Source: Cloeon dipterum (lineage: Eukaryota; Arthropoda; Insecta; Ephemeroptera; Baetidae). From it: a stretch of 64,000 nucleotides of DNA. Below, in pieces: positions 1 to 64,000 of the stretch (position 1 is its first letter; every line of letters starts with the position of its first letter). Both the position numbers and the translations under genes were made by a program. Below the pieces are notes generated by a model. The model had not been told where the DNA came from. It did no database searches and saw nothing but the letters and a program-made list of their open reading frames with translations. The DNA is taken from NCBI RefSeq assembly GCF_949628265.1, contig NC_088787.1:35576844-35640843 (forward strand), written 5' to 3'.

Positions 1-940
1 CTATATAATACTTACTGTTTTTGTTATTTTCCAACAGGTTTAAATTATTGTAGCGCTGCAAAAATAAAATACGGTAAAATGAGTATAAATTTAGTCAAAA
101 AATGTATTACCATTCGACGCAGCGTCATCAAGTTATTGGAGATTTGTCTTTTTGGAGCCAAGTTTGTCGTTTCTTTGGCACGATTGTACAAACAAATTGG
201 CCTTGCTCTTTTAAGAAGAGTTTTATTTGTATTAAAAAATTGAAACTGAATTGTTTCATTCCCGACAGCATCTTCATTGAGGCCGAATTGACTCATATAC
301 TTCAACTGAAATTATTAATAAATTATAAATCAATAAACTTAAAATTAAGTAAAGGTTTCTCTTACCTCAATACTATTTTTGACGCATTTTTTTAAGTTAA
401 TCGCTCTTTCATCAGCACATATTCCTTCATAAGCTGATATATTTTCCTTTTTACCCGTAGTAAAATTGCATTCGCCTGAAAGAAAAAAGGTTAATAATTA
501 GTTTAAAATTATTTTTCAATATTGAAATAAATTTACGGGTTAAAATAGTTCTATCAGAAATGGCAATTCCGTAGCATCCCTGGTCAGCTTGCCGCAAATA
601 AACGATCCAAGGACTGCTCATTGATCTTTTCTTATGCACGATGCCGCACTTTTCGAAGCTCAAGTTTGCCCCCTCGTTGAAATCTACACAGAAATGATTC
701 AAAATTAACTGATAAATAATTACAACAAATAAATAATATTGTTTCTTTCATAAGGTTCAGTTATAGCGAGATAAAAATCGATTTTTAGAACAACCAAGTC
801 CGCAACCTTACAATCTCAATAAATAAAAAAATATATTTACTTACATGGGGCTGAAGTATCGGATTGGACGACGCAAATTGCAAAACCAAGAAAAACGAGT
901 GTTGATGCGAACAGGATATTTGAAGTCATGGTTGTTTCAC
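1..940 (-). CDS. Protease gene A: tandem-S1 family secreted protein, 5' part only
   Basis: Five exons are readable on the minus strand: 940-845 (ATG at 929), 683-537, 475-366, 305-111 and 55-16, each with GT-AG borders. The gene runs off the left edge. Exon 1 begins MTSNILF and encodes a hydrophobic signal peptide. Exon 2 carries FNEGANLSFEKCG, then PWIVYLR and GCYGIAIS, the strand pattern that opens an S1 fold. Exon 4 has RPICLYNR, matching the S1 'PICL' strand. The position of the catalytic His reads LTREC, so His is absent, and no DIAL-type Asp motif is seen. This is the degenerate N-terminal domain found in genes B-E; any active C-terminal domain would lie outside the window. The acceptor just before the ATG exon (CTACAG) implies an upstream 5'UTR exon. 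Function is inferred only as an extracellular S1-family protein. Confidence 0.75.
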
Positions 941-2276
941 CTGTAGACAAATAGTAGAGAACAAAAATTTAGCTTTAGGGCGTAAACTGAGAAAATGAAT
1001 GAAAATTTTTAAGTATATAGAGAAAAATATCAGTGTCGGTATAATTTCATGTACGGTGGGGGGGGGGGAACAGGTGTAAGGGGACAGTAATTATACATAT
1101 GAGGCGTTGGGGCGTGGTGGCGTCGGGAGTCTGGGTGGTTTCGGTGTGCAACTGACAATAATGAGTGCAGTGCGTATGCGCGACGGAATGTCAAAGTGTC
1201 ATCGAGCGAGGACTCTTGCGTGCGATTTATCGTACTCTCTGGGGTTGCGTTTTATCCTTTTTCTCTACCCAAGGACGTCTAGCCACAGCTCGCTTTGTTC
1301 AGATCGTCAATAAAGGTCAGTTTTATTCTATAATTTTTGTTTAAGTCAAACCATTGTTCCCCCTCTTGCTTTTATAACGAGAAAAATTAAGAGCAGGGTA
1401 TATTGAACGTTTGTTGGACTTGAAATATTAAGCAAAAAGTATAAATATGAGAAATAACCCGCTAAGCGCGCGGAGCCAGAGGAGCGCCTAACTGCAATGC
1501 TGATATATTTTTGCAGCGTGGGCCAGCAGCCAGCACCGATAGGAGAGACGGCTTTAATTATTACGGCGAAGGAAGGAAACTTATCTGAAGAAAATTTAGC
1601 CGAGAAGGAACGGGGACGTGAATCTCGAACATTTTCCCAAATTAACGCGGAAATTTAGGTTTTAGCTGGTCACAAACTGAAATAAATGAATGAAAAATAT
1701 CATTTCATAAGGTCTGTTCAAATAACTTGCTTCCTGCTCAAGAGGGTTATTTATTTTGACACTAGGCCAAATAATCACCGCCGCCGCGATAAGTGCCATG
1801 GGGCGATAGGAAAAAAACATATCAGGCAAGCAAATATAGTCTAACTCTCCTGTCGCATGAATGTGTCGCGCCAAAGTCTGAATTCGGCCGACGCCCTTAT
1901 ATTGAAAAGTCAAATAAATTGACTTAATTTATGATTACTCTACAGTGAGACTTTTCGATGGCCGTGATACAATATTTACCTTGAGACGCATCTAGTTTTA
2001 GCATTTGTTCACCCTGTCTTGCTTTGAAATATTTTTATTTAATGTATTTGACTGGAGCAAGAATAAACAAGAATTTAATTTATCAGTAACTTTAAAAAGA
2101 GCAATAATTTCTTTTCTGAAACCGTCACAGGTAATTTGTAAACATTTGAATTAAAAACTAACTAAACAAATTAAAAATAAAATCATGCATAAAAAACCGC
2201 AGGAATCGAGGAAAATGGAGAATTTAAATTAAATGAAATTGGCCGAAATGAACAGTTTTTAAAGTTAAAGACTCAC

Positions 2277-2362
2277 CGATGAGATTGCACTGTGTTTGTT
2301 TTGCCGCGCGGGCTGGCGGGCTGCTTTAACGCGCGGCAAGTGGTTCCAAGCGCTCTTTTATG
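2277..2362 (-). promoter_or_regulatory. TATA promoter and candidate 5'UTR exon for gene A
   Basis: On the minus strand a TATA-like CATAAAAG (2355-2362) is followed by a GC-rich stretch and then a consensus donor ATCG|GTGAGT (exon end 2277). The ATG exon of gene A begins with an acceptor at 942-941, so this fits a noncoding first exon spliced over about 1.3 kb. It is an inference from splice signals only. Confidence 0.45.
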
Positions 2363-2929
2363 TACGTGGAAAGCAAACTAGTCTTAGACCTTAATAAGTA
2401 TTATTTATTTAAAGAACTACCAATATGGTTATGCTGTTATGTGGGAAAGAAATGGCAGTCTTAGCTTTCCGTTCCTGCCGCCGAAAAAAGTCATATTTCC
2501 AACTTGATTTTTACTTTGTCGCAAATTCCGCTAGACTTTTTCACCAATAGGACAATTTTGCGTAATCCCAATTGTGGAAAACTCGATTCTGACCACAGTC
2601 ACGTGATCAGGGACAATTTTACCGTTGGCTTGCGTGAGAGAATTCGCACATGAGAGCGATAAGGAAAAGTTGTGCAAATTAAAAGAAATGTGAGTGGCAC
2701 CGGAGAGGAACGAGAGCGAGAGGAGTAGAGTCGGAAACATAAAAAATAAGGTTGGGGAAGGTCAAGTCGGGAGGCTCGCGAACTCTCAGTGTGGCAGATG
2801 GCGCGTGAGAAAATTTTTAAGCAGAGCGGCTTCATTAAAATTGTCTCACATCTCTAACAAAAGTCTAAAATATTAAAATGCTCTTCGGGTCCCGAGTGGC
2901 CGCAGAGGAGCTTGGGTCAAATGTGGCCA

Positions 2930-3120
2930 TCATTCATCATTTCGCCTCCCCGCGCACCAAGGTCTTTTGTTAAAACGCCGCTGGAAAGGTGCCAAAAGCA
3001 GAAATCGCCCAGCCCGTCGAGCAATTTACGCATTTCGAGTTAATCGAGCCATCTCTGACATTGGCCAACTGCTAAAAAATCTCCCTCTGCTTCGACACTC
3101 CTGAAATGCCAACCCGGAGG
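2930..3120. repeat. Dispersed repeat, related copy near 43.27-43.46 kb
   Basis: The stretch from CTGGAAAGGTGC through GACACTCCTGA recurs in diverged form at about 43298-43460, in the same order: GCTGGAAAGGTG, CCCGT.GAGCAATTT, CCATCTCTGAC and GACACTCCTGA. Neither copy has a coding frame. It is an old interspersed element of unknown class. Confidence 0.6.
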
Positions 3121-3128
3121 AATCAAGC

Positions 3129-3471
3129 TGTCAGGGTTTTACCTGACGACGCATTACGATCGCATTAATAATTGTTGTGCACCGATAATAAATGTATCCG
3201 GGCCGGATCACTCTTTTTCATTAAGAGCGAAACGAGCCGAATTTACGAGAAAGCGGATCTTGCATTTAAAACAGGGAGCAAACAGAAAAAGATAATAGGG
3301 GAGTCAGGTCGTGTGCTCGTGAGAGGGAGGCTCTTGCGTTGCCTTTATTGATACCTGAGACCTGACTGAGTTTCTCCCTCCGCTCTCCCCTCTGTGTGCG
3401 CCCGAAAATTCACATATCGGTGCACAACAATTATTAATGCGATCGTAATATCGTCAGGTAAAACCGTGACA
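3129..3471. mobile_element. 343-bp MITE with about 56-bp TIRs and CAAGC target duplication
   Basis: The left end (TGTCAGGGTTTTACCTGACG) is mirrored at the right end (GTCAGGTAAAACCGTGACA). The inverted match continues through GATCGCATTAATAATTGTTG and the GTGCACCGAT segment. CAAGC flanks both ends (3124-3128 and 3472-3476), consistent with a 5-bp target-site duplication. It has no ORF. A related right half is present at about 61.80-61.98 kb. It lies in the inferred 5' intron of gene A. Confidence 0.8.
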
Positions 3472-3539
3472 CAAGCAAGATACAGAATTGAAAGTAAAGA
3501 AAATAGAGCGAATTGAACAACTTTTAGTTTTGGACTTAC

Positions 3540-3622
3540 CGTTGTAGAGAAAGAAAGCTCTGCCGCGCTGGCCGCTTAGGCTGCTATGACGAGGTTTTGT
3601 AACGCAGCACGCTTCTTATAAT
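3540..3622 (-). promoter_or_regulatory. Second TATA promoter and candidate 5'UTR exon upstream of gene A
   Basis: On the minus strand TTATAAG (about 3615-3622) precedes a GC-rich segment that ends in the donor AACG|GTAAGT (about 3540). The layout copies the 2277-2362 exon and the one at 8569 upstream of gene B, so it may be an alternative first exon for gene A. No coding potential is seen. Confidence 0.4.
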
Positions 3623-3639
3623 GACATGTGCTTTCTGGG

Positions 3640-5330
3640 AGCAGTTTAGACTTTTTTTAAATCGAGGCTTAGACTTTATTTTAAGTTGAGATAGTGGGGA
3701 GGAGCAAAATAGCCTAAGCCATAGACTTTTTTAGTTGAGGTTGCGATTGCGTTTGCAGCAGATTTGCAAATTGTTTTCCGTTTTTCCCGGAGTTTCCAAG
3801 CAAGGAATTTTTTTTAAATTATCTTAAATGTCATAATTAAGAAATTTTATTTAGGAACAAACTTTATAATTTGAGTTTCATAAATATTTATATAGTCTCA
3901 ATGATTAATTTTTTATTTCTAATTTTAATTCGGCCGTGAAAACTAGCTTACCCTCTTATAATTGACGAACAATGGTGTGAAACCGAATTAGAGCTTTTTC
4001 TGGCCCACAGCCGAATTATGGTGATTTTTTTCCTCTTGTCAGCAGCGCGTTAATGAGCACACGGACGCCGCCAATTTCCTGTTTTTGCGATTTATTCACA
4101 CCGGAAGAGTTAGAGGAAACTTTAATCTCGAGTTCCGTCATTAGGAATTTGTTATAATTAATTTTTTTTCGATTTAGCACTCGCGGAGAGCGTCAACGTG
4201 CTTGCACGGCCGTTCTTAACTGCCGGCTCGCAAGCACGCATCAATTTTGGTGTCAGCCGCCGGCCTTTGACGTAGATCCCTTACTTTTTGACGTCACGGC
4301 ACACCTCCTAACATTAAAACATTAACCCTTCCGATCAGACTTTTCATGCCCATAAAAAGATTTTCGGCTTTGTGACGCGTATTCAATGGTTTTATTTCTT
4401 GTAAAGCTTGGGATATCATCATGACCTTTGCAAGGTACCTTGACCTGAGATCGGTCTACGACCAGTTTTTCGCGGTTGCTGACGCGCGTGAATCGCTTGA
4501 TTTTGAAAATATAATGCGTGTAATATTTAAAAGTCCACACTCCTTTTTTTAAATTAAATATTTCAAGGGGGAAAAATTATTTCAGAATAGATATATTAGG
4601 TTATGACCATTATTAGGGCTTGGATGATAAATGCTAACGAAAGAGGGTATAAATTGAAAAAAATCAATTAAAAAGATTTGAAATTACAAAATAAAATTTC
4701 TATTTTTTTTTAATATGCCTTGTGGAGCCAATTTAAATTATTTCTCCCGGTAAAACAGTTTTATTTTGGTGCTGTCAATTTTTAGTTTTGGTGAAAGCAA
4801 AAACATAGAGAAGCGACCGCAGCAGCCGCGCCGAAAAACTGGTTGCGGCGTAAATTGAGCCTAAACAATCGTTAATGCAGAAGACCAGAAGACGCAGCAG
4901 AAATCTCGCATACGTTAAATGGTGTGAAAGTAATATTTGGCTGACCGGTGGTTTGCGAAACATGACACCAGGAGTCAGCTCAAATTACAATTTGCGTCAG
5001 TCGGGCAGAAAAACTTGTTTGTTTGCTATTTTTCAAATCTCTTGCTAAATTTATAAAATTAGCAAAATATTTTCTACAATTTGAAGATTAAGGCGATAAA
5101 TCACAATTTCCTTCTATCAAAAGATCGTTTACACAAACATCTCGAAAGACGCACGACGTTTAACTCATTTAACTAAACCTGAAATATTAATTCTGCGGAA
5201 AATTAAAACAAAAAAAAATGTACCATCGATCATTTGGTCTTTTGTTTTTATTTTCTATCTATTACAAAACTATTAACAGTAACAATTTACACCAAACACA
5301 CTTCGCTCACAAAATAGTCCTTGTCTGTTT
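3640..5330. other. Intergenic region, no gene recognised
   Basis: This is AT-rich sequence between the candidate first exons of gene A and the 3' end of gene B. Six-frame reading gives only short open frames without signal peptides, family motifs or paired splice sites. No repeat with clear ends was seen. Confidence 0.5.
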
Positions 5331-5337
5331 ATTAAAT

Positions 5338-7748
5338 TCAGCTGACAAATGAGACGTCTGGAGTGTTTGCTACAATAAATTCCATGTAGTGCGCCACGTC
5401 GGAGAACAAGGTGAAGCTGTTCCTGTTGCAAACACACAGTTTCGTACCGTTCAAATTAATCTTGGAAGATTTCCCGAAGCTGATGACGCCTCTGATGAAC
5501 CAGCGGCCCTCCTTTTCAATCGCCAGGCCTCCCCCGCTGTCTCCGTGACACATGCTCGTTCCTAAATTAAATTAATTAATTTAAAACTAAATTTTAGAAA
5601 AAAACTAACCGTTCGTATATCCGGCGCAAAAATTGTCCCCTGGCTTCAGGTGTTTTCCGAAAAACTTCTGGTCGTTTTGGTAGCAATTTTTATACGCTTT
5701 TATCGGCAGTCGGATCTCTTTGAGGCTTTCAGGCAGCGTGTTGCTCTCGTCGATTCCAAAGCCGACGGCCTTCAAATCATAAATTAACTAAAATATTTCA
5801 ATAAACGCCATTATGTAGTTTAATTATTTACCGTGGCAAGTTTTCCTGTCACTTGGTTTAAATCGGTGTCCTCGTTCCACAGGTAAATCGGACGCACGTG
5901 GTGAGTTAATTCGAATCCTATTTCGAAAATCATCAGACCGACGTCGTAATGGAACTGGCCGGAAACGTATTTCGGGTGCGAGATCAGCTTTCTCGGCTAA
6001 AATTTATCATTAATTGAATTAAAATTTCATTTAATTAAATTTTCCTACCGTATTTGTTTGAATGCTTGAGTGGTTTATCAGCGATTTGTTGTGCATTCCG
6101 ATTGAGACCTCAAAATCAGTTGCGTTCATTTCAAAAATGCAGTGCGCAGCTGAATAAAAATTTATTAGTTTAATTAATTTCAGAAATTTTGCTATTTCAC
6201 CAGTCAAAACGGCTCTTTTTGAGATGAGAGTTCCTCCACAGGCTGTCAGATCTTCGGATTTTTTGAAAATGTCCGCGTGCCACGGATGCCCGCCGTTTTG
6301 CTGAGTTTCGAATTCGGATGAAATGTGATGAGATATTTCATTTTCGTCTTCGTCTTGTCTCCCCGTCAGTTTCGTTCCACACCTTGGGAAGCTCAGGTTG
6401 TCTTCGTCAATGCTGAATTCTTTGAAATGATTTATTTTAGGAATATGTTTTTTTAAAATAAATAATTTACTTTTAATTGGTGTTACTGGCGGAATGGCAG
6501 ATAACACGGAAATTTCTTTCGAATTTCTCGCGATTGGTTCGATAAATGGCAGAATGTCAACGAAGGTTTTGCAGCTGTCTTTAAACAATTGGTGCTTTAA
6601 TTTCAAGCCCCGCAAGAAATGGCGTCCATTGTAGAAATTCACCAGCTCGTGGTCTGCGTAAATAAGGAAATGAATTTTAACTTAAAAAAATTTAAATAGT
6701 CATACCGTTGTAAGGACCGGAATCTTTGACGCAAAGAAGGCTTTGAGGAGGCAGACCCAACCGATTGTAAACATCACTCATTTTTGTGTTTCCATCCTTC
6801 ACGCATTTTTCACAGGGTGTGAGATTTCCTAAAAATAATTATAATTTTAATAAAAATAAAGTGCAATTAATAAAAAAACTTACGTGGTTTAAGGCTCTGC
6901 AAAATATCTGAATTTTTAAGACGCTGTCAAAGAAATAAATTTTTTAAAATATTAAATTTAACTCACTGATTAATTTGTTACCTTTCGTTGGAGGAACATG
7001 AGGTATAGAAAATCTCTTTGATGTCGAGACGCCAAGCCCGTCTTTTTATTGGCTGCACGATTAAATAAACAAATTGGATCTGTACTGTTCAACTTTCTCT
7101 CTGTTTTGAATAATTTGAGAAAGATTTTTTCCTCCACGGCCGCATCCGGATTAAGGATGATTTCAGTTACGCCCTTCACCTGGAATTAAAAGGATTTTTT
7201 CATTATTCGCCAGGTGGAAAACTGCAATTGAACACGGCACCGTGAAATGTTTATCTGTGCAATTATTAGCATCAAACGAACTTGGCTTTTTTGCACATTG
7301 TCCCACAAAAGCTGTGATGTTTCCACTCTCTACATTATCGATTTTGCAGTGAGCTGGGCAAAAGAAATGATTATTGAAATAAATACTCTAATAAAATTAT
7401 ACAAGCGAGAATAGTTCTTAAAGAAATAGCAATTCCGTAGCAACCGATGTTGGCTTGTCGCAAATAAACGATCCAGGGTTTGTAAATTTCGTTCTTCTCG
7501 ATGCCACAGTTCTCATAGCTCAAGTTTTCCCCTTCATTGAAATCTGTAAATATAAATGAATACAAAAGTTTTAATCTAGCAGTTTTATTTCCTTTTAATT
7601 CTTACACGGAGCTGGAAAATTGGTGCATGGCGCGGCGTAAAACGTAGAGCCGATTGCGAGGAGAGCGAGAAAAGTGCAAAAGCAAACTGCCGAGCTGAGC
7701 AGCGCCAGAAAAACAAATCCATTTTTCGCTGGCATCTTTTCTTCTCGC
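5338..7748 (-). CDS. Protease gene B: complete secreted tandem-S1 serine protease
   Basis: This is the most complete member of the family. The ATG (7735, MPAKNGFVFLALL) opens a signal peptide, and the exon starts at an acceptor (7748). The N-terminal S1-like domain has YFNEGENLSYENCG, PWIVYLR, LASHCK (His kept), PICLFNR, LCVKDSGPY where GDSGG is expected, and the closing helix FVDILPFIEPI. The usual Asp strand reads EEKIFLKLF, so the triad is broken. After a linker the second S1 domain has HPWHADIF, CGGTLISKRAVLT, AAHCIFEM (His57), YDVGLMIF (Asp102) and CHGDSGGG (Ser195), ending SDVAHYMEFI. Residue 189 is Ser (S-M-C-H-G-D-S), which favours chymotrypsin- or elastase-like rather than trypsin-like cleavage. 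The stop is at 5338. Predicted role: secreted protease with a pseudo-protease half; substrate unknown. Confidence 0.85.
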
Positions 7749-8568
7749 CTGTAAAAAAGGACACATTAGATTTCAAAATCTTGAAGGTACGAAATAAAAT
7801 TGTAATTTAAACGAGTGGAAAGCTGAATGTGCGCGCAAAAAGCCGAGTGTACGGCTCTGGGCCCGGTGGCTGTCAAACCGAAAAGCGTCTCGGCATACAT
7901 CAACGCGAGACAGAGCAGAGAAACCGACGAGAGCAAACACTCGACAGACAAAAATCAAGACGAACGAGGCACAAGGCCAGCAATCATTGTTCTCCATGTG
8001 AAAAGCGCTGTATAATTTTAATTTGTGGCTGTCGCCCTGAGATTTTTATATAATCTGAACGAATTTAGAGGCTCTTAATACTAAATAAAATAATTTTAAA
8101 AATATTTGTAATCCAATTGAAATAATAAGCTTCTCATCAAAAACTAAAGTAACTAATTAATCTTCTCTCTTGTCCTCTCAATTGAGGATCATTTCCTTTA
8201 CAAATATAAATATAATTCTACTTTGTTTTGGTTGTTAATCAATTAGGGAAACACTGACCTACACCAACAAGGGAGAAGGGGGAAATGAAATTAAAATTAA
8301 CAACTAGATATTTTCGTTTAAAAGTCCAATGAAAGACGTCGACTCTAAATAAGTTCAAAATAAACATGCAGACATCTGTTAAAATAAAAAGCAGGCAAAA
8401 CACAAACTTGGTAGCCGATTTACAGCAAAAATCAGGACAAATCTTGTCCAAAGTTTAATGTCACAAAAATTTCCCTTCAAATAAAAAATACACATATTGT
8501 TAGTTGGAATTATAGTGACAGAATTTGGCACAGACCTCCAATGAAATAAAATAAGCTGGAGTACTTAC

Positions 8569-8619
8569 AGCGCGGAGTGGGTTGCGCGATTAAACTCTGC
8601 GGCATGCTGGGCTATATAA
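8569..8619 (-). promoter_or_regulatory. TATA promoter and 5'UTR exon of gene B
   Basis: On the minus strand GTTATATAGC (8611-8620) is followed after about 45 bp by the donor GCGCT|GTAAGT (exon end 8569). The gene B ATG exon starts with the acceptor TTTTTTACAG at 7749, which would accept it across an intron of about 0.8 kb. Confidence 0.5.
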
Positions 8620-8639
8620 CGAAGCGCGCGTTGTCAGAT

Positions 8640-9390
8640 TTTTTACTGCCGCCACTCTAAACCGAAACCTGTCTTCCTCCACTTACTATCGTCATTCAGA
8701 GACATGCCCCATTACAAATTAAAGGAAATACGTACGCAATGGCTTCCACTCAACGATGCATTCAAATGTTAGGAGCTAACGAAATTTGACTGAAATATGA
8801 TCTTGGCTTTTTGTCTTTTGTCGTTAATTGGCCCAGTACTTTAGCAAAATGTCCTCATTTTTATTGGACCAGTTCATAATATTTCACTTCCAAATTAAAA
8901 CTTTACTTTTGATGTTAGACTACATTTCATACATGTGAAGGTAAAATTTCTCAAATTTTTCATATTTTTAAAGAATTAATTTTGTTTTAGGGACAATTAT
9001 TGAAAGTGTTTTAATAATTTTTGTATTTTAATGAGCAAAAGGGCAGAACAGGAACTTAAAACGATCATAATTTTATTTATGTATTTGACTTATCACAATG
9101 CAACTTAAATTAAATTTTAACTGTCTATATAAATTATACACACGTTTCAATCATTCCACAAGTGATTTTGCAACGAAAAAACTAAATTACAAATAATTTA
9201 ATTTAAGATTCTTTTGACATTAAAGATCTGAAAGTGATGACAAGGTTTCGCCGATTATTTGTTGTTAATAATCTTTGCCAATTGGACTATTTTTGCACAT
9301 CCCTTCCCTTATCATTTAGCGCCATGTGTGACGCCTCAGATCTCAGGCAACAAAACTGTTTTTCTTTAAAAGAGGAGAACTAGAAGCGCG
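8640..9390. other. Spacer between divergent gene B and the mth-like gene
   Basis: The two genes are transcribed away from each other here. The sequence is AT-rich with no open frame of note and no recognisable repeat. Promoter elements for the receptor must lie near its right end, but no clear TATA box is visible. Confidence 0.4.
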
Positions 9391-9394
9391 CAGG

Positions 9395-12300
9395 ATGGTG
9401 TGCGTGTGGTTTGCGGCGGCGGCGACGGCACTCGTCTGCTCGGCCGTTTTCGCGGCTAACCCGTGCAGCCAACTGCAAAACGGCACCCTCAACAGGGATG
9501 GAGGGTTGGAATCGCCGGAAGGCTTTATAGGGGAGGATGAGGCCTGTGCCTGCCCCGGCGACAAACCCTGTTTGAGGCTCTGCCATAAAAGTGAGTTTAA
9601 TAATTATTTATTAGAAAAAATAAATAAAAAATTATTTAAAAATTGAAATTTTGCTTTCTATTATCATTCTTTTGTGCAAGAATTATTGGTTTGGTTTTTA
9701 TGGGAATTTTAGTGAACCTAAATGTTAAAAAAGTAACTCTTTTTTATAGTTAGTGCCACAGTTTACGTTTTACGGCGTCGAGAAAACTGGTTCCGTGACC
9801 TTTACATTCCTTATTTTGCAAGAATATCTATTCTATTTTTCGCTAGTGCGGCGAACACTAATAGTGACAAAATGACTTCTTTATTAACTCCTCGCAGGTG
9901 GTAAATGAAATAAAATTAAATTACGAATAAATTACCCTGTCTTTTTTATTTCGCTACTAAATATTCTGTTGCAAAGAGATGCAATTAAAACAGAATTGTG
10001 ATTTGAATTGATTTCGATAATGGTGCCGTCGCTCCCTATTTTTTTAACCAACAAATTTCCACAATTTCTCGAATAATCTGTACGAAAATTTTTTTCCCAT
10101 AATTTTTCAGGTGTTGATGCAGACGGAGGTTTCAATGAATCATTCAGAAGCGGAAATATGAGCAGAGAGATGCAGCTGGAAGTTTGGGAGAAAAATTCCT
10201 CCCGCCAAGTCCTTCTGTTTGACCACTTTGCGGTTGTTCCCGAGTCAAATTGCCAGAGAGCATTAGAACCTATAAAAGAAATCACTTTCTTCCTCAACGG
10301 CAGCATTCAATCAAACGAAGTTGGATGGCTGCTCCATCCAGAAGATTTCTGCGTTACTCAAATCGTAAGGGAAATTTAATTTTTAATAAAATAATACAGG
10401 TTTGTGTTTCAATTTTAGAATAATTCTCTGGAGGGTTTTTACTGTCTTTACCCTGCGGAAAAAGGTTGGCGGTTTTACCTGTATCCACCGTTTTTCATCC
10501 TGAGTGCGGTTTGCCTGGCGCTCACCTTGTTCTCCTACCAATTTTGCCAAGAGACGAAAACGCTGCACGAAAAAGCCATTTACTGCCAATCGACCGCCCT
10601 TTTCTTCTCGTTCGTCACCCTGACAATAAATTACCTCACTGGCGAGACGTCCCATATTCATGTCTGCAAAATTCTAGGTATTTTTTGCTATTCTTTGGTC
10701 ACATTTTAATAATAAAATTGTCTAAATAGCTTACACGAATTACTTCTTCCTGCTGGCGTCGTTTTTCTGGCTTAATGTCATGTGCATCGACATTTTCCTC
10801 ACCTTCAGGTCTGTAACTCATTAACAGGGGAATTACTATTTATGTTTTTTTGCGTAATTTGATTTATTTATTTTTCTATTGTTTCTTTTTTATGAAATGT
10901 TTAAATTTTTAGAGTCTGAGCGTTTGTTGATGAATAGAAGAGTGAATGTAATGATAAATTATTGAATTTATGGTAACCTTTATGTTAATTATAGTAACAA
11001 CCGACTAATTTATCACAATGCCTTGGATAACTCAACAAAAATTGAAATTTTAAATTTTTGTCTATATTTTATTTTTTATTTTTGTCTATTTTTTCGGGTT
11101 TGAGCCATCAGAATTTCAAAAACTGCACACCGTTCGACTCGTATCAACCTCCCCTAGACAGCCAATGGGTTTTGAGGTTGATCAACCCTCATCCCCCTTC
11201 CACCCCGTGCATTGAAGTAACGAGAAAAATCGCGTCGCATAGCACTTTCAGCAAACATTCACTGATCATAACCTTCTAAAATGAATTAAAATCTACCCCA
11301 AACTCCAATGGCTATCTAGGGGAGGTTTAGATGAGTCGAATGGTGTGCAGTTTTTGTAATTATCATGGCTCAAACTCGAGATTTGGCGATGACAATTTTG
11401 GCAAAAATCAAAAAATTTTATTTTTTACCAATATTGTTAATTGCATTTTTATTAATTTTAGAGGGTTGTGGTAAGTGAAAGTTGGCTGAAAGTGCGATAG
11501 TGCGATGCGACGCGATTTTTCTTCTCACTTCACTGCACGGGGTGGCTAGGGGATGAGGGTTGATCACCCTCAAACCCATTTGGCTGTCTACAAGAGGTTG
11601 AGAAGAGTTGAACGGTGTTCAACTTTTACAATTCTGACCATTCGAACCCGAGATTTGGCGTTGACAACATTGGCAAAAACGTCGTTTGTCACATACATAT
11701 AAATTTTATTATGGATGTGCAATTAGTTAGTTGAATGGTCCTGTCAAGATTTCAAGCTAAGAAATTAATATATCTTTTTTATCGATTTCAGGAGTTTGAC
11801 CGGAGTTTCTAGACCCAAATATTGGCAGGCATCGATATACGCTTGGGGAATTCCTTTCCTGCTTTTAGTAACCACAATCGTGTTTGACCAGAAAACTAAA
11901 GGGCCCTACAGCCCAGGCATTGGAGAAATATCTTGCTGGTTCAATGGTATTCATTTTACGACTCACCATTTAATAGTGTACTTAATTTAATTTTGAAATC
12001 CAGGTATTTTTGCGCAATTAATCTACTTCCACGGGCCTGTGATTGCTCTGCTGCTGATAAATCTAGTTCTATTTGGACTAACAGCCTTCAATTTGTGGAT
12101 CGTGAGCTCCGAGTCGAAACGCGTCCTGCAATCACCTGAAAGCAGCAAGCAGAAGGTTATTATTGTTGTTTATTCTCACAAATTGTCAAGTACATTCATG
12201 TTAAAGCAAGTCAATAAAAATATAAATAAGCATGTGAGAAAAGGCAGCACTCCTGGCAAACAACTTACGAAAACCCTGTCCAGGAGGACAGAGCCGGAGT

Positions 12301-15300
12301 GGGCCCAGACTAGTATCAAAAACACATCACTAACACTTTAAAAACTCGAAATCACGTATTTCTTGCAGAGAGGAATAAACTGCGCCACACTACATGTCTT
12401 CATCACAGGTGGAAGATCGTTCCAAAATTTTACCACTCGATAGTCGAACACATTTTTACCGAGATCAGTGCGGGCTGGCGGCTGCTGTAGTCGAGGGTGC
12501 AGCGGGTCATCTCCGCGGTGGACTCGCCCCAGGGTGATGCGTGACATCGCGTTGTAGTCGGTCACGCCCGCGAGGCACTTCTTGAAGAAAATGAGATCAT
12601 TGTAGACTAGTTGGGCTGGCACTGATAGGAGCTTTTGCTGGGCTGGTGGCGGAACGTGACGTCCGTAAATGAAGTGCAGCGCTCTATTTTGCACTCTGCA
12701 CATTTTCTCGATGTTTGTTTTTGTCGAGGGGTGCCACGCTGGGTTGCCGTAGAACAATTTTGGCTTGACTAGTGTAAGGTAGGCCATTCTTTTTACCCTA
12801 TTCGTGCAGCAGTGCAGGTTTCGGGCAGCAAACCCGAGGGTTCGGGCCGCGTTTTTACGCTGGACGTCAACGTGATGGTTCCAGCGCAGGTTCCTTGATA
12901 TGTTGACGCCGAGCAGCCGCTGAGTGGCGACATACTCAAGCGCCGCACCACCAACGGTATATTGTGGCGTGCAAGGTTGGCGTGCGCGCGTCACGTCCAT
13001 GACGACGCACTTCTTGGCGTTGAGTTTCATACCGTTGTTGGTGCACCATATGTCAATGCGCGCGAGGTCCTCCTGCAGGGCGTTGACGTCATCTTCGCAA
13101 CGAATTTGGTTGTAAAGCGTGCAGTCATCGGCATACTGGACGAGGTTTGTCTGCACAACAGAGGGCAGGTCGGCTACAAAGACGTTGAACAGAAGCGGCC
13201 CTAGGACGCTGCCCTGAATAACGCCTGAAGGTACTTCACAGGACTCGCTGCACGCTCCATTAAACCGCACGAATTGGCTACGACCTACTAAAAAGTTCTT
13301 TATCCATTTAAGTGCGGCGCCGTCAATGCCGTAGTGCTGCAATTTGGTTAGCAGTCGCTGATGGGGAACCTTGTCGAAAGCCTTCGCCCAGTCCAAAAAG
13401 AGGACATTCACGTGCGCCCCGCTCTGGTTATCCAACGCTGCTGACCAGTCCTCTAGTGTACGCATCAGCATCGTTGTGCAGGAGCGCGCGTTCCTAAAGC
13501 CGTGCTGCGAGTCTGGCAGAGTTTTATTGGTTTCAAAGAACATCGCCATCTTGTTCCTCACGAGCTTTTCCAACACCTTACCAACCAGCGAGGTGACACT
13601 TATTGGCCGCCAGTTCATGAATTTTGTTCTGTCACCGTCCTTCGGAATAGGCGTGACAGCAGCGCACTTAAAGTCAATGGGCAGATCGCTGGCTCGCAGA
13701 GAAAGCTGAAAAATATAAGTGAGGCTTTGTGAGATTGTGGTTGAACAGTTTTTCAGGAAAATTGCTGGGATTTTGTCAGGACCAGTGGCACTTTTGGCAT
13801 CCATTGTCTTCAGCAAAACCTCGACTTCTCCCGCCGCAATGGTCAGCTCAGTTAGTTTTGGCATTTGAGTTGGTGCTCGTCGGTAAAATGGGAAATCGAT
13901 TGCTGCTGAAGAGAAGTTATTCTTGAAGGTGGCGAGAAACTGGCTAGCGATGGATTGCGGCTCGCTGAAGATCTTTCCACCTGCTGTGAAGCTAGCTGTT
14001 TTTATTGGCACTTTGCTCTTAGAGTGGATGTATTTCCAGAAAGTCGCAGCGCCGCCAGGGCCTCGTCCAAGTGACCAAAACCAGCGATCTTTAGCTGCTC
14101 TGATCGCGCCCTGTGTAGCTTTCCTCGCCATCTTGAAATTGGATTTCGCCTCGTCGGATTTTGTTTTCTGCCACTCTGAAAAAAGCTGATCTTTTAATTT
14201 TAACATTTTTTTTAGTCCTTTATCAAGCCAAGGCAGCAGTCTGCGTTTGGTTCTTCTCCGTTTGGATGGCACGACCTCTGCGATACACGTGAAAACGGTC
14301 GTCTTCCACGCTTCCCATGCAGTGAACAAGTCATCGATGGTGCAGACTCTCAGTAGATTCTCAGCGAGACGCTCGTTGACCAGATCCCAGTTTGCGCGAC
14401 GCCAGTCTGGCTCCGTCGTCGGCACAGGTGTTGGTCGGCGGGAATCGACGTCCAGGTGCACGTGCAGGGCATCATGGTCGCTGACACCACTTACCACTGC
14501 GGCGGAGGAGACCAGGTTTGGTGCGTCACACAGAGAGAGGTCTATCAGCTTTGCACTTGTGTCAGTCGTTCTGGTCGCATTTTTTATTAGCTGAGCAAAG
14601 CCCAGGTCGTCAAAGCAGTCGAGGAATAAATCTGCAGGCGTGGCGTTTGGCACAGGTGGGTCGGCACTCCAGTCAATGGCCAGGTTAAAATCACCCAATA
14701 CGAGGCACGCGTCGTAATTATGCTGCACTTCTGCGGCAAGAGCGAATGAGCGCAACAACTCGTTATTTTGCTCAGGCGTGGAGTTCGGTGCTCTGTACAC
14801 GGAGGCGATCAGGATCTTTAAATTTGAAATTCGTACCTCTGCCCAGACTGCTTCAGCGAGGGTTTCAAGTTGCTCTTGGCGGCGCGGCATCAGGTGCGGA
14901 AGAATCGCCAGCAGGACGCCGCCCGCTGGTCGCCGCCCACCAACGCGGTCCTTCCGGTAAACGACGTACTGCGTTGGGATCACCTCATGGTCGAGCACGT
15001 CTGCGGAAAGCCAGGTCTCGTTGATCGCAAGGATGTCTGCCTGGTGCACGTCGAGAAGCGCAGCGATGTCTCCTGCCCTTTTCCTGTTTTTCAGGGACCT
15101 TGCGTTGAAGCAGAGCAGCGTGGTGGCTTTACCATTTCTTCTAGGGGCGGCTTGCAGCACAGGAGTCCTAATAATGGCATCGGGCAGGGACCATAGTGAG
15201 TCCGAAAAGGCTGGAAGCGAGCATGACATACAGATAAAACTGCTACTCTCTCTGAATTTCTTTTTTTCTGCTGAGCTTATTTTTAGGCAGGTTGCATGGA

Positions 15301-16422
15301 ACATTTGTTGGCACTCTCGACAAATTATTCTTATCTGGTTTCGGCGTCCTGATCTGTCACACATAACGCAGGAGGGCTGCGGGCCTGGCTGAATTTCCAC
15401 GTCACCTGAGAGCAGAATCAGCAGCAGCAGGTGCCACGTCGCGCGTTTTCGGATTGAATAACGTGACGTCACAGGGTGGAAAAACATAGCTGCTCGCTTC
15501 CTGTTACGGTTCACCTCGCCGATGTCCAGGGCTGCCCACAGCGAAATGACACACCGCTCGTTGACCTCGCTGGTGGTGAACGCCGCGGTCCAGCGATTTT
15601 GTGCCGGCGGCAGGTGCGATGAATCAGTCCTGCGAGCGGCGTGAAGCTGGCTCAGATGAGCGGCAGACATCAGGGTAAAAATCACAGCGACCGGCCAAAG
15701 CATCCCAGTCACTTGGGAGATATTTCTTAGGTCCCCTGGGTCCACCTGGTCGCTTTTGAGAATGGCAGTCTAGGAATTTTCGTCACTTCTATTCAACAGG
15801 CTCTCTCTGAAATTCCTCCGGCGATTGGCTTACGTCAAAAGGAAAAATTAATTAGCTTTTTTCCAATCAACCGGGCAGTATTTGGGGTCGCCTCCGCGCG
15901 ACAGGGTCGGCGGGGGCGATAAAGAGCTTCGCCAGTGGGCTCGCCGGCCCACTAAACCTGAAACAAAGCCCGGAGGCAGGAATTCAGCAGAGACTTATTC
16001 TAGCGTGCTCACTCGAAGCTAGCTTACCTCAGACTCCTAATCAAACATAATTTTAATTAACTTTTTTATAAATTTTAATTTTGCAGATTTGTTCAAATCA
16101 GGAGAGCGACCGGTTCGTTCTGTTCATCAAATTATTTTTACTGATGGGCTGCACGTGGCTGATGGAAATCGTTTCTTGGGCAGTCGGCGGCGACGAGAGT
16201 ATTTGGTATTTGCCGGACATGATCAACAACACTCGCGGCGTGCTCGTCTTTTGGTTCTGCGTGTGGTCGAAAAAGGCGTTGCGCGAATCGCTGCTCCGGA
16301 TGCTCTGCAAAAAATGCGCGAGAAAGGAGAAGAAAGAAGCGAGCGATCGAAATGCGACTGGAATCAATGTCAACATCACGCAGTTTTCTGGCAGTTCTTT
16401 AACCTTGCAAAGTGAAATTTAG
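9395..16422 (+). CDS. Methuselah-like seven-transmembrane receptor (secretin-family GPCR)
   Basis: Seven exons join with continuous phase: 9395-9590, 10111-10364, 10419-10677, 10730-10808, 11792-11946, 12004-12155 and 16087-16422. Exon 1 has a signal peptide (MVCVWFAAAATALVCSAVFA) and a Cys-rich start, CACPGDKPCLRLC, typical of Mth ectodomains. Exon 2 completes the ectodomain (NCQRALEPIK, HPEDFCVTQI). Exon 3 holds FYCLYP then TM1 (FFILSAVCLALTLF) and TM2. Exon 4 is TM3 (ASFFWLNVMCIDIFLTFR, the conserved FFWLNVM signature). Exon 5 is TM4, with YAWGIP and a GEISCWF loop. Exon 6 is TM5 and exon 7 has TM6, TM7 and a basic tail. The ectodomain looks short for the family. Intron 6 (12156-16086) carries an antisense retrotransposon. 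The ligand is unknown; family members are plasma-membrane receptors linked to ageing and stress in flies. Confidence 0.88.
11090..11660. repeat. Nested inverted repeats in intron 4 of the mth-like gene
   Basis: Segments around 11098-11150 (AAAACTGCACACCGTTCGAC) recur inverted near 11335-11360 (TCGAATGGTGTGCAGTTTTT). The block TGATCAACCCTCATCCCC (near 11180) recurs inverted near 11550 (GGGGATGAGGGTTGATCA). A diverged tail, TGAACCCGAGAT, also appears at about 56160. It looks like a degenerate foldback element. Confidence 0.6.
12157..16010 (-). mobile_element. Full-length non-LTR retrotransposon (CR1/jockey-type clade), antisense in the mth-like intron
   Basis: The element is GC-richer than its flanks. 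Reading on the minus strand it has a GC-rich 5' leader (about 16010-15746), the ORF, and a 3' UTR ending in an AACAACAATAATAA-type tail at about 12157, directly against the exon 6 donor of the host gene. No convincing target duplication was found, and the 5' boundary is approximate. A single long ORF with endonuclease and reverse transcriptase but no RNase H motif supports the clade assignment. Confidence 0.8.
12338..15745 (-). CDS. Retrotransposon polyprotein: PHD-type finger, AP endonuclease, reverse transcriptase
   Basis: The ORF is 1,135 residues with no internal stop. Residues 101-124 give a hydrophobic stretch followed by LLSGDVEIQPGP, which resembles a 2A peptide. Residues 126-175 form a Cys4-His-Cys3 pattern (CVMC, CREC, FHATC, CMSC), a PHD-like finger. 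The endonuclease domain (about 208-425) shows LLCFNARSL, INETWLS, VLGDFN and SDHDAL. The reverse transcriptase follows with IPKDGD, NWRPIS, FLDWAKAFD, GSVLGPLLF and the catalytic YADD. The C-terminus (VQNRALHFIYG through HPRLQQPPARTDLG) is the usual post-RT tail. All catalytic motifs look intact. The true start may be Met87, just before the 2A-like segment. The gene copies the element by target-primed reverse transcription. Confidence 0.92.
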   Translation of the reverse strand: MDPGDLRNISQVTGMLWPVAVIFTLMSAAHLSQLHAARRTDSSHLPPAQNRWTAAFTTSEVNERCVISLWAALDIGEVNRNRKRAAMFFHPVTSRYSIRKRATWHLLLLILLSGDVEIQPGPQPSCVMCDRSGRRNQIRIICRECQQMFHATCLKISSAEKKKFRESSSFICMSCSLPAFSDSLWSLPDAIIRTPVLQAAPRRNGKATTLLCFNARSLKNRKRAGDIAALLDVHQADILAINETWLSADVLDHEVIPTQYVVYRKDRVGGRRPAGGVLLAILPHLMPRRQEQLETLAEAVWAEVRISNLKILIASVYRAPNSTPEQNNELLRSFALAAEVQHNYDACLVLGDFNLAIDWSADPPVPNATPADLFLDCFDDLGFAQLIKNATRTTDTSAKLIDLSLCDAPNLVSSAAVVSGVSDHDALHVHLDVDSRRPTPVPTTEPDWRRANWDLVNERLAENLLRVCTIDDLFTAWEAWKTTVFTCIAEVVPSKRRRTKRRLLPWLDKGLKKMLKLKDQLFSEWQKTKSDEAKSNFKMARKATQGAIRAAKDRWFWSLGRGPGGAATFWKYIHSKSKVPIKTASFTAGGKIFSEPQSIASQFLATFKNNFSSAAIDFPFYRRAPTQMPKLTELTIAAGEVEVLLKTMDAKSATGPDKIPAIFLKNCSTTISQSLTYIFQLSLRASDLPIDFKCAAVTPIPKDGDRTKFMNWRPISVTSLVGKVLEKLVRNKMAMFFETNKTLPDSQHGFRNARSCTTMLMRTLEDWSAALDNQSGAHVNVLFLDWAKAFDKVPHQRLLTKLQHYGIDGAALKWIKNFLVGRSQFVRFNGACSESCEVPSGVIQGSVLGPLLFNVFVADLPSVVQTNLVQYADDCTLYNQIRCEDDVNALQEDLARIDIWCTNNGMKLNAKKCVVMDVTRARQPCTPQYTVGGAALEYVATQRLLGVNISRNLRWNHHVDVQRKNAARTLGFAARNLHCCTNRVKRMAYLTLVKPKLFYGNPAWHPSTKTNIEKMCRVQNRALHFIYGRHVPPPAQQKLLSVPAQLVYNDLIFFKKCLAGVTDYNAMSRITLGRVHRGDDPLHPRLQQPPARTDLGKNVFDYRVVKFWNDLPPVMKTCSVAQFIPLCKKYVISSF

Positions 16423-16429
16423 GATTATT

Positions 16430-18290
16430 ATTTGTAATTCTGTTTATATATCGAGCCATTTGTTCGGGCTCTCAATTTACGATGTTGGAAAGAAAATATT
16501 GATTAGTTGTGACAAATCCTTGTTACATTTTCCTGCTTTTGCAATTTAAAGTTTTCATGCTAATCAAGCACTGCCTCGATATTGTAAAATTAATAATATT
16601 TTTTTAATTTTTCCTCTTAATCAGCACATGAGCGGATAGATCGAATTCAAGTGAAAAATCAACTTTCAAACGTCTAAATTGGGTCTATGTAATAATAAAA
16701 AAGTAATTTAAATAAAGGATCATGAAGTTCTCTAAATTACAAAATCCCAGAAATTTTTAAATAATAATGTTAGGCCATTTGTATGTCTCGTTGCTCGCTG
16801 TTAAAACACATTTTTATTCACAGGCGAATTTATTTTTTCTCAAGCTTTCACGGAACGAAAGAAAATATTCGGCCTTTAAACGAATTGCGTTAGTCGCGTT
16901 GATCGATTACTTTTATGAAACGTCAGAGCGGAGCGAGAAAAATTTCCCTGCGGGCAAGCCAGTATTTCCGAGATGCTCGTAAAATGTACCTTCATGCCTA
17001 CCAACGCTTCCTCTGCGTACATCACTGTGAGCATTCCGAAATAAAAAGAAACAGGAGTAAAAAACTTTAGATAAGTTTAAAAAAGAAACTTATTGGTAAA
17101 TAAATTGATTCCCAACGAAGAACGCGAGAGAAGTATGAGAGATTTTATCTCGTCTTGCAGTCTCTCAAGGCTAGCGACTCACGCTAATCTATTTATTGCT
17201 GTTTGTCAAATCAATTGGTCAAGTGGAAATAAATATTTCTAACAATCACCAAAAAATATTAAATAAATTTTTAAAAGAGCATTGAAGTTTCTTGCAGCTT
17301 AGATTTTGTACAATTTTCAAGTGCGCGCGCGTGCGTGCTTCTCCTGCCGCGAAGCGAGAAACACTCTGAATGTTGTGCTGCTGCTGTGACGTGAGTCGTG
17401 ACACACTCATCGCGCCCGCAGACCCAAAACGCGGCGCGATATTACCGCGCGGCGTATATCCTGATAATTCTCGGCTCACGATCTCGCGTGGCTCATCTCC
17501 ACAATTGCATTTCCATTATGTTTATAAATTATTTTCCCTCACCGCCAAAAGATTAAACTCTGTATCACTTTAACTATTTGAAAAAAATTAAAGCGTTCAA
17601 ATGTTTGGGAAATAATTGTTTTTATCATAAATTTGTTTGGTTTGGTGACCATATTAAATGACAGGTAGTGAAGTTCTTTTTTGTTTATTTAGTAAGGAAA
17701 ATCATCTGCGTACAGTGTGTGAATTATCCGCGCCGAATTTGAGATAAATCTCCAGAGAGTTGAAAGGGGAGGGGGTGAGTGCCTTTTATTTTCGCAATTT
17801 TGAGATGGTTAGAAGTCAAGATTAAGTGCTAATAATATTTTCAATAATAAAAAAATCTTTCTTCTTTAATTTTAAAAATTGATATTCTAGAGCAAATACG
17901 CAGGCGAACAAACTTCCTTGAACTCCCTTTGATAAGTAAAAAAAAACTGAAAATTTCCGAAAATGATCTCTGACCTTGGCCAATAACCTTAAATTTAGTG
18001 CGCATTTCAGTGGGCTTGACGAGAACCTTATTTTTCAAATTTATTCGCTAGGAGGCAGTTTTTTCGTGTTTTCAGGTTCGAGTCGAAAATTTTTCACAAA
18101 AAATTCTGTTTAAAATAATGAATTTAAAATAAAAAGATAAATCCCCGCTGCTCTTATCGCAGTGGGCAGCAGAGAAAGGCCTAAAGAAGTCATCGAAATA
18201 AAACCTGTTGGTTCTCCTGTGTCCAGCGAGACCTAATTTAAATTATAATTCAGAAAATCATGTTTATTTATTTATTTATTATTTCGCCAC

Positions 18291-18343
<53 letters not shown>

Positions 18344-18940
18344 TTTTTCCGGTTTTTTCCACGATATTGGCCACTGCCACTTGAGGTGTATCCCAATCCA
18401 CCGATCGCCTATGGCCACATTGAGATTAAAACGCTCTGTTATGAAACGAAGACTTTAAGAAAAGTCATAGATGGAAACGAAAATCAACGCCACGAGTATG
18501 CAACCTGCTGGACGCCGGAGCAACGCAGGTTGCCTTGAATTTGAGGCATTTGAAACGAAAAATAACATTCACTCGGCACTTCCTCGTGTAAGGAAATTAT
18601 CGCTCTCTTGGACTATATAGTTCCGTTATGTTTTTGACAGGATTTTTTTCCTTTAAAACGAGTAAAATGTGCGTAGAAATTTAGGGATCCAAAAAACGAT
18701 TTTTGTCTCTTTTTCACGACTTAAAATACCCCTAACTTGGCACAATTACGTAATTCCGGTGGACATGGAAAGTTATTGTCCTCCACACAGGCTGCTTTTT
18801 AAACTTTTGGATTTGTCAACGGAAAAACCCAAAAGCGCTGAAAACGTTCCTGCTCCATAAATAAGTCAGTGCTTGTTGGAAAGTCAAACTTTATGACGCA
18901 TGGTTTGCAATTAAGAAGGCAAATAAAATAAAGTTTTAAT
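16430..18940. other. Repeat-rich intergenic region between the mth-like and Yellow genes
   Basis: No gene was recognised. The stretch 17030-17400 is a diverged copy of 40680-41050 (shared GCCGCGAAGCGAGAA, GGAAATAAATA and ATAAAAAGA.ACAGGAG). The stretch 18140-18540 is a copy of 49505-49755 (shared GTGTCCAGCGAGACCT, AAAATCAACGCC). Both families are noncoding and without clear ends. Confidence 0.55.
18293..18341. repeat. (TA)n microsatellite
   Basis: There are about 24 uninterrupted TA dinucleotides inside the dispersed repeat at 18140-18540. The related copy at 49.5 kb lacks the TA expansion, so it arose after the copies separated. Confidence 0.95.
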
Positions 18941-18950
18941 TATTCCATCT

Positions 18951-19270
18951 TGTGACCGGAATTCTATCGAATCCGGTCACGTGAAGAATTAATGCCCGAT
19001 CGTTGGGAAATAATTCTATCGCGGCGGAACACTATGCTGTTCACGCTTCTGAGGCGTGATTGCTGACAGGGCAGACTCATAAATTTTTCTCTTCTTGCGA
19101 AATGCCTGTTTTGTTAATGTTGAGCAACGCAAGAAAAAATAGACGATGATAACAAAATTTGTGCGTGCGTGTGGGCCTGGGGTTAGTAAGGTGAATGGAA
19201 TGTATTGTTTTTTTCCAACGAGCAGGTATTAAGTCTTCACGTGACCGGATTCGATAGAATTGCGGTCACA
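18951..19270. mobile_element. 320-bp MITE with about 37-bp TIRs, ending 113 bp before the Yellow start codon
   Basis: The left end TGTGACCGGAATTCTATCGA is mirrored by TCGATAGAATTGCGGTCACA at the right end, and the match continues inward through ATCCGGTCACGTGAAGA. There is no ORF. A partial inverted relative lies at about 61600-61689 (CGTGAACAGCATAATGT through CCGGTCACA). No target duplication is evident. Confidence 0.75.
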
Positions 19271-19382
19271 ACTCTCTGGTTGTGCGTCTCGTTCGTCGCT
19301 CCATTCCAAATTATCTCGAAATCCCGGTTGCGTTTTTCTTTGTTTTCGTGCTTTTTGTGAACAGTTGGAAGTGGCCGGAAGC

Positions 19383-21960
19383 ATGAATCCGTTCGTGTGC
19401 GTCATTTTCTTGCTCGGCCTTTCATCCCTGGCCATTGCCGTCAACTTCACTCAAGTCTTCGAGTGGAATGAAATGGACTACGAGTGGCCGTCGGACGCGA
19501 GCAGGACACAGGCCTTGGAAGCTGGAACTTTCAAACCAGAGAAAATTGAACCTCGTTTCATGGCTGTGCACGGAACAAGGATCTTCCTCAGCCTTGTGAA
19601 TTATGAAATCATCGTATTGAACTAAAATTTTAGGTGGAAAGCCAACAATATCGGAAGGAAAACTTTATTTACTGAGTTGGAAGTTAAGGATACGAATTTA
19701 AAATTTAGTTGCAGAAAGCCACTGCGGCTGGTCACGTGTCGAATTCCAAAAATTTCAGCTCTGTGCTAAAAGAGCCAATCATTTCCTCTTTTTGCAGGGA
19801 AATGGAGATTGCAACAAAATTGAAGGAGCAAGAGGGTTAGATGTAGATTCCGTTGGAAGGCTGTGGGTGCTGGACAACGGTAGCGAAAATTGCAACGCCA
19901 AAATATGGACCATTGACTTGTTTAATAACGGTCACACCAAACTAATTCACCGGTTTCCTTTTAATTTTCACATGCACGACTTGGTGCTTGACGAAACACC
20001 AAGCGGAACCTTCGTTTACATCTCTCGGTGGCCTAAACAACACATTGTCGTGTTTAGTTTGGAAAGAAATCAATCTTGGATGGTGGACACGTCAAGAGTC
20101 TATATTTTTTCCATTGCCCTGTCCCCGAAGAAGGAACCGAGACAGCTCTACCTCAGCAAGTTTTATTCCACTGAACTGTATTCAATTTCCGTTGCCGCAC
20201 TTCGCTCCGGAACTCGTTCTGCTATTCCGAAACTAATTGGAAAATGGTCTGCAATTGATTCATATAGAATGCTGATGGACAACCACGGGACCATGTTTAC
20301 CGCCTTTAGGTGGAAGAATTACACTTCCTCATGGAACACTTCGCAGCCATTTGCGGAGCAGCGTTTTCATGAGGTAGGTTCAAGAGCACGTGTTGTTTAA
20401 CGTAGATAGGCAACGAATTAAGTTTTCTTATTGTCGATATTGCTTTTTGGAACTATGGCTCGTTGAGCTGTGATTTACGAAACGGAGACGGTTGACGCGA
20501 GATAAAAATTTAATGTACTTGGCGACGAGGAGTGTGAATGTTTTTAATCTGAAGATTAATATTTTCCAATATATTTCAAAATAAAATATTTTAATTTCTC
20601 ACATTTGTGAACATAAAACATCTAATTAGCCAATTAAATGAAAAGTAGATAATTAATTAAATTAAGACGATGGAAGGAGAAATATAAAAATTACTTAGCG
20701 GGATAAGCATTTTATTTGCTTCTAGAGCAAGGAAATTTTAAAAAAATAATCGTGTGACGATTTGCACTAGCAGTTATTTCTGGCAGGGCAGAGAAGATGT
20801 AAAATTTTTCTTAGCTTACGCGAAAAATAATTTTTCGAACACGATCAAAAATTTAGCCCGCTACCGCGTCTTTAAAAAATATATTTTACAATGTTCACTG
20901 AATTCTTAATCATTGAGCCGTTGCATTGATTTTGGTTATAGGTCGCAGAACTGAAGACCTCTTGGCGGTTTATTTTTGCCTTGGATCCAATTGGTACTCT
21001 TTGGATGACGGTGTTTGATCAGGATAAAAAGCCAAAATGCAGGCTACTGAAGGCTGCAGTCAGTGCAAAACCCTTGAAGGCTTCGTCAAGTAAACATTTA
21101 ATAAAAATTTAATTGTTCTCGGAGTAAATAAGAGCTGTTATTCTCTTAGTAATTTTTTTAAAAGTTTTTACAGCCATTTTATGAAAAATTGGGTGCATTC
21201 TAAAAATTTCGAGAGTTTTCATTTTATTTTAGGGCGAAAACTAAACCAATAATAGGTATTTTTGCTTTTCAAAATGAGAAATAATATAGAGCTCCTGGTT
21301 TTATCGTCAAAACGTGTTGGGAATAATTCCAGCTCTCAATTTTTCTGTTTTTTTTTTTCAAAATATAAAAAAACTAAAAAGGCGCATATTTAAAGTACCG
21401 CAATGCGGATGGGATTCTTACAAATTAATTATATACAAATTCCGAAAAATGCATTCAATGCATATCGCAGAAACTGTTAACAAACCATTTTTTCAATATA
21501 TTTTTGCTAAAATAACTTGATTTTGATTTAATTAAATGACGGGTTTGAAATATCTACGTGCCAGAATATAAACCACCTCATGTCGATTAATCTTATTTCA
21601 GTTATGCCAGCATTTCCAATCACAACTGCCATTTCCCAAAACACCAAACCGTCGCCTGCTACCAGCACAGAACGATCCAGCGTGTCAATCCAGACCACAA
21701 CAAAATCTTCGACGCCTGCTGAGGAAACTGCCACAACCGAGGTGCAGGAGAGCAGCATCCTCAAAGAAGAATTGCACAAATATCGGCTAGTTATTATCAT
21801 TTTGATCTGCTTCATCGTGTTCTGCATCGTCTTGTTGGGTCTGATCATTCTTTGGCTCATCCTGAGACAGAGGAGGAACAACTCCCTTCCGCCAAACACC
21901 AACGAGGCCCAGGAAATGTCCGTTATCGCCGACAACCCTACGAGAAAAATCACGTGGTAG
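19383..21960 (+). CDS. Yellow/MRJP-family protein with added stalk and transmembrane helix; tail interrupted by an insertion
   Basis: Exon 1 (19383-19595) has a signal peptide (MNPFVCVIFLLGLSSLAIA), then FEWNEMDYEWPS and FMAVHGTRIFLSL, the standard start of the Yellow propeller. Exon 19798-20373 has GNGDCNKIEGARGLDVDSVG, GRLWVLDNG and FVYISRWP. Exon 20942-21089 has SWRFIFALDPIGTLWMTVF. The last exon starts at 21602 and encodes a Ser/Thr-rich stalk (TTTKSSTPAEETATTE), a single TM helix of about 27 residues (LVIIILICFIVFCIVLLGLI), the stop-transfer RQRR and a cytoplasmic tail. As it stands the frame ends at 21960 with eight residues read from an inserted element that begins at 21936. The roughly 45 residues expected between exon 1 and 19798 (the PRW..GVP segment) could not be placed in a clear frame. 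Most Yellow proteins are secreted and lack a TM, so a receptor-like role is inferred. Confidence 0.82.
21934..21935. other. AA target-site duplication, left copy
   Basis: The dinucleotide before the CCCTACGAG terminus matches AA at 38455-38456 after the mirrored terminus. Keeping one copy rejoins the codons GAC AAC TAC GAT in frame. Confidence 0.6.
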
Positions 21961-22368
21961 ACACGTGAAAAACTCGTGGTTTTTGCCACGAGTTCACGTG
22001 TCTTGAAACACGTGTCTACCACGAGATAGACACGTGTGAAGTCTCGTGTCAAATCACGTGATTTGGGAACGAGTCACGAGTTGACACGGGTTTGGAACGA
22101 GTTGAAACTACACTTTAATTTGCGTTTAATATATTTATTTGCAGCAAATTATAAACATTTCATGATATAATTACAAATATTCATACATATAGTGTCACAT
22201 AAAATAATTTTTTTACTCCATTTAACTAGAACAAGGGCATCAAAGTTTAAAAACTTGAGCATAGTATAGTGGATTTTACGATAATAACATACAAATTCTA
22301 TTAAAATTAGTTTCCAATTACTAGGTCTGCTCATTTAATTACTTATAGTAAATTGAACCGACTAAGCA

Positions 22369-22572
22369 TCTGCTGCTCGAGCTCGTCGAAGGGCTCGGTT
22401 CGCGCTCGAGAGAGATTCTGACCTGGCTCTCGCGCTCTAACCTTGGCAAGGAGGGTGGTGGTTGTGGTTGAAACCACAACCACCACCCTCCCTGCAAGAG
22501 AGCCAGGTTGGAACCCCTTCTTGAGTGCGTACCGAGCTTTTCGACGAGCTCGAGCTAGCCTCGAGCAGCAGA
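22369..22572. repeat. 200-bp imperfect hairpin with a 20-bp perfect core
   Basis: The outer arms TCTGCTGCTCGAGCTCGTCG and CGACGAGCTCGAGC…CTCGAGCAGCAGA pair imperfectly. At the centre the 20-bp arms at 22450-22469 and 22472-22491 (GGAGGGTGGTGGTTGTGGTT and its complement) are perfect, with a 2-nt loop. It lies within the outer 16.5 kb element. Confidence 0.85.
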
Positions 22573-22742
22573 CGCATTCGGCACAAAGTGGGGGCTCAGC
22601 CAGGAACAGTGCAGTTTTTTAAACAAAGATTTGTAGTGCCCAGCCCAACCCTCTTGAAATATAAAATATGAACTTATGGTTATATTAGACTTTAATGGGG
22701 AAATATTCTAAATAATTTTCAAGTCTGTCGATGAACAAATTT

Positions 22743-22911
22743 TCTCACGTGGCCCTTTTCTTCTTGGTTATCTTCCTCTGCATGAGCTGATCCTTCTCAG
22801 CGGCTGGAACATTCATCAGCTCTTTCTGCTGCTTCCTCGCTGATCCTTCTTCTCCACCTCCTCTTTCTTCATCTGTTTCAACCTTTTTCATCCGGGAGGC
22901 CTGCACACTCT
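22743..22911 (-). CDS. Possible terminal exon of an unrecognised gene in the outer element
   Basis: On the minus strand a good acceptor (CTATTTCAG, before 22911) opens a frame reading SVQASRMKKVETDEERGGG and ending QLMQRKITKKKRAT then stop. It is Lys/Glu-rich with a strongly basic end. No family was recognised. It could be the last exon of a gene whose upstream exons are those at 36 kb, cut apart by the Mutator-like insertion, but this is conjecture. Confidence 0.3.
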
Positions 22912-22919
22912 CTGAAATA

Positions 22920-24148
22920 GGAAAAAAAATGAAAATCAGTTGACATTGCTGATGCTAAAGTGGATTGATTAAGGGCAACAATTGAACATTTTTGAATAGT
23001 TGGATGCAAGAAATAGTTGATACTGAACAAATCACCTTGCTCCAGTCAAAATTTTTCAGATTTTCTCCAAAATATACAGTGCTTGACCACATTTGTTTGG
23101 CAGATTTCGATTCCTCTCGTCAAGATCTGTCCAGCAGTGGATGGCAATTTTTGGGATAAACTTTGTTTTGAAATAAAATCAGATTTCAAGTAGGGAGACA
23201 GTTTTACCGTAAGAAAAACGTGATAACTTTGCCAGCTTTTTTTCTCAAAAATTTACAATCTTTCTTAGGTCAGTTTAGGTTTCAAGTAATCCTAAGGGAT
23301 GAGTTGATGCATTGGCAACAAGCATTATCCAGGACTTTTCAGCATCAATCCTCTTTTACAGTCCTGGTGGCGGTAAATTTGCGCATCGCTCAACAATTAC
23401 CCAATTTTCACTGTTGAATTGATAATAATTCTTGCCCTTTTCTTGCAACAAGGAAATTCGCGTTTGGTTGTTGACATTATGCGCGATTTTTTCCACTACC
23501 AAGTAGCTATGGATTAAGGAGGATTGATATTCTGCAAAATCCAGAAATAGCTTTGATGCCATTAATTTAGGCATGCACTTATCCCTTAGGATTGATTCAC
23601 AGGAAGCCAAAATTGACCAAAGTAGCGCTGTAAATTATTTAGATAAGTGGCTGCAAAGTTAGCATGCTTTTCAAATGGTGAGGACCGTCTCCCTACTTGA
23701 AATCTAATATTACTTCAAAAATATGAGTTTCCCTATGAGTTTTTATGCGCTGTTGGACAGATTTTTGAATTTGAAGAAAATTTGAAAATATACTGAAGCA
23801 AATTACTTTTTTGAATATAAGGGAATGAAAGAACAAGTTATTAACTGCTTATTGCATACAACAATTCAAATAATTTTTAATTGTTGGCCTGTATCTATCC
23901 ACACTATATAAACAATGAAAACTTCATACGAGAAGCGTTATTTCATTATGGTGCATGATCATGGTTCAATACTTCAATAGGCCAAACAAGTTGAAAATAA
24001 AATCTAATTTTCCTAATTTTTATCTCCTCAGTAGCATATGTCGATAATTAATGAACAGCGAACTCAGAACTTAATATAAATTAATAACGTTCTCTTTATA
24101 AAATTTGTGTGCGCCCTGAATCAGCCGGCGGCCACAAAACGTGTAGCA
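22920..24148. other. Outer-element sequence left of the Mutator-like element, no gene recognised
   Basis: This is AT-rich sequence. Two stretches around 23160-23300 and 23560-23700 look like an inverted pair (TTTCAAGTAGGGAGAC… and …GTCTCCCTACTTGAAA; TCCTAAGGGATGAG and CTTATCCCTTAGGA), so a decayed foldback of about 0.55 kb is likely here. No coding frame is seen. Confidence 0.45.
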
Positions 24149-24157
24149 AACTAAAAT
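24149..24157. other. 9-bp target-site duplication (left) of the Mutator-like element
   Basis: AACTAAAAT occurs immediately before the GGG terminus at 24158 and identically at 35784-35792 after the CCC terminus. A 9-bp duplication is characteristic of Mutator-superfamily insertion. Confidence 0.93.
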
Positions 24158-26716
24158 GGGTGATGATATATACACGGATCGTCCGTGTATTTATCAAAAT
24201 TTTGTGCATATTTGTTATTTGCACAGACGATCTGTGTCAAAGGAATGCGTGTATTTGTTATTTGCACAGACGATCTGTGTCAAAGGAATGCGTGTATTTG
24301 TTAGTTGCAAAGACGATCTGTGTACAAGGGAATGCGTGTATTTGTTAGTTGCAAAGACGATCTGTGTACAAGGGAATGCGTGTATGTGTTAGTTGCAAAG
24401 ACGCTTATAGGATATGATACGGTGACGTCATAACATTCTTTTGGCGGTGAATTTTTCAAAATGGCGGACGAGCCAGTGGGTCCATGTAATGCGTTCCGCT
24501 TTCTAGGGTCATTTTTTGCCTTTTTAGGGTAGAAATCACGCCTAAAGTGACGAGATAAAGCGGTCCTGGCTTCACTAGCAACCTGTGCGATGAAGTTCTC
24601 TTGTGAGAAAACCATCCCTGGCCTCATGGGTGGCGTGTACCATGCAGATTCCTCATTCCTGTGAGAAAGCGACGCTGGCAGCATGGCCAAGCTTCGTAAT
24701 GCAGGTATAAATCTGTTCTATTATGTTTTTTAGTGATTTTAACTTTTGGAACCTTCGGCAGGCGCAGCCACTCAGTGTCCTTTCGGAAGATGCGATCCTG
24801 ATTGCTTTGCAGGCCGTGGCAGACAGATTTCCTGTGAAAAAGCGACGCTGCCAGCATGGCCAAGCTTCGTAATGCAGGTATAAATGTATATTATTCTATT
24901 ATTTAGTGATTTTAACTTTTGGAACCTTCGGCAGGCGCAGCCACTCAGTGTCCTTTTGGAAGATGCGATCCTGATTGCTTTGCAGGCCGTGGCAGACAGA
25001 TTTCCTGTGTAAAAGCGACGCTGCCAGCATGGCCAAGCTTCGTAATGCAGGTATAAATGTATATTATTCTATTATTTAGTGATTTTAATTTTTGGAATCT
25101 TCGGCAGGTGCTGCCATACTAATTTCTGTGAGGAATGCAAACCAGGCTTCGCGGGCAAAAATTGAATTAAAATAATTTTGAAAATATTTATTATTAAATT
25201 AATTAATTAGAGCTGAAGATATTTGTGCTCAGAGAAAATATCTTGGCATCATGAATATATCTGCGGCTAAATACAAAACGGGGATGGGCACGAAATTCAA
25301 AGAGGAAAATATTTGCCTGTTGTTTTTCTATTACCAAGCCGCCTGTGAACTGAGAACACTTTTGGCCCCCTCTCGGTCACTGGAGTCGCCATATTTTTCT
25401 ACGACTGCTGCGCCAATTGAATAGAAATGTCAATTTTCGTTTTTAACCACCTATGGTCTCCCTATTCCACTGGAGTTGTTTTTTATTTCAACTAAAGCTC
25501 CTATAACTAGACAAAAAGTGTTAAATTTCTTGTTGAATCACTCATGGTCCCCCTCTACTACTGGAGGTGCAAATTTTTAGCGTCTGCAGTGCCATTTAAA
25601 CGTACCCTATCGAAAACACTTCCAATACCCCTCTGCGTATGCAAAATTAACCGTTGTTACACTCAAAACCACACTTGACCCCCTCTCCAATACTGGAGTC
25701 GTGAATTTAGCGACCCAAATGGCCAATCTAACAACTACAACCCCTTTTCAAATCCTTACCACCTCAACTTCTCTCTCAACTCCTACTCTAAAGGGGGGGG
25801 GGCAAGTGTGCTGTTTTACCGAATTTTCCTCAATTTTACTGTCTTCTTTAAGGTTAGCCATTTGCTGATGCTGCAGTCGATGTTGGGCAGATTCTGCAAT
25901 GCAAATATCTGTGACAAAATCTACCCTGGCTCCAAGGGCAGACATGCATTGATACATTTATGAATATTTTTCTTCATCAGTGACTCGTTTTGTAGCAACA
26001 TATTAATTTATTAAAAATTTCAGGTCCCTTGCTAATTTCAACTTGAATCATCGGCTCGCGCTTAAATGCAGATTCCCTAATGGAGAGCAATGATTGCGCT
26101 GTACTGTGAGAGCAGAGCGACACCGTGAGTGATGTTCTGGCTGGCAAAGCAGATTCCAGCGAGCAGAGCAAAAAGCAGAGCGTGATGGGCAGTTCTTCTG
26201 CGACCTAAATTATCGGAAGGTATTCAGACTAACCTAATGCTGGTGCATATGGCTTGCGTTGATCCTTTTTATTGCTACCTTCCCATTTTTCCCCTTGGTA
26301 TATCTCTTTCCTTGGCATTGGCCATGTCTGCAAACTTGGTATGCCACTCATCCGACCAACTGTGGGTGACTTTTTAATGCATTGCCACTCCTTTTGGTCG
26401 CGTTTGTTGCGTACTAATTGCTTCTTTGCCAACCAATTTCAATACATAACTCTTGCAAGGATAGATAATAACAGAAATTTTCTCTGGCGATGAATTATTT
26501 TATTGATGGGTAGTAATCATACTGTTGGTTACATTTTATATTTACTGAGCGGTCTTTCTGACTGGTGTTGTAGACATGGCGTTTTTTTCCTTGCATTTTT
26601 GGCACGTCCAGTTCGGAATGTCGGTGAAGGTCAAGTCTTTCATTTGATCTTGGTCTGCTAATGGGTGATTGATGCACTTAGGATGGTACCAAGTCTCGCA
26701 TCCTTGGCACTGCATA
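24158..26716. repeat. Left terminal inverted repeat of the MULE
   Basis: About 2.56 kb, pairing with 33271-35783. Coordinates pair so that their sum is 59984 from 24301 inward. It includes subterminal 43-44 bp tandem units (24226-24400), tandem copies of a roughly 173-bp unit (24665-25135) and, at its inner edge, the 3' end of the transposase gene including part of the PHD finger. Open frames inside it are mirrored in both arms and are not genes. Confidence 0.92.
24170..24405. repeat. Subterminal 43-44 bp tandem units with short palindromes
   Basis: The end itself has ACACGGATCGTCCGTGT, a near-perfect palindrome. Behind it come units holding CACAGACGATCTGTG or AAAGACGATCTGTGT at a 43-44 bp period. 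The left arm has one more 43-bp unit than the right arm (35580-35775). Repeated palindromes close to the termini are typical transposase-binding sites; that role is inferred. Confidence 0.8.
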
Positions 26717-29700
26717 GTGCATGTATCATACTCTTGTGGCAAACTACAAATGCAAAGTAGATCCAGAACCTGCTTCTTTTCTGTGTTCTTGATGTTACGT
26801 GGTTGTGTACTTTTCGGATAGATTGAAGCTTTTCCTTCAGCAATCACATTCGCGGTGTGCTTTCGAAGTTTCGGCATCGCAAAGCACTTTTGGATGTCTA
26901 CAGCTCCTGTTGCACAGAATTCAGTTGCTATGGCCATAGCGTACATGGCACAATTATTTGAGCCTTTTTGGTACTCAATATTCTTCTTGCTGATGATGAC
27001 GCTTTTGTCACGCGCTTCCCTTGCAATGTATCCCATTTGAATGAGGATATCTTCTGGGATTTGGTCTCTTGTTGTTTTCATGCTATCAAAATAATCAAAT
27101 GACATTCCATCAAACACTACTGTCACGTAGTGCTCTCTTTTCTCGCTGTGGAGGATTTGAACATACGGCTTCTCATCAGAGTAATTGAATGTCAATGACG
27201 AGTCTTCAACTTTCATTACTGCAGGGGTGTGTAATCCTTGCACATGCTGACCGTAGGCATTTTTTAATATCGAAAGGTAAACTGCGATCACCTCATCTGA
27301 GATCATGGACTCTTCGTCAAGAAGGTCTTCTATTGCTTGCGCAGGTAGTACCTCTTGCCGCAGCAGTTTGATGTGTAGCTCATCTGCAAAATATTTAATG
27401 TGATTCACATTTAAACTTATGAAAGTCCATTAGCGCCATACCTGGGTCAGACTCAGCTGGAGCATATCCTTTTTTATACTTTGTCAAAGCTTTCCATCTG
27501 GTGTCAGACTTGGGCCTTCCAACTGCTGTTGTTGCTGGCCTTAATAGTGGTTTCTCTTTGGCCAACTGTACGACCGGGAATCCCCCAACTGAGAAAATTT
27601 TTATTTGCTCTAATTGCTCTAATTCATATTCTAAAACCTTACCTTTTGTCACTTTGACAGTCTTATGTCTGGTGTCAGCTTTTTCACGACTTTGGCATCT
27701 CTCTTCTTCCACTTTTGCTGATATACTCCCTTGTGTAGACTCTATTTCGTCCAGCTGTCTCAAAAAATCATCACTCCAATCATCATCATCTGTAAAATGT
27801 ATTTATAAAACGAGCATTATTATCTTTAATAAGACATGATACAAATCCAAATTTGACCTCTTTGTGCATGATTTTAAGGTTAAATTTGCCGTGTTTTTTT
27901 ATAATTAAATATCCAAGATGTGTTTGAATTTTGATAATTGGAAAGTAAGCTTTTTATGTGATTGCGTCACTTTGATATTTGGCATCTTTTAATTTCTTTC
28001 AAAATTTCAATAATTTTTAACTATGGAAGCGACACAATTCTCTTAATCTTAAAGTTGGAATCGTCATCCTTATATTCCAATAGGCATATTAAAAATTAAT
28101 ATTTTATCGCAAGTAAAATTTATCATTTTTATTCAATATATGTCATTGCTATCTAATTTATTTAATATTTAAATTGATTCAATATTACTCCATCTGGATT
28201 TCATGTTGTACTGACCTTCTAAATTTTGCAGAAGTGCATGATGGCGTTCAGTGATATGCTTTTGTATCTCCTGACCACTGATCTGCGCATCACACCCTTG
28301 TGATGTAGTTGGAGCACTTGGCTCAATCAAGTCATCTAAATGTTCTGCTGCTAATTCAGAAGGAGATATGATGACAGTACATCTCTTCGTCGGCGTGGAA
28401 GTCACTGTTTGAATTCTTGGTATTAGTCAGTGGTTATTAAGTTCGGGATTTACTATTACCCATTGGAGATGCAACTAATTCGTCGGAGGCCTCCAACTCG
28501 TCGTGGGTAGTGAGCCGATCGACATCTTCTATTTGATCTTCAAATTGATCTCTTTCGCTTTCCCCGCTCTGGTTGCTTTGTTCAATTTCTTGCCTTTCAG
28601 TTTCTCCTGAATTATCATGTATAATTATTTTAAGTGTAAATATATACACTTGAAAGATTAATATTGTCCCTGAGGGTTATAAATACTAGGAAAATGAAAT
28701 CACAGTAAAACTATCAACCTGCAGTCACTGCTACTTGAAAATCTTTTCCATTTTGCAGGCAGGAGAGAATCAGCTCCATCTTTCTCTGCACTTCCACAGC
28801 CACTTTCTCTGGGAGGGTAGAGCAGCAAGTTGCAATTTGCTTCACAATGCGCATGGTGCTGTTATATTTTTCTGCCTCCGTTCTGTTCCTCGGATTTCGC
28901 GTCTTGATCACAAGGCTATCCTTTACTTTGCCCACTGCTGACGAAGTGTCGCAGTTGTACTTGAGTAACCAACGGGGTGCGATGTCCTCGATGCCAAATT
29001 GCGGCATATTTGTGTCACTTCTTAACTTCATAATGTGCTTGCAAGGCAGTCCAGTATTTCCTCTGAATGGACACCTGCATTCGTTGACAGTGCTCGAGTA
29101 TTTCATCAATTGCTCGTCTTTCAGCTTAGAAGCATATGTCTCTTGCTTGCCAAGTAAGTGAATAACAAAATCTGTTCCCTTTCCCTGCAGGAGCTTCCTC
29201 GCAAGGGATTTGTCGTTTCCCTTGTACAAGGGAACCTTGCAGCTGAGCACATGTTTCAAGTGCTCCTGTTCATTGGTACTCACATTAGAGATGGCTAACA
29301 AGTTACTTATCAGCTCTAGAAGAGTTGAAGTCTTCTTCAGAACTCTTCCGATTACAGCATTGTGGCTTTCTGCCATGTTTGTGGTTCTTGTTCCAAAGTT
29401 CAGGGTCCTAGCTCGACCATACGAAGTCCACTGGTCAGCAATCTTATTCCAATTTTCATCATAGTACCTAAAATTGAAAGGATATTTCAATTCCTATTAA
29501 TTGTCAATGTAATACTAATTTATGCATGCGTGTTATGTTTTAAGAAGGTGATATTAACGTTTTCAAGATCTCCATCAAATTCTGTCTGGATTTTTATCAC
29601 ACTTTTTTAATGCCGATGATATATTAAAATAACAAAGAAATTTTTAGCGAGGTGACATAATTCAATTGCAAATAATTTATCTTGTAACTGAAACATTGAG

Positions 29701-31726
29701 AAATTTAAACTATAAGTTTCTTGAAACTATTCACATAATCACATGAAATCTTAAAAAATTGAAAATAGGTTTTATTACACAAGAATAAAATAAATTTGAT
29801 CTGGGAGACGCATTAATAAGAATTTATTTATTTACCTTCTCATTTCATTCGATTCATCTGGAAGAAGGTTCTTCAACTGTTCATAATATTTTTCGTAGTC
29901 AGCCCTAGTGTGGGACTTGTACATCAGTTGTTCTATGGTTTGCTGCACTTCTTCTCGGACGTCGGCTGGAGCATATCGAACGTGCTCAAGAAGCAGTTTG
30001 GCCGAGTGGAAGAGGCAGATATGGATGGCCACCTCAGGAAATATGTGCTCCACAGCAACCAATTCAACCATGGCTTTGTCGATCAGGATAGTTTTAATTT
30101 CTCTTTCAGCTTTTTTGTGCACTCTTTTAATGCACTCAAGGGCTGCTTCAACTGATGCAAGCTTCTCGTCACGCAGCACTGCGTATCCAACTACTCTTCC
30201 TTTTCCATGGCCATCCACAACCAAATAGCACACTATTGGCATGTCAAGTCTGTTCTTCTTGTATGTTGAGTCAAACTGAAGAACTTCAGGAAATTTGTCA
30301 AAATTGTTGACCATGCTGCTTGTTACGATCATGAACCCGATGATCTCTTCTGTGTCATTGCACATGACGCCATAAAATCCTAAAAAATATATAATTCTGT
30401 ACTTTCGAAAATTTTAAGTAAAAAATAGATTACTGCAAGCTCTTTTGTGCGCATTTTTATGATATTTGAAACGAAAATTCTCGACTGACGATTTTTTTAT
30501 GTGAGATTGTTTATATATGAGACTGTTAATAGTTAAAACCGCAAAATTGCTCATCTTCCTAAATTTGAAACTGCATTCCAAAATTTGGCTATGTTTCTAA
30601 TTTTGTTTCAAAACGTGTTTCCCGAAATGTAAGGGCAAAAGTGCCGTACACATATTTCTGAACAATCTTTTTTATTTTTGCGTTATTTCACTTCTTGATA
30701 GTTTAACCAATTTGAGATTACTTCCACTTAAAGCATTGAATTAATTTATCCGCGGTAAACGCTTATGACAACAAAACCTTTTGTATTTCTAATTTTCAAT
30801 GTATTCATTTGCGACTGGCCAGAATATGCATAAAAACGATACAAACTAAGTGAGAAAATCTTATCTGCATAATGTTTCCCGAAAGCTTTACAATATTTGT
30901 ACAAATTAATAGAATTATATGTACCATCCGGATCTGCTTTGTCGTGCTCCGATAGTACCTCCATTACCTCTGCCAGCTCCCTGTTTGCCTCTGGGACTTC
31001 TTGGTATTTTTGTAGCCGTTCCACTTTGAATTTTTGCCTGATACAAATTTATTATAAAAATAATGAATATGACCATTTTTCTCTGCGAACTTCAAGTTAG
31101 CCAAGTCTCTCGCCAAAAACATTTTCCCTGTTTCCTTCTGAATGATGTTTCTGCTGATGGTTCTATTCACAGGTCCAACAATCATCATTTTGTAGTTGGA
31201 TTTTTCTTCATCATCCAGCCGTCTGTTTTCTGGCAAATTCGCAAAAGTATGTTCATCACATTTGTGGTTATGAAGGCTTGGATCCAATCTTCCTTCTTTG
31301 ATGTAAATGTATTTGACTCCATTGTCGTCACTTGTAATGCCAGTTTTAAAGTACACGGGGCAGCCTTGCTTGTAAGATCTGCAAAACGCGCAGTTTTCAT
31401 AATGTGACCAAGAATAGCAAATTTTACGCAGAGAGATGAGTATATTTGGTGTGAATATGATCAAACCTTGTGTTCAGCTTTGGTTTCACCCCAGATTTTG
31501 GGGGCTTCTGTCTCGGTTGCCCACTAAGTTTGCATGCATAGTGGGCGTTCAAATACTTTATTTCCTTGTATTTTTCAGAACTCTTCAAAGTTTTCCTTGA
31601 AGCAACAGTCGTTGCTGACACCACAGAATATATAGTGAACGTAGCTTTCTGTTCGTTGTCCAAAGCCTTTTGAAAGTCTGAGTGAGACTTAAATCGCTGA
31701 CCTAATTTTAAATAGGGATGAGCCAT
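26542..31726 (-). CDS. MULE transposase with SWIM finger, Ulp1-type protease and PHD finger in one ten-exon gene
   Basis: Exons: 31726-31467, 31378-about 31075, about 31023-30925, 30379-29836, 29467-28719, 28606-28460, 28404-28216, 27789-27643, 27588-27442 and 27383-26542. All junctions keep phase (the second is least certain), giving about 1,140 residues. Exons 1-2 resemble a FLYWCH/FAR1-type DNA-binding finger (GCPVYFK…HNHKC). Exon 4 has the MULE core: LQFDSTYKKN (first Asp), KTILIDKAM (second Asp) and HICLFH. Exon 5 supplies TTNMAESHN (Glu) and the SWIM finger ECRCPF…PCKH. Exons 6-8 are acidic linker. The last exon holds EHYVTVVFD (His), FDYFDSM (Asp), YQKGSNNCAMYA (Gln, Cys), the Ulp1 catalytic set, then a PHD finger (CIC, CQGC, WYHPKC, CQKC). 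It presumably catalyses transposition; the protease may act on a SUMO-like partner. Confidence 0.87.
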
Positions 31727-31729
31727 CTT

Positions 31730-33070
31730 CCCTAAGTCAAATTAACACTGAGTCGCAATACTAAATGTGCTGGGAGAGAATGTCGTCTCTCCCACCCCAA
31801 CCATGAGACTTACGCTTTGAGGTGCAACAGTAATATATAAATAATAATATTAATAAGAGCAAATCATTCATTTAGTTTGCGTTATTCTTGTTGACTTTTC
31901 AGTATTTGCCGTTATTATAATTTTGAATCGCGTGATTTAATAAAATGGGAATAACATGTTATCAAATGTTACCACAAAAGGTAATATGTTCACCTCTCGC
32001 AATTTGTTCCAATGTCTACATGCAGAATGTAACCGGTTGTATTATGTGTGTCTGGATTGTTGTCTCCAAGTCAGTGCTCTCATTCATGCGATTTATATGT
32101 CTCATCAATCAAAACAATATTCTGTTTTATTCATTAATTGAGGTCTGCGATTTAACATTGCTACCTACAATACAAGCTTGATTAAATTTGCAATGGCGCG
32201 AAAGTAAAGGCGGAGTTTCTGTTTATAGATGCATATTATAATATACATATGGTCAGTTACCTAGAGGAAATAACTAGAACATTTGAGCGAAGCTGATCCT
32301 TTAACATGGTCAAAACAACTCAAAAAGAGCCAACATATAAACATAAATTTATAGTCTTCTTATGCAAAACAACGCATTCAAAATATATTAGAAAAACGAA
32401 ATAATTGATGTTCAATATCACAACCCTCTAGGAGTGTCATTTTTCTCTCATATTTAAAAATATTCTAGTGACAATGATTCCTTTGAAACTGACGAATGTG
32501 AACGTGATGTGATAGTAAGAATGGAATATAATTTACACACAATCTAAGAACTTAACAAGCGCCGTAACGTTTAAGTTTGAGATAAGGCAATATGCACATT
32601 CTAAAGGAGCATCAATTTAAAATATAATCACACACCTAGACTAACAATAAAAGTTGTTGGCCACATTATTGACCCGTGTAAATTTGAAACATAGCTAGTG
32701 CATTAAAAGCAACGTCAAATATATCACTTGCAAAAGGTTATCAGCATTTACAAAAAGTCCAACAAAAGTAGTTTTAATAATTTTATTCTATACAAAAACT
32801 AACAGCCTTTGAAACGTTACAGGCGGCTAGAGCAAACTTAATTTGCAACAAGTTTCCATGTATAAAAGGAGCTGCAATTTATACATTCAATTTATATAAC
32901 AGGTTCCCATATATAAAGGATTTTATCATCTATCATGAAGTAATTTAATTATAGTAAGATTTTGTCAGGACCATGTGTGTGGCCCTTCCTCACATGCTTA
33001 CTATAACTTTTTAAATGACATGCATTTCATGATTAAATAGCATGTAGAAAAACATTTAAACATTAAAACA
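31730..33070. other. MULE interior upstream of the transposase start
   Basis: This should contain the promoter and 5' leader of the transposase gene. It is AT-rich with no second gene, no repeat of the arms and no clear TATA box, so I cannot place the start site. Confidence 0.4.
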
Positions 33071-33076
33071 TGTAAA

Positions 33077-33270
33077 ACAGCACACTTGCCCCCCCCCCCC
33101 CTTTAGAGTAGGAGTTGAGAGAGAAGTTGAGGTGGTAAGGATTTGAAAAGGGGTTGTAGTTGTTAGATTGGCCATTTGGGTCGCTAAATTCACGACTCCA
33201 GTATTGGAGAGGGGGTCAAGTGTGGTTTTGAGTGTAACAACGGTTAATTTTGCATACGCAGAGGGGTATT
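33077..33270. repeat. Partial duplication of right-arm sequence at the inner edge of the right TIR
   Basis: The sequence from ACAGCACACTTGCCCC to GAGGGGTATTG is a direct copy of 34171-34362. It joins abruptly at about 33271 to the inverted copy of the transposase 3' exon. The breakpoint looks like a template-switch junction. Confidence 0.8.
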
Positions 33271-35783
33271 GCAGTGCCAAGGATGCGAGACTTGGTACCA
33301 TCCTAAGTGCATCAATCACCCATTAGCAGACCAAGATCAAATGAAAGACTTGACCTTCACCGACATTCCGAACTGGACGTGCCAAAAATGCAAGGAAAAA
33401 AACGCCATGTCTACAACACCAGTCAGAAAGACCGCTCAGTAAATATAAAATGTAACCAACAGTATGATTACTACCCATCAATAAAATAATTCATCGCCAG
33501 AGAAAATTTCTGTTATTATCTATCCTTGCAAGAGTTATGTATTGAAATTGGTTGGCAAAGAAGCAATTAGTACGCAACAAACGCGACCAAAAGGAGTGGC
33601 AATGCATTAAAAAGTCACCCACAGTTGGTCGGATGAGTGGCATACCAAGTTTGCAGACATGGCCAATGCCAAGGAAAGAGATATACCAAGGGGAAAAATG
33701 GGAAGGTAGCAATAAAAAGGATCAACGCAAGCCATATGCACCAGCATTAGGTTAGTCTGAATACCTTCCGATAATTTAGGTCGCAGAAGAACTGCCCATC
33801 ACGCTCTGCTTTTTGCTCTGCTCGCTGGAATCTGCTTTGCCAGCCAGAACATCACTCACGGTGTCGCTCTGCTCTCACAGTACAGCGCAATCATTGCTCT
33901 CCATTAGGGAATCTGCATTTAAGCGCGAGCCGATGATTCAAGTTGAAATTAGCAAGGGACCTGAAATTTTTAATAAATTAATATGTTGCTACAAAACGAG
34001 TCACTGATGAAGAAAAATATTCATAAATGTATCAATGCATGTCTGCCCTTGGAGCCAGGGTAGATTTTGTCACAGATATTTGCATTGCAGAATCTGCCCA
34101 ACATCGACTGCAGCATCAGCAAATGGCTAACCTTAAAGAAGACAGTAAAATTGAGGAAAATTCGGTAAAACAGCACACTTGCCCCCCCCCCTTTAGAGTA
34201 GGAGTTGAGAGAGAAGTTGAGGTGGTAAGGATTTGAAAAGGGGTTGTAGTTGTTAGATTGGCCATTTGGGTCGCTAAATTCACGACTCCAGTATTGGAGA
34301 GGGGGTCAAGTGTGGTTTTGAGTGTAACAACGGTTAATTTTGCATACGCAGAGGGGTATTGGAAGTGTTTTCGATAGGGTACGTTTAAATGGCACTGCAG
34401 ACGCTAAAAATTTGCACCTCCAGTAGTAGAGGGGGACCATGAGTGATTCAACAAGAAATTTAACACTTTTTGTCTAGTTATAGGAGCTTTAGTTGAAATA
34501 AAAAACAACTCCAGTGGAATAGGGAGACCATAGGTGGTTAAAAACGAAAATTGACATTTCTATTCAATTGGCGCAGCAGTCGTAGAAAAATATGGCGACT
34601 CCAGTGACCGAGAGGGGGCCAAAAGTGTTCTCAGTTCACAGGCGGCTTGGTAATAGAAAAACAACAGGCAAATATTTTCCTCTTTGAATTTCGTGCCCAT
34701 CCCCGTTTTGTATTTAGCCGCAGATATATTCATGATGCCAAGATATTTTCTCTGAGCACAAATATCTTCAGCTCTAATTAATTAATTTAATAATAAATAT
34801 TTTCAAAATTATTTTAATTCAATTTTTGCCCGCGAAGCCTGGTTTGCATTCCTCACAGAAATTAGTATGGCAGCACCTGCCGAAGATTCCAAAAATTAAA
34901 ATCACTAAATAATAGAATAATATACATTTATACCTGCATTACGAAGCTTGGCCATGCTGGCAGCGTCGCTTTTACACAGGAAATCTGTCTGCCACGGCCT
35001 GCAAAGCAATCAGGATCGCATCTTCCAAAAGGACACTGAGTGGCTGCGCCTGCCGAAGGTTCCAAAAGTTAAAATCACTAAATAATAGAATAATATACAT
35101 TTATACCTGCATTACGAAGCTTGGCCATGCTGGCAGCGTCGCTTTTTCACAGGAAATCTGTCTGCCACGGCCTGCAAAGCAATCAGGATCGCATCTTCCG
35201 AAAGGACACTGAGTGGCTGCGCCTGCCGAAGGTTCCAAAAGTTAAAATCACTAAAAAACATAATAGAACAGATTTATACCTGCATTACGAAGCTTGGCCA
35301 TGCTGCCAGCGTCGCTTTCTCACAGGAATGAGGAATCTGCATGGTACACGCCACCCATGAGGCCAGGGATGGTTTTCTCACAAGAGAACTTCATCGCACA
35401 GGTTGCTAGTGAAGCCAGGACCGCTTTATCTCGTCACTTTAGGCGTGATTTCTACCCTAAAAAGGCAAAAAATGACCCTAGAAAGCGGAACGCATTACAT
35501 GGACCCACTGGCTCGTCCGCCATTTTGAAAAATTCACCGCCAAAAGAATGTTATGACGTCACCGTATCATATCCTATAAGCGTCTTTGCAACTAACACAT
35601 ACACGCATTCCCTTGTACACAGATCGTCTTTGCAACTAACAAATACACGCATTCCCTTGTACACAGATCGTCTTTGCAACTAACAAATACACGCATTCCT
35701 TTGACACAGATCGTCTGTGCAAATAACAAATATGCACAAAATTTTGATAAATACACGGACGATCCGTGTATATATAATTACCC
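33271..35783. repeat. Right terminal inverted repeat of the MULE
   Basis: This is the inverted counterpart of 24158-26716. It begins with a reverse copy of the PHD-encoding end of the transposase gene, then arm sequence, then tandem roughly 173-bp units (34850-35320, each with GAAGCTTGGCCATGCTG) and the subterminal palindromic units. Confidence 0.92.
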
Positions 35784-35792
35784 AACTAAAAT
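35784..35792. other. 9-bp target-site duplication (right) of the Mutator-like element
   Basis: AACTAAAAT directly after the CCC terminus, identical to 24149-24157. Confidence 0.93.
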
Positions 35793-35992
35793 TTAGCCTA
35801 CGAGGAAAATTAAATAGGCCACTGCAATCAAATAGGTCAGAAAACTAGCTGGAAATTATACGCCAATTGAGATGCACCTACATTAATTAAAAGTGGCAAA
35901 ATGTTGGCGTCGAGTTGAACTACTATAATATAGCATAATTTTCTTAACACTTTGTATTTTTTTTAAAATATAGTAAAGCAAACTTACTCTGA

Positions 35993-36945
35993 ATGCCCAT
36001 CAGCCTTGCTCTTTGGCAGCTCCACACTGGTTGCTAATCATCCGTCTCATCCTTTATTCCGTCTTGTCTGAAATCAAAATCAATTTTGAGAATTAGGAGC
36101 AACACACAATTAAACTCTATACAAAATAAACAATGATAGCATTTTATTGCTCTCTAAAAATGCGATTTTATAATTAAATGAAGTCTAGGCCTTTTTTAAT
36201 TGAATGTTTTACGCTCAAGCACATGTGAAGTATGCATACACGTTATGTTTTTATTCATTTACGGCAGTGAAAATACTGCAAATTGTTAAAATGAGTAAAA
36301 ATAAATTTAAAACAAATAATAATGTACATAAATGCATGGATAAGCAATATTTTCTGCCGGGTTACACATCTCGCCAGTTTTTATGAGAATCCCATAATAA
36401 AATTAGGGTTGTAACTTTGCGGCGAAGTGTCATTTTCCATTATGTATGCACAGTCGAGAAGAATTAAGCGTCAGTCAGAATTTACGACTCGATACATTAA
36501 TGCTTGTTATGTATGTATGTATACATACTAGACAGTAATATTGTCCGGCGAAAGGAAAAAAATGCGAATATTTAAATATGTATGCACATACTTAATTATT
36601 TAATGAATCAAATCTGTGCATGGAAAAATTAGTTTTCGCCGCCGAGTTACAGTTTTTACAACCCCAAATAATGTTATAATGGTATTCTCATAAGAACTGG
36701 TGAGATGCGTAACCCGGCAGAAACTGTAGCTTTTCCATGTGTATTAGTGATTGACATGCAAATTTTACGTATTTACGGATAGATTACAGAAAACTAAAAT
36801 GATTTTAACACATACCTGGCGTCATTGAGCTCATCCATAACGTCGTACATACACCAGCCGCAGCAGTGAGAATTATCTTTGTAGATGATGAACGGTTGAG
36901 CAAAACAGTCGCGCGACACGTTACTTGCATACTGGTGCACTAAAC
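35993..36945 (-). other. Two putative spliced exons of unknown gene in the outer element
   Basis: On the minus strand the segment 36937-36818 reads HQYASNVSRDCFAQPFIIYK, then DNSHCCGWCMYDVMDELNDA, up to the donor CCAG|GTATGT. A second segment, 36065-35993, starts after GATTTCAG and would extend it by RQDGIKDETDD before a stop; it ends at a donor AGA|GTAAGT. Phases agree between the two. No family was recognised and no clean start Met is visible. It could be a small gene of the outer element or a noncoding transcript. Confidence 0.25.
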
Positions 36946-36949
36946 ACTC

Positions 36950-37870
36950 GGATAATTAGCTAATTGTGCCCTTAATTGTTTGTAAAAGCTGGACGTAAAT
37001 GCGCGCGTGTGTGCCATGTCGTTGGATTTTGGATTCTCTTTTTGCCGTTGGCGTTGGCTTTGGCTGCGTACGCACTCTATTTCCGATCCTGCCTGTGCCT
37101 GCATGTGCATGCTAACTCCCGCCCCCACTTTCTCTTTTTCTCTCTATTGCCGTTGCAGCTTACGCAGCAAGCAGCAACACCAGCCGCTCCTGCCCCTCCT
37201 GTCCCTCCTTGCTCTTCCTAGCTGCGATCTTTCTTGCGCGCGAGGATGAAATTGAAAAGCTGGTGAAAAACCAACCGCGCGAAGCGCAAGCAGTGGGATT
37301 ACCAGCGCCCTGCACTAAAATGTATGCGAGCAAATTTTTTAATTCCGCATCCCTTATTATGTTCCACACCGCAAACAGCAAAATATTTAATATAATTATC
37401 CCCCCGGATATGTGGCGGAAAATAATTAGAAAATTTTAACTTCAAAGAATTCATAGGAGCTAAAATTATAATAAAAATTAAACTTATTTTAGAATTCGTG
37501 ATATTCAATGATTATTCCCTGCTGCAATATCAAAAGTAATAGAAAATGAAAAGCAAAAAGATTAAAATAAATAAATTAAATATAAATGTAAAGAAAAAAA
37601 TTCAAATTTGTTTATTAATTTTAGAATCGGCTGTTTAATTGATTCAATTAAATAATTATTCCACATAATTTAAAATAAAAAACGAAAAAAACCATTTTGG
37701 TGAATTATTCATAGCAAATAAATTTAAAAATGAATCCCTAAATAAATTATGTATCTAAATTGTGAAAAATATGTTATACACATTACACCATATACTATGT
37801 AGGATCCCCACTTACTTTTTTGCATTTCTTTTTCTTTTTTAAAATTTTTTGAGAGCAAATTATTAGCCGG
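36950..37870. other. Outer-element sequence, no gene recognised
   Basis: The part 36960-37260 is GC- and pyrimidine-rich on the plus strand and could be the promoter side of the minus-strand exons at 36 kb. The rest (37400-37860) is very AT-rich. No feature with defined ends was found. Confidence 0.35.
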
Positions 37871-37879
37871 TGCTACTCG

Positions 37880-38454
37880 TGTAACGTGACTCGAGTTAAA
37901 CACGTGTGAAACACGTGATCTCCGACACGAGTTTAATTGACCACGTATTTTCTAAGAATTTTGAACATTTCTTCACTTTATTTGTATAAATTTTATAACA
38001 TTTTAATAAATTTTTATAAAACATTAAATTTAGCAACTCGCATATATTGACTCGAGTTGAACACGTGTTAAACACACGTGTTTAAACACGTGATCTCCGA
38101 CACGTGTTTAAAGCCACGTGTGTAACACGTGTTAAACTCGAGTTAATATATGCGAGTTGCTAAATTTAATAATTTTGCCGTAAAAATATTTTATTAATGA
38201 TAGAAAACTGCAAAAAATATAGTTTAAATGCAATTGAAGCAAATATCAAGGTATTTAATTTTTAACTCGTGTCCGCAAACACGTGTTCATCACGTGATTA
38301 TCACGTGTTCCGGAAATATCAAAAACACGCAAAAAAAGAAAATTTTCGGTCAAAATCGATTAAGGGGGCCTCAATTAACCCAGGAAAAATATCGAAAAAA
38401 ATATTCGAAGGGGTCACCAAAAACTCGTGTCAACACGTGATTTTTCTCGTAGGG
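37880..38454. repeat. CACGTG palindrome cluster and hairpin at the right end of the outer element
   Basis: About a dozen CACGTG motifs occur within 570 bp, mostly as ACACGTGT. The segment 38030-38165 folds as an inverted repeat (AGCAACTCGCATATATTGAC pairing with TTAATATATGCGAGTTGCT). The mirrored left end (21951-22060) has six more. They probably serve as subterminal binding sites. Confidence 0.8.
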
Positions 38455-38456
38455 AA

Positions 38457-38775
38457 CTACGATGACGTCGGCCCCGCGGAAGTGCCGCTGTACGAGGAAG
38501 TAAAACACGACCAGGCCGCTGCCCCTGCTGCTCCTAGTCTCTACGAGCGGCCCATTATTCTCAGCCCGCGATCGGCGAGAAGAGTGAAAGCGATGCCTCC
38601 GAGGCAGAGGACTTTCGAGAAATTCGGAGAGGCGCCTCGTGCCCCAGCCCAGTTAGAGTACGACTACGTCCGCACTGCTGAACCGGAACCTCTGTACGAT
38701 GACGTTGCTTCCGGTTCACCACATTGTGAAGACACTTCTTCCGAGTCTGCGCAATACCTGAAAATCCTGCCATGA
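38457..38775 (+). CDS. Detached C-terminal tail of the Yellow-like membrane protein
   Basis: Read in the frame GAC AAC TAC GAT recovered by removing the inserted element, this gives NYDDVGPAEVPLYEEVK, then SLYERPII, LEYDYVRT, EPLYDDVASG and a terminal QYLKILP with stop at 38773-38775. The tail is about 105 residues, Pro/Ala-rich, with six tyrosines in acidic settings (YDDV, YEEV, YDYV, YDDV), the pattern of SH2-domain docking sites. In this assembly it is cut off from its gene by the 16.5 kb insertion. A polyadenylation-like AATAAATAAT follows (about 38817). Confidence 0.75.
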
Positions 38776-38829
38776 GCACCAATGGCATGACATGTCTCGG
38801 TTCTTAAGATGTATATAAATAAATAATTT

Positions 38830-41795
38830 TACTATCGTTTAACATAGACATGGTCCCTATAACATATGTATTGATTGTTTATGAAAAAATAAACCTAGTA
38901 TGTATTTATGTATGTCCAATCATTCCATGTTGATTTCTCATGAAAAAAACTATTGCTATCTTTATACAGAATAAAAAATAAAGAGAAAAATAGAAGCAAA
39001 AATTTGAAATAAAACATGTCAGTCAAAGTCCTTGTGTAAAAGTCGGCGATTTTTATTTTCTCTAAATTTCTATCAAAGGGAAAGAGAAATAAGCAGCTTG
39101 CTGGTGGTCGGTAAGAAATAAGCCATGTGGCGATAAGAAATTTTACAAAAGCAGCGATCAATTATTATTTAATGATGGGAAACTTTTGAGAATAATTTGA
39201 TTAAGAATAAACCGTTAAACAATTATCCAATTAATTAAACTGAAGCATTACGCGCTGACTGCTAATTAGAAGACTCCATTTATGACCACAACGAGACTTA
39301 GTTTAATATTTTATGCTCAGATATTTCGGTGAGGGGTAAGAGGAATCAAATCTGTCAGAGATGCGAGCGATGTTTTTGTCTGGCCCGTTGCAGTTAATAG
39401 GCATCTCGCTTGGCTCCATTTTTGTAAATTATCAGTGTTTTGCCAAGAAGCAGTGATGTTCGTTCCTTTCCTCTCAGAGTCTCGTCAGAACGTCGAAGAC
39501 CACTTCAAATGGGCTCATATCTTTGTTGTGCCCTTTGCAGAGTTTGCGACCATTCGGGTGATGTTGACTGGGTGAGCTAAAAGCCAACAACAATTATTGT
39601 GCTCAAATTATTAATTTCCGCAAATTCCGGCTGTATTTTAGTTAGGAAAGGATCGATCCATGGATTTGGAGAGCGCGGCGCGAGAAGTAAAAGCACAAAA
39701 CTGTGATTGGTCCGCTTGTCGCTCCCCGGCCTTCGTGTAAATAGAGCAGCGATGCTCGCGCCCGCCACACTCTCTCGTCTGCCTCTCCCGCGGAGAGCCG
39801 CTCGCGCCCGCCGTCCGCGGCACAAAAAGCAGCGGCTGTTAGTGCTATATTGGCGGCCGCAGAGTTAATTCAAATAATGCTTCCAGTGACTTGGAGGAAG
39901 GTGCAATAGGCTTCAAATTGAAGTTCTGGGATTAAGCAATTAAATAGAATTCTAAGTTTTAATTCTATATAATGTTAATTATTGTTAATATTGCTATATT
40001 TTTTCAAATATTTCACACAAATATTGATACCAATTTACAGCAGAATTTCCAATTCTAATTATTTATCCATACAAAGGGGAGCTATATTTACCTGGAGCTC
40101 ACAGAAAAGAACTCTTGGTGGTTTTTTTTTTATTAAAAACAGTTTTTTCAACAATTTAAAAATGCAAATTGAAGTCTCACCTTAATTCTTTTGTCCTTAA
40201 GAAATCCTCTTCTATCGTTCATGGCAGAACCAATTTAAATTTGCAGAACTGCAAAAAATAAATTTTAGCTAATGAAGGTAAAAAAAGGAAACTTAAAAAC
40301 ATTTTGTTTTTTAATTTAAAAGTCGTCTTTCGCACCAATTGAGGCCACAGACAGATTCTGGACCAGAAGTTTGGATAAGAAATATCCTATAGTTGGAAAT
40401 ATAAAAGATTAAGCTAGAAAAATATAAATATTAAAATGTGCAAGGTTTTCAAAATAATTTTAAATATTTTAACACGTTTTATGCTGCTCGACTCTAAAAC
40501 ATGGGAGGAAAATTAGAAAAAAAAACAATGAGGAGGAAAAATCTCAAACAGTTATACAATTATATATATCTGCCAACATTTTCATGGCCAAATCTCGGGT
40601 TTTAGCCTTAAAAATGTATCTGTGAGATGCTCTTAAAATATGTATCATGCATACAACGCATCATGCGGACATCCCTGAGAGCATCCCGAAATAAAAAGAG
40701 ACAGGAGAGAAAAAAAAACACAATTTATTTTAAAGAAAAACTCAATGTCAAAGTTGTTTCCGCAACACAGCGATCGAGAGACAGGAGAGATATTTTATTT
40801 CGTCATGCCGCCTCCTTTGGTCTGCGATTTACTCTTAAGGTCAGTGACTTGTGCGATCTACTGTGAAAATTAAACGGTCAAGGGGAAATAAATAGTTCTA
40901 ACAAGTTCCTACAAATGATATAGTAATTTTAAGGAAAATTTTGAATTGAATCAGCGAAGAACTTCAAAAAATTAAACAAAAGCAAAAAAGTGCGCACGCA
41001 CGTGCTTGCTCCTCGTGCCGCGAAGCGAGAAGCCCACCAGAGTCGTATGTGGTGCGAGTGTTGTGCTGTTGCGGCTTTTGCAATTTCCATATCAATTATA
41101 TTTCACTCACAACCAGCGCGAGAAGAGAAAACTCCACTGACCGCTCCACCTGTGAATCCCGAAATATGATTTTTTATTAGTATAGTAGACTATTTATGAA
41201 TTTCGAGGCTTTTCCTTTGCATGGGATTTTCTCTCTCTTCTGAATTTATATTTTAAATATAATAAAGTAGTTAAATCCCGTATTTATAAAATTGCTAATT
41301 TTCTCATACATGTTTGGAAATCAATTATTTCTTCCAGACTGCAGCAAACAAGTTATTCATGAAATTATAGCTGCTGTTTGAAGTCGTCTCGCGGGCAGTC
41401 GGTGGCGACGGGGATTTTTTTTTTGGAAAATTCTTCGAAATAATCAATAGATCGTAACTTAATTTAACGTCGAACCATCCTTACGCAGTTCGGTCACCTT
41501 ACAAATGGAAATTTTAAATAGAGAAATGTTTTTGCAGATTGTGTTATACTAAAAACCTGAAGCTTATGCAACTGGCGACGCAAATACGCTCAGCGGAACA
41601 GTCTGTGATCCAAAATAATTCGAAAAATGGTTCAGATATTAATGTTGAAGGTTTCATATTTATATTAAAAAATATGGTTATAATGCTTACATCTAACCAA
41701 GGACGCGTAATTCCTTCATAATTTATACGTTTGTAATTGGGCTTATCTATTTCATTTATTGTAAAAAATTACAAAAATTGTTTTCAGTCACTCAG
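38830..41795. other. Repeat-rich region between the Yellow-like tail and protease gene C
   Basis: No gene was recognised. It contains a dispersed copy of the promoter-like repeat (about 39410-39940) and the partner copy (40680-41050) of the 17.0 kb repeat. The remainder is AT-rich. Confidence 0.5.
39410..39940. repeat. Dispersed single copy of the promoter-like repeat arrayed at 49.8-51.4 kb
   Basis: It shares AAACTGTGATTGGTCCGCT, GTAAATAGAGCAGCGATGCT, CCGCGGAGAGCCGCTCGCGC and the downstream GCTTCCAGTGACTTGGAGG with the array. It also shares the preceding ATGTTCGTTCC.TTCCTCTCAGA block with 49.78 kb. Confidence 0.8.
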
Positions 41796-41802
41796 TATTC
41801 AT

Positions 41803-44800
41803 TTATCGCCCGAAATAGTCGAAATTGATGTCAGGGGAGAATTCCACAATCCAATCGATGTAATAAGCCACGTCAGAGAACAAGGGAAAAGCGTCAGGAT
41901 CGCACACTTCGGCTTCTTCGCCATTAATTTTGACTTTTTTTGATTTGGCAAAGCTGACAATGCCTCTAATGAACCACCTTCCGTCTTTTTCCAGTGAGAG
42001 GCTGCTGCCACTGTCCCCGTTGCACACGGTTGTGCCTAATGTAAACAGAAAAATAAATAAAAACATTAATTTTAACAATAAAAAAAATTACGTACCGTTT
42101 GTATAACCGGCGCAAAAATTGTCTCCAGGCTTCAAACGCGCTCCGTAATATTTCCTCAGACTATGGTAGCACTCCAAGTGTGACCTTATCGTTATTTCAG
42201 CCTCTTGGAGCGTCGCAGGGTGAGAGTAATCCTTAAAATACCCGTAGCCAGCCACCTATATTTGCACACCACGATTTCAAAGACGGATTTATTTTATTTT
42301 AGATTTTGAACCAACCAAAGCGGCTCTTCCGGCGACGGCGTCAAGATTGGTGTCTTCGTTCCACAGACAAATCGGGTGTACGTGTTCAGTCAGTTCAAAT
42401 GCTTTTTCGAAAATCATGAGACCAACGTCGTAGTGGAACTTCCCTCTCGAGTACTTTGGATGAATTTTCAGCCTGCTGGGCTATGAGAGCCGATAAAAAA
42501 TTAAATTTTACGTACTTAAAAAAAATAGACTGTTACTGTTTTAATCTGAATGTCAGTAGAATTCCACAGAGTCTTGTTATACATCCCAATAGTGACTTCA
42601 AAGTCCTCAGCTCTTTGTCCTTCGATACAGTGCGCGGCTGAAAACAGAGGCAAAAATTCATCCAATGCTATATTAAATTAAGTAACACAAAAGTCAAAAT
42701 TCAATTTTAGACCATATTTTTTTACTTTCAGCATAGGTCGATTTTATTATGCGATTTTTAGATCCCGAATAAGCCGCAACGTCGATAGATCCAGTTAAAT
42801 CATCCTTAAAACGAAGCAAATGTTATTAATATGTTTCAGCGTCAGGAAAAGTATTTTTATTTGCTCAATATTTGTCCGAAATAATTTTAAATCAGTTTCC
42901 GGTCAGAAAATTACATTTCACATAATGTTTAATGACGTTGGCGCACAAAGCTAACAAAGAGATTATTTTGCTATATTTTATGTAATTTGTACGTGTTTCA
43001 ATATATGATCAAATTTAATCCGATATTTTTTTGCAATTTGGAAGAAGAATAAAAATTAAATCCACTACTGCTACCTCATTTTTTTTGCTCTGTTTATCCC
43101 TGTCCGAGGACCAGAGGACCGGGAAGGGCGCTTACTGCACTAGCACGAATGCTGAATTCCGAGTGCGAATAACACCGCGAACGGATAACATGGGCGCACC
43201 AGGTCGCACAGGGACCCAGCCCACTCAAGGGCCACTTGCCTCCGCACCGAGGACTGCATTGAAACGCTAGACATTCGTCCCGTGAAGCCAAATCACGCAT
43301 GCTGGAAAGGTGCAAAGCAGCCCGTTGAGCAATTTGAGCAATTCGAGTCACTTAAACTAACCACTTTTTGCCATCTCTGACGCATTGGGTAGCCAGTATT
43401 ATTAGATCTCCGAACTGCTCAAATACCTCACATTGCTTTTGACACTCCTGAGAGTGCCTTAACAATGCGAGCCAACGGGCTGGTTAAAGTTATTTTTTCT
43501 CACTACCAATTTTTATTTGCCAGGGGGTATAGTAATTAATCAAAAATGCGTTTCTGGGCAGAATTTAAATTAATTTCCAATAATTCTGTGATATATTCAA
43601 ACAGGAAAATTCAAAAGCGGTTGAAGAGCTAAGCGAAAACAACTCTCTCACTATTGGCACAAGAAAAAATTATAATAATTACCTGTTAAAACCACCTTTT
43701 TCGATATGAGACTTCCACCGCACGAGAAACCAGTGCTGCTCTCGACTGCGGCATGCCATGGGTGTGCGCCGCGTCGGGCTCTGCGTCCGGCCAATATCAA
43801 CTGGTGCGACCTGATGTCTTCAACCTCGTCTCCTGTCTCCCGTTTGCTCCTGGCGGCTGTTGTTTTCCGTCCACAATTTGAGAAACTCAGGTTGTCAGAA
43901 CTCCTAAAAGCTTTTTGACGCAATTTCGGCGATTAGGATTTTGGATAATTGCAATTTTTACAGCTATTCCGGATTCAATCCAGCTACATTTAAAATTTTG
44001 GAGTACAAAGATATATTGATTCTTTTCTGGACTTCTGACGCTGCTGAATTTGGCTATCAGCATGTCAAACGAAATATTTTTAGCTCAAGTATGCACACAC
44101 TAGCACTGAAATTTAATTTTGACAGTGCTAATCGATTCCTAAAGATTTGGCAGCTGAATCAGCCGAAAAATAACAAGCATTTTGGTAGTTTTTGGCCTGA
44201 ACCTATGTTAAGAATGTCACAAGAACACCATCGACCAATCAGAGAAGGGATGAACCACTCATCCCTTCTCTGATTGGCCGTTTTTTGTGGCACTTTATGC
44301 TGATTTCCGAAAATTTTCTATTTTTTTGCGGTGTGGACCTGCGGAATTTTCCTAATTTTCAAATTCTGGTATTAGTTTGATCATACCTCTGATTGATTTC
44401 ACAGATGGGACGGGGGATAAAACTGACATGTCATTCGAGTTCCACACGATGGATTCGATGTAGGGTAGAATATCGATATATGCTACATACGCGGAATTGT
44501 TGTAAACGAAAGAATAATGAACTGATATGCCTCTAATGAAGTGCCTTCCTCGGTAGTAATTCACGAGGAAAAAGTTACCTATAAAAGTAAAAATGGAGTC
44601 TTGTTTAAAAATTAGCAAATTTTAAATGAGATTATCACCTAGAAAGTGCTCCTGACGCAAGCACAAGAACCGGGTTTGAAGAAAGAGCTGGGAAACTTCT
44701 ACTTGCTTACTTAACTTCACGAGACATCTATCATAGGACAAGAATTCTCCTGGCCAAAAATTTGGAAGTAAAAATAAAAAAAAATATGATAGTTTTCTAC

Positions 44801-45615
44801 CTACCGTAAGGTTTAGATTCGATATTAGATATATACGATGTTTGATTTATATCACGAAGCTAAATGAATTGTTTTAATATCAAATTAAATTGAGTCAGAA
44901 AACATACAAATCCCGTCGACCACGAAATGTACTTTGATTGAGGATCCTCTACCAAGTCCATTTGATTGCCGCGGTTGAACAAACAAATTGGAGATATGTT
45001 GTCAGGCATCTTCTTTGTTTTTAAAATGTACATCGGATATTTGTACGCTCGTTCTTTCAAGAGATCGCTGTTCATCAAAATCACATCTCTCACCTGTGAT
45101 TCCGAGAATGAAGAGCACAATTTATTTATTTCAAAGAATGTAATCTTTCACCTCAATTTTACTTCCAGTGCATTTTTCAACGTTGTAATTATTCTTTTGC
45201 ATGCAATCATTGATGTAAACCGATACATTTCTGAAATCATCTGTCTGCAAATCGCATGCGTCTATTTCCAAACAAATACAACAAACTGTAATTTCTTTAA
45301 TACAAGCAATGTAATTTTAGTTACACGTGAGAACAGTCCTATGGGATATAATTGCTCCAAAGCAAATATTCAATTTTCCAGGATGTAAGATTGCTATTTC
45401 AACTATCCAATCTCTTTCCCCATGAACGCCACAGTTCTCAGTACTCAAATTCTCTCCATCGGTGAAGTCTGTCAATTTGTACAATCGCAAAGAGTTCTAG
45501 TGTATCAAAAATTGTTGATATACTTACACGGTGCTGGGATGCGATCCTTCTCGGCCAGAGCGACGCAAACTGCAAAGCCTAGGAGAAGAAGCGAAAATGC
45601 GCTTTTCAGCGTCAT
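41803..45615 (-). CDS. Protease gene C: secreted tandem-S1 serine protease
   Basis: The start at 45615 (MTLKSAFSLLLLGFAVCVA) gives a signal peptide; exon 1 ends APY-phase at T|GTAAGT. The N-terminal S1-like domain has DFTDGENLSTENCG, SHRTVLT, SPICLFNRGN, FLCLRQEHF instead of GDSGG, and YIDILPYIESIV. The catalytic His region reads ITVCC, so the triad is lost. The second domain starts SDNLSFSNCGRKT, then LILAGRRARRGAHPWHA, CGGSLISKKVVLT, AAHCIEGQ (His57), YDVGLMIFEKAF (Asp102) and CNGDSGSSL (Ser195), with Thr at position 189. It ends SDVAYYIDWIVEF; the last coding block is 42078-41803. A long intron (about 42660-43680) splits the CGG and AAHC exons and carries a dispersed repeat, and another holds a perfect hairpin. 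The intact triad suggests an active extracellular protease. Confidence 0.83.
43190..43460. repeat. Dispersed repeat in an intron of gene C, partner of 2930-3120
   Basis: It shares ordered blocks with 2.93-3.12 kb (GCTGGAAAGGTGC, GAGCAATTT, CCATCTCTGAC, GACACTCCTGA). It is noncoding. Confidence 0.6.
44235..44277. repeat. 19-bp perfect hairpin in an intron of gene C
   Basis: CCAATCAGAGAAGGGATGA (44235-44253) is followed by a 5-nt spacer and its exact complement (44259-44277). Confidence 0.9.
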
Positions 45616-45665
45616 TTTCTCTGCTCCTTTGACAGTGTCGCGAAGCGAGCTGGGCCTTTATACAT
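45615..45665 (-). promoter_or_regulatory. Promoter of gene C
   Basis: On the minus strand TGTATAAAGG (about 45655-45664) lies about 45 bp before the start codon, so the leader must be very short. Unlike A and B there is no upstream acceptor, so no extra 5' exon is needed. Confidence 0.6.
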
Positions 45666-45829
45666 CCCACGACTCTGACCATGAAAATAAACTTGATGTA
45701 CCCAAACACTCTTGTGACTTGACCTCGATCACCTTTTTGTACTCATTTGATATTTTAGCGTATGAGTTTATAAAAAAATTAAGTACAAGCCAATTTGCTA
45801 AATTTAAATTGGGCTATTTTTCGCTATTT

Positions 45830-46210
45830 TTAAGACACGTATCCATTTCGATGCGTCGCAGTCTTTCAAAATCGGTGGCAGGACGTTCCAGGGCTTGCAT
45901 TCCCTGCATGTAAGAAAAGGCGCTTCGCCCGAGAGCGGTTCTCGCCAGGGGCGGCTGGAGGCGGGGATGTACCCTGGTGTCGCCTCGCGGGGCGCGCCCC
46001 TGAATGCGCTGATTCTCGCTCTCGCGTCGCACCTTTGGAAAAAGACGAGGTCGGTTGTGCCGCAGGTGCATGTCAAATGGCATATCACGTTCTGCAGCCT
46101 CGGCTCTGGCAGTATTTTCCAATAAACAAAATTCATCACGCTGTTTTGCACTCTGCTTAATTTGTTGATTTTTCTCTTGCGTCGTCGGGTGCCAGGCTGG
46201 AAGTCAATAT
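45830..46210 (-). pseudogene. Decayed 3' end of a non-LTR retrotransposon ORF
   Basis: Frame-shifted minus-strand translations give VQNSVMNFVYW and RGDTRVHPRLQPPLARTALG. They match the end of the intact retrotransposon protein (VQNRALHFIYG, HPRLQQPPARTDLG). The frame changes between the two blocks and there is no RT domain, so this is a 5'-truncated, broken copy of a related element. Confidence 0.75.
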
Positions 46211-46734
46211 CGCATAAAAAAGACCCAGTCCCATTTTTTCAGTCGGAAGCTGAGAATTATCTTTCAGAGAGTGAGCAAAATCAGACAGCTAGACGATCAC
46301 TGATAACGAGCCGGCCTATTTTCTTCTCACCCGAGCCTCCTATTATGATTCATTCAGTGAAACCAGACTGTGTTTTGATGTGAAGAGAGCGGCTTATCAG
46401 CACGCTGACGGATGCTCTCGCTGCTGTTATCGCCAGAGAAGAAATGATTTGCTATTGGCCTATTAAAAAAACCGCATGCTACTATATTTAAGCCACTTTT
46501 CATTGATTTAAAAGTAATATTTGTTGATTACGGCTCTTGACCTCTAATTTCTGCAATTGCAAAATAAAATATATTAATTGTCAATATTTTATCTCGCACA
46601 AGCTAATTTGTGCGATTGAACTGGCAGCCGGCTAGTCTGAGTCTGTCATCAGCTTTATTTGATATTGCTTCGCATTTTAGACGGTATTAACAGATACATA
46701 GGAGTTATAAAAAGATGCGAATTAATAAATAATT

Positions 46735-46880
46735 CATGCACGGAGCTGGGATATAGTTTTGCGGCGCAAATTGCGAGGCTGAGAAGGACGGAAAGTCCAA
46801 GGCTCATCTTGATTTCTTCTCCGGACGCGATGGACCGGGGCTGCTACTCATCTGTAGCCCACAGGCGCTCCTCAGTTTAT
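46735..46880 (-). pseudogene. Orphan signal-peptide exon and promoter of a protease gene
   Basis: The minus-strand ATG at about 46813 opens MSLGLSVLLSLAICAAKLYP, closely matching exon 1 of genes D and E. A TATA-like TATAAACTGAGGAGCGC lies upstream as in D. The splice donor that should be T|GTAAG has become TGCATG, and no downstream exons follow. It is a partial duplicate of the D/E 5' end. The homology continues upstream to about 47400 (matching 54900-55350). Confidence 0.8.
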
Positions 46881-47399
46881 ACATATATGTGTGCAGATTG
46901 GTCTCTAAAAAGCGTCGAGAAACTTTCAGCTCTCTCAAATAAATGTGGAAAAAATGACTAAATCAAGAATTTATTTGAGAAACGTTTTTATATTCATTCA
47001 AAGTGATTTGTTTTGAAAAATTTTCAATTTTAACATCCCAATTTTCGGCACATTTTTGTTTATTTAGAAATTAAGTCAACTTTACTTAAATTAATTGTAC
47101 AAAATTAACGCGTAATTTTGCCTATTTTACTGGGTATTAGAGCACCTGAATAATTTTCGATAATTTATATACATAATTATTTTAATAAGTTAAAAATGGT
47201 ATTAAAATTTCACATGGGGACCTTAATAAATAAATAATCTAGTTAATGATATTATGCGACACGCACGAGGAAAAATTCGATCTTAAATCCGTGTCTGTTT
47301 TTCTCGGTGAGGCGAGGTTTAAAGTTCAATTATTGTGAGAGTCAAATCCCTGCGCCGACACTGATGCCTTATTGACCTTGCTGTTGTTGAGCTTATTCT

Positions 47400-49500
47400 C
47401 GTTATTTATATAGCCAGAGAAAATCATCTGGTGCTTGTGTGCAGATGAACACGTACTCACTCAACATAAGAGTGTTTATGATTTAACACAATTTTTAAAC
47501 CCTTTATTAAATGAGCATTTGGAAGACTCTGGATAGTCGAAAGGAAGCGACTAAACCTGCAAAACCACGTTGAATCAGTCTTCAGGGGGTGGGGGTTACC
47601 TGAGGAAAGTCGGTGGCGGTTGAGGGTGGAAAATCTTTGCCATGTAGTATCGCCAAATGCGCTTAAAAGTGCAAAAAAAGCACCAAAATCACGCCTCTGA
47701 GGTGATCTCAGGTCGGGGTACCCTGAAAAAGGTCGTTAGCGTATTGCCCGTGAAAGCCGAGCCTAAGATCAATCTGATGAGGGGTCGTGGTCGAGGATAG
47801 CACGAGTAGTCGAAATTTGCGGAAGATAAAACCATCGCGATGGTCGGCTTGAAATCCCCCCCCCCCAAAAAAAAACGATTTTTAATTTTTCTTTGGGCTC
47901 CAAAAATCTCAAATTTGGTATGCAGACGCCATCTGCATTCTTCGTTGGGTGGAATAGGTGGCCAATCCTTATGGGTCAACGTTTCGAAAAGATCGCCAAT
48001 TTTCAATTTCCCGTGTGATTTACTGGGAACGTTTAAAAATCACGTGTTTTAATCTTCAAAATCTCTCTTGTAAAAATACTTTTGTAGGATCGGGTTATAA
48101 TTGGATTGGTCTCAAAAGATTGCCAGATAAATTGCGGGTCAATTAATTATGAGGTTTGCTCGAAACGTGAAATATGGCCTCCGCCGAGTGCGCGAGTTTA
48201 TATCCCCCACCACGCAAAATATCCACCACCTCACAGGCCACACCCACCGATTTAAAATTCTAAAAATCCCACAAAATGATCTTCATTCGATACCTTGCTC
48301 ACTCAGATGGCATATGCGATTAAAATGTGGGTCACGGTGCACAAAAATCGGAAAATTTTTACGTTTTTGAAAAATTCGCCGAATCAAATTCGCTGTATTT
48401 CGAAAAACAGTCCGATTTTGCAAAACCACACACGGGTGGACACGCACTACTGACAATGAGGCGCATCGTCTGGAACACCAATCACCGCCCACTTGCTCTC
48501 GGAGCCCAGGCCTAGCCCTAAAACAAAAGTTTTGAAAGGTCACAAACCGGGTTTTTTACCTTTAAAAATACATAGCTCGCCTCCTATGGGTCGGACGGTA
48601 AAGAAACTAATGTTCACCGTAAAAAAATTATATGTATGTTGTGCCACATCAACACCCCCGCCAACCCTCACCACTCCCAAACCAAAAAATCGGCGCAAAA
48701 AGTGACGTTCTTCTGATTTATTTTCTATCAATTCTCCTACGGGTCTGAGGGTGGTTTTGACCGTCTGGCACTGCGTTCGGCACCGCCCCGCGTCGACTTG
48801 CCGGGTTTCAAGCCGATCCATGTGGATTTGGCGATTTTTCACCCAGAATTTTAGGGAAGCGATTCACTCGGAGGCGCACAACTCGTGCTAGGTCACCGGC
48901 TCGGCACTTTCAAAAAAATGAGTACGAATCAAATAAATTAAAACTATTTTAACCTAGCTAAAAACTGTCTAAAATTTCCAAAGCATCATCTAAAAAGAGG
49001 ACAATTTCCTAAATCCGACGACTTTATCACAGCCCTACTCACGAATGTGTGGCATCAGCTGTGTGCCGCTGCTTTGAAGGTCAAGCGTCAGCCGTATCTC
49101 ATTTTTTGGTGGTTCGCGCGTCTCGCTATCATTTAAACGCAAAAGTTGAGAAATTTGGCAATTTGCGCTGCTCCGGCGTCTAGCAGGTTGCATGCTTGCG
49201 GAATTTTGACATCCAAAACAAAAATACAAGACCGAGATTGTATTTGAAGAAAATTGCTTTTCAAATTTTGTAGACAAATGATAATTGGTTCCCTTCAGCA
49301 ATTAAAATAGTTTAAATCAACTGATTCATATTATTCCAAATTATATTTTAATTAAAAATCTTTACTTTTCTTTTAAAATCCTTTATTTTTATAAACAAAC
49401 TGTTACACTTTAAAAGAATTGCAGCTTTTCATACTACACATCAAGAGTCGATAATTATTCACAAAAAAATCCTTTTTAAAACAAATAATTAAGAGATAAA
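47400..49500. other. Intergenic region, no gene recognised
   Basis: The part 47560-48900 is GC-richer than its surroundings and includes a C/A homopolymer run near 47857. Open frames are short and without motifs. A dispersed block at 49038-49140 (GTGTGGCATCAGCTGT, GGTCAAGCGTCAGCCGTA) recurs at 55488-55585. Confidence 0.45.
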
Positions 49501-49504
49501 GATA

Positions 49505-49755
49505 TGAATCGCCGCTGTTCTCATCACAGTGGGAAGCAGAGACTCAGAGAGAGGCCAAAAGAAGTCATCGCAATTCATCTGCTGGTTCTCTTGTGTCCAG
49601 CGAGACCTGCTTTAATTCAGAAAATCAAGTTTGCTCTCTTATGAAACGTTGACTTCAAAAAAGTCATGGACGGAAGCGAAAATCAACGCCGCACGAGTGT
49701 GCAACTTGCCCGTTATGCAGTTTGGCTTTAACGCCAGGCAGGTTGCATCACGGAA
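49505..49755. repeat. Dispersed repeat, partner of 18140-18540
   Basis: It shares GTGTCCAGCGAGACCT, TCAGAAAATCA, AAAGTCAT.GA and GAAAATCAACGCC in order with the 18 kb copy. It directly precedes the promoter-like array. Confidence 0.7.
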
Positions 49756-49769
49756 CTATTTTTTACAAG

Positions 49770-51450
49770 CAGTATGATGTTCATTCCTATCCTCTCAGAA
49801 CATTCAAGACCACTGCCAATGTACTCATCTTTGATTAAAGAAAAAACAACGCATTATTAGAAACTTTGCGGCTCAAAGAATATGTTCAAAATATAGAAAA
49901 AATGAATTTAAATTTTAAAAAGACAGTAGGTAATTTTTACAGTTTTTCCCCTTCATGAGGCTTCGATTGGAAAAATTTGACAATAAATATATGTACATAG
50001 GGATAAACGCATCAATTCCGGCTGTTTCAGTATAGATCAAGTAATTGTTTATGATAAATATTTTTGGAATTATTGAGATTTGCAGCGAGCAGCGCGTGAA
50101 GTGAAGAAAAGACTCTGTGATTGGTTCGCTCGCCGCTCCGCGGCCTTCGCGTAAATAGAGCAGCTCTGCTCGAGTCCGCCGCACTCTCTCGGCTGCCTCT
50201 CCCGCGGAGAGCCGCTCGCGCCTGCCGTCTGCGGCAAAGTGGCATATTGGTGGCCGCAGAGTGAATTCAAATGCTTCCAGTGACTGGCAGGAAGGCCAGA
50301 AAGACGCAAATAATGGCTTAAAATTGAGTGATTACGATTGTTTTTTATGAGACAATGTGGAAAAAGCAATATTTTAATTAGATTTCGCCACGAACATTCG
50401 TGAAAAGAAAGCTTTCAGTTACTCCTGAAAGAATTCATTTTGAGATTTGCTTGGATTCTGGGAAGAAGCGATTTAATATAATAAAAATAGAAGCTATAAA
50501 ATGTGTTTTTGTACAAGCTTTGTGCCGTCTTTCAAGCAATTTTCCCCTTCATTATGCTAAGATTTGGCACGCAGAAAATGACAACAATTATTAACAATAA
50601 ACGTTCAAATTTCATTTGTTTTATTTAGGATCAATGAATTGTTTGTATACTAAAAAAAATGATTTTGGAATTTGGAGCGAGCGGCGCATGAAGTGAAGAA
50701 ACGACTCTGTCTCTGTGATTGGTCCGCTCGACGCTCCCCGGGCACCACGTAAATAGAGCTGCTATGCTCGCGTCCGCTTCACTCTCTCGCCCACTTCTCC
50801 CGCGGAAAGCCGCTCGCGCCCGCCGTCTGCGGCACAAAAAGCAGCGGCTATTTAAGTGACATAATATTGGCGACCGCACAATGAATTCTATTAGTGCTTC
50901 CAGTGACTAGGAGGAAGGAGGTTGAATGATTTTTATTAGTTTTTTTGAAAAATGTAGAAAATGTATTTTAATTTAATACATCTAATAAAATTTTTAATTA
51001 GATTTCGCCACAAGCATTTATGAAAAGAAAGCTAAAAGAATTCGTTTTGGGATTTCTTTTAAAGGACTTCTAGAATGAAGCGATTCAATATAACAATAAA
51101 AGCTTTAAAATTTGTTTTTTTTTTCAAATTTTGTGCCAACTTTTAAGCAATTTTGTCCCCTTCATTGTGCTAAGATTGTCATATCAAATGACAGCAATTA
51201 TTAACGATAAACTCACAAATTCCAGCCGTTTTAGTATGCATCAATGAATTGTATCTGCTAAATATTTTTGTGAATTATTTGGAGAGAGCAGCGCGTGAAG
51301 AAACGACTCTGTGATTGGTCCGCTTGTCGCTCCGCGGCCAACGCGTAAATAGAGCAGCGCTGCTCGATTCCGCGACACTCTCTCGCCTGACGCCTGCCAC
51401 ACGCGCCCGCCGACTGCGGCACAAAAAGCCGGCCGCGACTTGCTGGCCGA
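49770..51450. repeat. Tandem array of three roughly 600-bp promoter-like units
   Basis: CTGTGATTGG occurs at about 50114, 50713 and 51309, giving a period of 596-599 bp. Each unit then has GTCCGCTCG.CGCTCC, a TAAATAGAGCAGC box and CACTCTCTCG; the first two also have CCGCGGA.AGCCGCTCGCG. An inverted CCAAT box followed at TATA-like spacing looks like a core promoter. No ORF follows any unit. A fourth copy lies alone at 39.4-39.9 kb. Confidence 0.8.
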
Positions 51451-51795
51451 CCAAACGCCGACCGGTCACAGACATGACCTTTCCCTTCTTTAAAAAAATA
51501 CAATAAAGATGCTCAAGAAAAGCGATGCCGCATTTATAGATCTTTATTGTTAAAAAGGATCCGTGCTGCAAAATTCTGTAAAATCTTTTTAACCTTTTAA
51601 TGAATTATTTGAATCGTCTTTTGTTCTGAACAATGATTATGTGTTAAATTTGGTTGTAAATCAAATTTCGGCGCTCATTTTTATTATTGTCAACGTGGTA
51701 ATCAAACCAGAGACATAACGATTAAATGAAATTTATTGCATACATTGCCAAATCACTTAATTCAAGAATTTTTTTATATTTCTTTAAAATTAGAC

Positions 51796-54700
51796 TCAAT
51801 TTATGAATGAAATGTCCGGTGTGTTATCAACAATCCAGTCCATGTAAGTTGCAACGTCGGTAAACAATGAGTAGTAATATGGATGACACACTCGTGTGTC
51901 ATTGTCTTTGATCCTTACAGTTGTCGATTTTCCAAAGCTGACAATGCCTCGGATGAACCACCGGCCGATCCTTTTCAGAGAGAGGCTGCCTCCACTGTCC
52001 CCGTTGCACGTGGTTGTTCCTATGCAAATTTAAAATTTTATTAAATTACCAGGGTTTTAAAGTCTATATATATTTACCGTTCAAATAGCCGGCACAAAAA
52101 TTGTCTCCTGGCCATAGATTTTTTCCAAAGAAATTCCGGTCGCTCGTCAGGTAGCAGTCTTTATGTGATTTTATAGGCAGCTGCGCCTCTTGAAGAATGT
52201 CGGGAACAGAGTAGTTAGCAGCATATCCAAATCCAACCACCTGTCAACCGTAAAACATTGTTAATTTGTGGCAGAAAAAATTAAGCGCAAATAATCTACC
52301 ACAGCGTATTTTCCAGCGACGCGGTCCAAACTGGAGTCCTCGTTCCACAAACAAATGGGATGGACCTTATCAGTAATTTCAAACGGCTCATCAAAGATCA
52401 TCAAACCGATATCATAATGAAAATTTGAATTGTAGTCAGGGTGCACAATCACTCTGCTGGGCTAAATAATTGCTAAATATTAGGTGAGAGCACTAAATTT
52501 CCAGAATTTGCATTACAATTTTATTTTGCTCTCCAGGACTTTCCTTCATCATACTATAGATCCCAATAGTAACTTCTACTACATCCGTTGCTTTTGTTCC
52601 GTAAATGCAATGCGCAGCTAAGAGAAAATTAATTAGTTCTCAAAGATCTTTTCTTAATGAATCGCATCACCAGTCAAAACTGCTCTAGGCGAGATCAGCG
52701 TGCCACCACATTTTGACGATGTCGAGTTTGATTTTTCTATGTAGATGAAAGCATGCCACGGGTGCCTGTTTTCCTCAGCGTCAGTCCCACTTAATATATG
52801 GTCAACGGGTGTGTCATCAAGGTCTCGTTTGGTTCTTCTTGTGCGCCGTTTTATTCCACAGTTGGGGAAACTGTGCTTCTCATCTGGTGTTTTAAACCCT
52901 ATTTGTAGCGATGAAAATTAGTACTTCGCTTATTATGGTGCTAATTTAATTACGTCTTCCTGGAATTGACTGCGGGGTGGAATGAAGAGCAGAAATATCT
53001 CCAGTGCTACTTGCAATTTCGTAAATGTAGGGCAGTATGTCGATGTAAAAATTTCCAGGTCCAAATTTTGTTCCTCTCAAAAAATATCTTCCCTTGTACA
53101 AATTTACCAATATGTTACCTGTGTGCAGTATTAATAAAACTATTACATAATTGACAATGTACGTTCAACACTTACTTGAACCTTGAACGTGATCTTTCAA
53201 ACAGAGAATATTTTTAGTGGGAATTTGTTGCGCCTTCACTATCTCCAGCTGATTTTCTGTCAGATTTTTTAGGCAATCGCTTTGGCCCGTAACTCTCTCT
53301 GCAAATTTGACCAACACCCGATGACCTCAATGTCCTCTCATATCAAGTTATCAATTTTTAATTTAAAAGTTGTTTGTTCACGCTCAGAAATTGTAATGGG
53401 ATTTTCATCAAAAATAATATTTTAGATAATTAGCAGTGCTTTCCCTATAGAATATTGTAAAATCAACTCACTTTTTGTCCAGTCTGTATAACCTCCACTC
53501 TGCATAGTCAAAATTCAGACCAGCAAAAATGACTCTAATAAATACTTACCAACCAAAGTTTCCATTCAAAATAGGGCGACTTTCGCTGAAGTTTCAAGTC
53601 AATTACGTTGTCGCGATTAAATAAACAAAGAGGAGTTACTTGACTGGGCATTTTCTCTGTTATTAGAACTGTATAATGTACAAATTGGGCTGTCGAATTC
53701 AAACCAATGTCAATCACTTTTTGTACCTGAAAAATATTTCTTCTGTTAATATATTTTTAATTATATAGTGCAAAATGGAGGCCAGATTCTAGCGACGAGG
53801 AGGTTTGGCGTAGGCTGGGGTAGCGCTTTTGGGACGCGTGCAATTCATAATGTGCCACAAAGGCTATAGTTCTCGGCATTATTGTGATAGTATTTTTATT
53901 AAATAATCGTAGAAAAATTACTTTCATGGAATTCTTGATGCATTCTTCTTCGTAAGATAGCCAACAGTTTCCGAAAAAGACCCGTAAATCACCTACACTT
54001 GATTTCGAGAAAGGGAGCGTTTCTGAAATTAATTAATAAAATTCCCTTTGTTAAAATTAATAAGGGAAATGGCACATTTTACCTCTCATTAGAACAGTTT
54101 TTTTAGAAATAGCTATTCCTGGGCAAGGACTACCATAACCAGAGGCTATCTTTCTAACTGACACGGCCCATTGGTTCAGAGTTGTTTCGTTTGCACAGTC
54201 CTTGATACTTAAGTTTTCATCCTCATCAAAATCTGTGAAAATATATTGCACATTAATTGCGTTTTTCCTCGAAAGATTTGACATGATCTGGAATTTTAAA
54301 TTTTTGTTTGAGCATATATATGCCATCCTGAATTTTGGTAAGTTGTTACGGTGCTATAATAGAGCACAGCAGAGTTATGATTGAGTGTCACTGTCACCTG
54401 CATAACGTTTCTCAGATTATTTTGCGCACCAACATCAACGAAAGTTACAATTTATTATTGTACTGATTATACCGATGGCTAATCCCACAAAAAAGAAGAT
54501 ATGGAAGGCTAAAAAGTTGAAAAACTGTGGCACGCTCTTCAACCGTACAGAAGATGTTTCAGCCCTTACTACAAATTTTTTAAATTTTTAGCCTTCCGGC
54601 CTGACTGTTCGCTTGCGGGAATCAGTATAAATAAATTTATCCCGCATATTATGGTTTACCTTTTTATTTAAGAATTAAACTGGCCACGAGGTAAACAAAA

Positions 54701-54805
54701 AAAAAATAAGAAATGCTTACACGGAGCCGGGATGTAGTCCTCGCTTTGAGTGGTTTGTGCGGCGCAAAGTGCAAGGCTGAGAAGGACAAGAAGTCCGAGC
54801 CTCAT
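51796..54805 (-). CDS. Protease gene D: secreted tandem-S1 serine protease
   Basis: About twelve exons. The start at 54805 (MRLGLLVLLSLALCAAQ) is a signal peptide, and exon 1 ends at 54721. The N-terminal domain reads DFDEDENLSIKDC, WAVSVRKI, CPGIAISKKTVL, TPLCLFNRDN, ILCLKDHVQG in place of GDSGG, and FYIDILPYIYEI. His, Asp and Ser are all missing. The second domain has HSFPNCGIKRRT, HILSGTDAEENRHPWHA, CGGTLISPRAVLT, AAHCIYGT (His57), YDIGLMIFDEPF (Asp102), PICLWNED and CNGDSGGSL (Ser195), with Thr at position 189, then RWFIRGIVSFG and TDVATYMDWIV. The segment HILSG suggests zymogen activation before Ile. It is probably an active secreted protease held as a zymogen; substrate unknown. Confidence 0.85.
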
Positions 54806-54873
54806 CTTGATTTCTTCTCTGGACGCGATGGACCAGGGCTGCTGCTCGTCTGTGGCACTCAGCGCTCCTCAGT

Positions 54874-54881
54874 TTATATAG
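54874..54881 (-). promoter_or_regulatory. TATA box of gene D
   Basis: TATATAAACTGAGG on the minus strand lies about 70 bp before the start codon. It is shared almost exactly with gene E (60276 onward) and, diverged, with the orphan exon at 46.87 kb. Confidence 0.75.
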
Positions 54882-54999
54882 CATGTGTGCAGATTGACCT
54901 CTAAAAAGCGTCATGAAGACCTTCAGCACTCGCAAATAATTGTGCGGAAGAAACGACTAAATCAAAAGTTTATTTGAGAAAGTTCAGAGTTGGCTTTAT

Positions 55000-56410
55000 T
55001 GTTCCTAATTATTTTAATTTTCATATCCCAACTTCAGCACATAGTTGTTTATTTACAATTCAGACAGACCTAAAGTATTTTGTCAAAATTAACACGCAAT
55101 AGGCCTATTTTACTGATGGGGATTAGAGCTCCTTCAGTAATTTTTGATAATTTATATACATAATTTTTCTCACTCGTTAAAAAAAATGGTATTAAAACTT
55201 CACATGGAGACCTTAATAAAGAAAAAATATTGTCAAAGATATAATACGACTCACGAGGAAAAAATCGTGGCAATTTTTTTTGTGGGGCGAAGTTGAAGGT
55301 TTAATTGTGAGTCCAATCCCTGCGCTGACATTGATGCCTTATTGACCCTGCAGCTTATTAGCTTTTTCACGTGATTTTTAGCCGCTGAACAGAAAAGAGT
55401 AAATTCTGTTTTAACACAATTTTTTAACTCTTATATACAATGATTCTTCAACACTTCCCGGAATATGTTTTTATTCAGTAATGAATGTGTGGCATCAGCT
55501 GTCTGCCGCTGCTTTGAAGGTCAAGCGTCAGCCGTACATCATATTTTTTGGCGGTTCGCGCGCCTCGCTATCATTTAAACGCATAATTAAGGCTGTGAAT
55601 TTTATACTATTAACTATTTTTTTCTGCGCTCCAAATCAATGCGGGACCATCAAATGAGCACGAACAATGCAATTTTATGCTTTAAGAACCGCATACTTGA
55701 AATCGTCTAAAATTGCCGAATCCATCAAAAATCTATTCTGACTATTTCGTGGTAAAAAAAAAATTCATCAAAATGATATTCTTACAATAAAATATGAAGT
55801 ATTAATAAAACAAAGTATGCGTGAAGATACGCGGAATTGACAATTGTTTCCTTTTTACGCGTATATATGTCACAGATCATGCTCTGTGAGTGGAGAGTGC
55901 AACATAATTTTCGTCATCATCTATCTGTTACATTTTATCACCTTAATGTTTGTTTTGCGAATAAATATGGGGGATCTGTAGCCCCATATGTTAGAAATAT
56001 GATTTTCTTGCCCCTATGTTGCTGTACTTCAACCCCCTCGAAAAACGTTAAACAGTGTAGCATCTTAGGGGCGAAGGGTAAGCTTATAAGCAACCCTTCA
56101 GCTCATCAGAGCAGGTTGGGACAAGTCCAACCGTGGGTAGTTATTGCAATTCTGATGGTTTGAACCCGAGATATATGGAGTAGAAAAAATAGCAATATTT
56201 GAAATATTTTCCTATTTGTTCTGCGCGCGGCCGCTATTTATTTAGAAGGTTTGAGGCAAAGAAAAATATTTAAGCACACCATATTGCATAGAAAGCTAAT
56301 TTATTTAACATATCTCGAAAAAAATACCGTCTAAAACTGTTTAAATTTATCCCAAAACCCATCTAAATATAGTTGAACATTTTCCTGGAAATATCCGTCT
56401 AAAATGAGTG
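55000..56410. other. Intergenic region with dispersed repeats
   Basis: The part 55000-55350 is homologous to 47000-47400, the upstream flank of the orphan exon. The part 55488-55585 is a copy of the 49.04 kb repeat. The part 55980-56180 shares a tail (TGAACCCGAGAT) with the foldback in the mth-like intron. No gene was recognised. Confidence 0.5.
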
Positions 56411-56413
56411 ACA

Positions 56414-59400
56414 GGCAACTTTGACCCGCGGCAACTGTGCCCTACGTTAAAATGGTGGGAAGAGGAGGAGTGTGGCATCAGGGTTTCGTCTTTAGGGAGG
56501 GTCTTTCGAGGGTGGTTGTGGCCTAAATATTATGCTACTTTAAATAAATAAATTTGCTTACAGTATCGTTGATTTCCTGCTTAATTCGCATCGTATATAT
56601 TTAAAATGTGTGTTGATATCAAGATAATAACACACGTCAATCGAGTCTGCTCTTAGTTAATTAAATTCTGAAAATTTTACTTTGGGCACGATTGCCGCGA
56701 GTCACAGTTGCCGTTCACTCGCTTCAACTGTGACCGCGAGACGAGCTTGCAACGCAGCATCCCTCGAGGGTGTTTAGCCCGTGCACATATTTAGGCTGTG
56801 CATCAAAAGGGGGCGCGCTACTTCACAATTAAAAAAGTCGCTCGCAGGTCAAACTTTTCCTTTGCAGCCGACCGCTTTTGTGTGCTTTGACAATAATGCA
56901 TTGACTGGCGCGATGCAGGGGGTGCGTGAAAAATCACGAAAGAACCGCTCTTGGCTTCTCATCCACAAAAATCGAATATCGAGCGCGGGAAAATTTGTGC
57001 CGTACACCCAGTATTCTAAATTAAAATCGTTTTTAAAAAGTTAATAGCAACCAAACGAAACGATAATTGAGTATACATTTATTTATATTTGTAAAACGCA
57101 GTGGAATGGCGACATCTGAACCGTAAAAATATCAGGAAGGAACTGATATTCTTGCGTTCGAAGTTTAAATAAAAAATTAAAAATGGAAATATTTAGATCA
57201 AAATTTTCTTTTGACATTGGTAATTTCCAGATCAATGAAGGAAATATATTTTTACTAGTTAAACAACTGTCGTATTTTTAGTTGATTTAATATTTTAAAT
57301 ATTGTAAAATTGGTGTTTTTAATTAATATCTCGGTTTATAATAAGTTTAGCGGAAAATTGTTCATGACCAATTAATTTCTCAACTAAGAGTTGAACTATA
57401 TTTTTTCAAGACCAGAGCGTTTACGCCAATTAGAACCGAAAAAATATATCGATCTGGCGCAAAATAAAATCCGGCCGCACTTTTGAATGAATCGACGCGG
57501 GCTTGTACGAGAAGAGCAAAGTCGGTATAACATTTAATTTTTTTTCATTATTTCGCTCCCTCATACAATTAAAGCAATGAATATTTTACACAAGATAAAA
57601 ATCACAATTCTTGATACAAAAGTTCCTTACGAGTTTGACGAAAAAACCAAAAATCTAGACTTAAACTACAATTTTATAATTTATGTGTATTTTTTTAGTC
57701 GTTTTTGTTGATGCAATAGCTAATGAAAAATACTGCACGCAGCTCAAAAAATCTGGAAGTTTGTTCAACCGTTGATTTCCCCCCTCAGTTGTTAGTTGAA
57801 TTTAAATAAATTTAAAATGTACTAAAAACGTTACAAAGACGTGTAGCTTTTGGGCTTTATAATTTTGCAACGAATAGACGGATTGACACCATTGAGGTCA
57901 GTTTATGTACGATTTCACGAGTAGTTTGGACTTAATGTATTTTAAAGCCCTCAAGAGGTCAAGGTCAGCCGCTGCCCTCTTGGCATAATCAACGCTCTCG
58001 ATCTAAATTAGCACCTAGTTAAAGACAATTTTTCGTTCTTTCCAAAAATGTTACTCTGGTCGAAATCTTCGCGAGCTTAATCGGAAAAATAATTAATTAT
58101 AGACACAGACCCATTGCAGCGGCTGATGAGCTCTGTGTGCTCGCTTCTCGCAGCTGCTGCATGGCTATTGAGAGCCGAGTGATTCCATTATTTTCCATTG
58201 CACAAAGTGTGCGATGTACGGTCAATCTATTTCGCAGATAGCAATAACCATATTTTGCAAAATAAGGACATTGCCGCAGATGCTATTATTTTATTGCAAA
58301 GAGTTTTTTATTTGGCCGTGCAGGCATATTTTCTATAAATCGATATATATGTATAAATCCATATATCGAGTTAATACTTTAGAGAGTAAAAATATATAAT
58401 GGAATTATCTAGGCATTGACCGTTTCACACTCTTAAATTTATCGAAACAGCACACAAATCTATTATTTAATATCATTTTTTATTAAAAAAAATCAAAATA
58501 AATACTTCCACAAAATATCAAAATAATTTTTATTTCTTAACGTAAACGCAATTGTTGTATGTATATTTTTTAATAGCCTTGTTTTCTTATCAACTAAAGC
58601 TTTGAAGCAAAAAATAGCGCGCTGCTTCACAATTAAAGAAGAAGTCCGCTGGTCAGACTTTTCCTTTGCAGACGACCGCTTTTGTGTGCTTCGGCAGTAA
58701 TGAATTGACTGATGCAATGTTGGGGGATTGGGGGTGCGTGAAAAATCAAGACGTGAACAGACAACCTCCGTGCTCGGGGTTAACGCACTAGAGAAATTAT
58801 TTATTTCTTTTAATGAATAATAAATCTAAAATATATCTGTAATAATGTACTTAATTCTAATATAATTTATAACATTTAAGTCTCCAGGAAGAGAATAATT
58901 GAATTGAAACTTTTAGAAATCTTGATTTAGATCAGATATAAGTATTACTAGTTTCCAGAAATTATGTTGCATTACTCACTTACTCATTTCATCGTGGTTG
59001 ATGCATTAATTTAACTACTTTATGGCAATTTTATGATATTATTAACATGAAGTATCGGTCAAGGTGTCTCTTTCATGGATTCCTGTATATTTGAAGGACG
59101 TTGAATTGTAAAATTCAACAAATTATATTTTTGACAAGAAAACCACATTTTTTATTCATTTATCGTTATTATTTTTCAATGTTTCGACAGGGTACATAAT
59201 TTTGTAAATAATTCTCATTGTGGTAAGATGAATTATCTTTTTCAGCACACAAAAGCGGTCGGCTGCAAAGGAAAAGTTTGACCTGCGAGCGACTTTTTTA
59301 ATTGTGAAGCAGCGCGTCCCCTTTTGATGCACAGCCTAAATATGTGCACGGGCTAAACACCCTCGAGGGATGCTGCGTTGCAAGCTCGTCTCGCGGTCAC

Positions 59401-59714
59401 AGTTGAAGCGAGTGAACGGCAACTGTGACTCGCGGCAATCGTGCCCAAAGTAAATTTTTCAGAATTTAATTAACTAAGAGCAGACTCGATTGACGTGTTA
59501 TTATCTTGATATCAACACACATTTTAAATATATACGATGCGAATTAAGCAGGAAATCAACGATATTGTAAGCAAATTTTTTTATTTAAAGTAGCATTATA
59601 TTTAGGCAACAACCACCCTCGAAAGACCCTCCCTAAAGACGAAACCCTGATGCCACACTCCTCCTCTTCCCACCATTTTAACTTAGGGCACAGTTGCCGC
59701 GGGTCACAGTTGCA
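56414..59714. mobile_element. 3.3 kb foldback element with about 465-bp terminal arms
   Basis: The left arm 56422-56887 pairs with the right arm 59244-59706 with only scattered mismatches. The ends carry GACCCGCGGCAACTGTGCCC, and a related TTGCCGCGAGTCACAGTTGC repeats inside the arm. A third diverged, direct-orientation copy of the inner arm lies at 58610-58745. The loop is AT-rich and has no transposase, so the element is non-autonomous. Outer boundaries are approximate and no target duplication was found. Confidence 0.78.
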
Positions 59715-60273
59715 GCACCCTCGTCTAAAATTCACAGCCCTATAAATCACGTGACCTGGTTAAAAAACAACAAGGTCAATAGGGCATCAGAGTCAGCAGA
59801 GAATTGGACCCAAACTTCGATCTTAAACCGAGAAAAACAGCCACAAATCACAGCGATCGAATTTTTCCTCTTGCATAATTATAAATCATAAATTAGAGTA
59901 CTATTTTTATCACGGCCACCAAGTTAAATTTGTTTGGCAAACCATTCGCATTTCGAAAACCAATTTATTTTTAAATTCTGCGCATAATTGTTTGCATAAA
60001 TCTTTTTGAAATTAATTCGGGAGCTCTAATCCCGAACAAAAATAGCAAATATTACGCGTGACCAAAAATTTTAGGTATTTGCCTGCATTTTTAAATCTAC
60101 AACAGGAAGGGTGCCGAAACTGGGATGTTCAAATTGAAACAAATATATAAAAACTGAACGAACAAATAACTTTTCACAAATAAACTCTTGATTTAGTCAT
60201 TTCTGCCACATTAATGTATTTGCGAGTGCTGAAGGTCTCCATGACGCTTTTTAGAGGTCAATCTACACACATG

Positions 60274-60283
60274 CTATATAAAC
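60274..60283 (+). promoter_or_regulatory. TATA box of gene E
   Basis: CTATATAAACTGAGGAGCGC is nearly identical to the gene D promoter. It lies about 70 bp before the gene E start codon. Confidence 0.75.
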
Positions 60284-60349
60284 TGAGGAGCGCTGAGTGC
60301 CACAGACGAGTAGCATCCCTGGTCCATCGCGACCGGAGAAGAAATCAAG

Positions 60350-63291
60350 ATGAGGCTCGGACTTTTCGTCTTTCTCAGCCTTGCATTTTGCGCCGCACAA
60401 ACCACTCAAAGCGAGGACTACATTCCAGCTCCGTGTAAGAATTAATTTTATTTTTTTATAATTCGCTGTTTGTTTATGATTCCTTTCTGCTAATCTCAGC
60501 CACTCTTCGGCCACCGTCTAAAATTAGAAGTTATATCTTTTATAATAGCAGACGGCAAACTAGCCAGCTGTAACAAATACATAAACACAAACTTTCAATC
60601 AGATCACGAATTTTCAAAATAATAAGTTGAAACAGTAAACTTGGGAAACTCATTCTATGATCTATGATATTAAATATTTAGGAAATTTATGCCGAAAACT
60701 CTCTTCTTATGCGCAACAGTAGTAGCAACCCAATGCAAACAAATATGTCCGCCCCCCCCCCCCCAGACCCAGAGTCTTGGAAACAACTTCGATTTTTTTA
60801 ATGAGGACGCACATTAAATTCAATACCAATAGGAAGAGCCATTTATGCTCAGCTTTCACGAGATGTAATTAAAGACCGACTTTAACGAAGTTTCTGAGCA
60901 CATCAATCGATTTTTGAGGGTCGAATTAGGTTAAGTGGATATTTTTCTGACAAAAAAGTCCAGCGTCCAGCGCGACGTGCGTAGCATAAGTATAGTAAAA
61001 ATGTTTTCCCCACCAAAGCATTATGAAGCTGTATGAAGGCGTCACGTCAGCCGTTAGCAGCCGGCGGTTGGCGTGTGCCAGCTCTGACGCATGCGCAATT
61101 CTCGCATACAGCTTCATAATGCTTTGGTGGGGAAAAAATTTTACTATACCTTCATGCTACGCACGTCGCGCTGGACGCTGGACTTTTTTTGTCAGAAAAA
61201 TATCCACTTTACCTAATTCGACCCTCAAAAATCGATTGATGTGCTCAGAAACTGTGTCAAAGGCAGTCTTTAAGATTTGCATGCATACTATTCCACAATC
61301 ACATATTCGTGGTAAAATGACAGATGCGCAGTAAAATTCGCGACAGAATTTTGTATTTCTCCCGAGCACACAAACGAATTCAATGGTGTCAGCGACGCGG
61401 GGCAGGGCCGCCGAATGGGAGCAGTCGGCCCTGCCGGCGCGCCTTCTCCCTATCACGAGGTCAGAGCCTGTTCTTCTATAGCCATGGTAGACTTTAAAGG
61501 GTGCAGGGTGGACAAGAAGGGAAAATGCCCAGTTACTATACGCATTAACGACACAAACATTGCACAAGAGGTTAGATCTATGTCAGCATTTCACGCCTCG
61601 ACAGCGTGAACAGCATAATGTACCGCCGCGGTGACAGACACTAACCCTTCACCCTTCACGTGACTGGATTCGACAGAATTCCGGTCACACCATACCAGTT
61701 TATTGTTGATAGCGGTGACAGTACAGCGTGGCTACCCAGAGGGACGAGCGGGGGAGCGAGAGTGTTACCCTCTTGCTCGTGTGCCGTCAGGAGAGCGAAT
61801 GTCTGTTTGCGAGACGGGTGTGTGCTCGCGAGAGGAAGGTTCTTGCGTTGCCTTTATTGATACCTGAGTTTCTCCCTCCGCTCTCCCCTGTGGGCGCCCG
61901 AAAGTTCACGTCAATATATATAGGTGCGCGACAATTATTAATGTGATCGTAATATCGTCAGGTTAAACCCTGACAAATGGAAATAGACATTCGGAAAGCT
62001 CTTTATCATCGAACTACCAACCATTCCGGTTCCAAATCGGTCACAAAAAATGGCCGAAACAATTACATAATATTAATATGCAAAGGCACTGCGCGACCGC
62101 TGCCGCTGCTTTCATGGCAAAACTCGTCACGCGAGGGAGCGAGAGCGGAAGAGGCAGAGCGGCGAGTGAATGTACGTGCGACGAGAGATGATATTTATTA
62201 AGTCCCAACTATTTGCTTTTAAGATTTTGATTTTCAGCCACTTTGATGCAAAACGTTAAAAATTACCAACCCTTCTGTAGCCAATAAAATGCGCTTTCTG
62301 TCAACATAGTCATTTTAAGTTTTTCACACTCCCTTCATATTATCATTAAGCTATTTAACTCAATGGAAAAATATCTTAAAATATTTTCGGGCCCAATATT
62401 AATAAGATTAAAACATGAAATTTCATGAATTTTTTTTTGTAGCAAATTTGAAGAGTGTCTTCACTGAGATATCATTTATTTATTTCCTTATTGCCAAGTT
62501 TCCATAGGGGTCGGCGGTCTGAGCGCGTGCGTCGGTGCAATGCTATATTAAAACTAATATGTACTATTATTTGCAATTTTAACATTTTGTATATGCGATT
62601 CAATAAATGTATACAAAATAATTAATATTTAGGACTTTCATAGTTATGATTTTCAACAATATTTTCCTAGATTTTGAGGGCGGAGAAAACTTGAGCGTCG
62701 AGAAGTGTGGTCACGAAGATTCTCCTTACCGCTGGGCCGTTTCTGTTAGAACTCTAGCAGGGGAAAATGAACATTGCGGAGGCATAGCCCTTTCTCCAAG
62801 AACTGTTCTAATAACAGGTAAAATGATACTTTCCTCTTTCAATAATAGCATCATTAGAGATGTTTAATATGCAGGCAAATGCGGCTTCTCAACACGAGAT
62901 GCAAACGATTTACGGGTCTCTCTTAGAGCTTGTTGGTGGACACCAAATGATGATGAATGCAAGAAAAGGGACATAAGAGTAATAATTTTCTCATTTTAAC
63001 AAACAACAATTACTAAAATACTTTTCCTTGTACTGTTTCAGATCTTCGATATAATTGAACTACCTTTTACTAAAGTTGCCATAACTGAAAAGATGATGCC
63101 TAGTGAAGTAATGCCCATTTGTTTGTTCAACCGAGACAACCTAATGGATTCGGAACTTCAAACAGAATCACCCTACTTTGAATGGCAACATTTTTGGGTA
63201 GCACTTATTTTCAATGGCAACAATTTTGCTGAGTGTATTGATTGTATTATTTTCCTTTTGACAGATTGGGGGTTACAAACACTGGACACAG
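60350..63291 (+). CDS. Protease gene E: N-terminal half of a tandem-S1 protein
   Basis: Exons 60350-60434, 62671-62817, 62875-62978, 63042-63197 and 63265-63291 keep phase. Exon 1 (MRLGLFVFLSLAFCAAQ) differs from gene D at only a few residues. The S1-like domain has DFEGGENLSVEKCG, RWAVSVRTLAG, CGGIALSPRTVLITGKCGFS (Lys where His is expected) and MPICLFNRDN. The following D-like exons and the C-terminal protease domain are not found in 63300-64000. They may lie beyond the edge or be lost, so the coding part shown is incomplete. Intron 1 (2.2 kb) contains a foldback element and two MITE fragments. It is transcribed opposite to A-D. Confidence 0.75.
60748..60765. repeat. Poly-C tract
   Basis: A run of about 14 C in intron 1 of gene E. 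Similar G/C runs occur at 1058-1068, 25794-25802, 33089-33102 and the right end of the window. Confidence 0.8.
60871..61271. repeat. 400-bp foldback element in intron 1 of gene E
   Basis: The arms run from AAAGACCGACTTTAACG / TTTCTGAGCACATCAATCGA to the mirrored TCGATTGATGTGCTCAGAAA at the right. The long inner match includes GTCCAGCGTCCAGCGCGACG and GCATTATGAAGCTGTATG. The central loop is short and there is no ORF. Confidence 0.85.
61600..61976. mobile_element. Two adjacent MITE fragments in intron 1 of gene E
   Basis: The part 61600-61689 is an inverted partial copy of the 18951-19270 MITE (CGTGAACAGCATAATGT, GAATTCCGGTCACA). The part about 61790-61976 matches the right half of the 3129-3471 MITE (CTTGCGTTGCCTTTATTGAT, CAATTATTAATG.GATCGTAA, ending CCTGACA). 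Confidence 0.7.
61990..62660. other. Rest of intron 1 of gene E
   Basis: AT-rich, no further exon or bounded repeat seen before the exon 2 acceptor at 62670. Confidence 0.4.
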
Positions 63292-63299
63292 AGTGAGTT

Positions 63300-64000
63300 G
63301 AATTTTGAACTGTGTGCTACCGTAGTCATTTGTTTAAAAATGCCATTCAATTAATTTTCAGTTTGAAATTGTTTAACTAAGCCGCACTGGCACCATAAAA
63401 TTCTCAGTCAGAATGAATTCTAATTCTGAATTTTACCTCGTTCAAAATTGGCTTTCAAAATATAGTCTTGCTTCTAGGAGACTAGCTTCTTGATCTCCTG
63501 AAGATACAGAGTAATATTTATCGACTCACCTTTCCTGCCGGGTATCCTGAGACTAGACTTTATCAAATTTCAATCAAAATATCAAATTTTTCCGCGGAAT
63601 CATCTGATTTTTTACATGTAATGATTTTAAAATCAATATATTTTCCACACGATCAGTCGTTAAAATCGTGAGATATTAAAAACATTTAGAATATTTCCTA
63701 GCATCAGAAGTTTAACCAAGCCACTATTTGATCGCATTGTTGTTGAGAGCTTATGCTTTGCGTGTACGTTGCTATGTGAGAATCCGAGCGATGTTTGGCG
63801 GTTGATTGCGGGCTGATTTGAACCTTTATACTCTCTGTCACTGCTATGACGATAAGTCCATTCAGATTCGCGAGAATTTGCGCAAGCTAAAATTAACTTT
63901 GCTATTTGCACATTTCCAACCTGCATGAATGAATTTCATGGGGCAAAATGACTTGCTTTTCCATATAAAGACTCCGGTACGGGGGGGGGGGGGGGGGGGG
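63300..64000. other. Right edge of window, ending in poly-G
   Basis: No further exon of gene E was found. The last 22 bases are all G, which suggests an assembly edge or sequencing artefact rather than biology. Confidence 0.5.

Follow-up and report, generated by a model that had tools for sequence, protein, structure and literature searches.

A probable non-autonomous TRC/CACTA-type transposon with a nested Mutator-like element interrupts a Yellow/MRJP-type coding exon of Cloeon dipterum

What is the 16.5 kb insert with mirrored ends that splits a coding exon in Cloeon dipterum, and how did it get there? The window analysed here is a stretch of 64,000 nucleotides (contig NC_088787.1, positions 35,576,844 to 35,640,843), whose features are collected in Table 1. 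It was found that the insert consists of a 4.9 kb CACTA-type element and an 11.6 kb Mutator-like element (MULE) nested in it. The history is very probably as follows. A 4.9 kb non-autonomous cut-and-paste transposon, probably of the TRC branch and mobilised in trans, entered the final coding exon of one member of a Yellow/MRJP-type gene family. AA was duplicated, and translation of the interrupted frame would now end once seven residues of the element have been read. The MULE then entered the middle of the outer transposon, duplicating 9 bp and producing the 16.5 kb composite. Uninterrupted paralogues suggest that the spread of the gene family preceded the TRC insertion, so that the order of events would be gene-family spread, TRC insertion, and MULE insertion.

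Table 1. Positions in the window of the interrupted exon, the outer element, and the nested element
Feature	Position	Strand	Evidence
Left host-exon part: stalk, hydrophobic (transmembrane-like) segment, start of tail	21602..21935	+	Yellow/MRJP-type gene; open frame 21532-21960
Target site duplication (TSD) AA of outer element	left 21934..21935, right 38455-38456		directly outside both terminal inverted repeats (TIRs)
Left TIR of outer element, CCCTACGAGAAAAATCACGTG	21936..21956	+	exact 21-bp inverted repeat with 38434-38454
Left subterminal region, CACGTG-rich	21936..22185	+	6/19 of the element's CACGTG
Outer non-autonomous TRC/CACTA-type element, left part	21936..24157	+	99.9% to L037 (C5:9893728-9898606)
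Premature TAG stop, made by the insertion	21958..21960	+	left frame ends at 21960
9-bp TSD AACTAAAAT of nested MULE	left 24149..24157, right 35784-35792		both sides of MULE
Nested Mutator-like (MULE) transposon, 11,626 bp	24158..35783		MULE domain, own TSD, second copy on C4
MULE long inverted-repeat arm, left	24158..26714	+	43-44 bp and 173 bp tandem repeats
MULE accessory ORF with PHD finger	26542..27429	-	PF00628 E 1.9e-07, over cut-off
Probable MULE transposase continuation, SWIM-like cysteines	28714..29493	-	by eye; PF04434 E 0.14, below cut-off
MULE transposase core	29832..30413	-	PF10551 E 1.2e-17, PF21056 E 2.4e-22, both over cut-off
MULE long inverted-repeat arm, right	33270..35783	-	mirrors left arm
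Outer element, right part, past nested element and duplication	35793..38454	+	99.6% to L037 over 35784-38455
Right subterminal region	37755..38454	+	12/19 CACGTG
Right TIR of outer element	38434..38454	-	exact 21-bp match to left TIR
Right host-exon part: tail and stop	38455..38775	+	open frame; stop codon 38773-38775

As the initial annotation had described, the ends of the insert mirror each other exactly over 21 bp, and AA adjoins both. This is a true 2-bp target duplication, single at a paralogous empty site. A search of the 190 Mb genome for the 21-bp TIR with at most three mismatches gave 57 matches versus 3 for the reversed control. Thus, the ends are beyond chance. A 14-bp pattern search with one mismatch gave counts no better than its control (61/61 vs 72/56). 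The nearest copies at other loci measure 4.8-4.9 kb, and the copy on C5 differs by 7 substitutions in 4,878 aligned sites. Both ends were read in 20 copies, the window included. All of them have a TIR starting with CCC, either CCCTACGAG or, at one end of L056, L057, and L058, CCCTACAAG, a count that is not independent of the search, since the pairs were chosen by their TIRs. The annotation had named copies with different termini as an outcome that would speak against it; the 20 copies have common termini, a result in its favour. A 2-bp duplication of varied sequence is exact in 19 of the 20 pairs (L056 lacks it), while none matches at 3 bp or at any other length up to 10 bp, which rules out a hidden longer duplication. 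Left out of these counts were four loci with end matches whose partner was unreadable (L053, L054, L055, and L059), shorter partial end matches, and TIR-like matches beyond the fetched stretches. In the window, the outer element contains no ORF reaching 150 aa. It carries 19 CACGTG words versus 0.53 expected over the whole element under an order-1 Markov model, and 18 of them lie in the terminal 250 bp on the left or 700 bp on the right. An imperfect palindrome (38018-38175, 75-bp arms, 88%) lies inside the right subterminal region.

To which superfamily does the outer element belong? None had been named at first, but CCC-starting ends and a 2-bp duplication without fixed sequence fit the animal TRC group of the CACTA superfamily, for which this signature is given in PMC1636069 and PMC4298943. 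The outer element is most likely a new family of this known type. Terminal CCC and a 2-bp duplication are shared with SmTRC1 of Schistosoma and the elements of Tribolium and Aedes (PMC1636069) as well as Spongebob of Hydra (PMC4298943), although the 2-bp repeat was seen in only 7 of 14 SmTRC1 copies (PMC1636069). The TIR of the Tribolium element even begins with CCCTA, as does that of the outer element, and the transposase motifs of TRC elements may be related, in relaxed form, to those of the probable autonomous partner described below (PMC1636069). Like these elements, the outer family also includes shortened derivatives that accompany a longer coding copy (PMC1636069, PMC4298943). In contrast, the outer family has its own TIR sequence and subterminal regions that are asymmetric and rich in CACGTG. 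Its non-autonomous copies measure 3.7-5 kb, and its candidate coding copy, 10.5 kb long, contains an ORF weakly similar to DUF4806. Among plant CACTA elements (PMC2613891), En/Spm and soybean Tgmt* resemble the outer element in having asymmetric subterminal repeats, capable of forming stem-loops, near a short TIR, and their Tnp2-type transposase may be likened to the candidate transposase of the outer family. However, plant elements end in CACTA and Tgmt* duplicates 3 bp, whereas the outer element ends in CCCTA and duplicates 2 bp.

Lacking any ORF of at least 150 aa, the outer element in the window was most likely mobilised in trans. A candidate autonomous partner lies at C4:32400411-32410888 (10,478 bp). 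It has the same TIRs as the outer element, a TG duplication, 92% identity over 205 bp of the left end, and similarity at the right end. Beside the DUF4806-like ORF, it has a 693-aa ORF with weak similarity to Transposase_21 and DUF1258. The match of the 693-aa protein to Transposase_21 (PF02992) has an E value of 0.0014 and 18.3 bits; in a search of the whole genome at E 0.1 it was the only PF02992 match, with 20.4 bits, and both scores are below the cut-off of 28.6. Diverged relatives of the protein gave no PF02992 match in the genome search. Relatives of the transposase lie at C1:42674764, C3:9651169, and C2:34879394. A pattern like TRC motif III is present in the protein; the D-D spacing is 78 versus the published 80. 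Motifs I and A fail in their strict published forms and are found only if one or two positions may vary: in motif I, Thr stands in place of Phe/Tyr and WA in place of WP, and in motif A, Phe replaces L/V/I (the published motif A is L/V/I-D-X-L/M-H-X3-L-G and motif III is D...CXXC; spacing and motifs as given in PMC1636069). A CACTA-type transposase made elsewhere, for example by this C4 relative, may move the outer element in trans by recognising CCCTACGAG ends, and the CACGTG repeats concentrated towards either terminus may help it to do so. The family would be a clean animal case of TRC: its 2-bp duplication recurs over many copies, and the genome also contains a probable autonomous partner. 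By analogy with plants, I also suggest, as a doubtful extension, a two-gene animal CACTA system in which a Tnp2-like transposase is accompanied by a DUF4806-type protein that binds the CACGTG arrays as a counterpart of plant TNPA. If this is true, an accessory DNA-binding function would have been recruited independently from plants.

With a single candidate autonomous copy to go by, the Transposase_21-like ORF could instead be a passenger of the C4 element, and the outer family could owe its movement to a transposase from another superfamily. That the ORF is carried by one among the 20 pairs and scores under the Pfam cut-off would agree with this. On the other hand, a self-comparison of the C4 element revealed no further inverted repeats flanking the ORF, except that very short ones might have escaped notice, and the CCC ends and the 2-bp duplication match the TRC elements described in PMC1636069 and PMC4298943 independently of the ORF. 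I therefore consider a passenger unlikely and prefer the trans-mobilised TRC element.

Does the insertion really break a gene? Judging from uninterrupted paralogous sequences, both flanks are parts of one exon, whose start at 21602 was placed by eye at an AG. When the flanks are fused with a single AA, the frame reads GAC AAC TAC GAT and stays open to the stop codon of the right-hand part. A paralogue in the same genome (L065) presents the uninterrupted empty site, with GTTATCGCCGACAA directly followed by CTACGATGACGTC and 590 of 670 aligned columns identical. Thus, the annotation was right that a coding exon is split and that its empty site can be reconstructed in frame. Two further paralogues, L066 (504/644) and L067 (498/643), likewise lack an insertion at this point, where they differ in a few bases. 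In its present state, the left frame runs through seven codons that lie wholly in the element (PTRKITW) and then stops. An early end inside the element had been correctly noticed; the eight residues then given include either the junction Asn or the stop codon. The tail, for which 42 matches were found in the genome (itself counted), is lost in the disrupted gene copy and open in many paralogues. In the literature, no report of Yellow proteins with transmembrane segments was found. The insertion is recent, as had been proposed, because the outer element is only 0.14% in substitutions away from the C5 copy and the right-hand frame is still open.

Splicing might neutralise the insertion if TTTTTCTCGTAG of the right TIR, cut before GG, served as a 3′ splice site, with either the element or the preceding exon removed. 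The acceptor at 38452/38453 is pyrimidine-rich, and SmTRC1 itself occupied almost exactly an intron (PMC1636069). Moreover, this acceptor and the start of the exon fall at the same position within a codon (determined by hand; one in three by chance), so exon skipping would keep the frame. However, none of the four GT donors in 21880-21960 joins the TIR acceptor in frame, which rejects an in-frame splicing-out through this acceptor and a GT donor close by, and the only in-frame pairs depend on the donor that follows 21921, which is weak, and on two poor acceptors within the host tail. A rescue by splicing is very improbable.

The insert had been taken as one element of an unclassified superfamily, and exact outer TIRs do enclose a transposase ORF that could have moved the whole. 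This is hardly credible, since the transposase belongs to a distinct unit that has inverted ends and a 9-bp duplication to itself, and since the five closest outer copies, 97-100% identical at their ends, are 4.8-4.9 kb long. AACTAAAAT is single at the empty site of the MULE in L037 and L038, which together with the 4.9 kb copies rules out a single 16.5 kb element. Slightly different words stand at that site in L040 and L041 (AACTAAGAG and AACTAAAAG); in L039, the flank of the site was not matched. The transposase unit recurs at about C4:8055860-8067617, with no outer-end match there among the matches listed. Nested known transposons can thus pass as one new element when a single locus is read. 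An assembly artefact fusing unrelated sequences is scarcely tenable: long near-identical MULE repeats are hard to assemble, but each insertion shows an exact target duplication, and for each an empty site exists in paralogous sequence.

The nested element shows the features of the Mutator superfamily, namely a MULE transposase domain (64.6 bits for PF10551 versus a cut-off of 27.6), a target duplication within 8-11 bp (in the window copy), and long terminal inverted repeats. The arms are about 2.5 kb, and 2471 of 2478 positions of 24237-26714 match the opposite arm. A profile search of the probable transposase continuation gave nothing at E 0.001. The accessory ORF may have a C48-protease-like pattern; its predicted structure (mean pLDDT 35.8) was not used. 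A search of viral contigs for relatives of the transposase core gave eight pattern matches, none of which was confirmed. By features tabulated in PMC6446971 rather than by a tree, the nested MULE was set beside Rehavkus and Phantom, in which a 9-bp duplication is likewise combined with a MULE transposase domain. A PHD finger and minisatellites are listed in the table for Rehavkus, and the nested element has a PHD finger and tandem repeats. Its weak SWIM-like cysteines are a resemblance to some Phantom elements (PMC6446971). Its arms are longer than the TIRs tabulated there for Rehavkus (26-400 bp) and Phantom (18-613 bp).

The insert at 21936-38454 splits the last exon of a Yellow/MRJP-like gene. 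Judging from sequence comparison, a non-autonomous TRC/CACTA-type element very probably inserted recently into one member of a large gene family and was later interrupted by a Mutator-type (MULE) transposon. The initial annotation described the anatomy of the insertion correctly, but its view of a single 16.5 kb element fitting no superfamily did not hold. The genome search with the terminal 200 bp that it had proposed was run (190 Mb in 10 contigs; the window lies at C2:35576844-35640843), giving 23 matches for the left end and 23 for the right. It was found that a copy on contig C5 (L037, C5:9893728-9898606) has 100% identical ends and is only 4,879 bp long. The window insert aligns with this copy in two blocks, 21936-24157 at 99.9% and 35784-38455 at 99.6%, with nine bases common to both at the break. 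AACTAAAAT is single and uninterrupted in the C5 copy and in L038, another outer copy, which represent the empty site of the nested element.

The sequence between the two blocks is a Mutator-type transposon inserted into the outer element. Its inverted arms are about 2.5 kb long and agree at 2471 of the 2478 positions that make up the main block. MULEs are described as having duplications of 8-11 bp and often long TIRs, and the features given for Rehavkus include a 9-bp duplication, a PHD finger, and a minisatellite (PMC6446971). Another copy of the nested element, 11,758 bp from end to end, is located at about C4:8055860-8067617. Its ends are 98 and 100% identical to those in the window over 243 bp, and its transposase core is 100% identical, in the same relative place and strand.

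Features of the nested element and of a LINE in the window
Feature	Position	Strand	Details
Nested element	24158-35783 (11,626 bp)		starts GGGT, ends ACCC; AACTAAAAT on each flank
MULE transposase core	in nested element		PF10551 1.2e-17; PF21056 2.4e-22; above cut-off
PHD finger	in nested element		1.9e-07; above cut-off
LINE ORF	12338-15769	-	open over 1143 aa; carries PHD finger, endonuclease, reverse transcriptase

With the nested element removed, 7 substitutions over 4,878 aligned sites and 7 gap columns separate the window copy from the C5 copy, as against 51 to 261 substitutions from L038-L041. Given this small number, the outer insertion is recent, as had been proposed. The suspected 2-bp duplication is also genuine. 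Among the 20 copies with both ends readable, including that in the window, 19 have a 2-bp direct repeat abutting the ends (L056 is the exception; about 1.25 of 20 expected by chance at equal base frequencies), and none of the 20 has one of 3 bp or more. The repeats are AA, AT, AC, TT, CC, AG, TG, CG, GT, and TA; thus, the family has no fixed target. Lengths are 4.8-4.9 kb for L037-L041, the five closest copies, 3.7-3.9 kb for six others, and 4.9-12.6 kb for the remainder. The longest, at 12.6 kb (L060 and L061, C4:30486617-30499191), has extra ORFs that appear similar to a P-element-type transposase and probably represent a further nested insertion. Both this copy and L050 have an additional forward TIR, 0.2 kb in from the right end.

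The CCC ends and the 2-bp duplication agree with TRC/CACTA elements as described in the sources. DeMarco et al. 2006 (PMC1636069) characterise animal TRC elements by a CCC core, seen as CCCTAG... in Tribolium and as CCCAGT... in Aedes, by duplications of 2 bp, present in 7 of the 14 copies of SmTRC1, and by a Transposase_21 domain; Hydra Spongebob was placed in TRC from its CCC ends and 2 bp (PMC4298943). The outer element contains 19 CACGTG hexamers (0.53 expected under an order-1 Markov model), of which 6 fall within 250 bp of the left end and 12 within 700 bp of the right end. The asymmetric subterminal repeats of plant CACTA elements are bound by TNPA-like proteins (PMC2613891).

No ORF of at least 150 aa was found in the window's outer element. 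Its probable mobiliser, as far as sequence can tell, is a 10,478-bp copy at C4:32400411-32410888, which shares the TIRs and is flanked by a duplicated TG. It resembles the window copy at the left end (205 bp, 92%) and the right end (644 aligned columns, 81%), and the shorter group over about 1.3 kb of the right end (about 89%). Its 693-aa protein has weak similarity to Transposase_21 (0.0014) and DUF1258 (0.0012), and a 91-aa ORF to DUF4806 (3.9e-04), all below Pfam cut-offs. Published TRC motifs I and A match the protein in relaxed but not strict forms. Self-comparison revealed no other inverted-repeat pair around the 693-aa ORF, although a very short pair could escape. Scanning the genome with PF02992 at E 0.1 found this place alone (E 0.02, below cut-off), so diverged relatives of the transposase also fail this profile; 0 of 14 control genomes matched at E 0.1. 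The transposase core has 27 matches in the genome (27-100% identity). Among these are thirteen further matches, on C1, C2, C3, C4, and C5, that fall in frames of at least 300 aa and contain no stop themselves. Several further families of this kind may be alive in the genome.

The predicted anatomy of the site was confirmed: the mirrored 21-bp ends are exact, AA lies on either side, and the flanks, once joined, form a continuous reading frame. Aligned with the joined exon, all three tail loci compared are continuous over the junction (identical columns: L065, 590/670; L066, 504/644; L067, 498/643), and L065 has exactly the letters of the reconstructed empty site. Thus, the empty site is confirmed by a paralogue, not an allele. 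The host gene is indeed Yellow-like (PF03022, 8.5e-19, in the open frame 19702-20400). The exon downstream encodes a hydrophobic, transmembrane-like segment and a tail, and the two form a putative single gene. The tail has at least 42 matches in the genome, its own copy included; every listed one is on C2, and 30 of the 42 listed have no stop. Some are spaced a few kb apart.

The family layout (window 19245-21960 and 38455-38775) runs from a Yellow/MRJP-type frame through an exon that apparently encodes a transmembrane segment to a tail containing several tyrosines. Yellow proteins are generally known as secreted, which makes this layout unusual. Only 0.3-0.4 kb ahead of the tail exon, L066 (800-874) and L067 (793-900) contain sequence with 75-77% similarity to the signal-peptide region of the window (19271-19385). 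A Yellow domain would not fit into this gap, so it may be absent from some paralogues.

Over 38440-38454, the sequence of the right TIR is TTTTTCTCGTAG/GG, which could plausibly serve as a splice acceptor. Its codon position equals that of the start of the broken exon, and exon skipping would keep the frame. A fragment at 45804-46238 (-) resembles the LINE ORF by eye.
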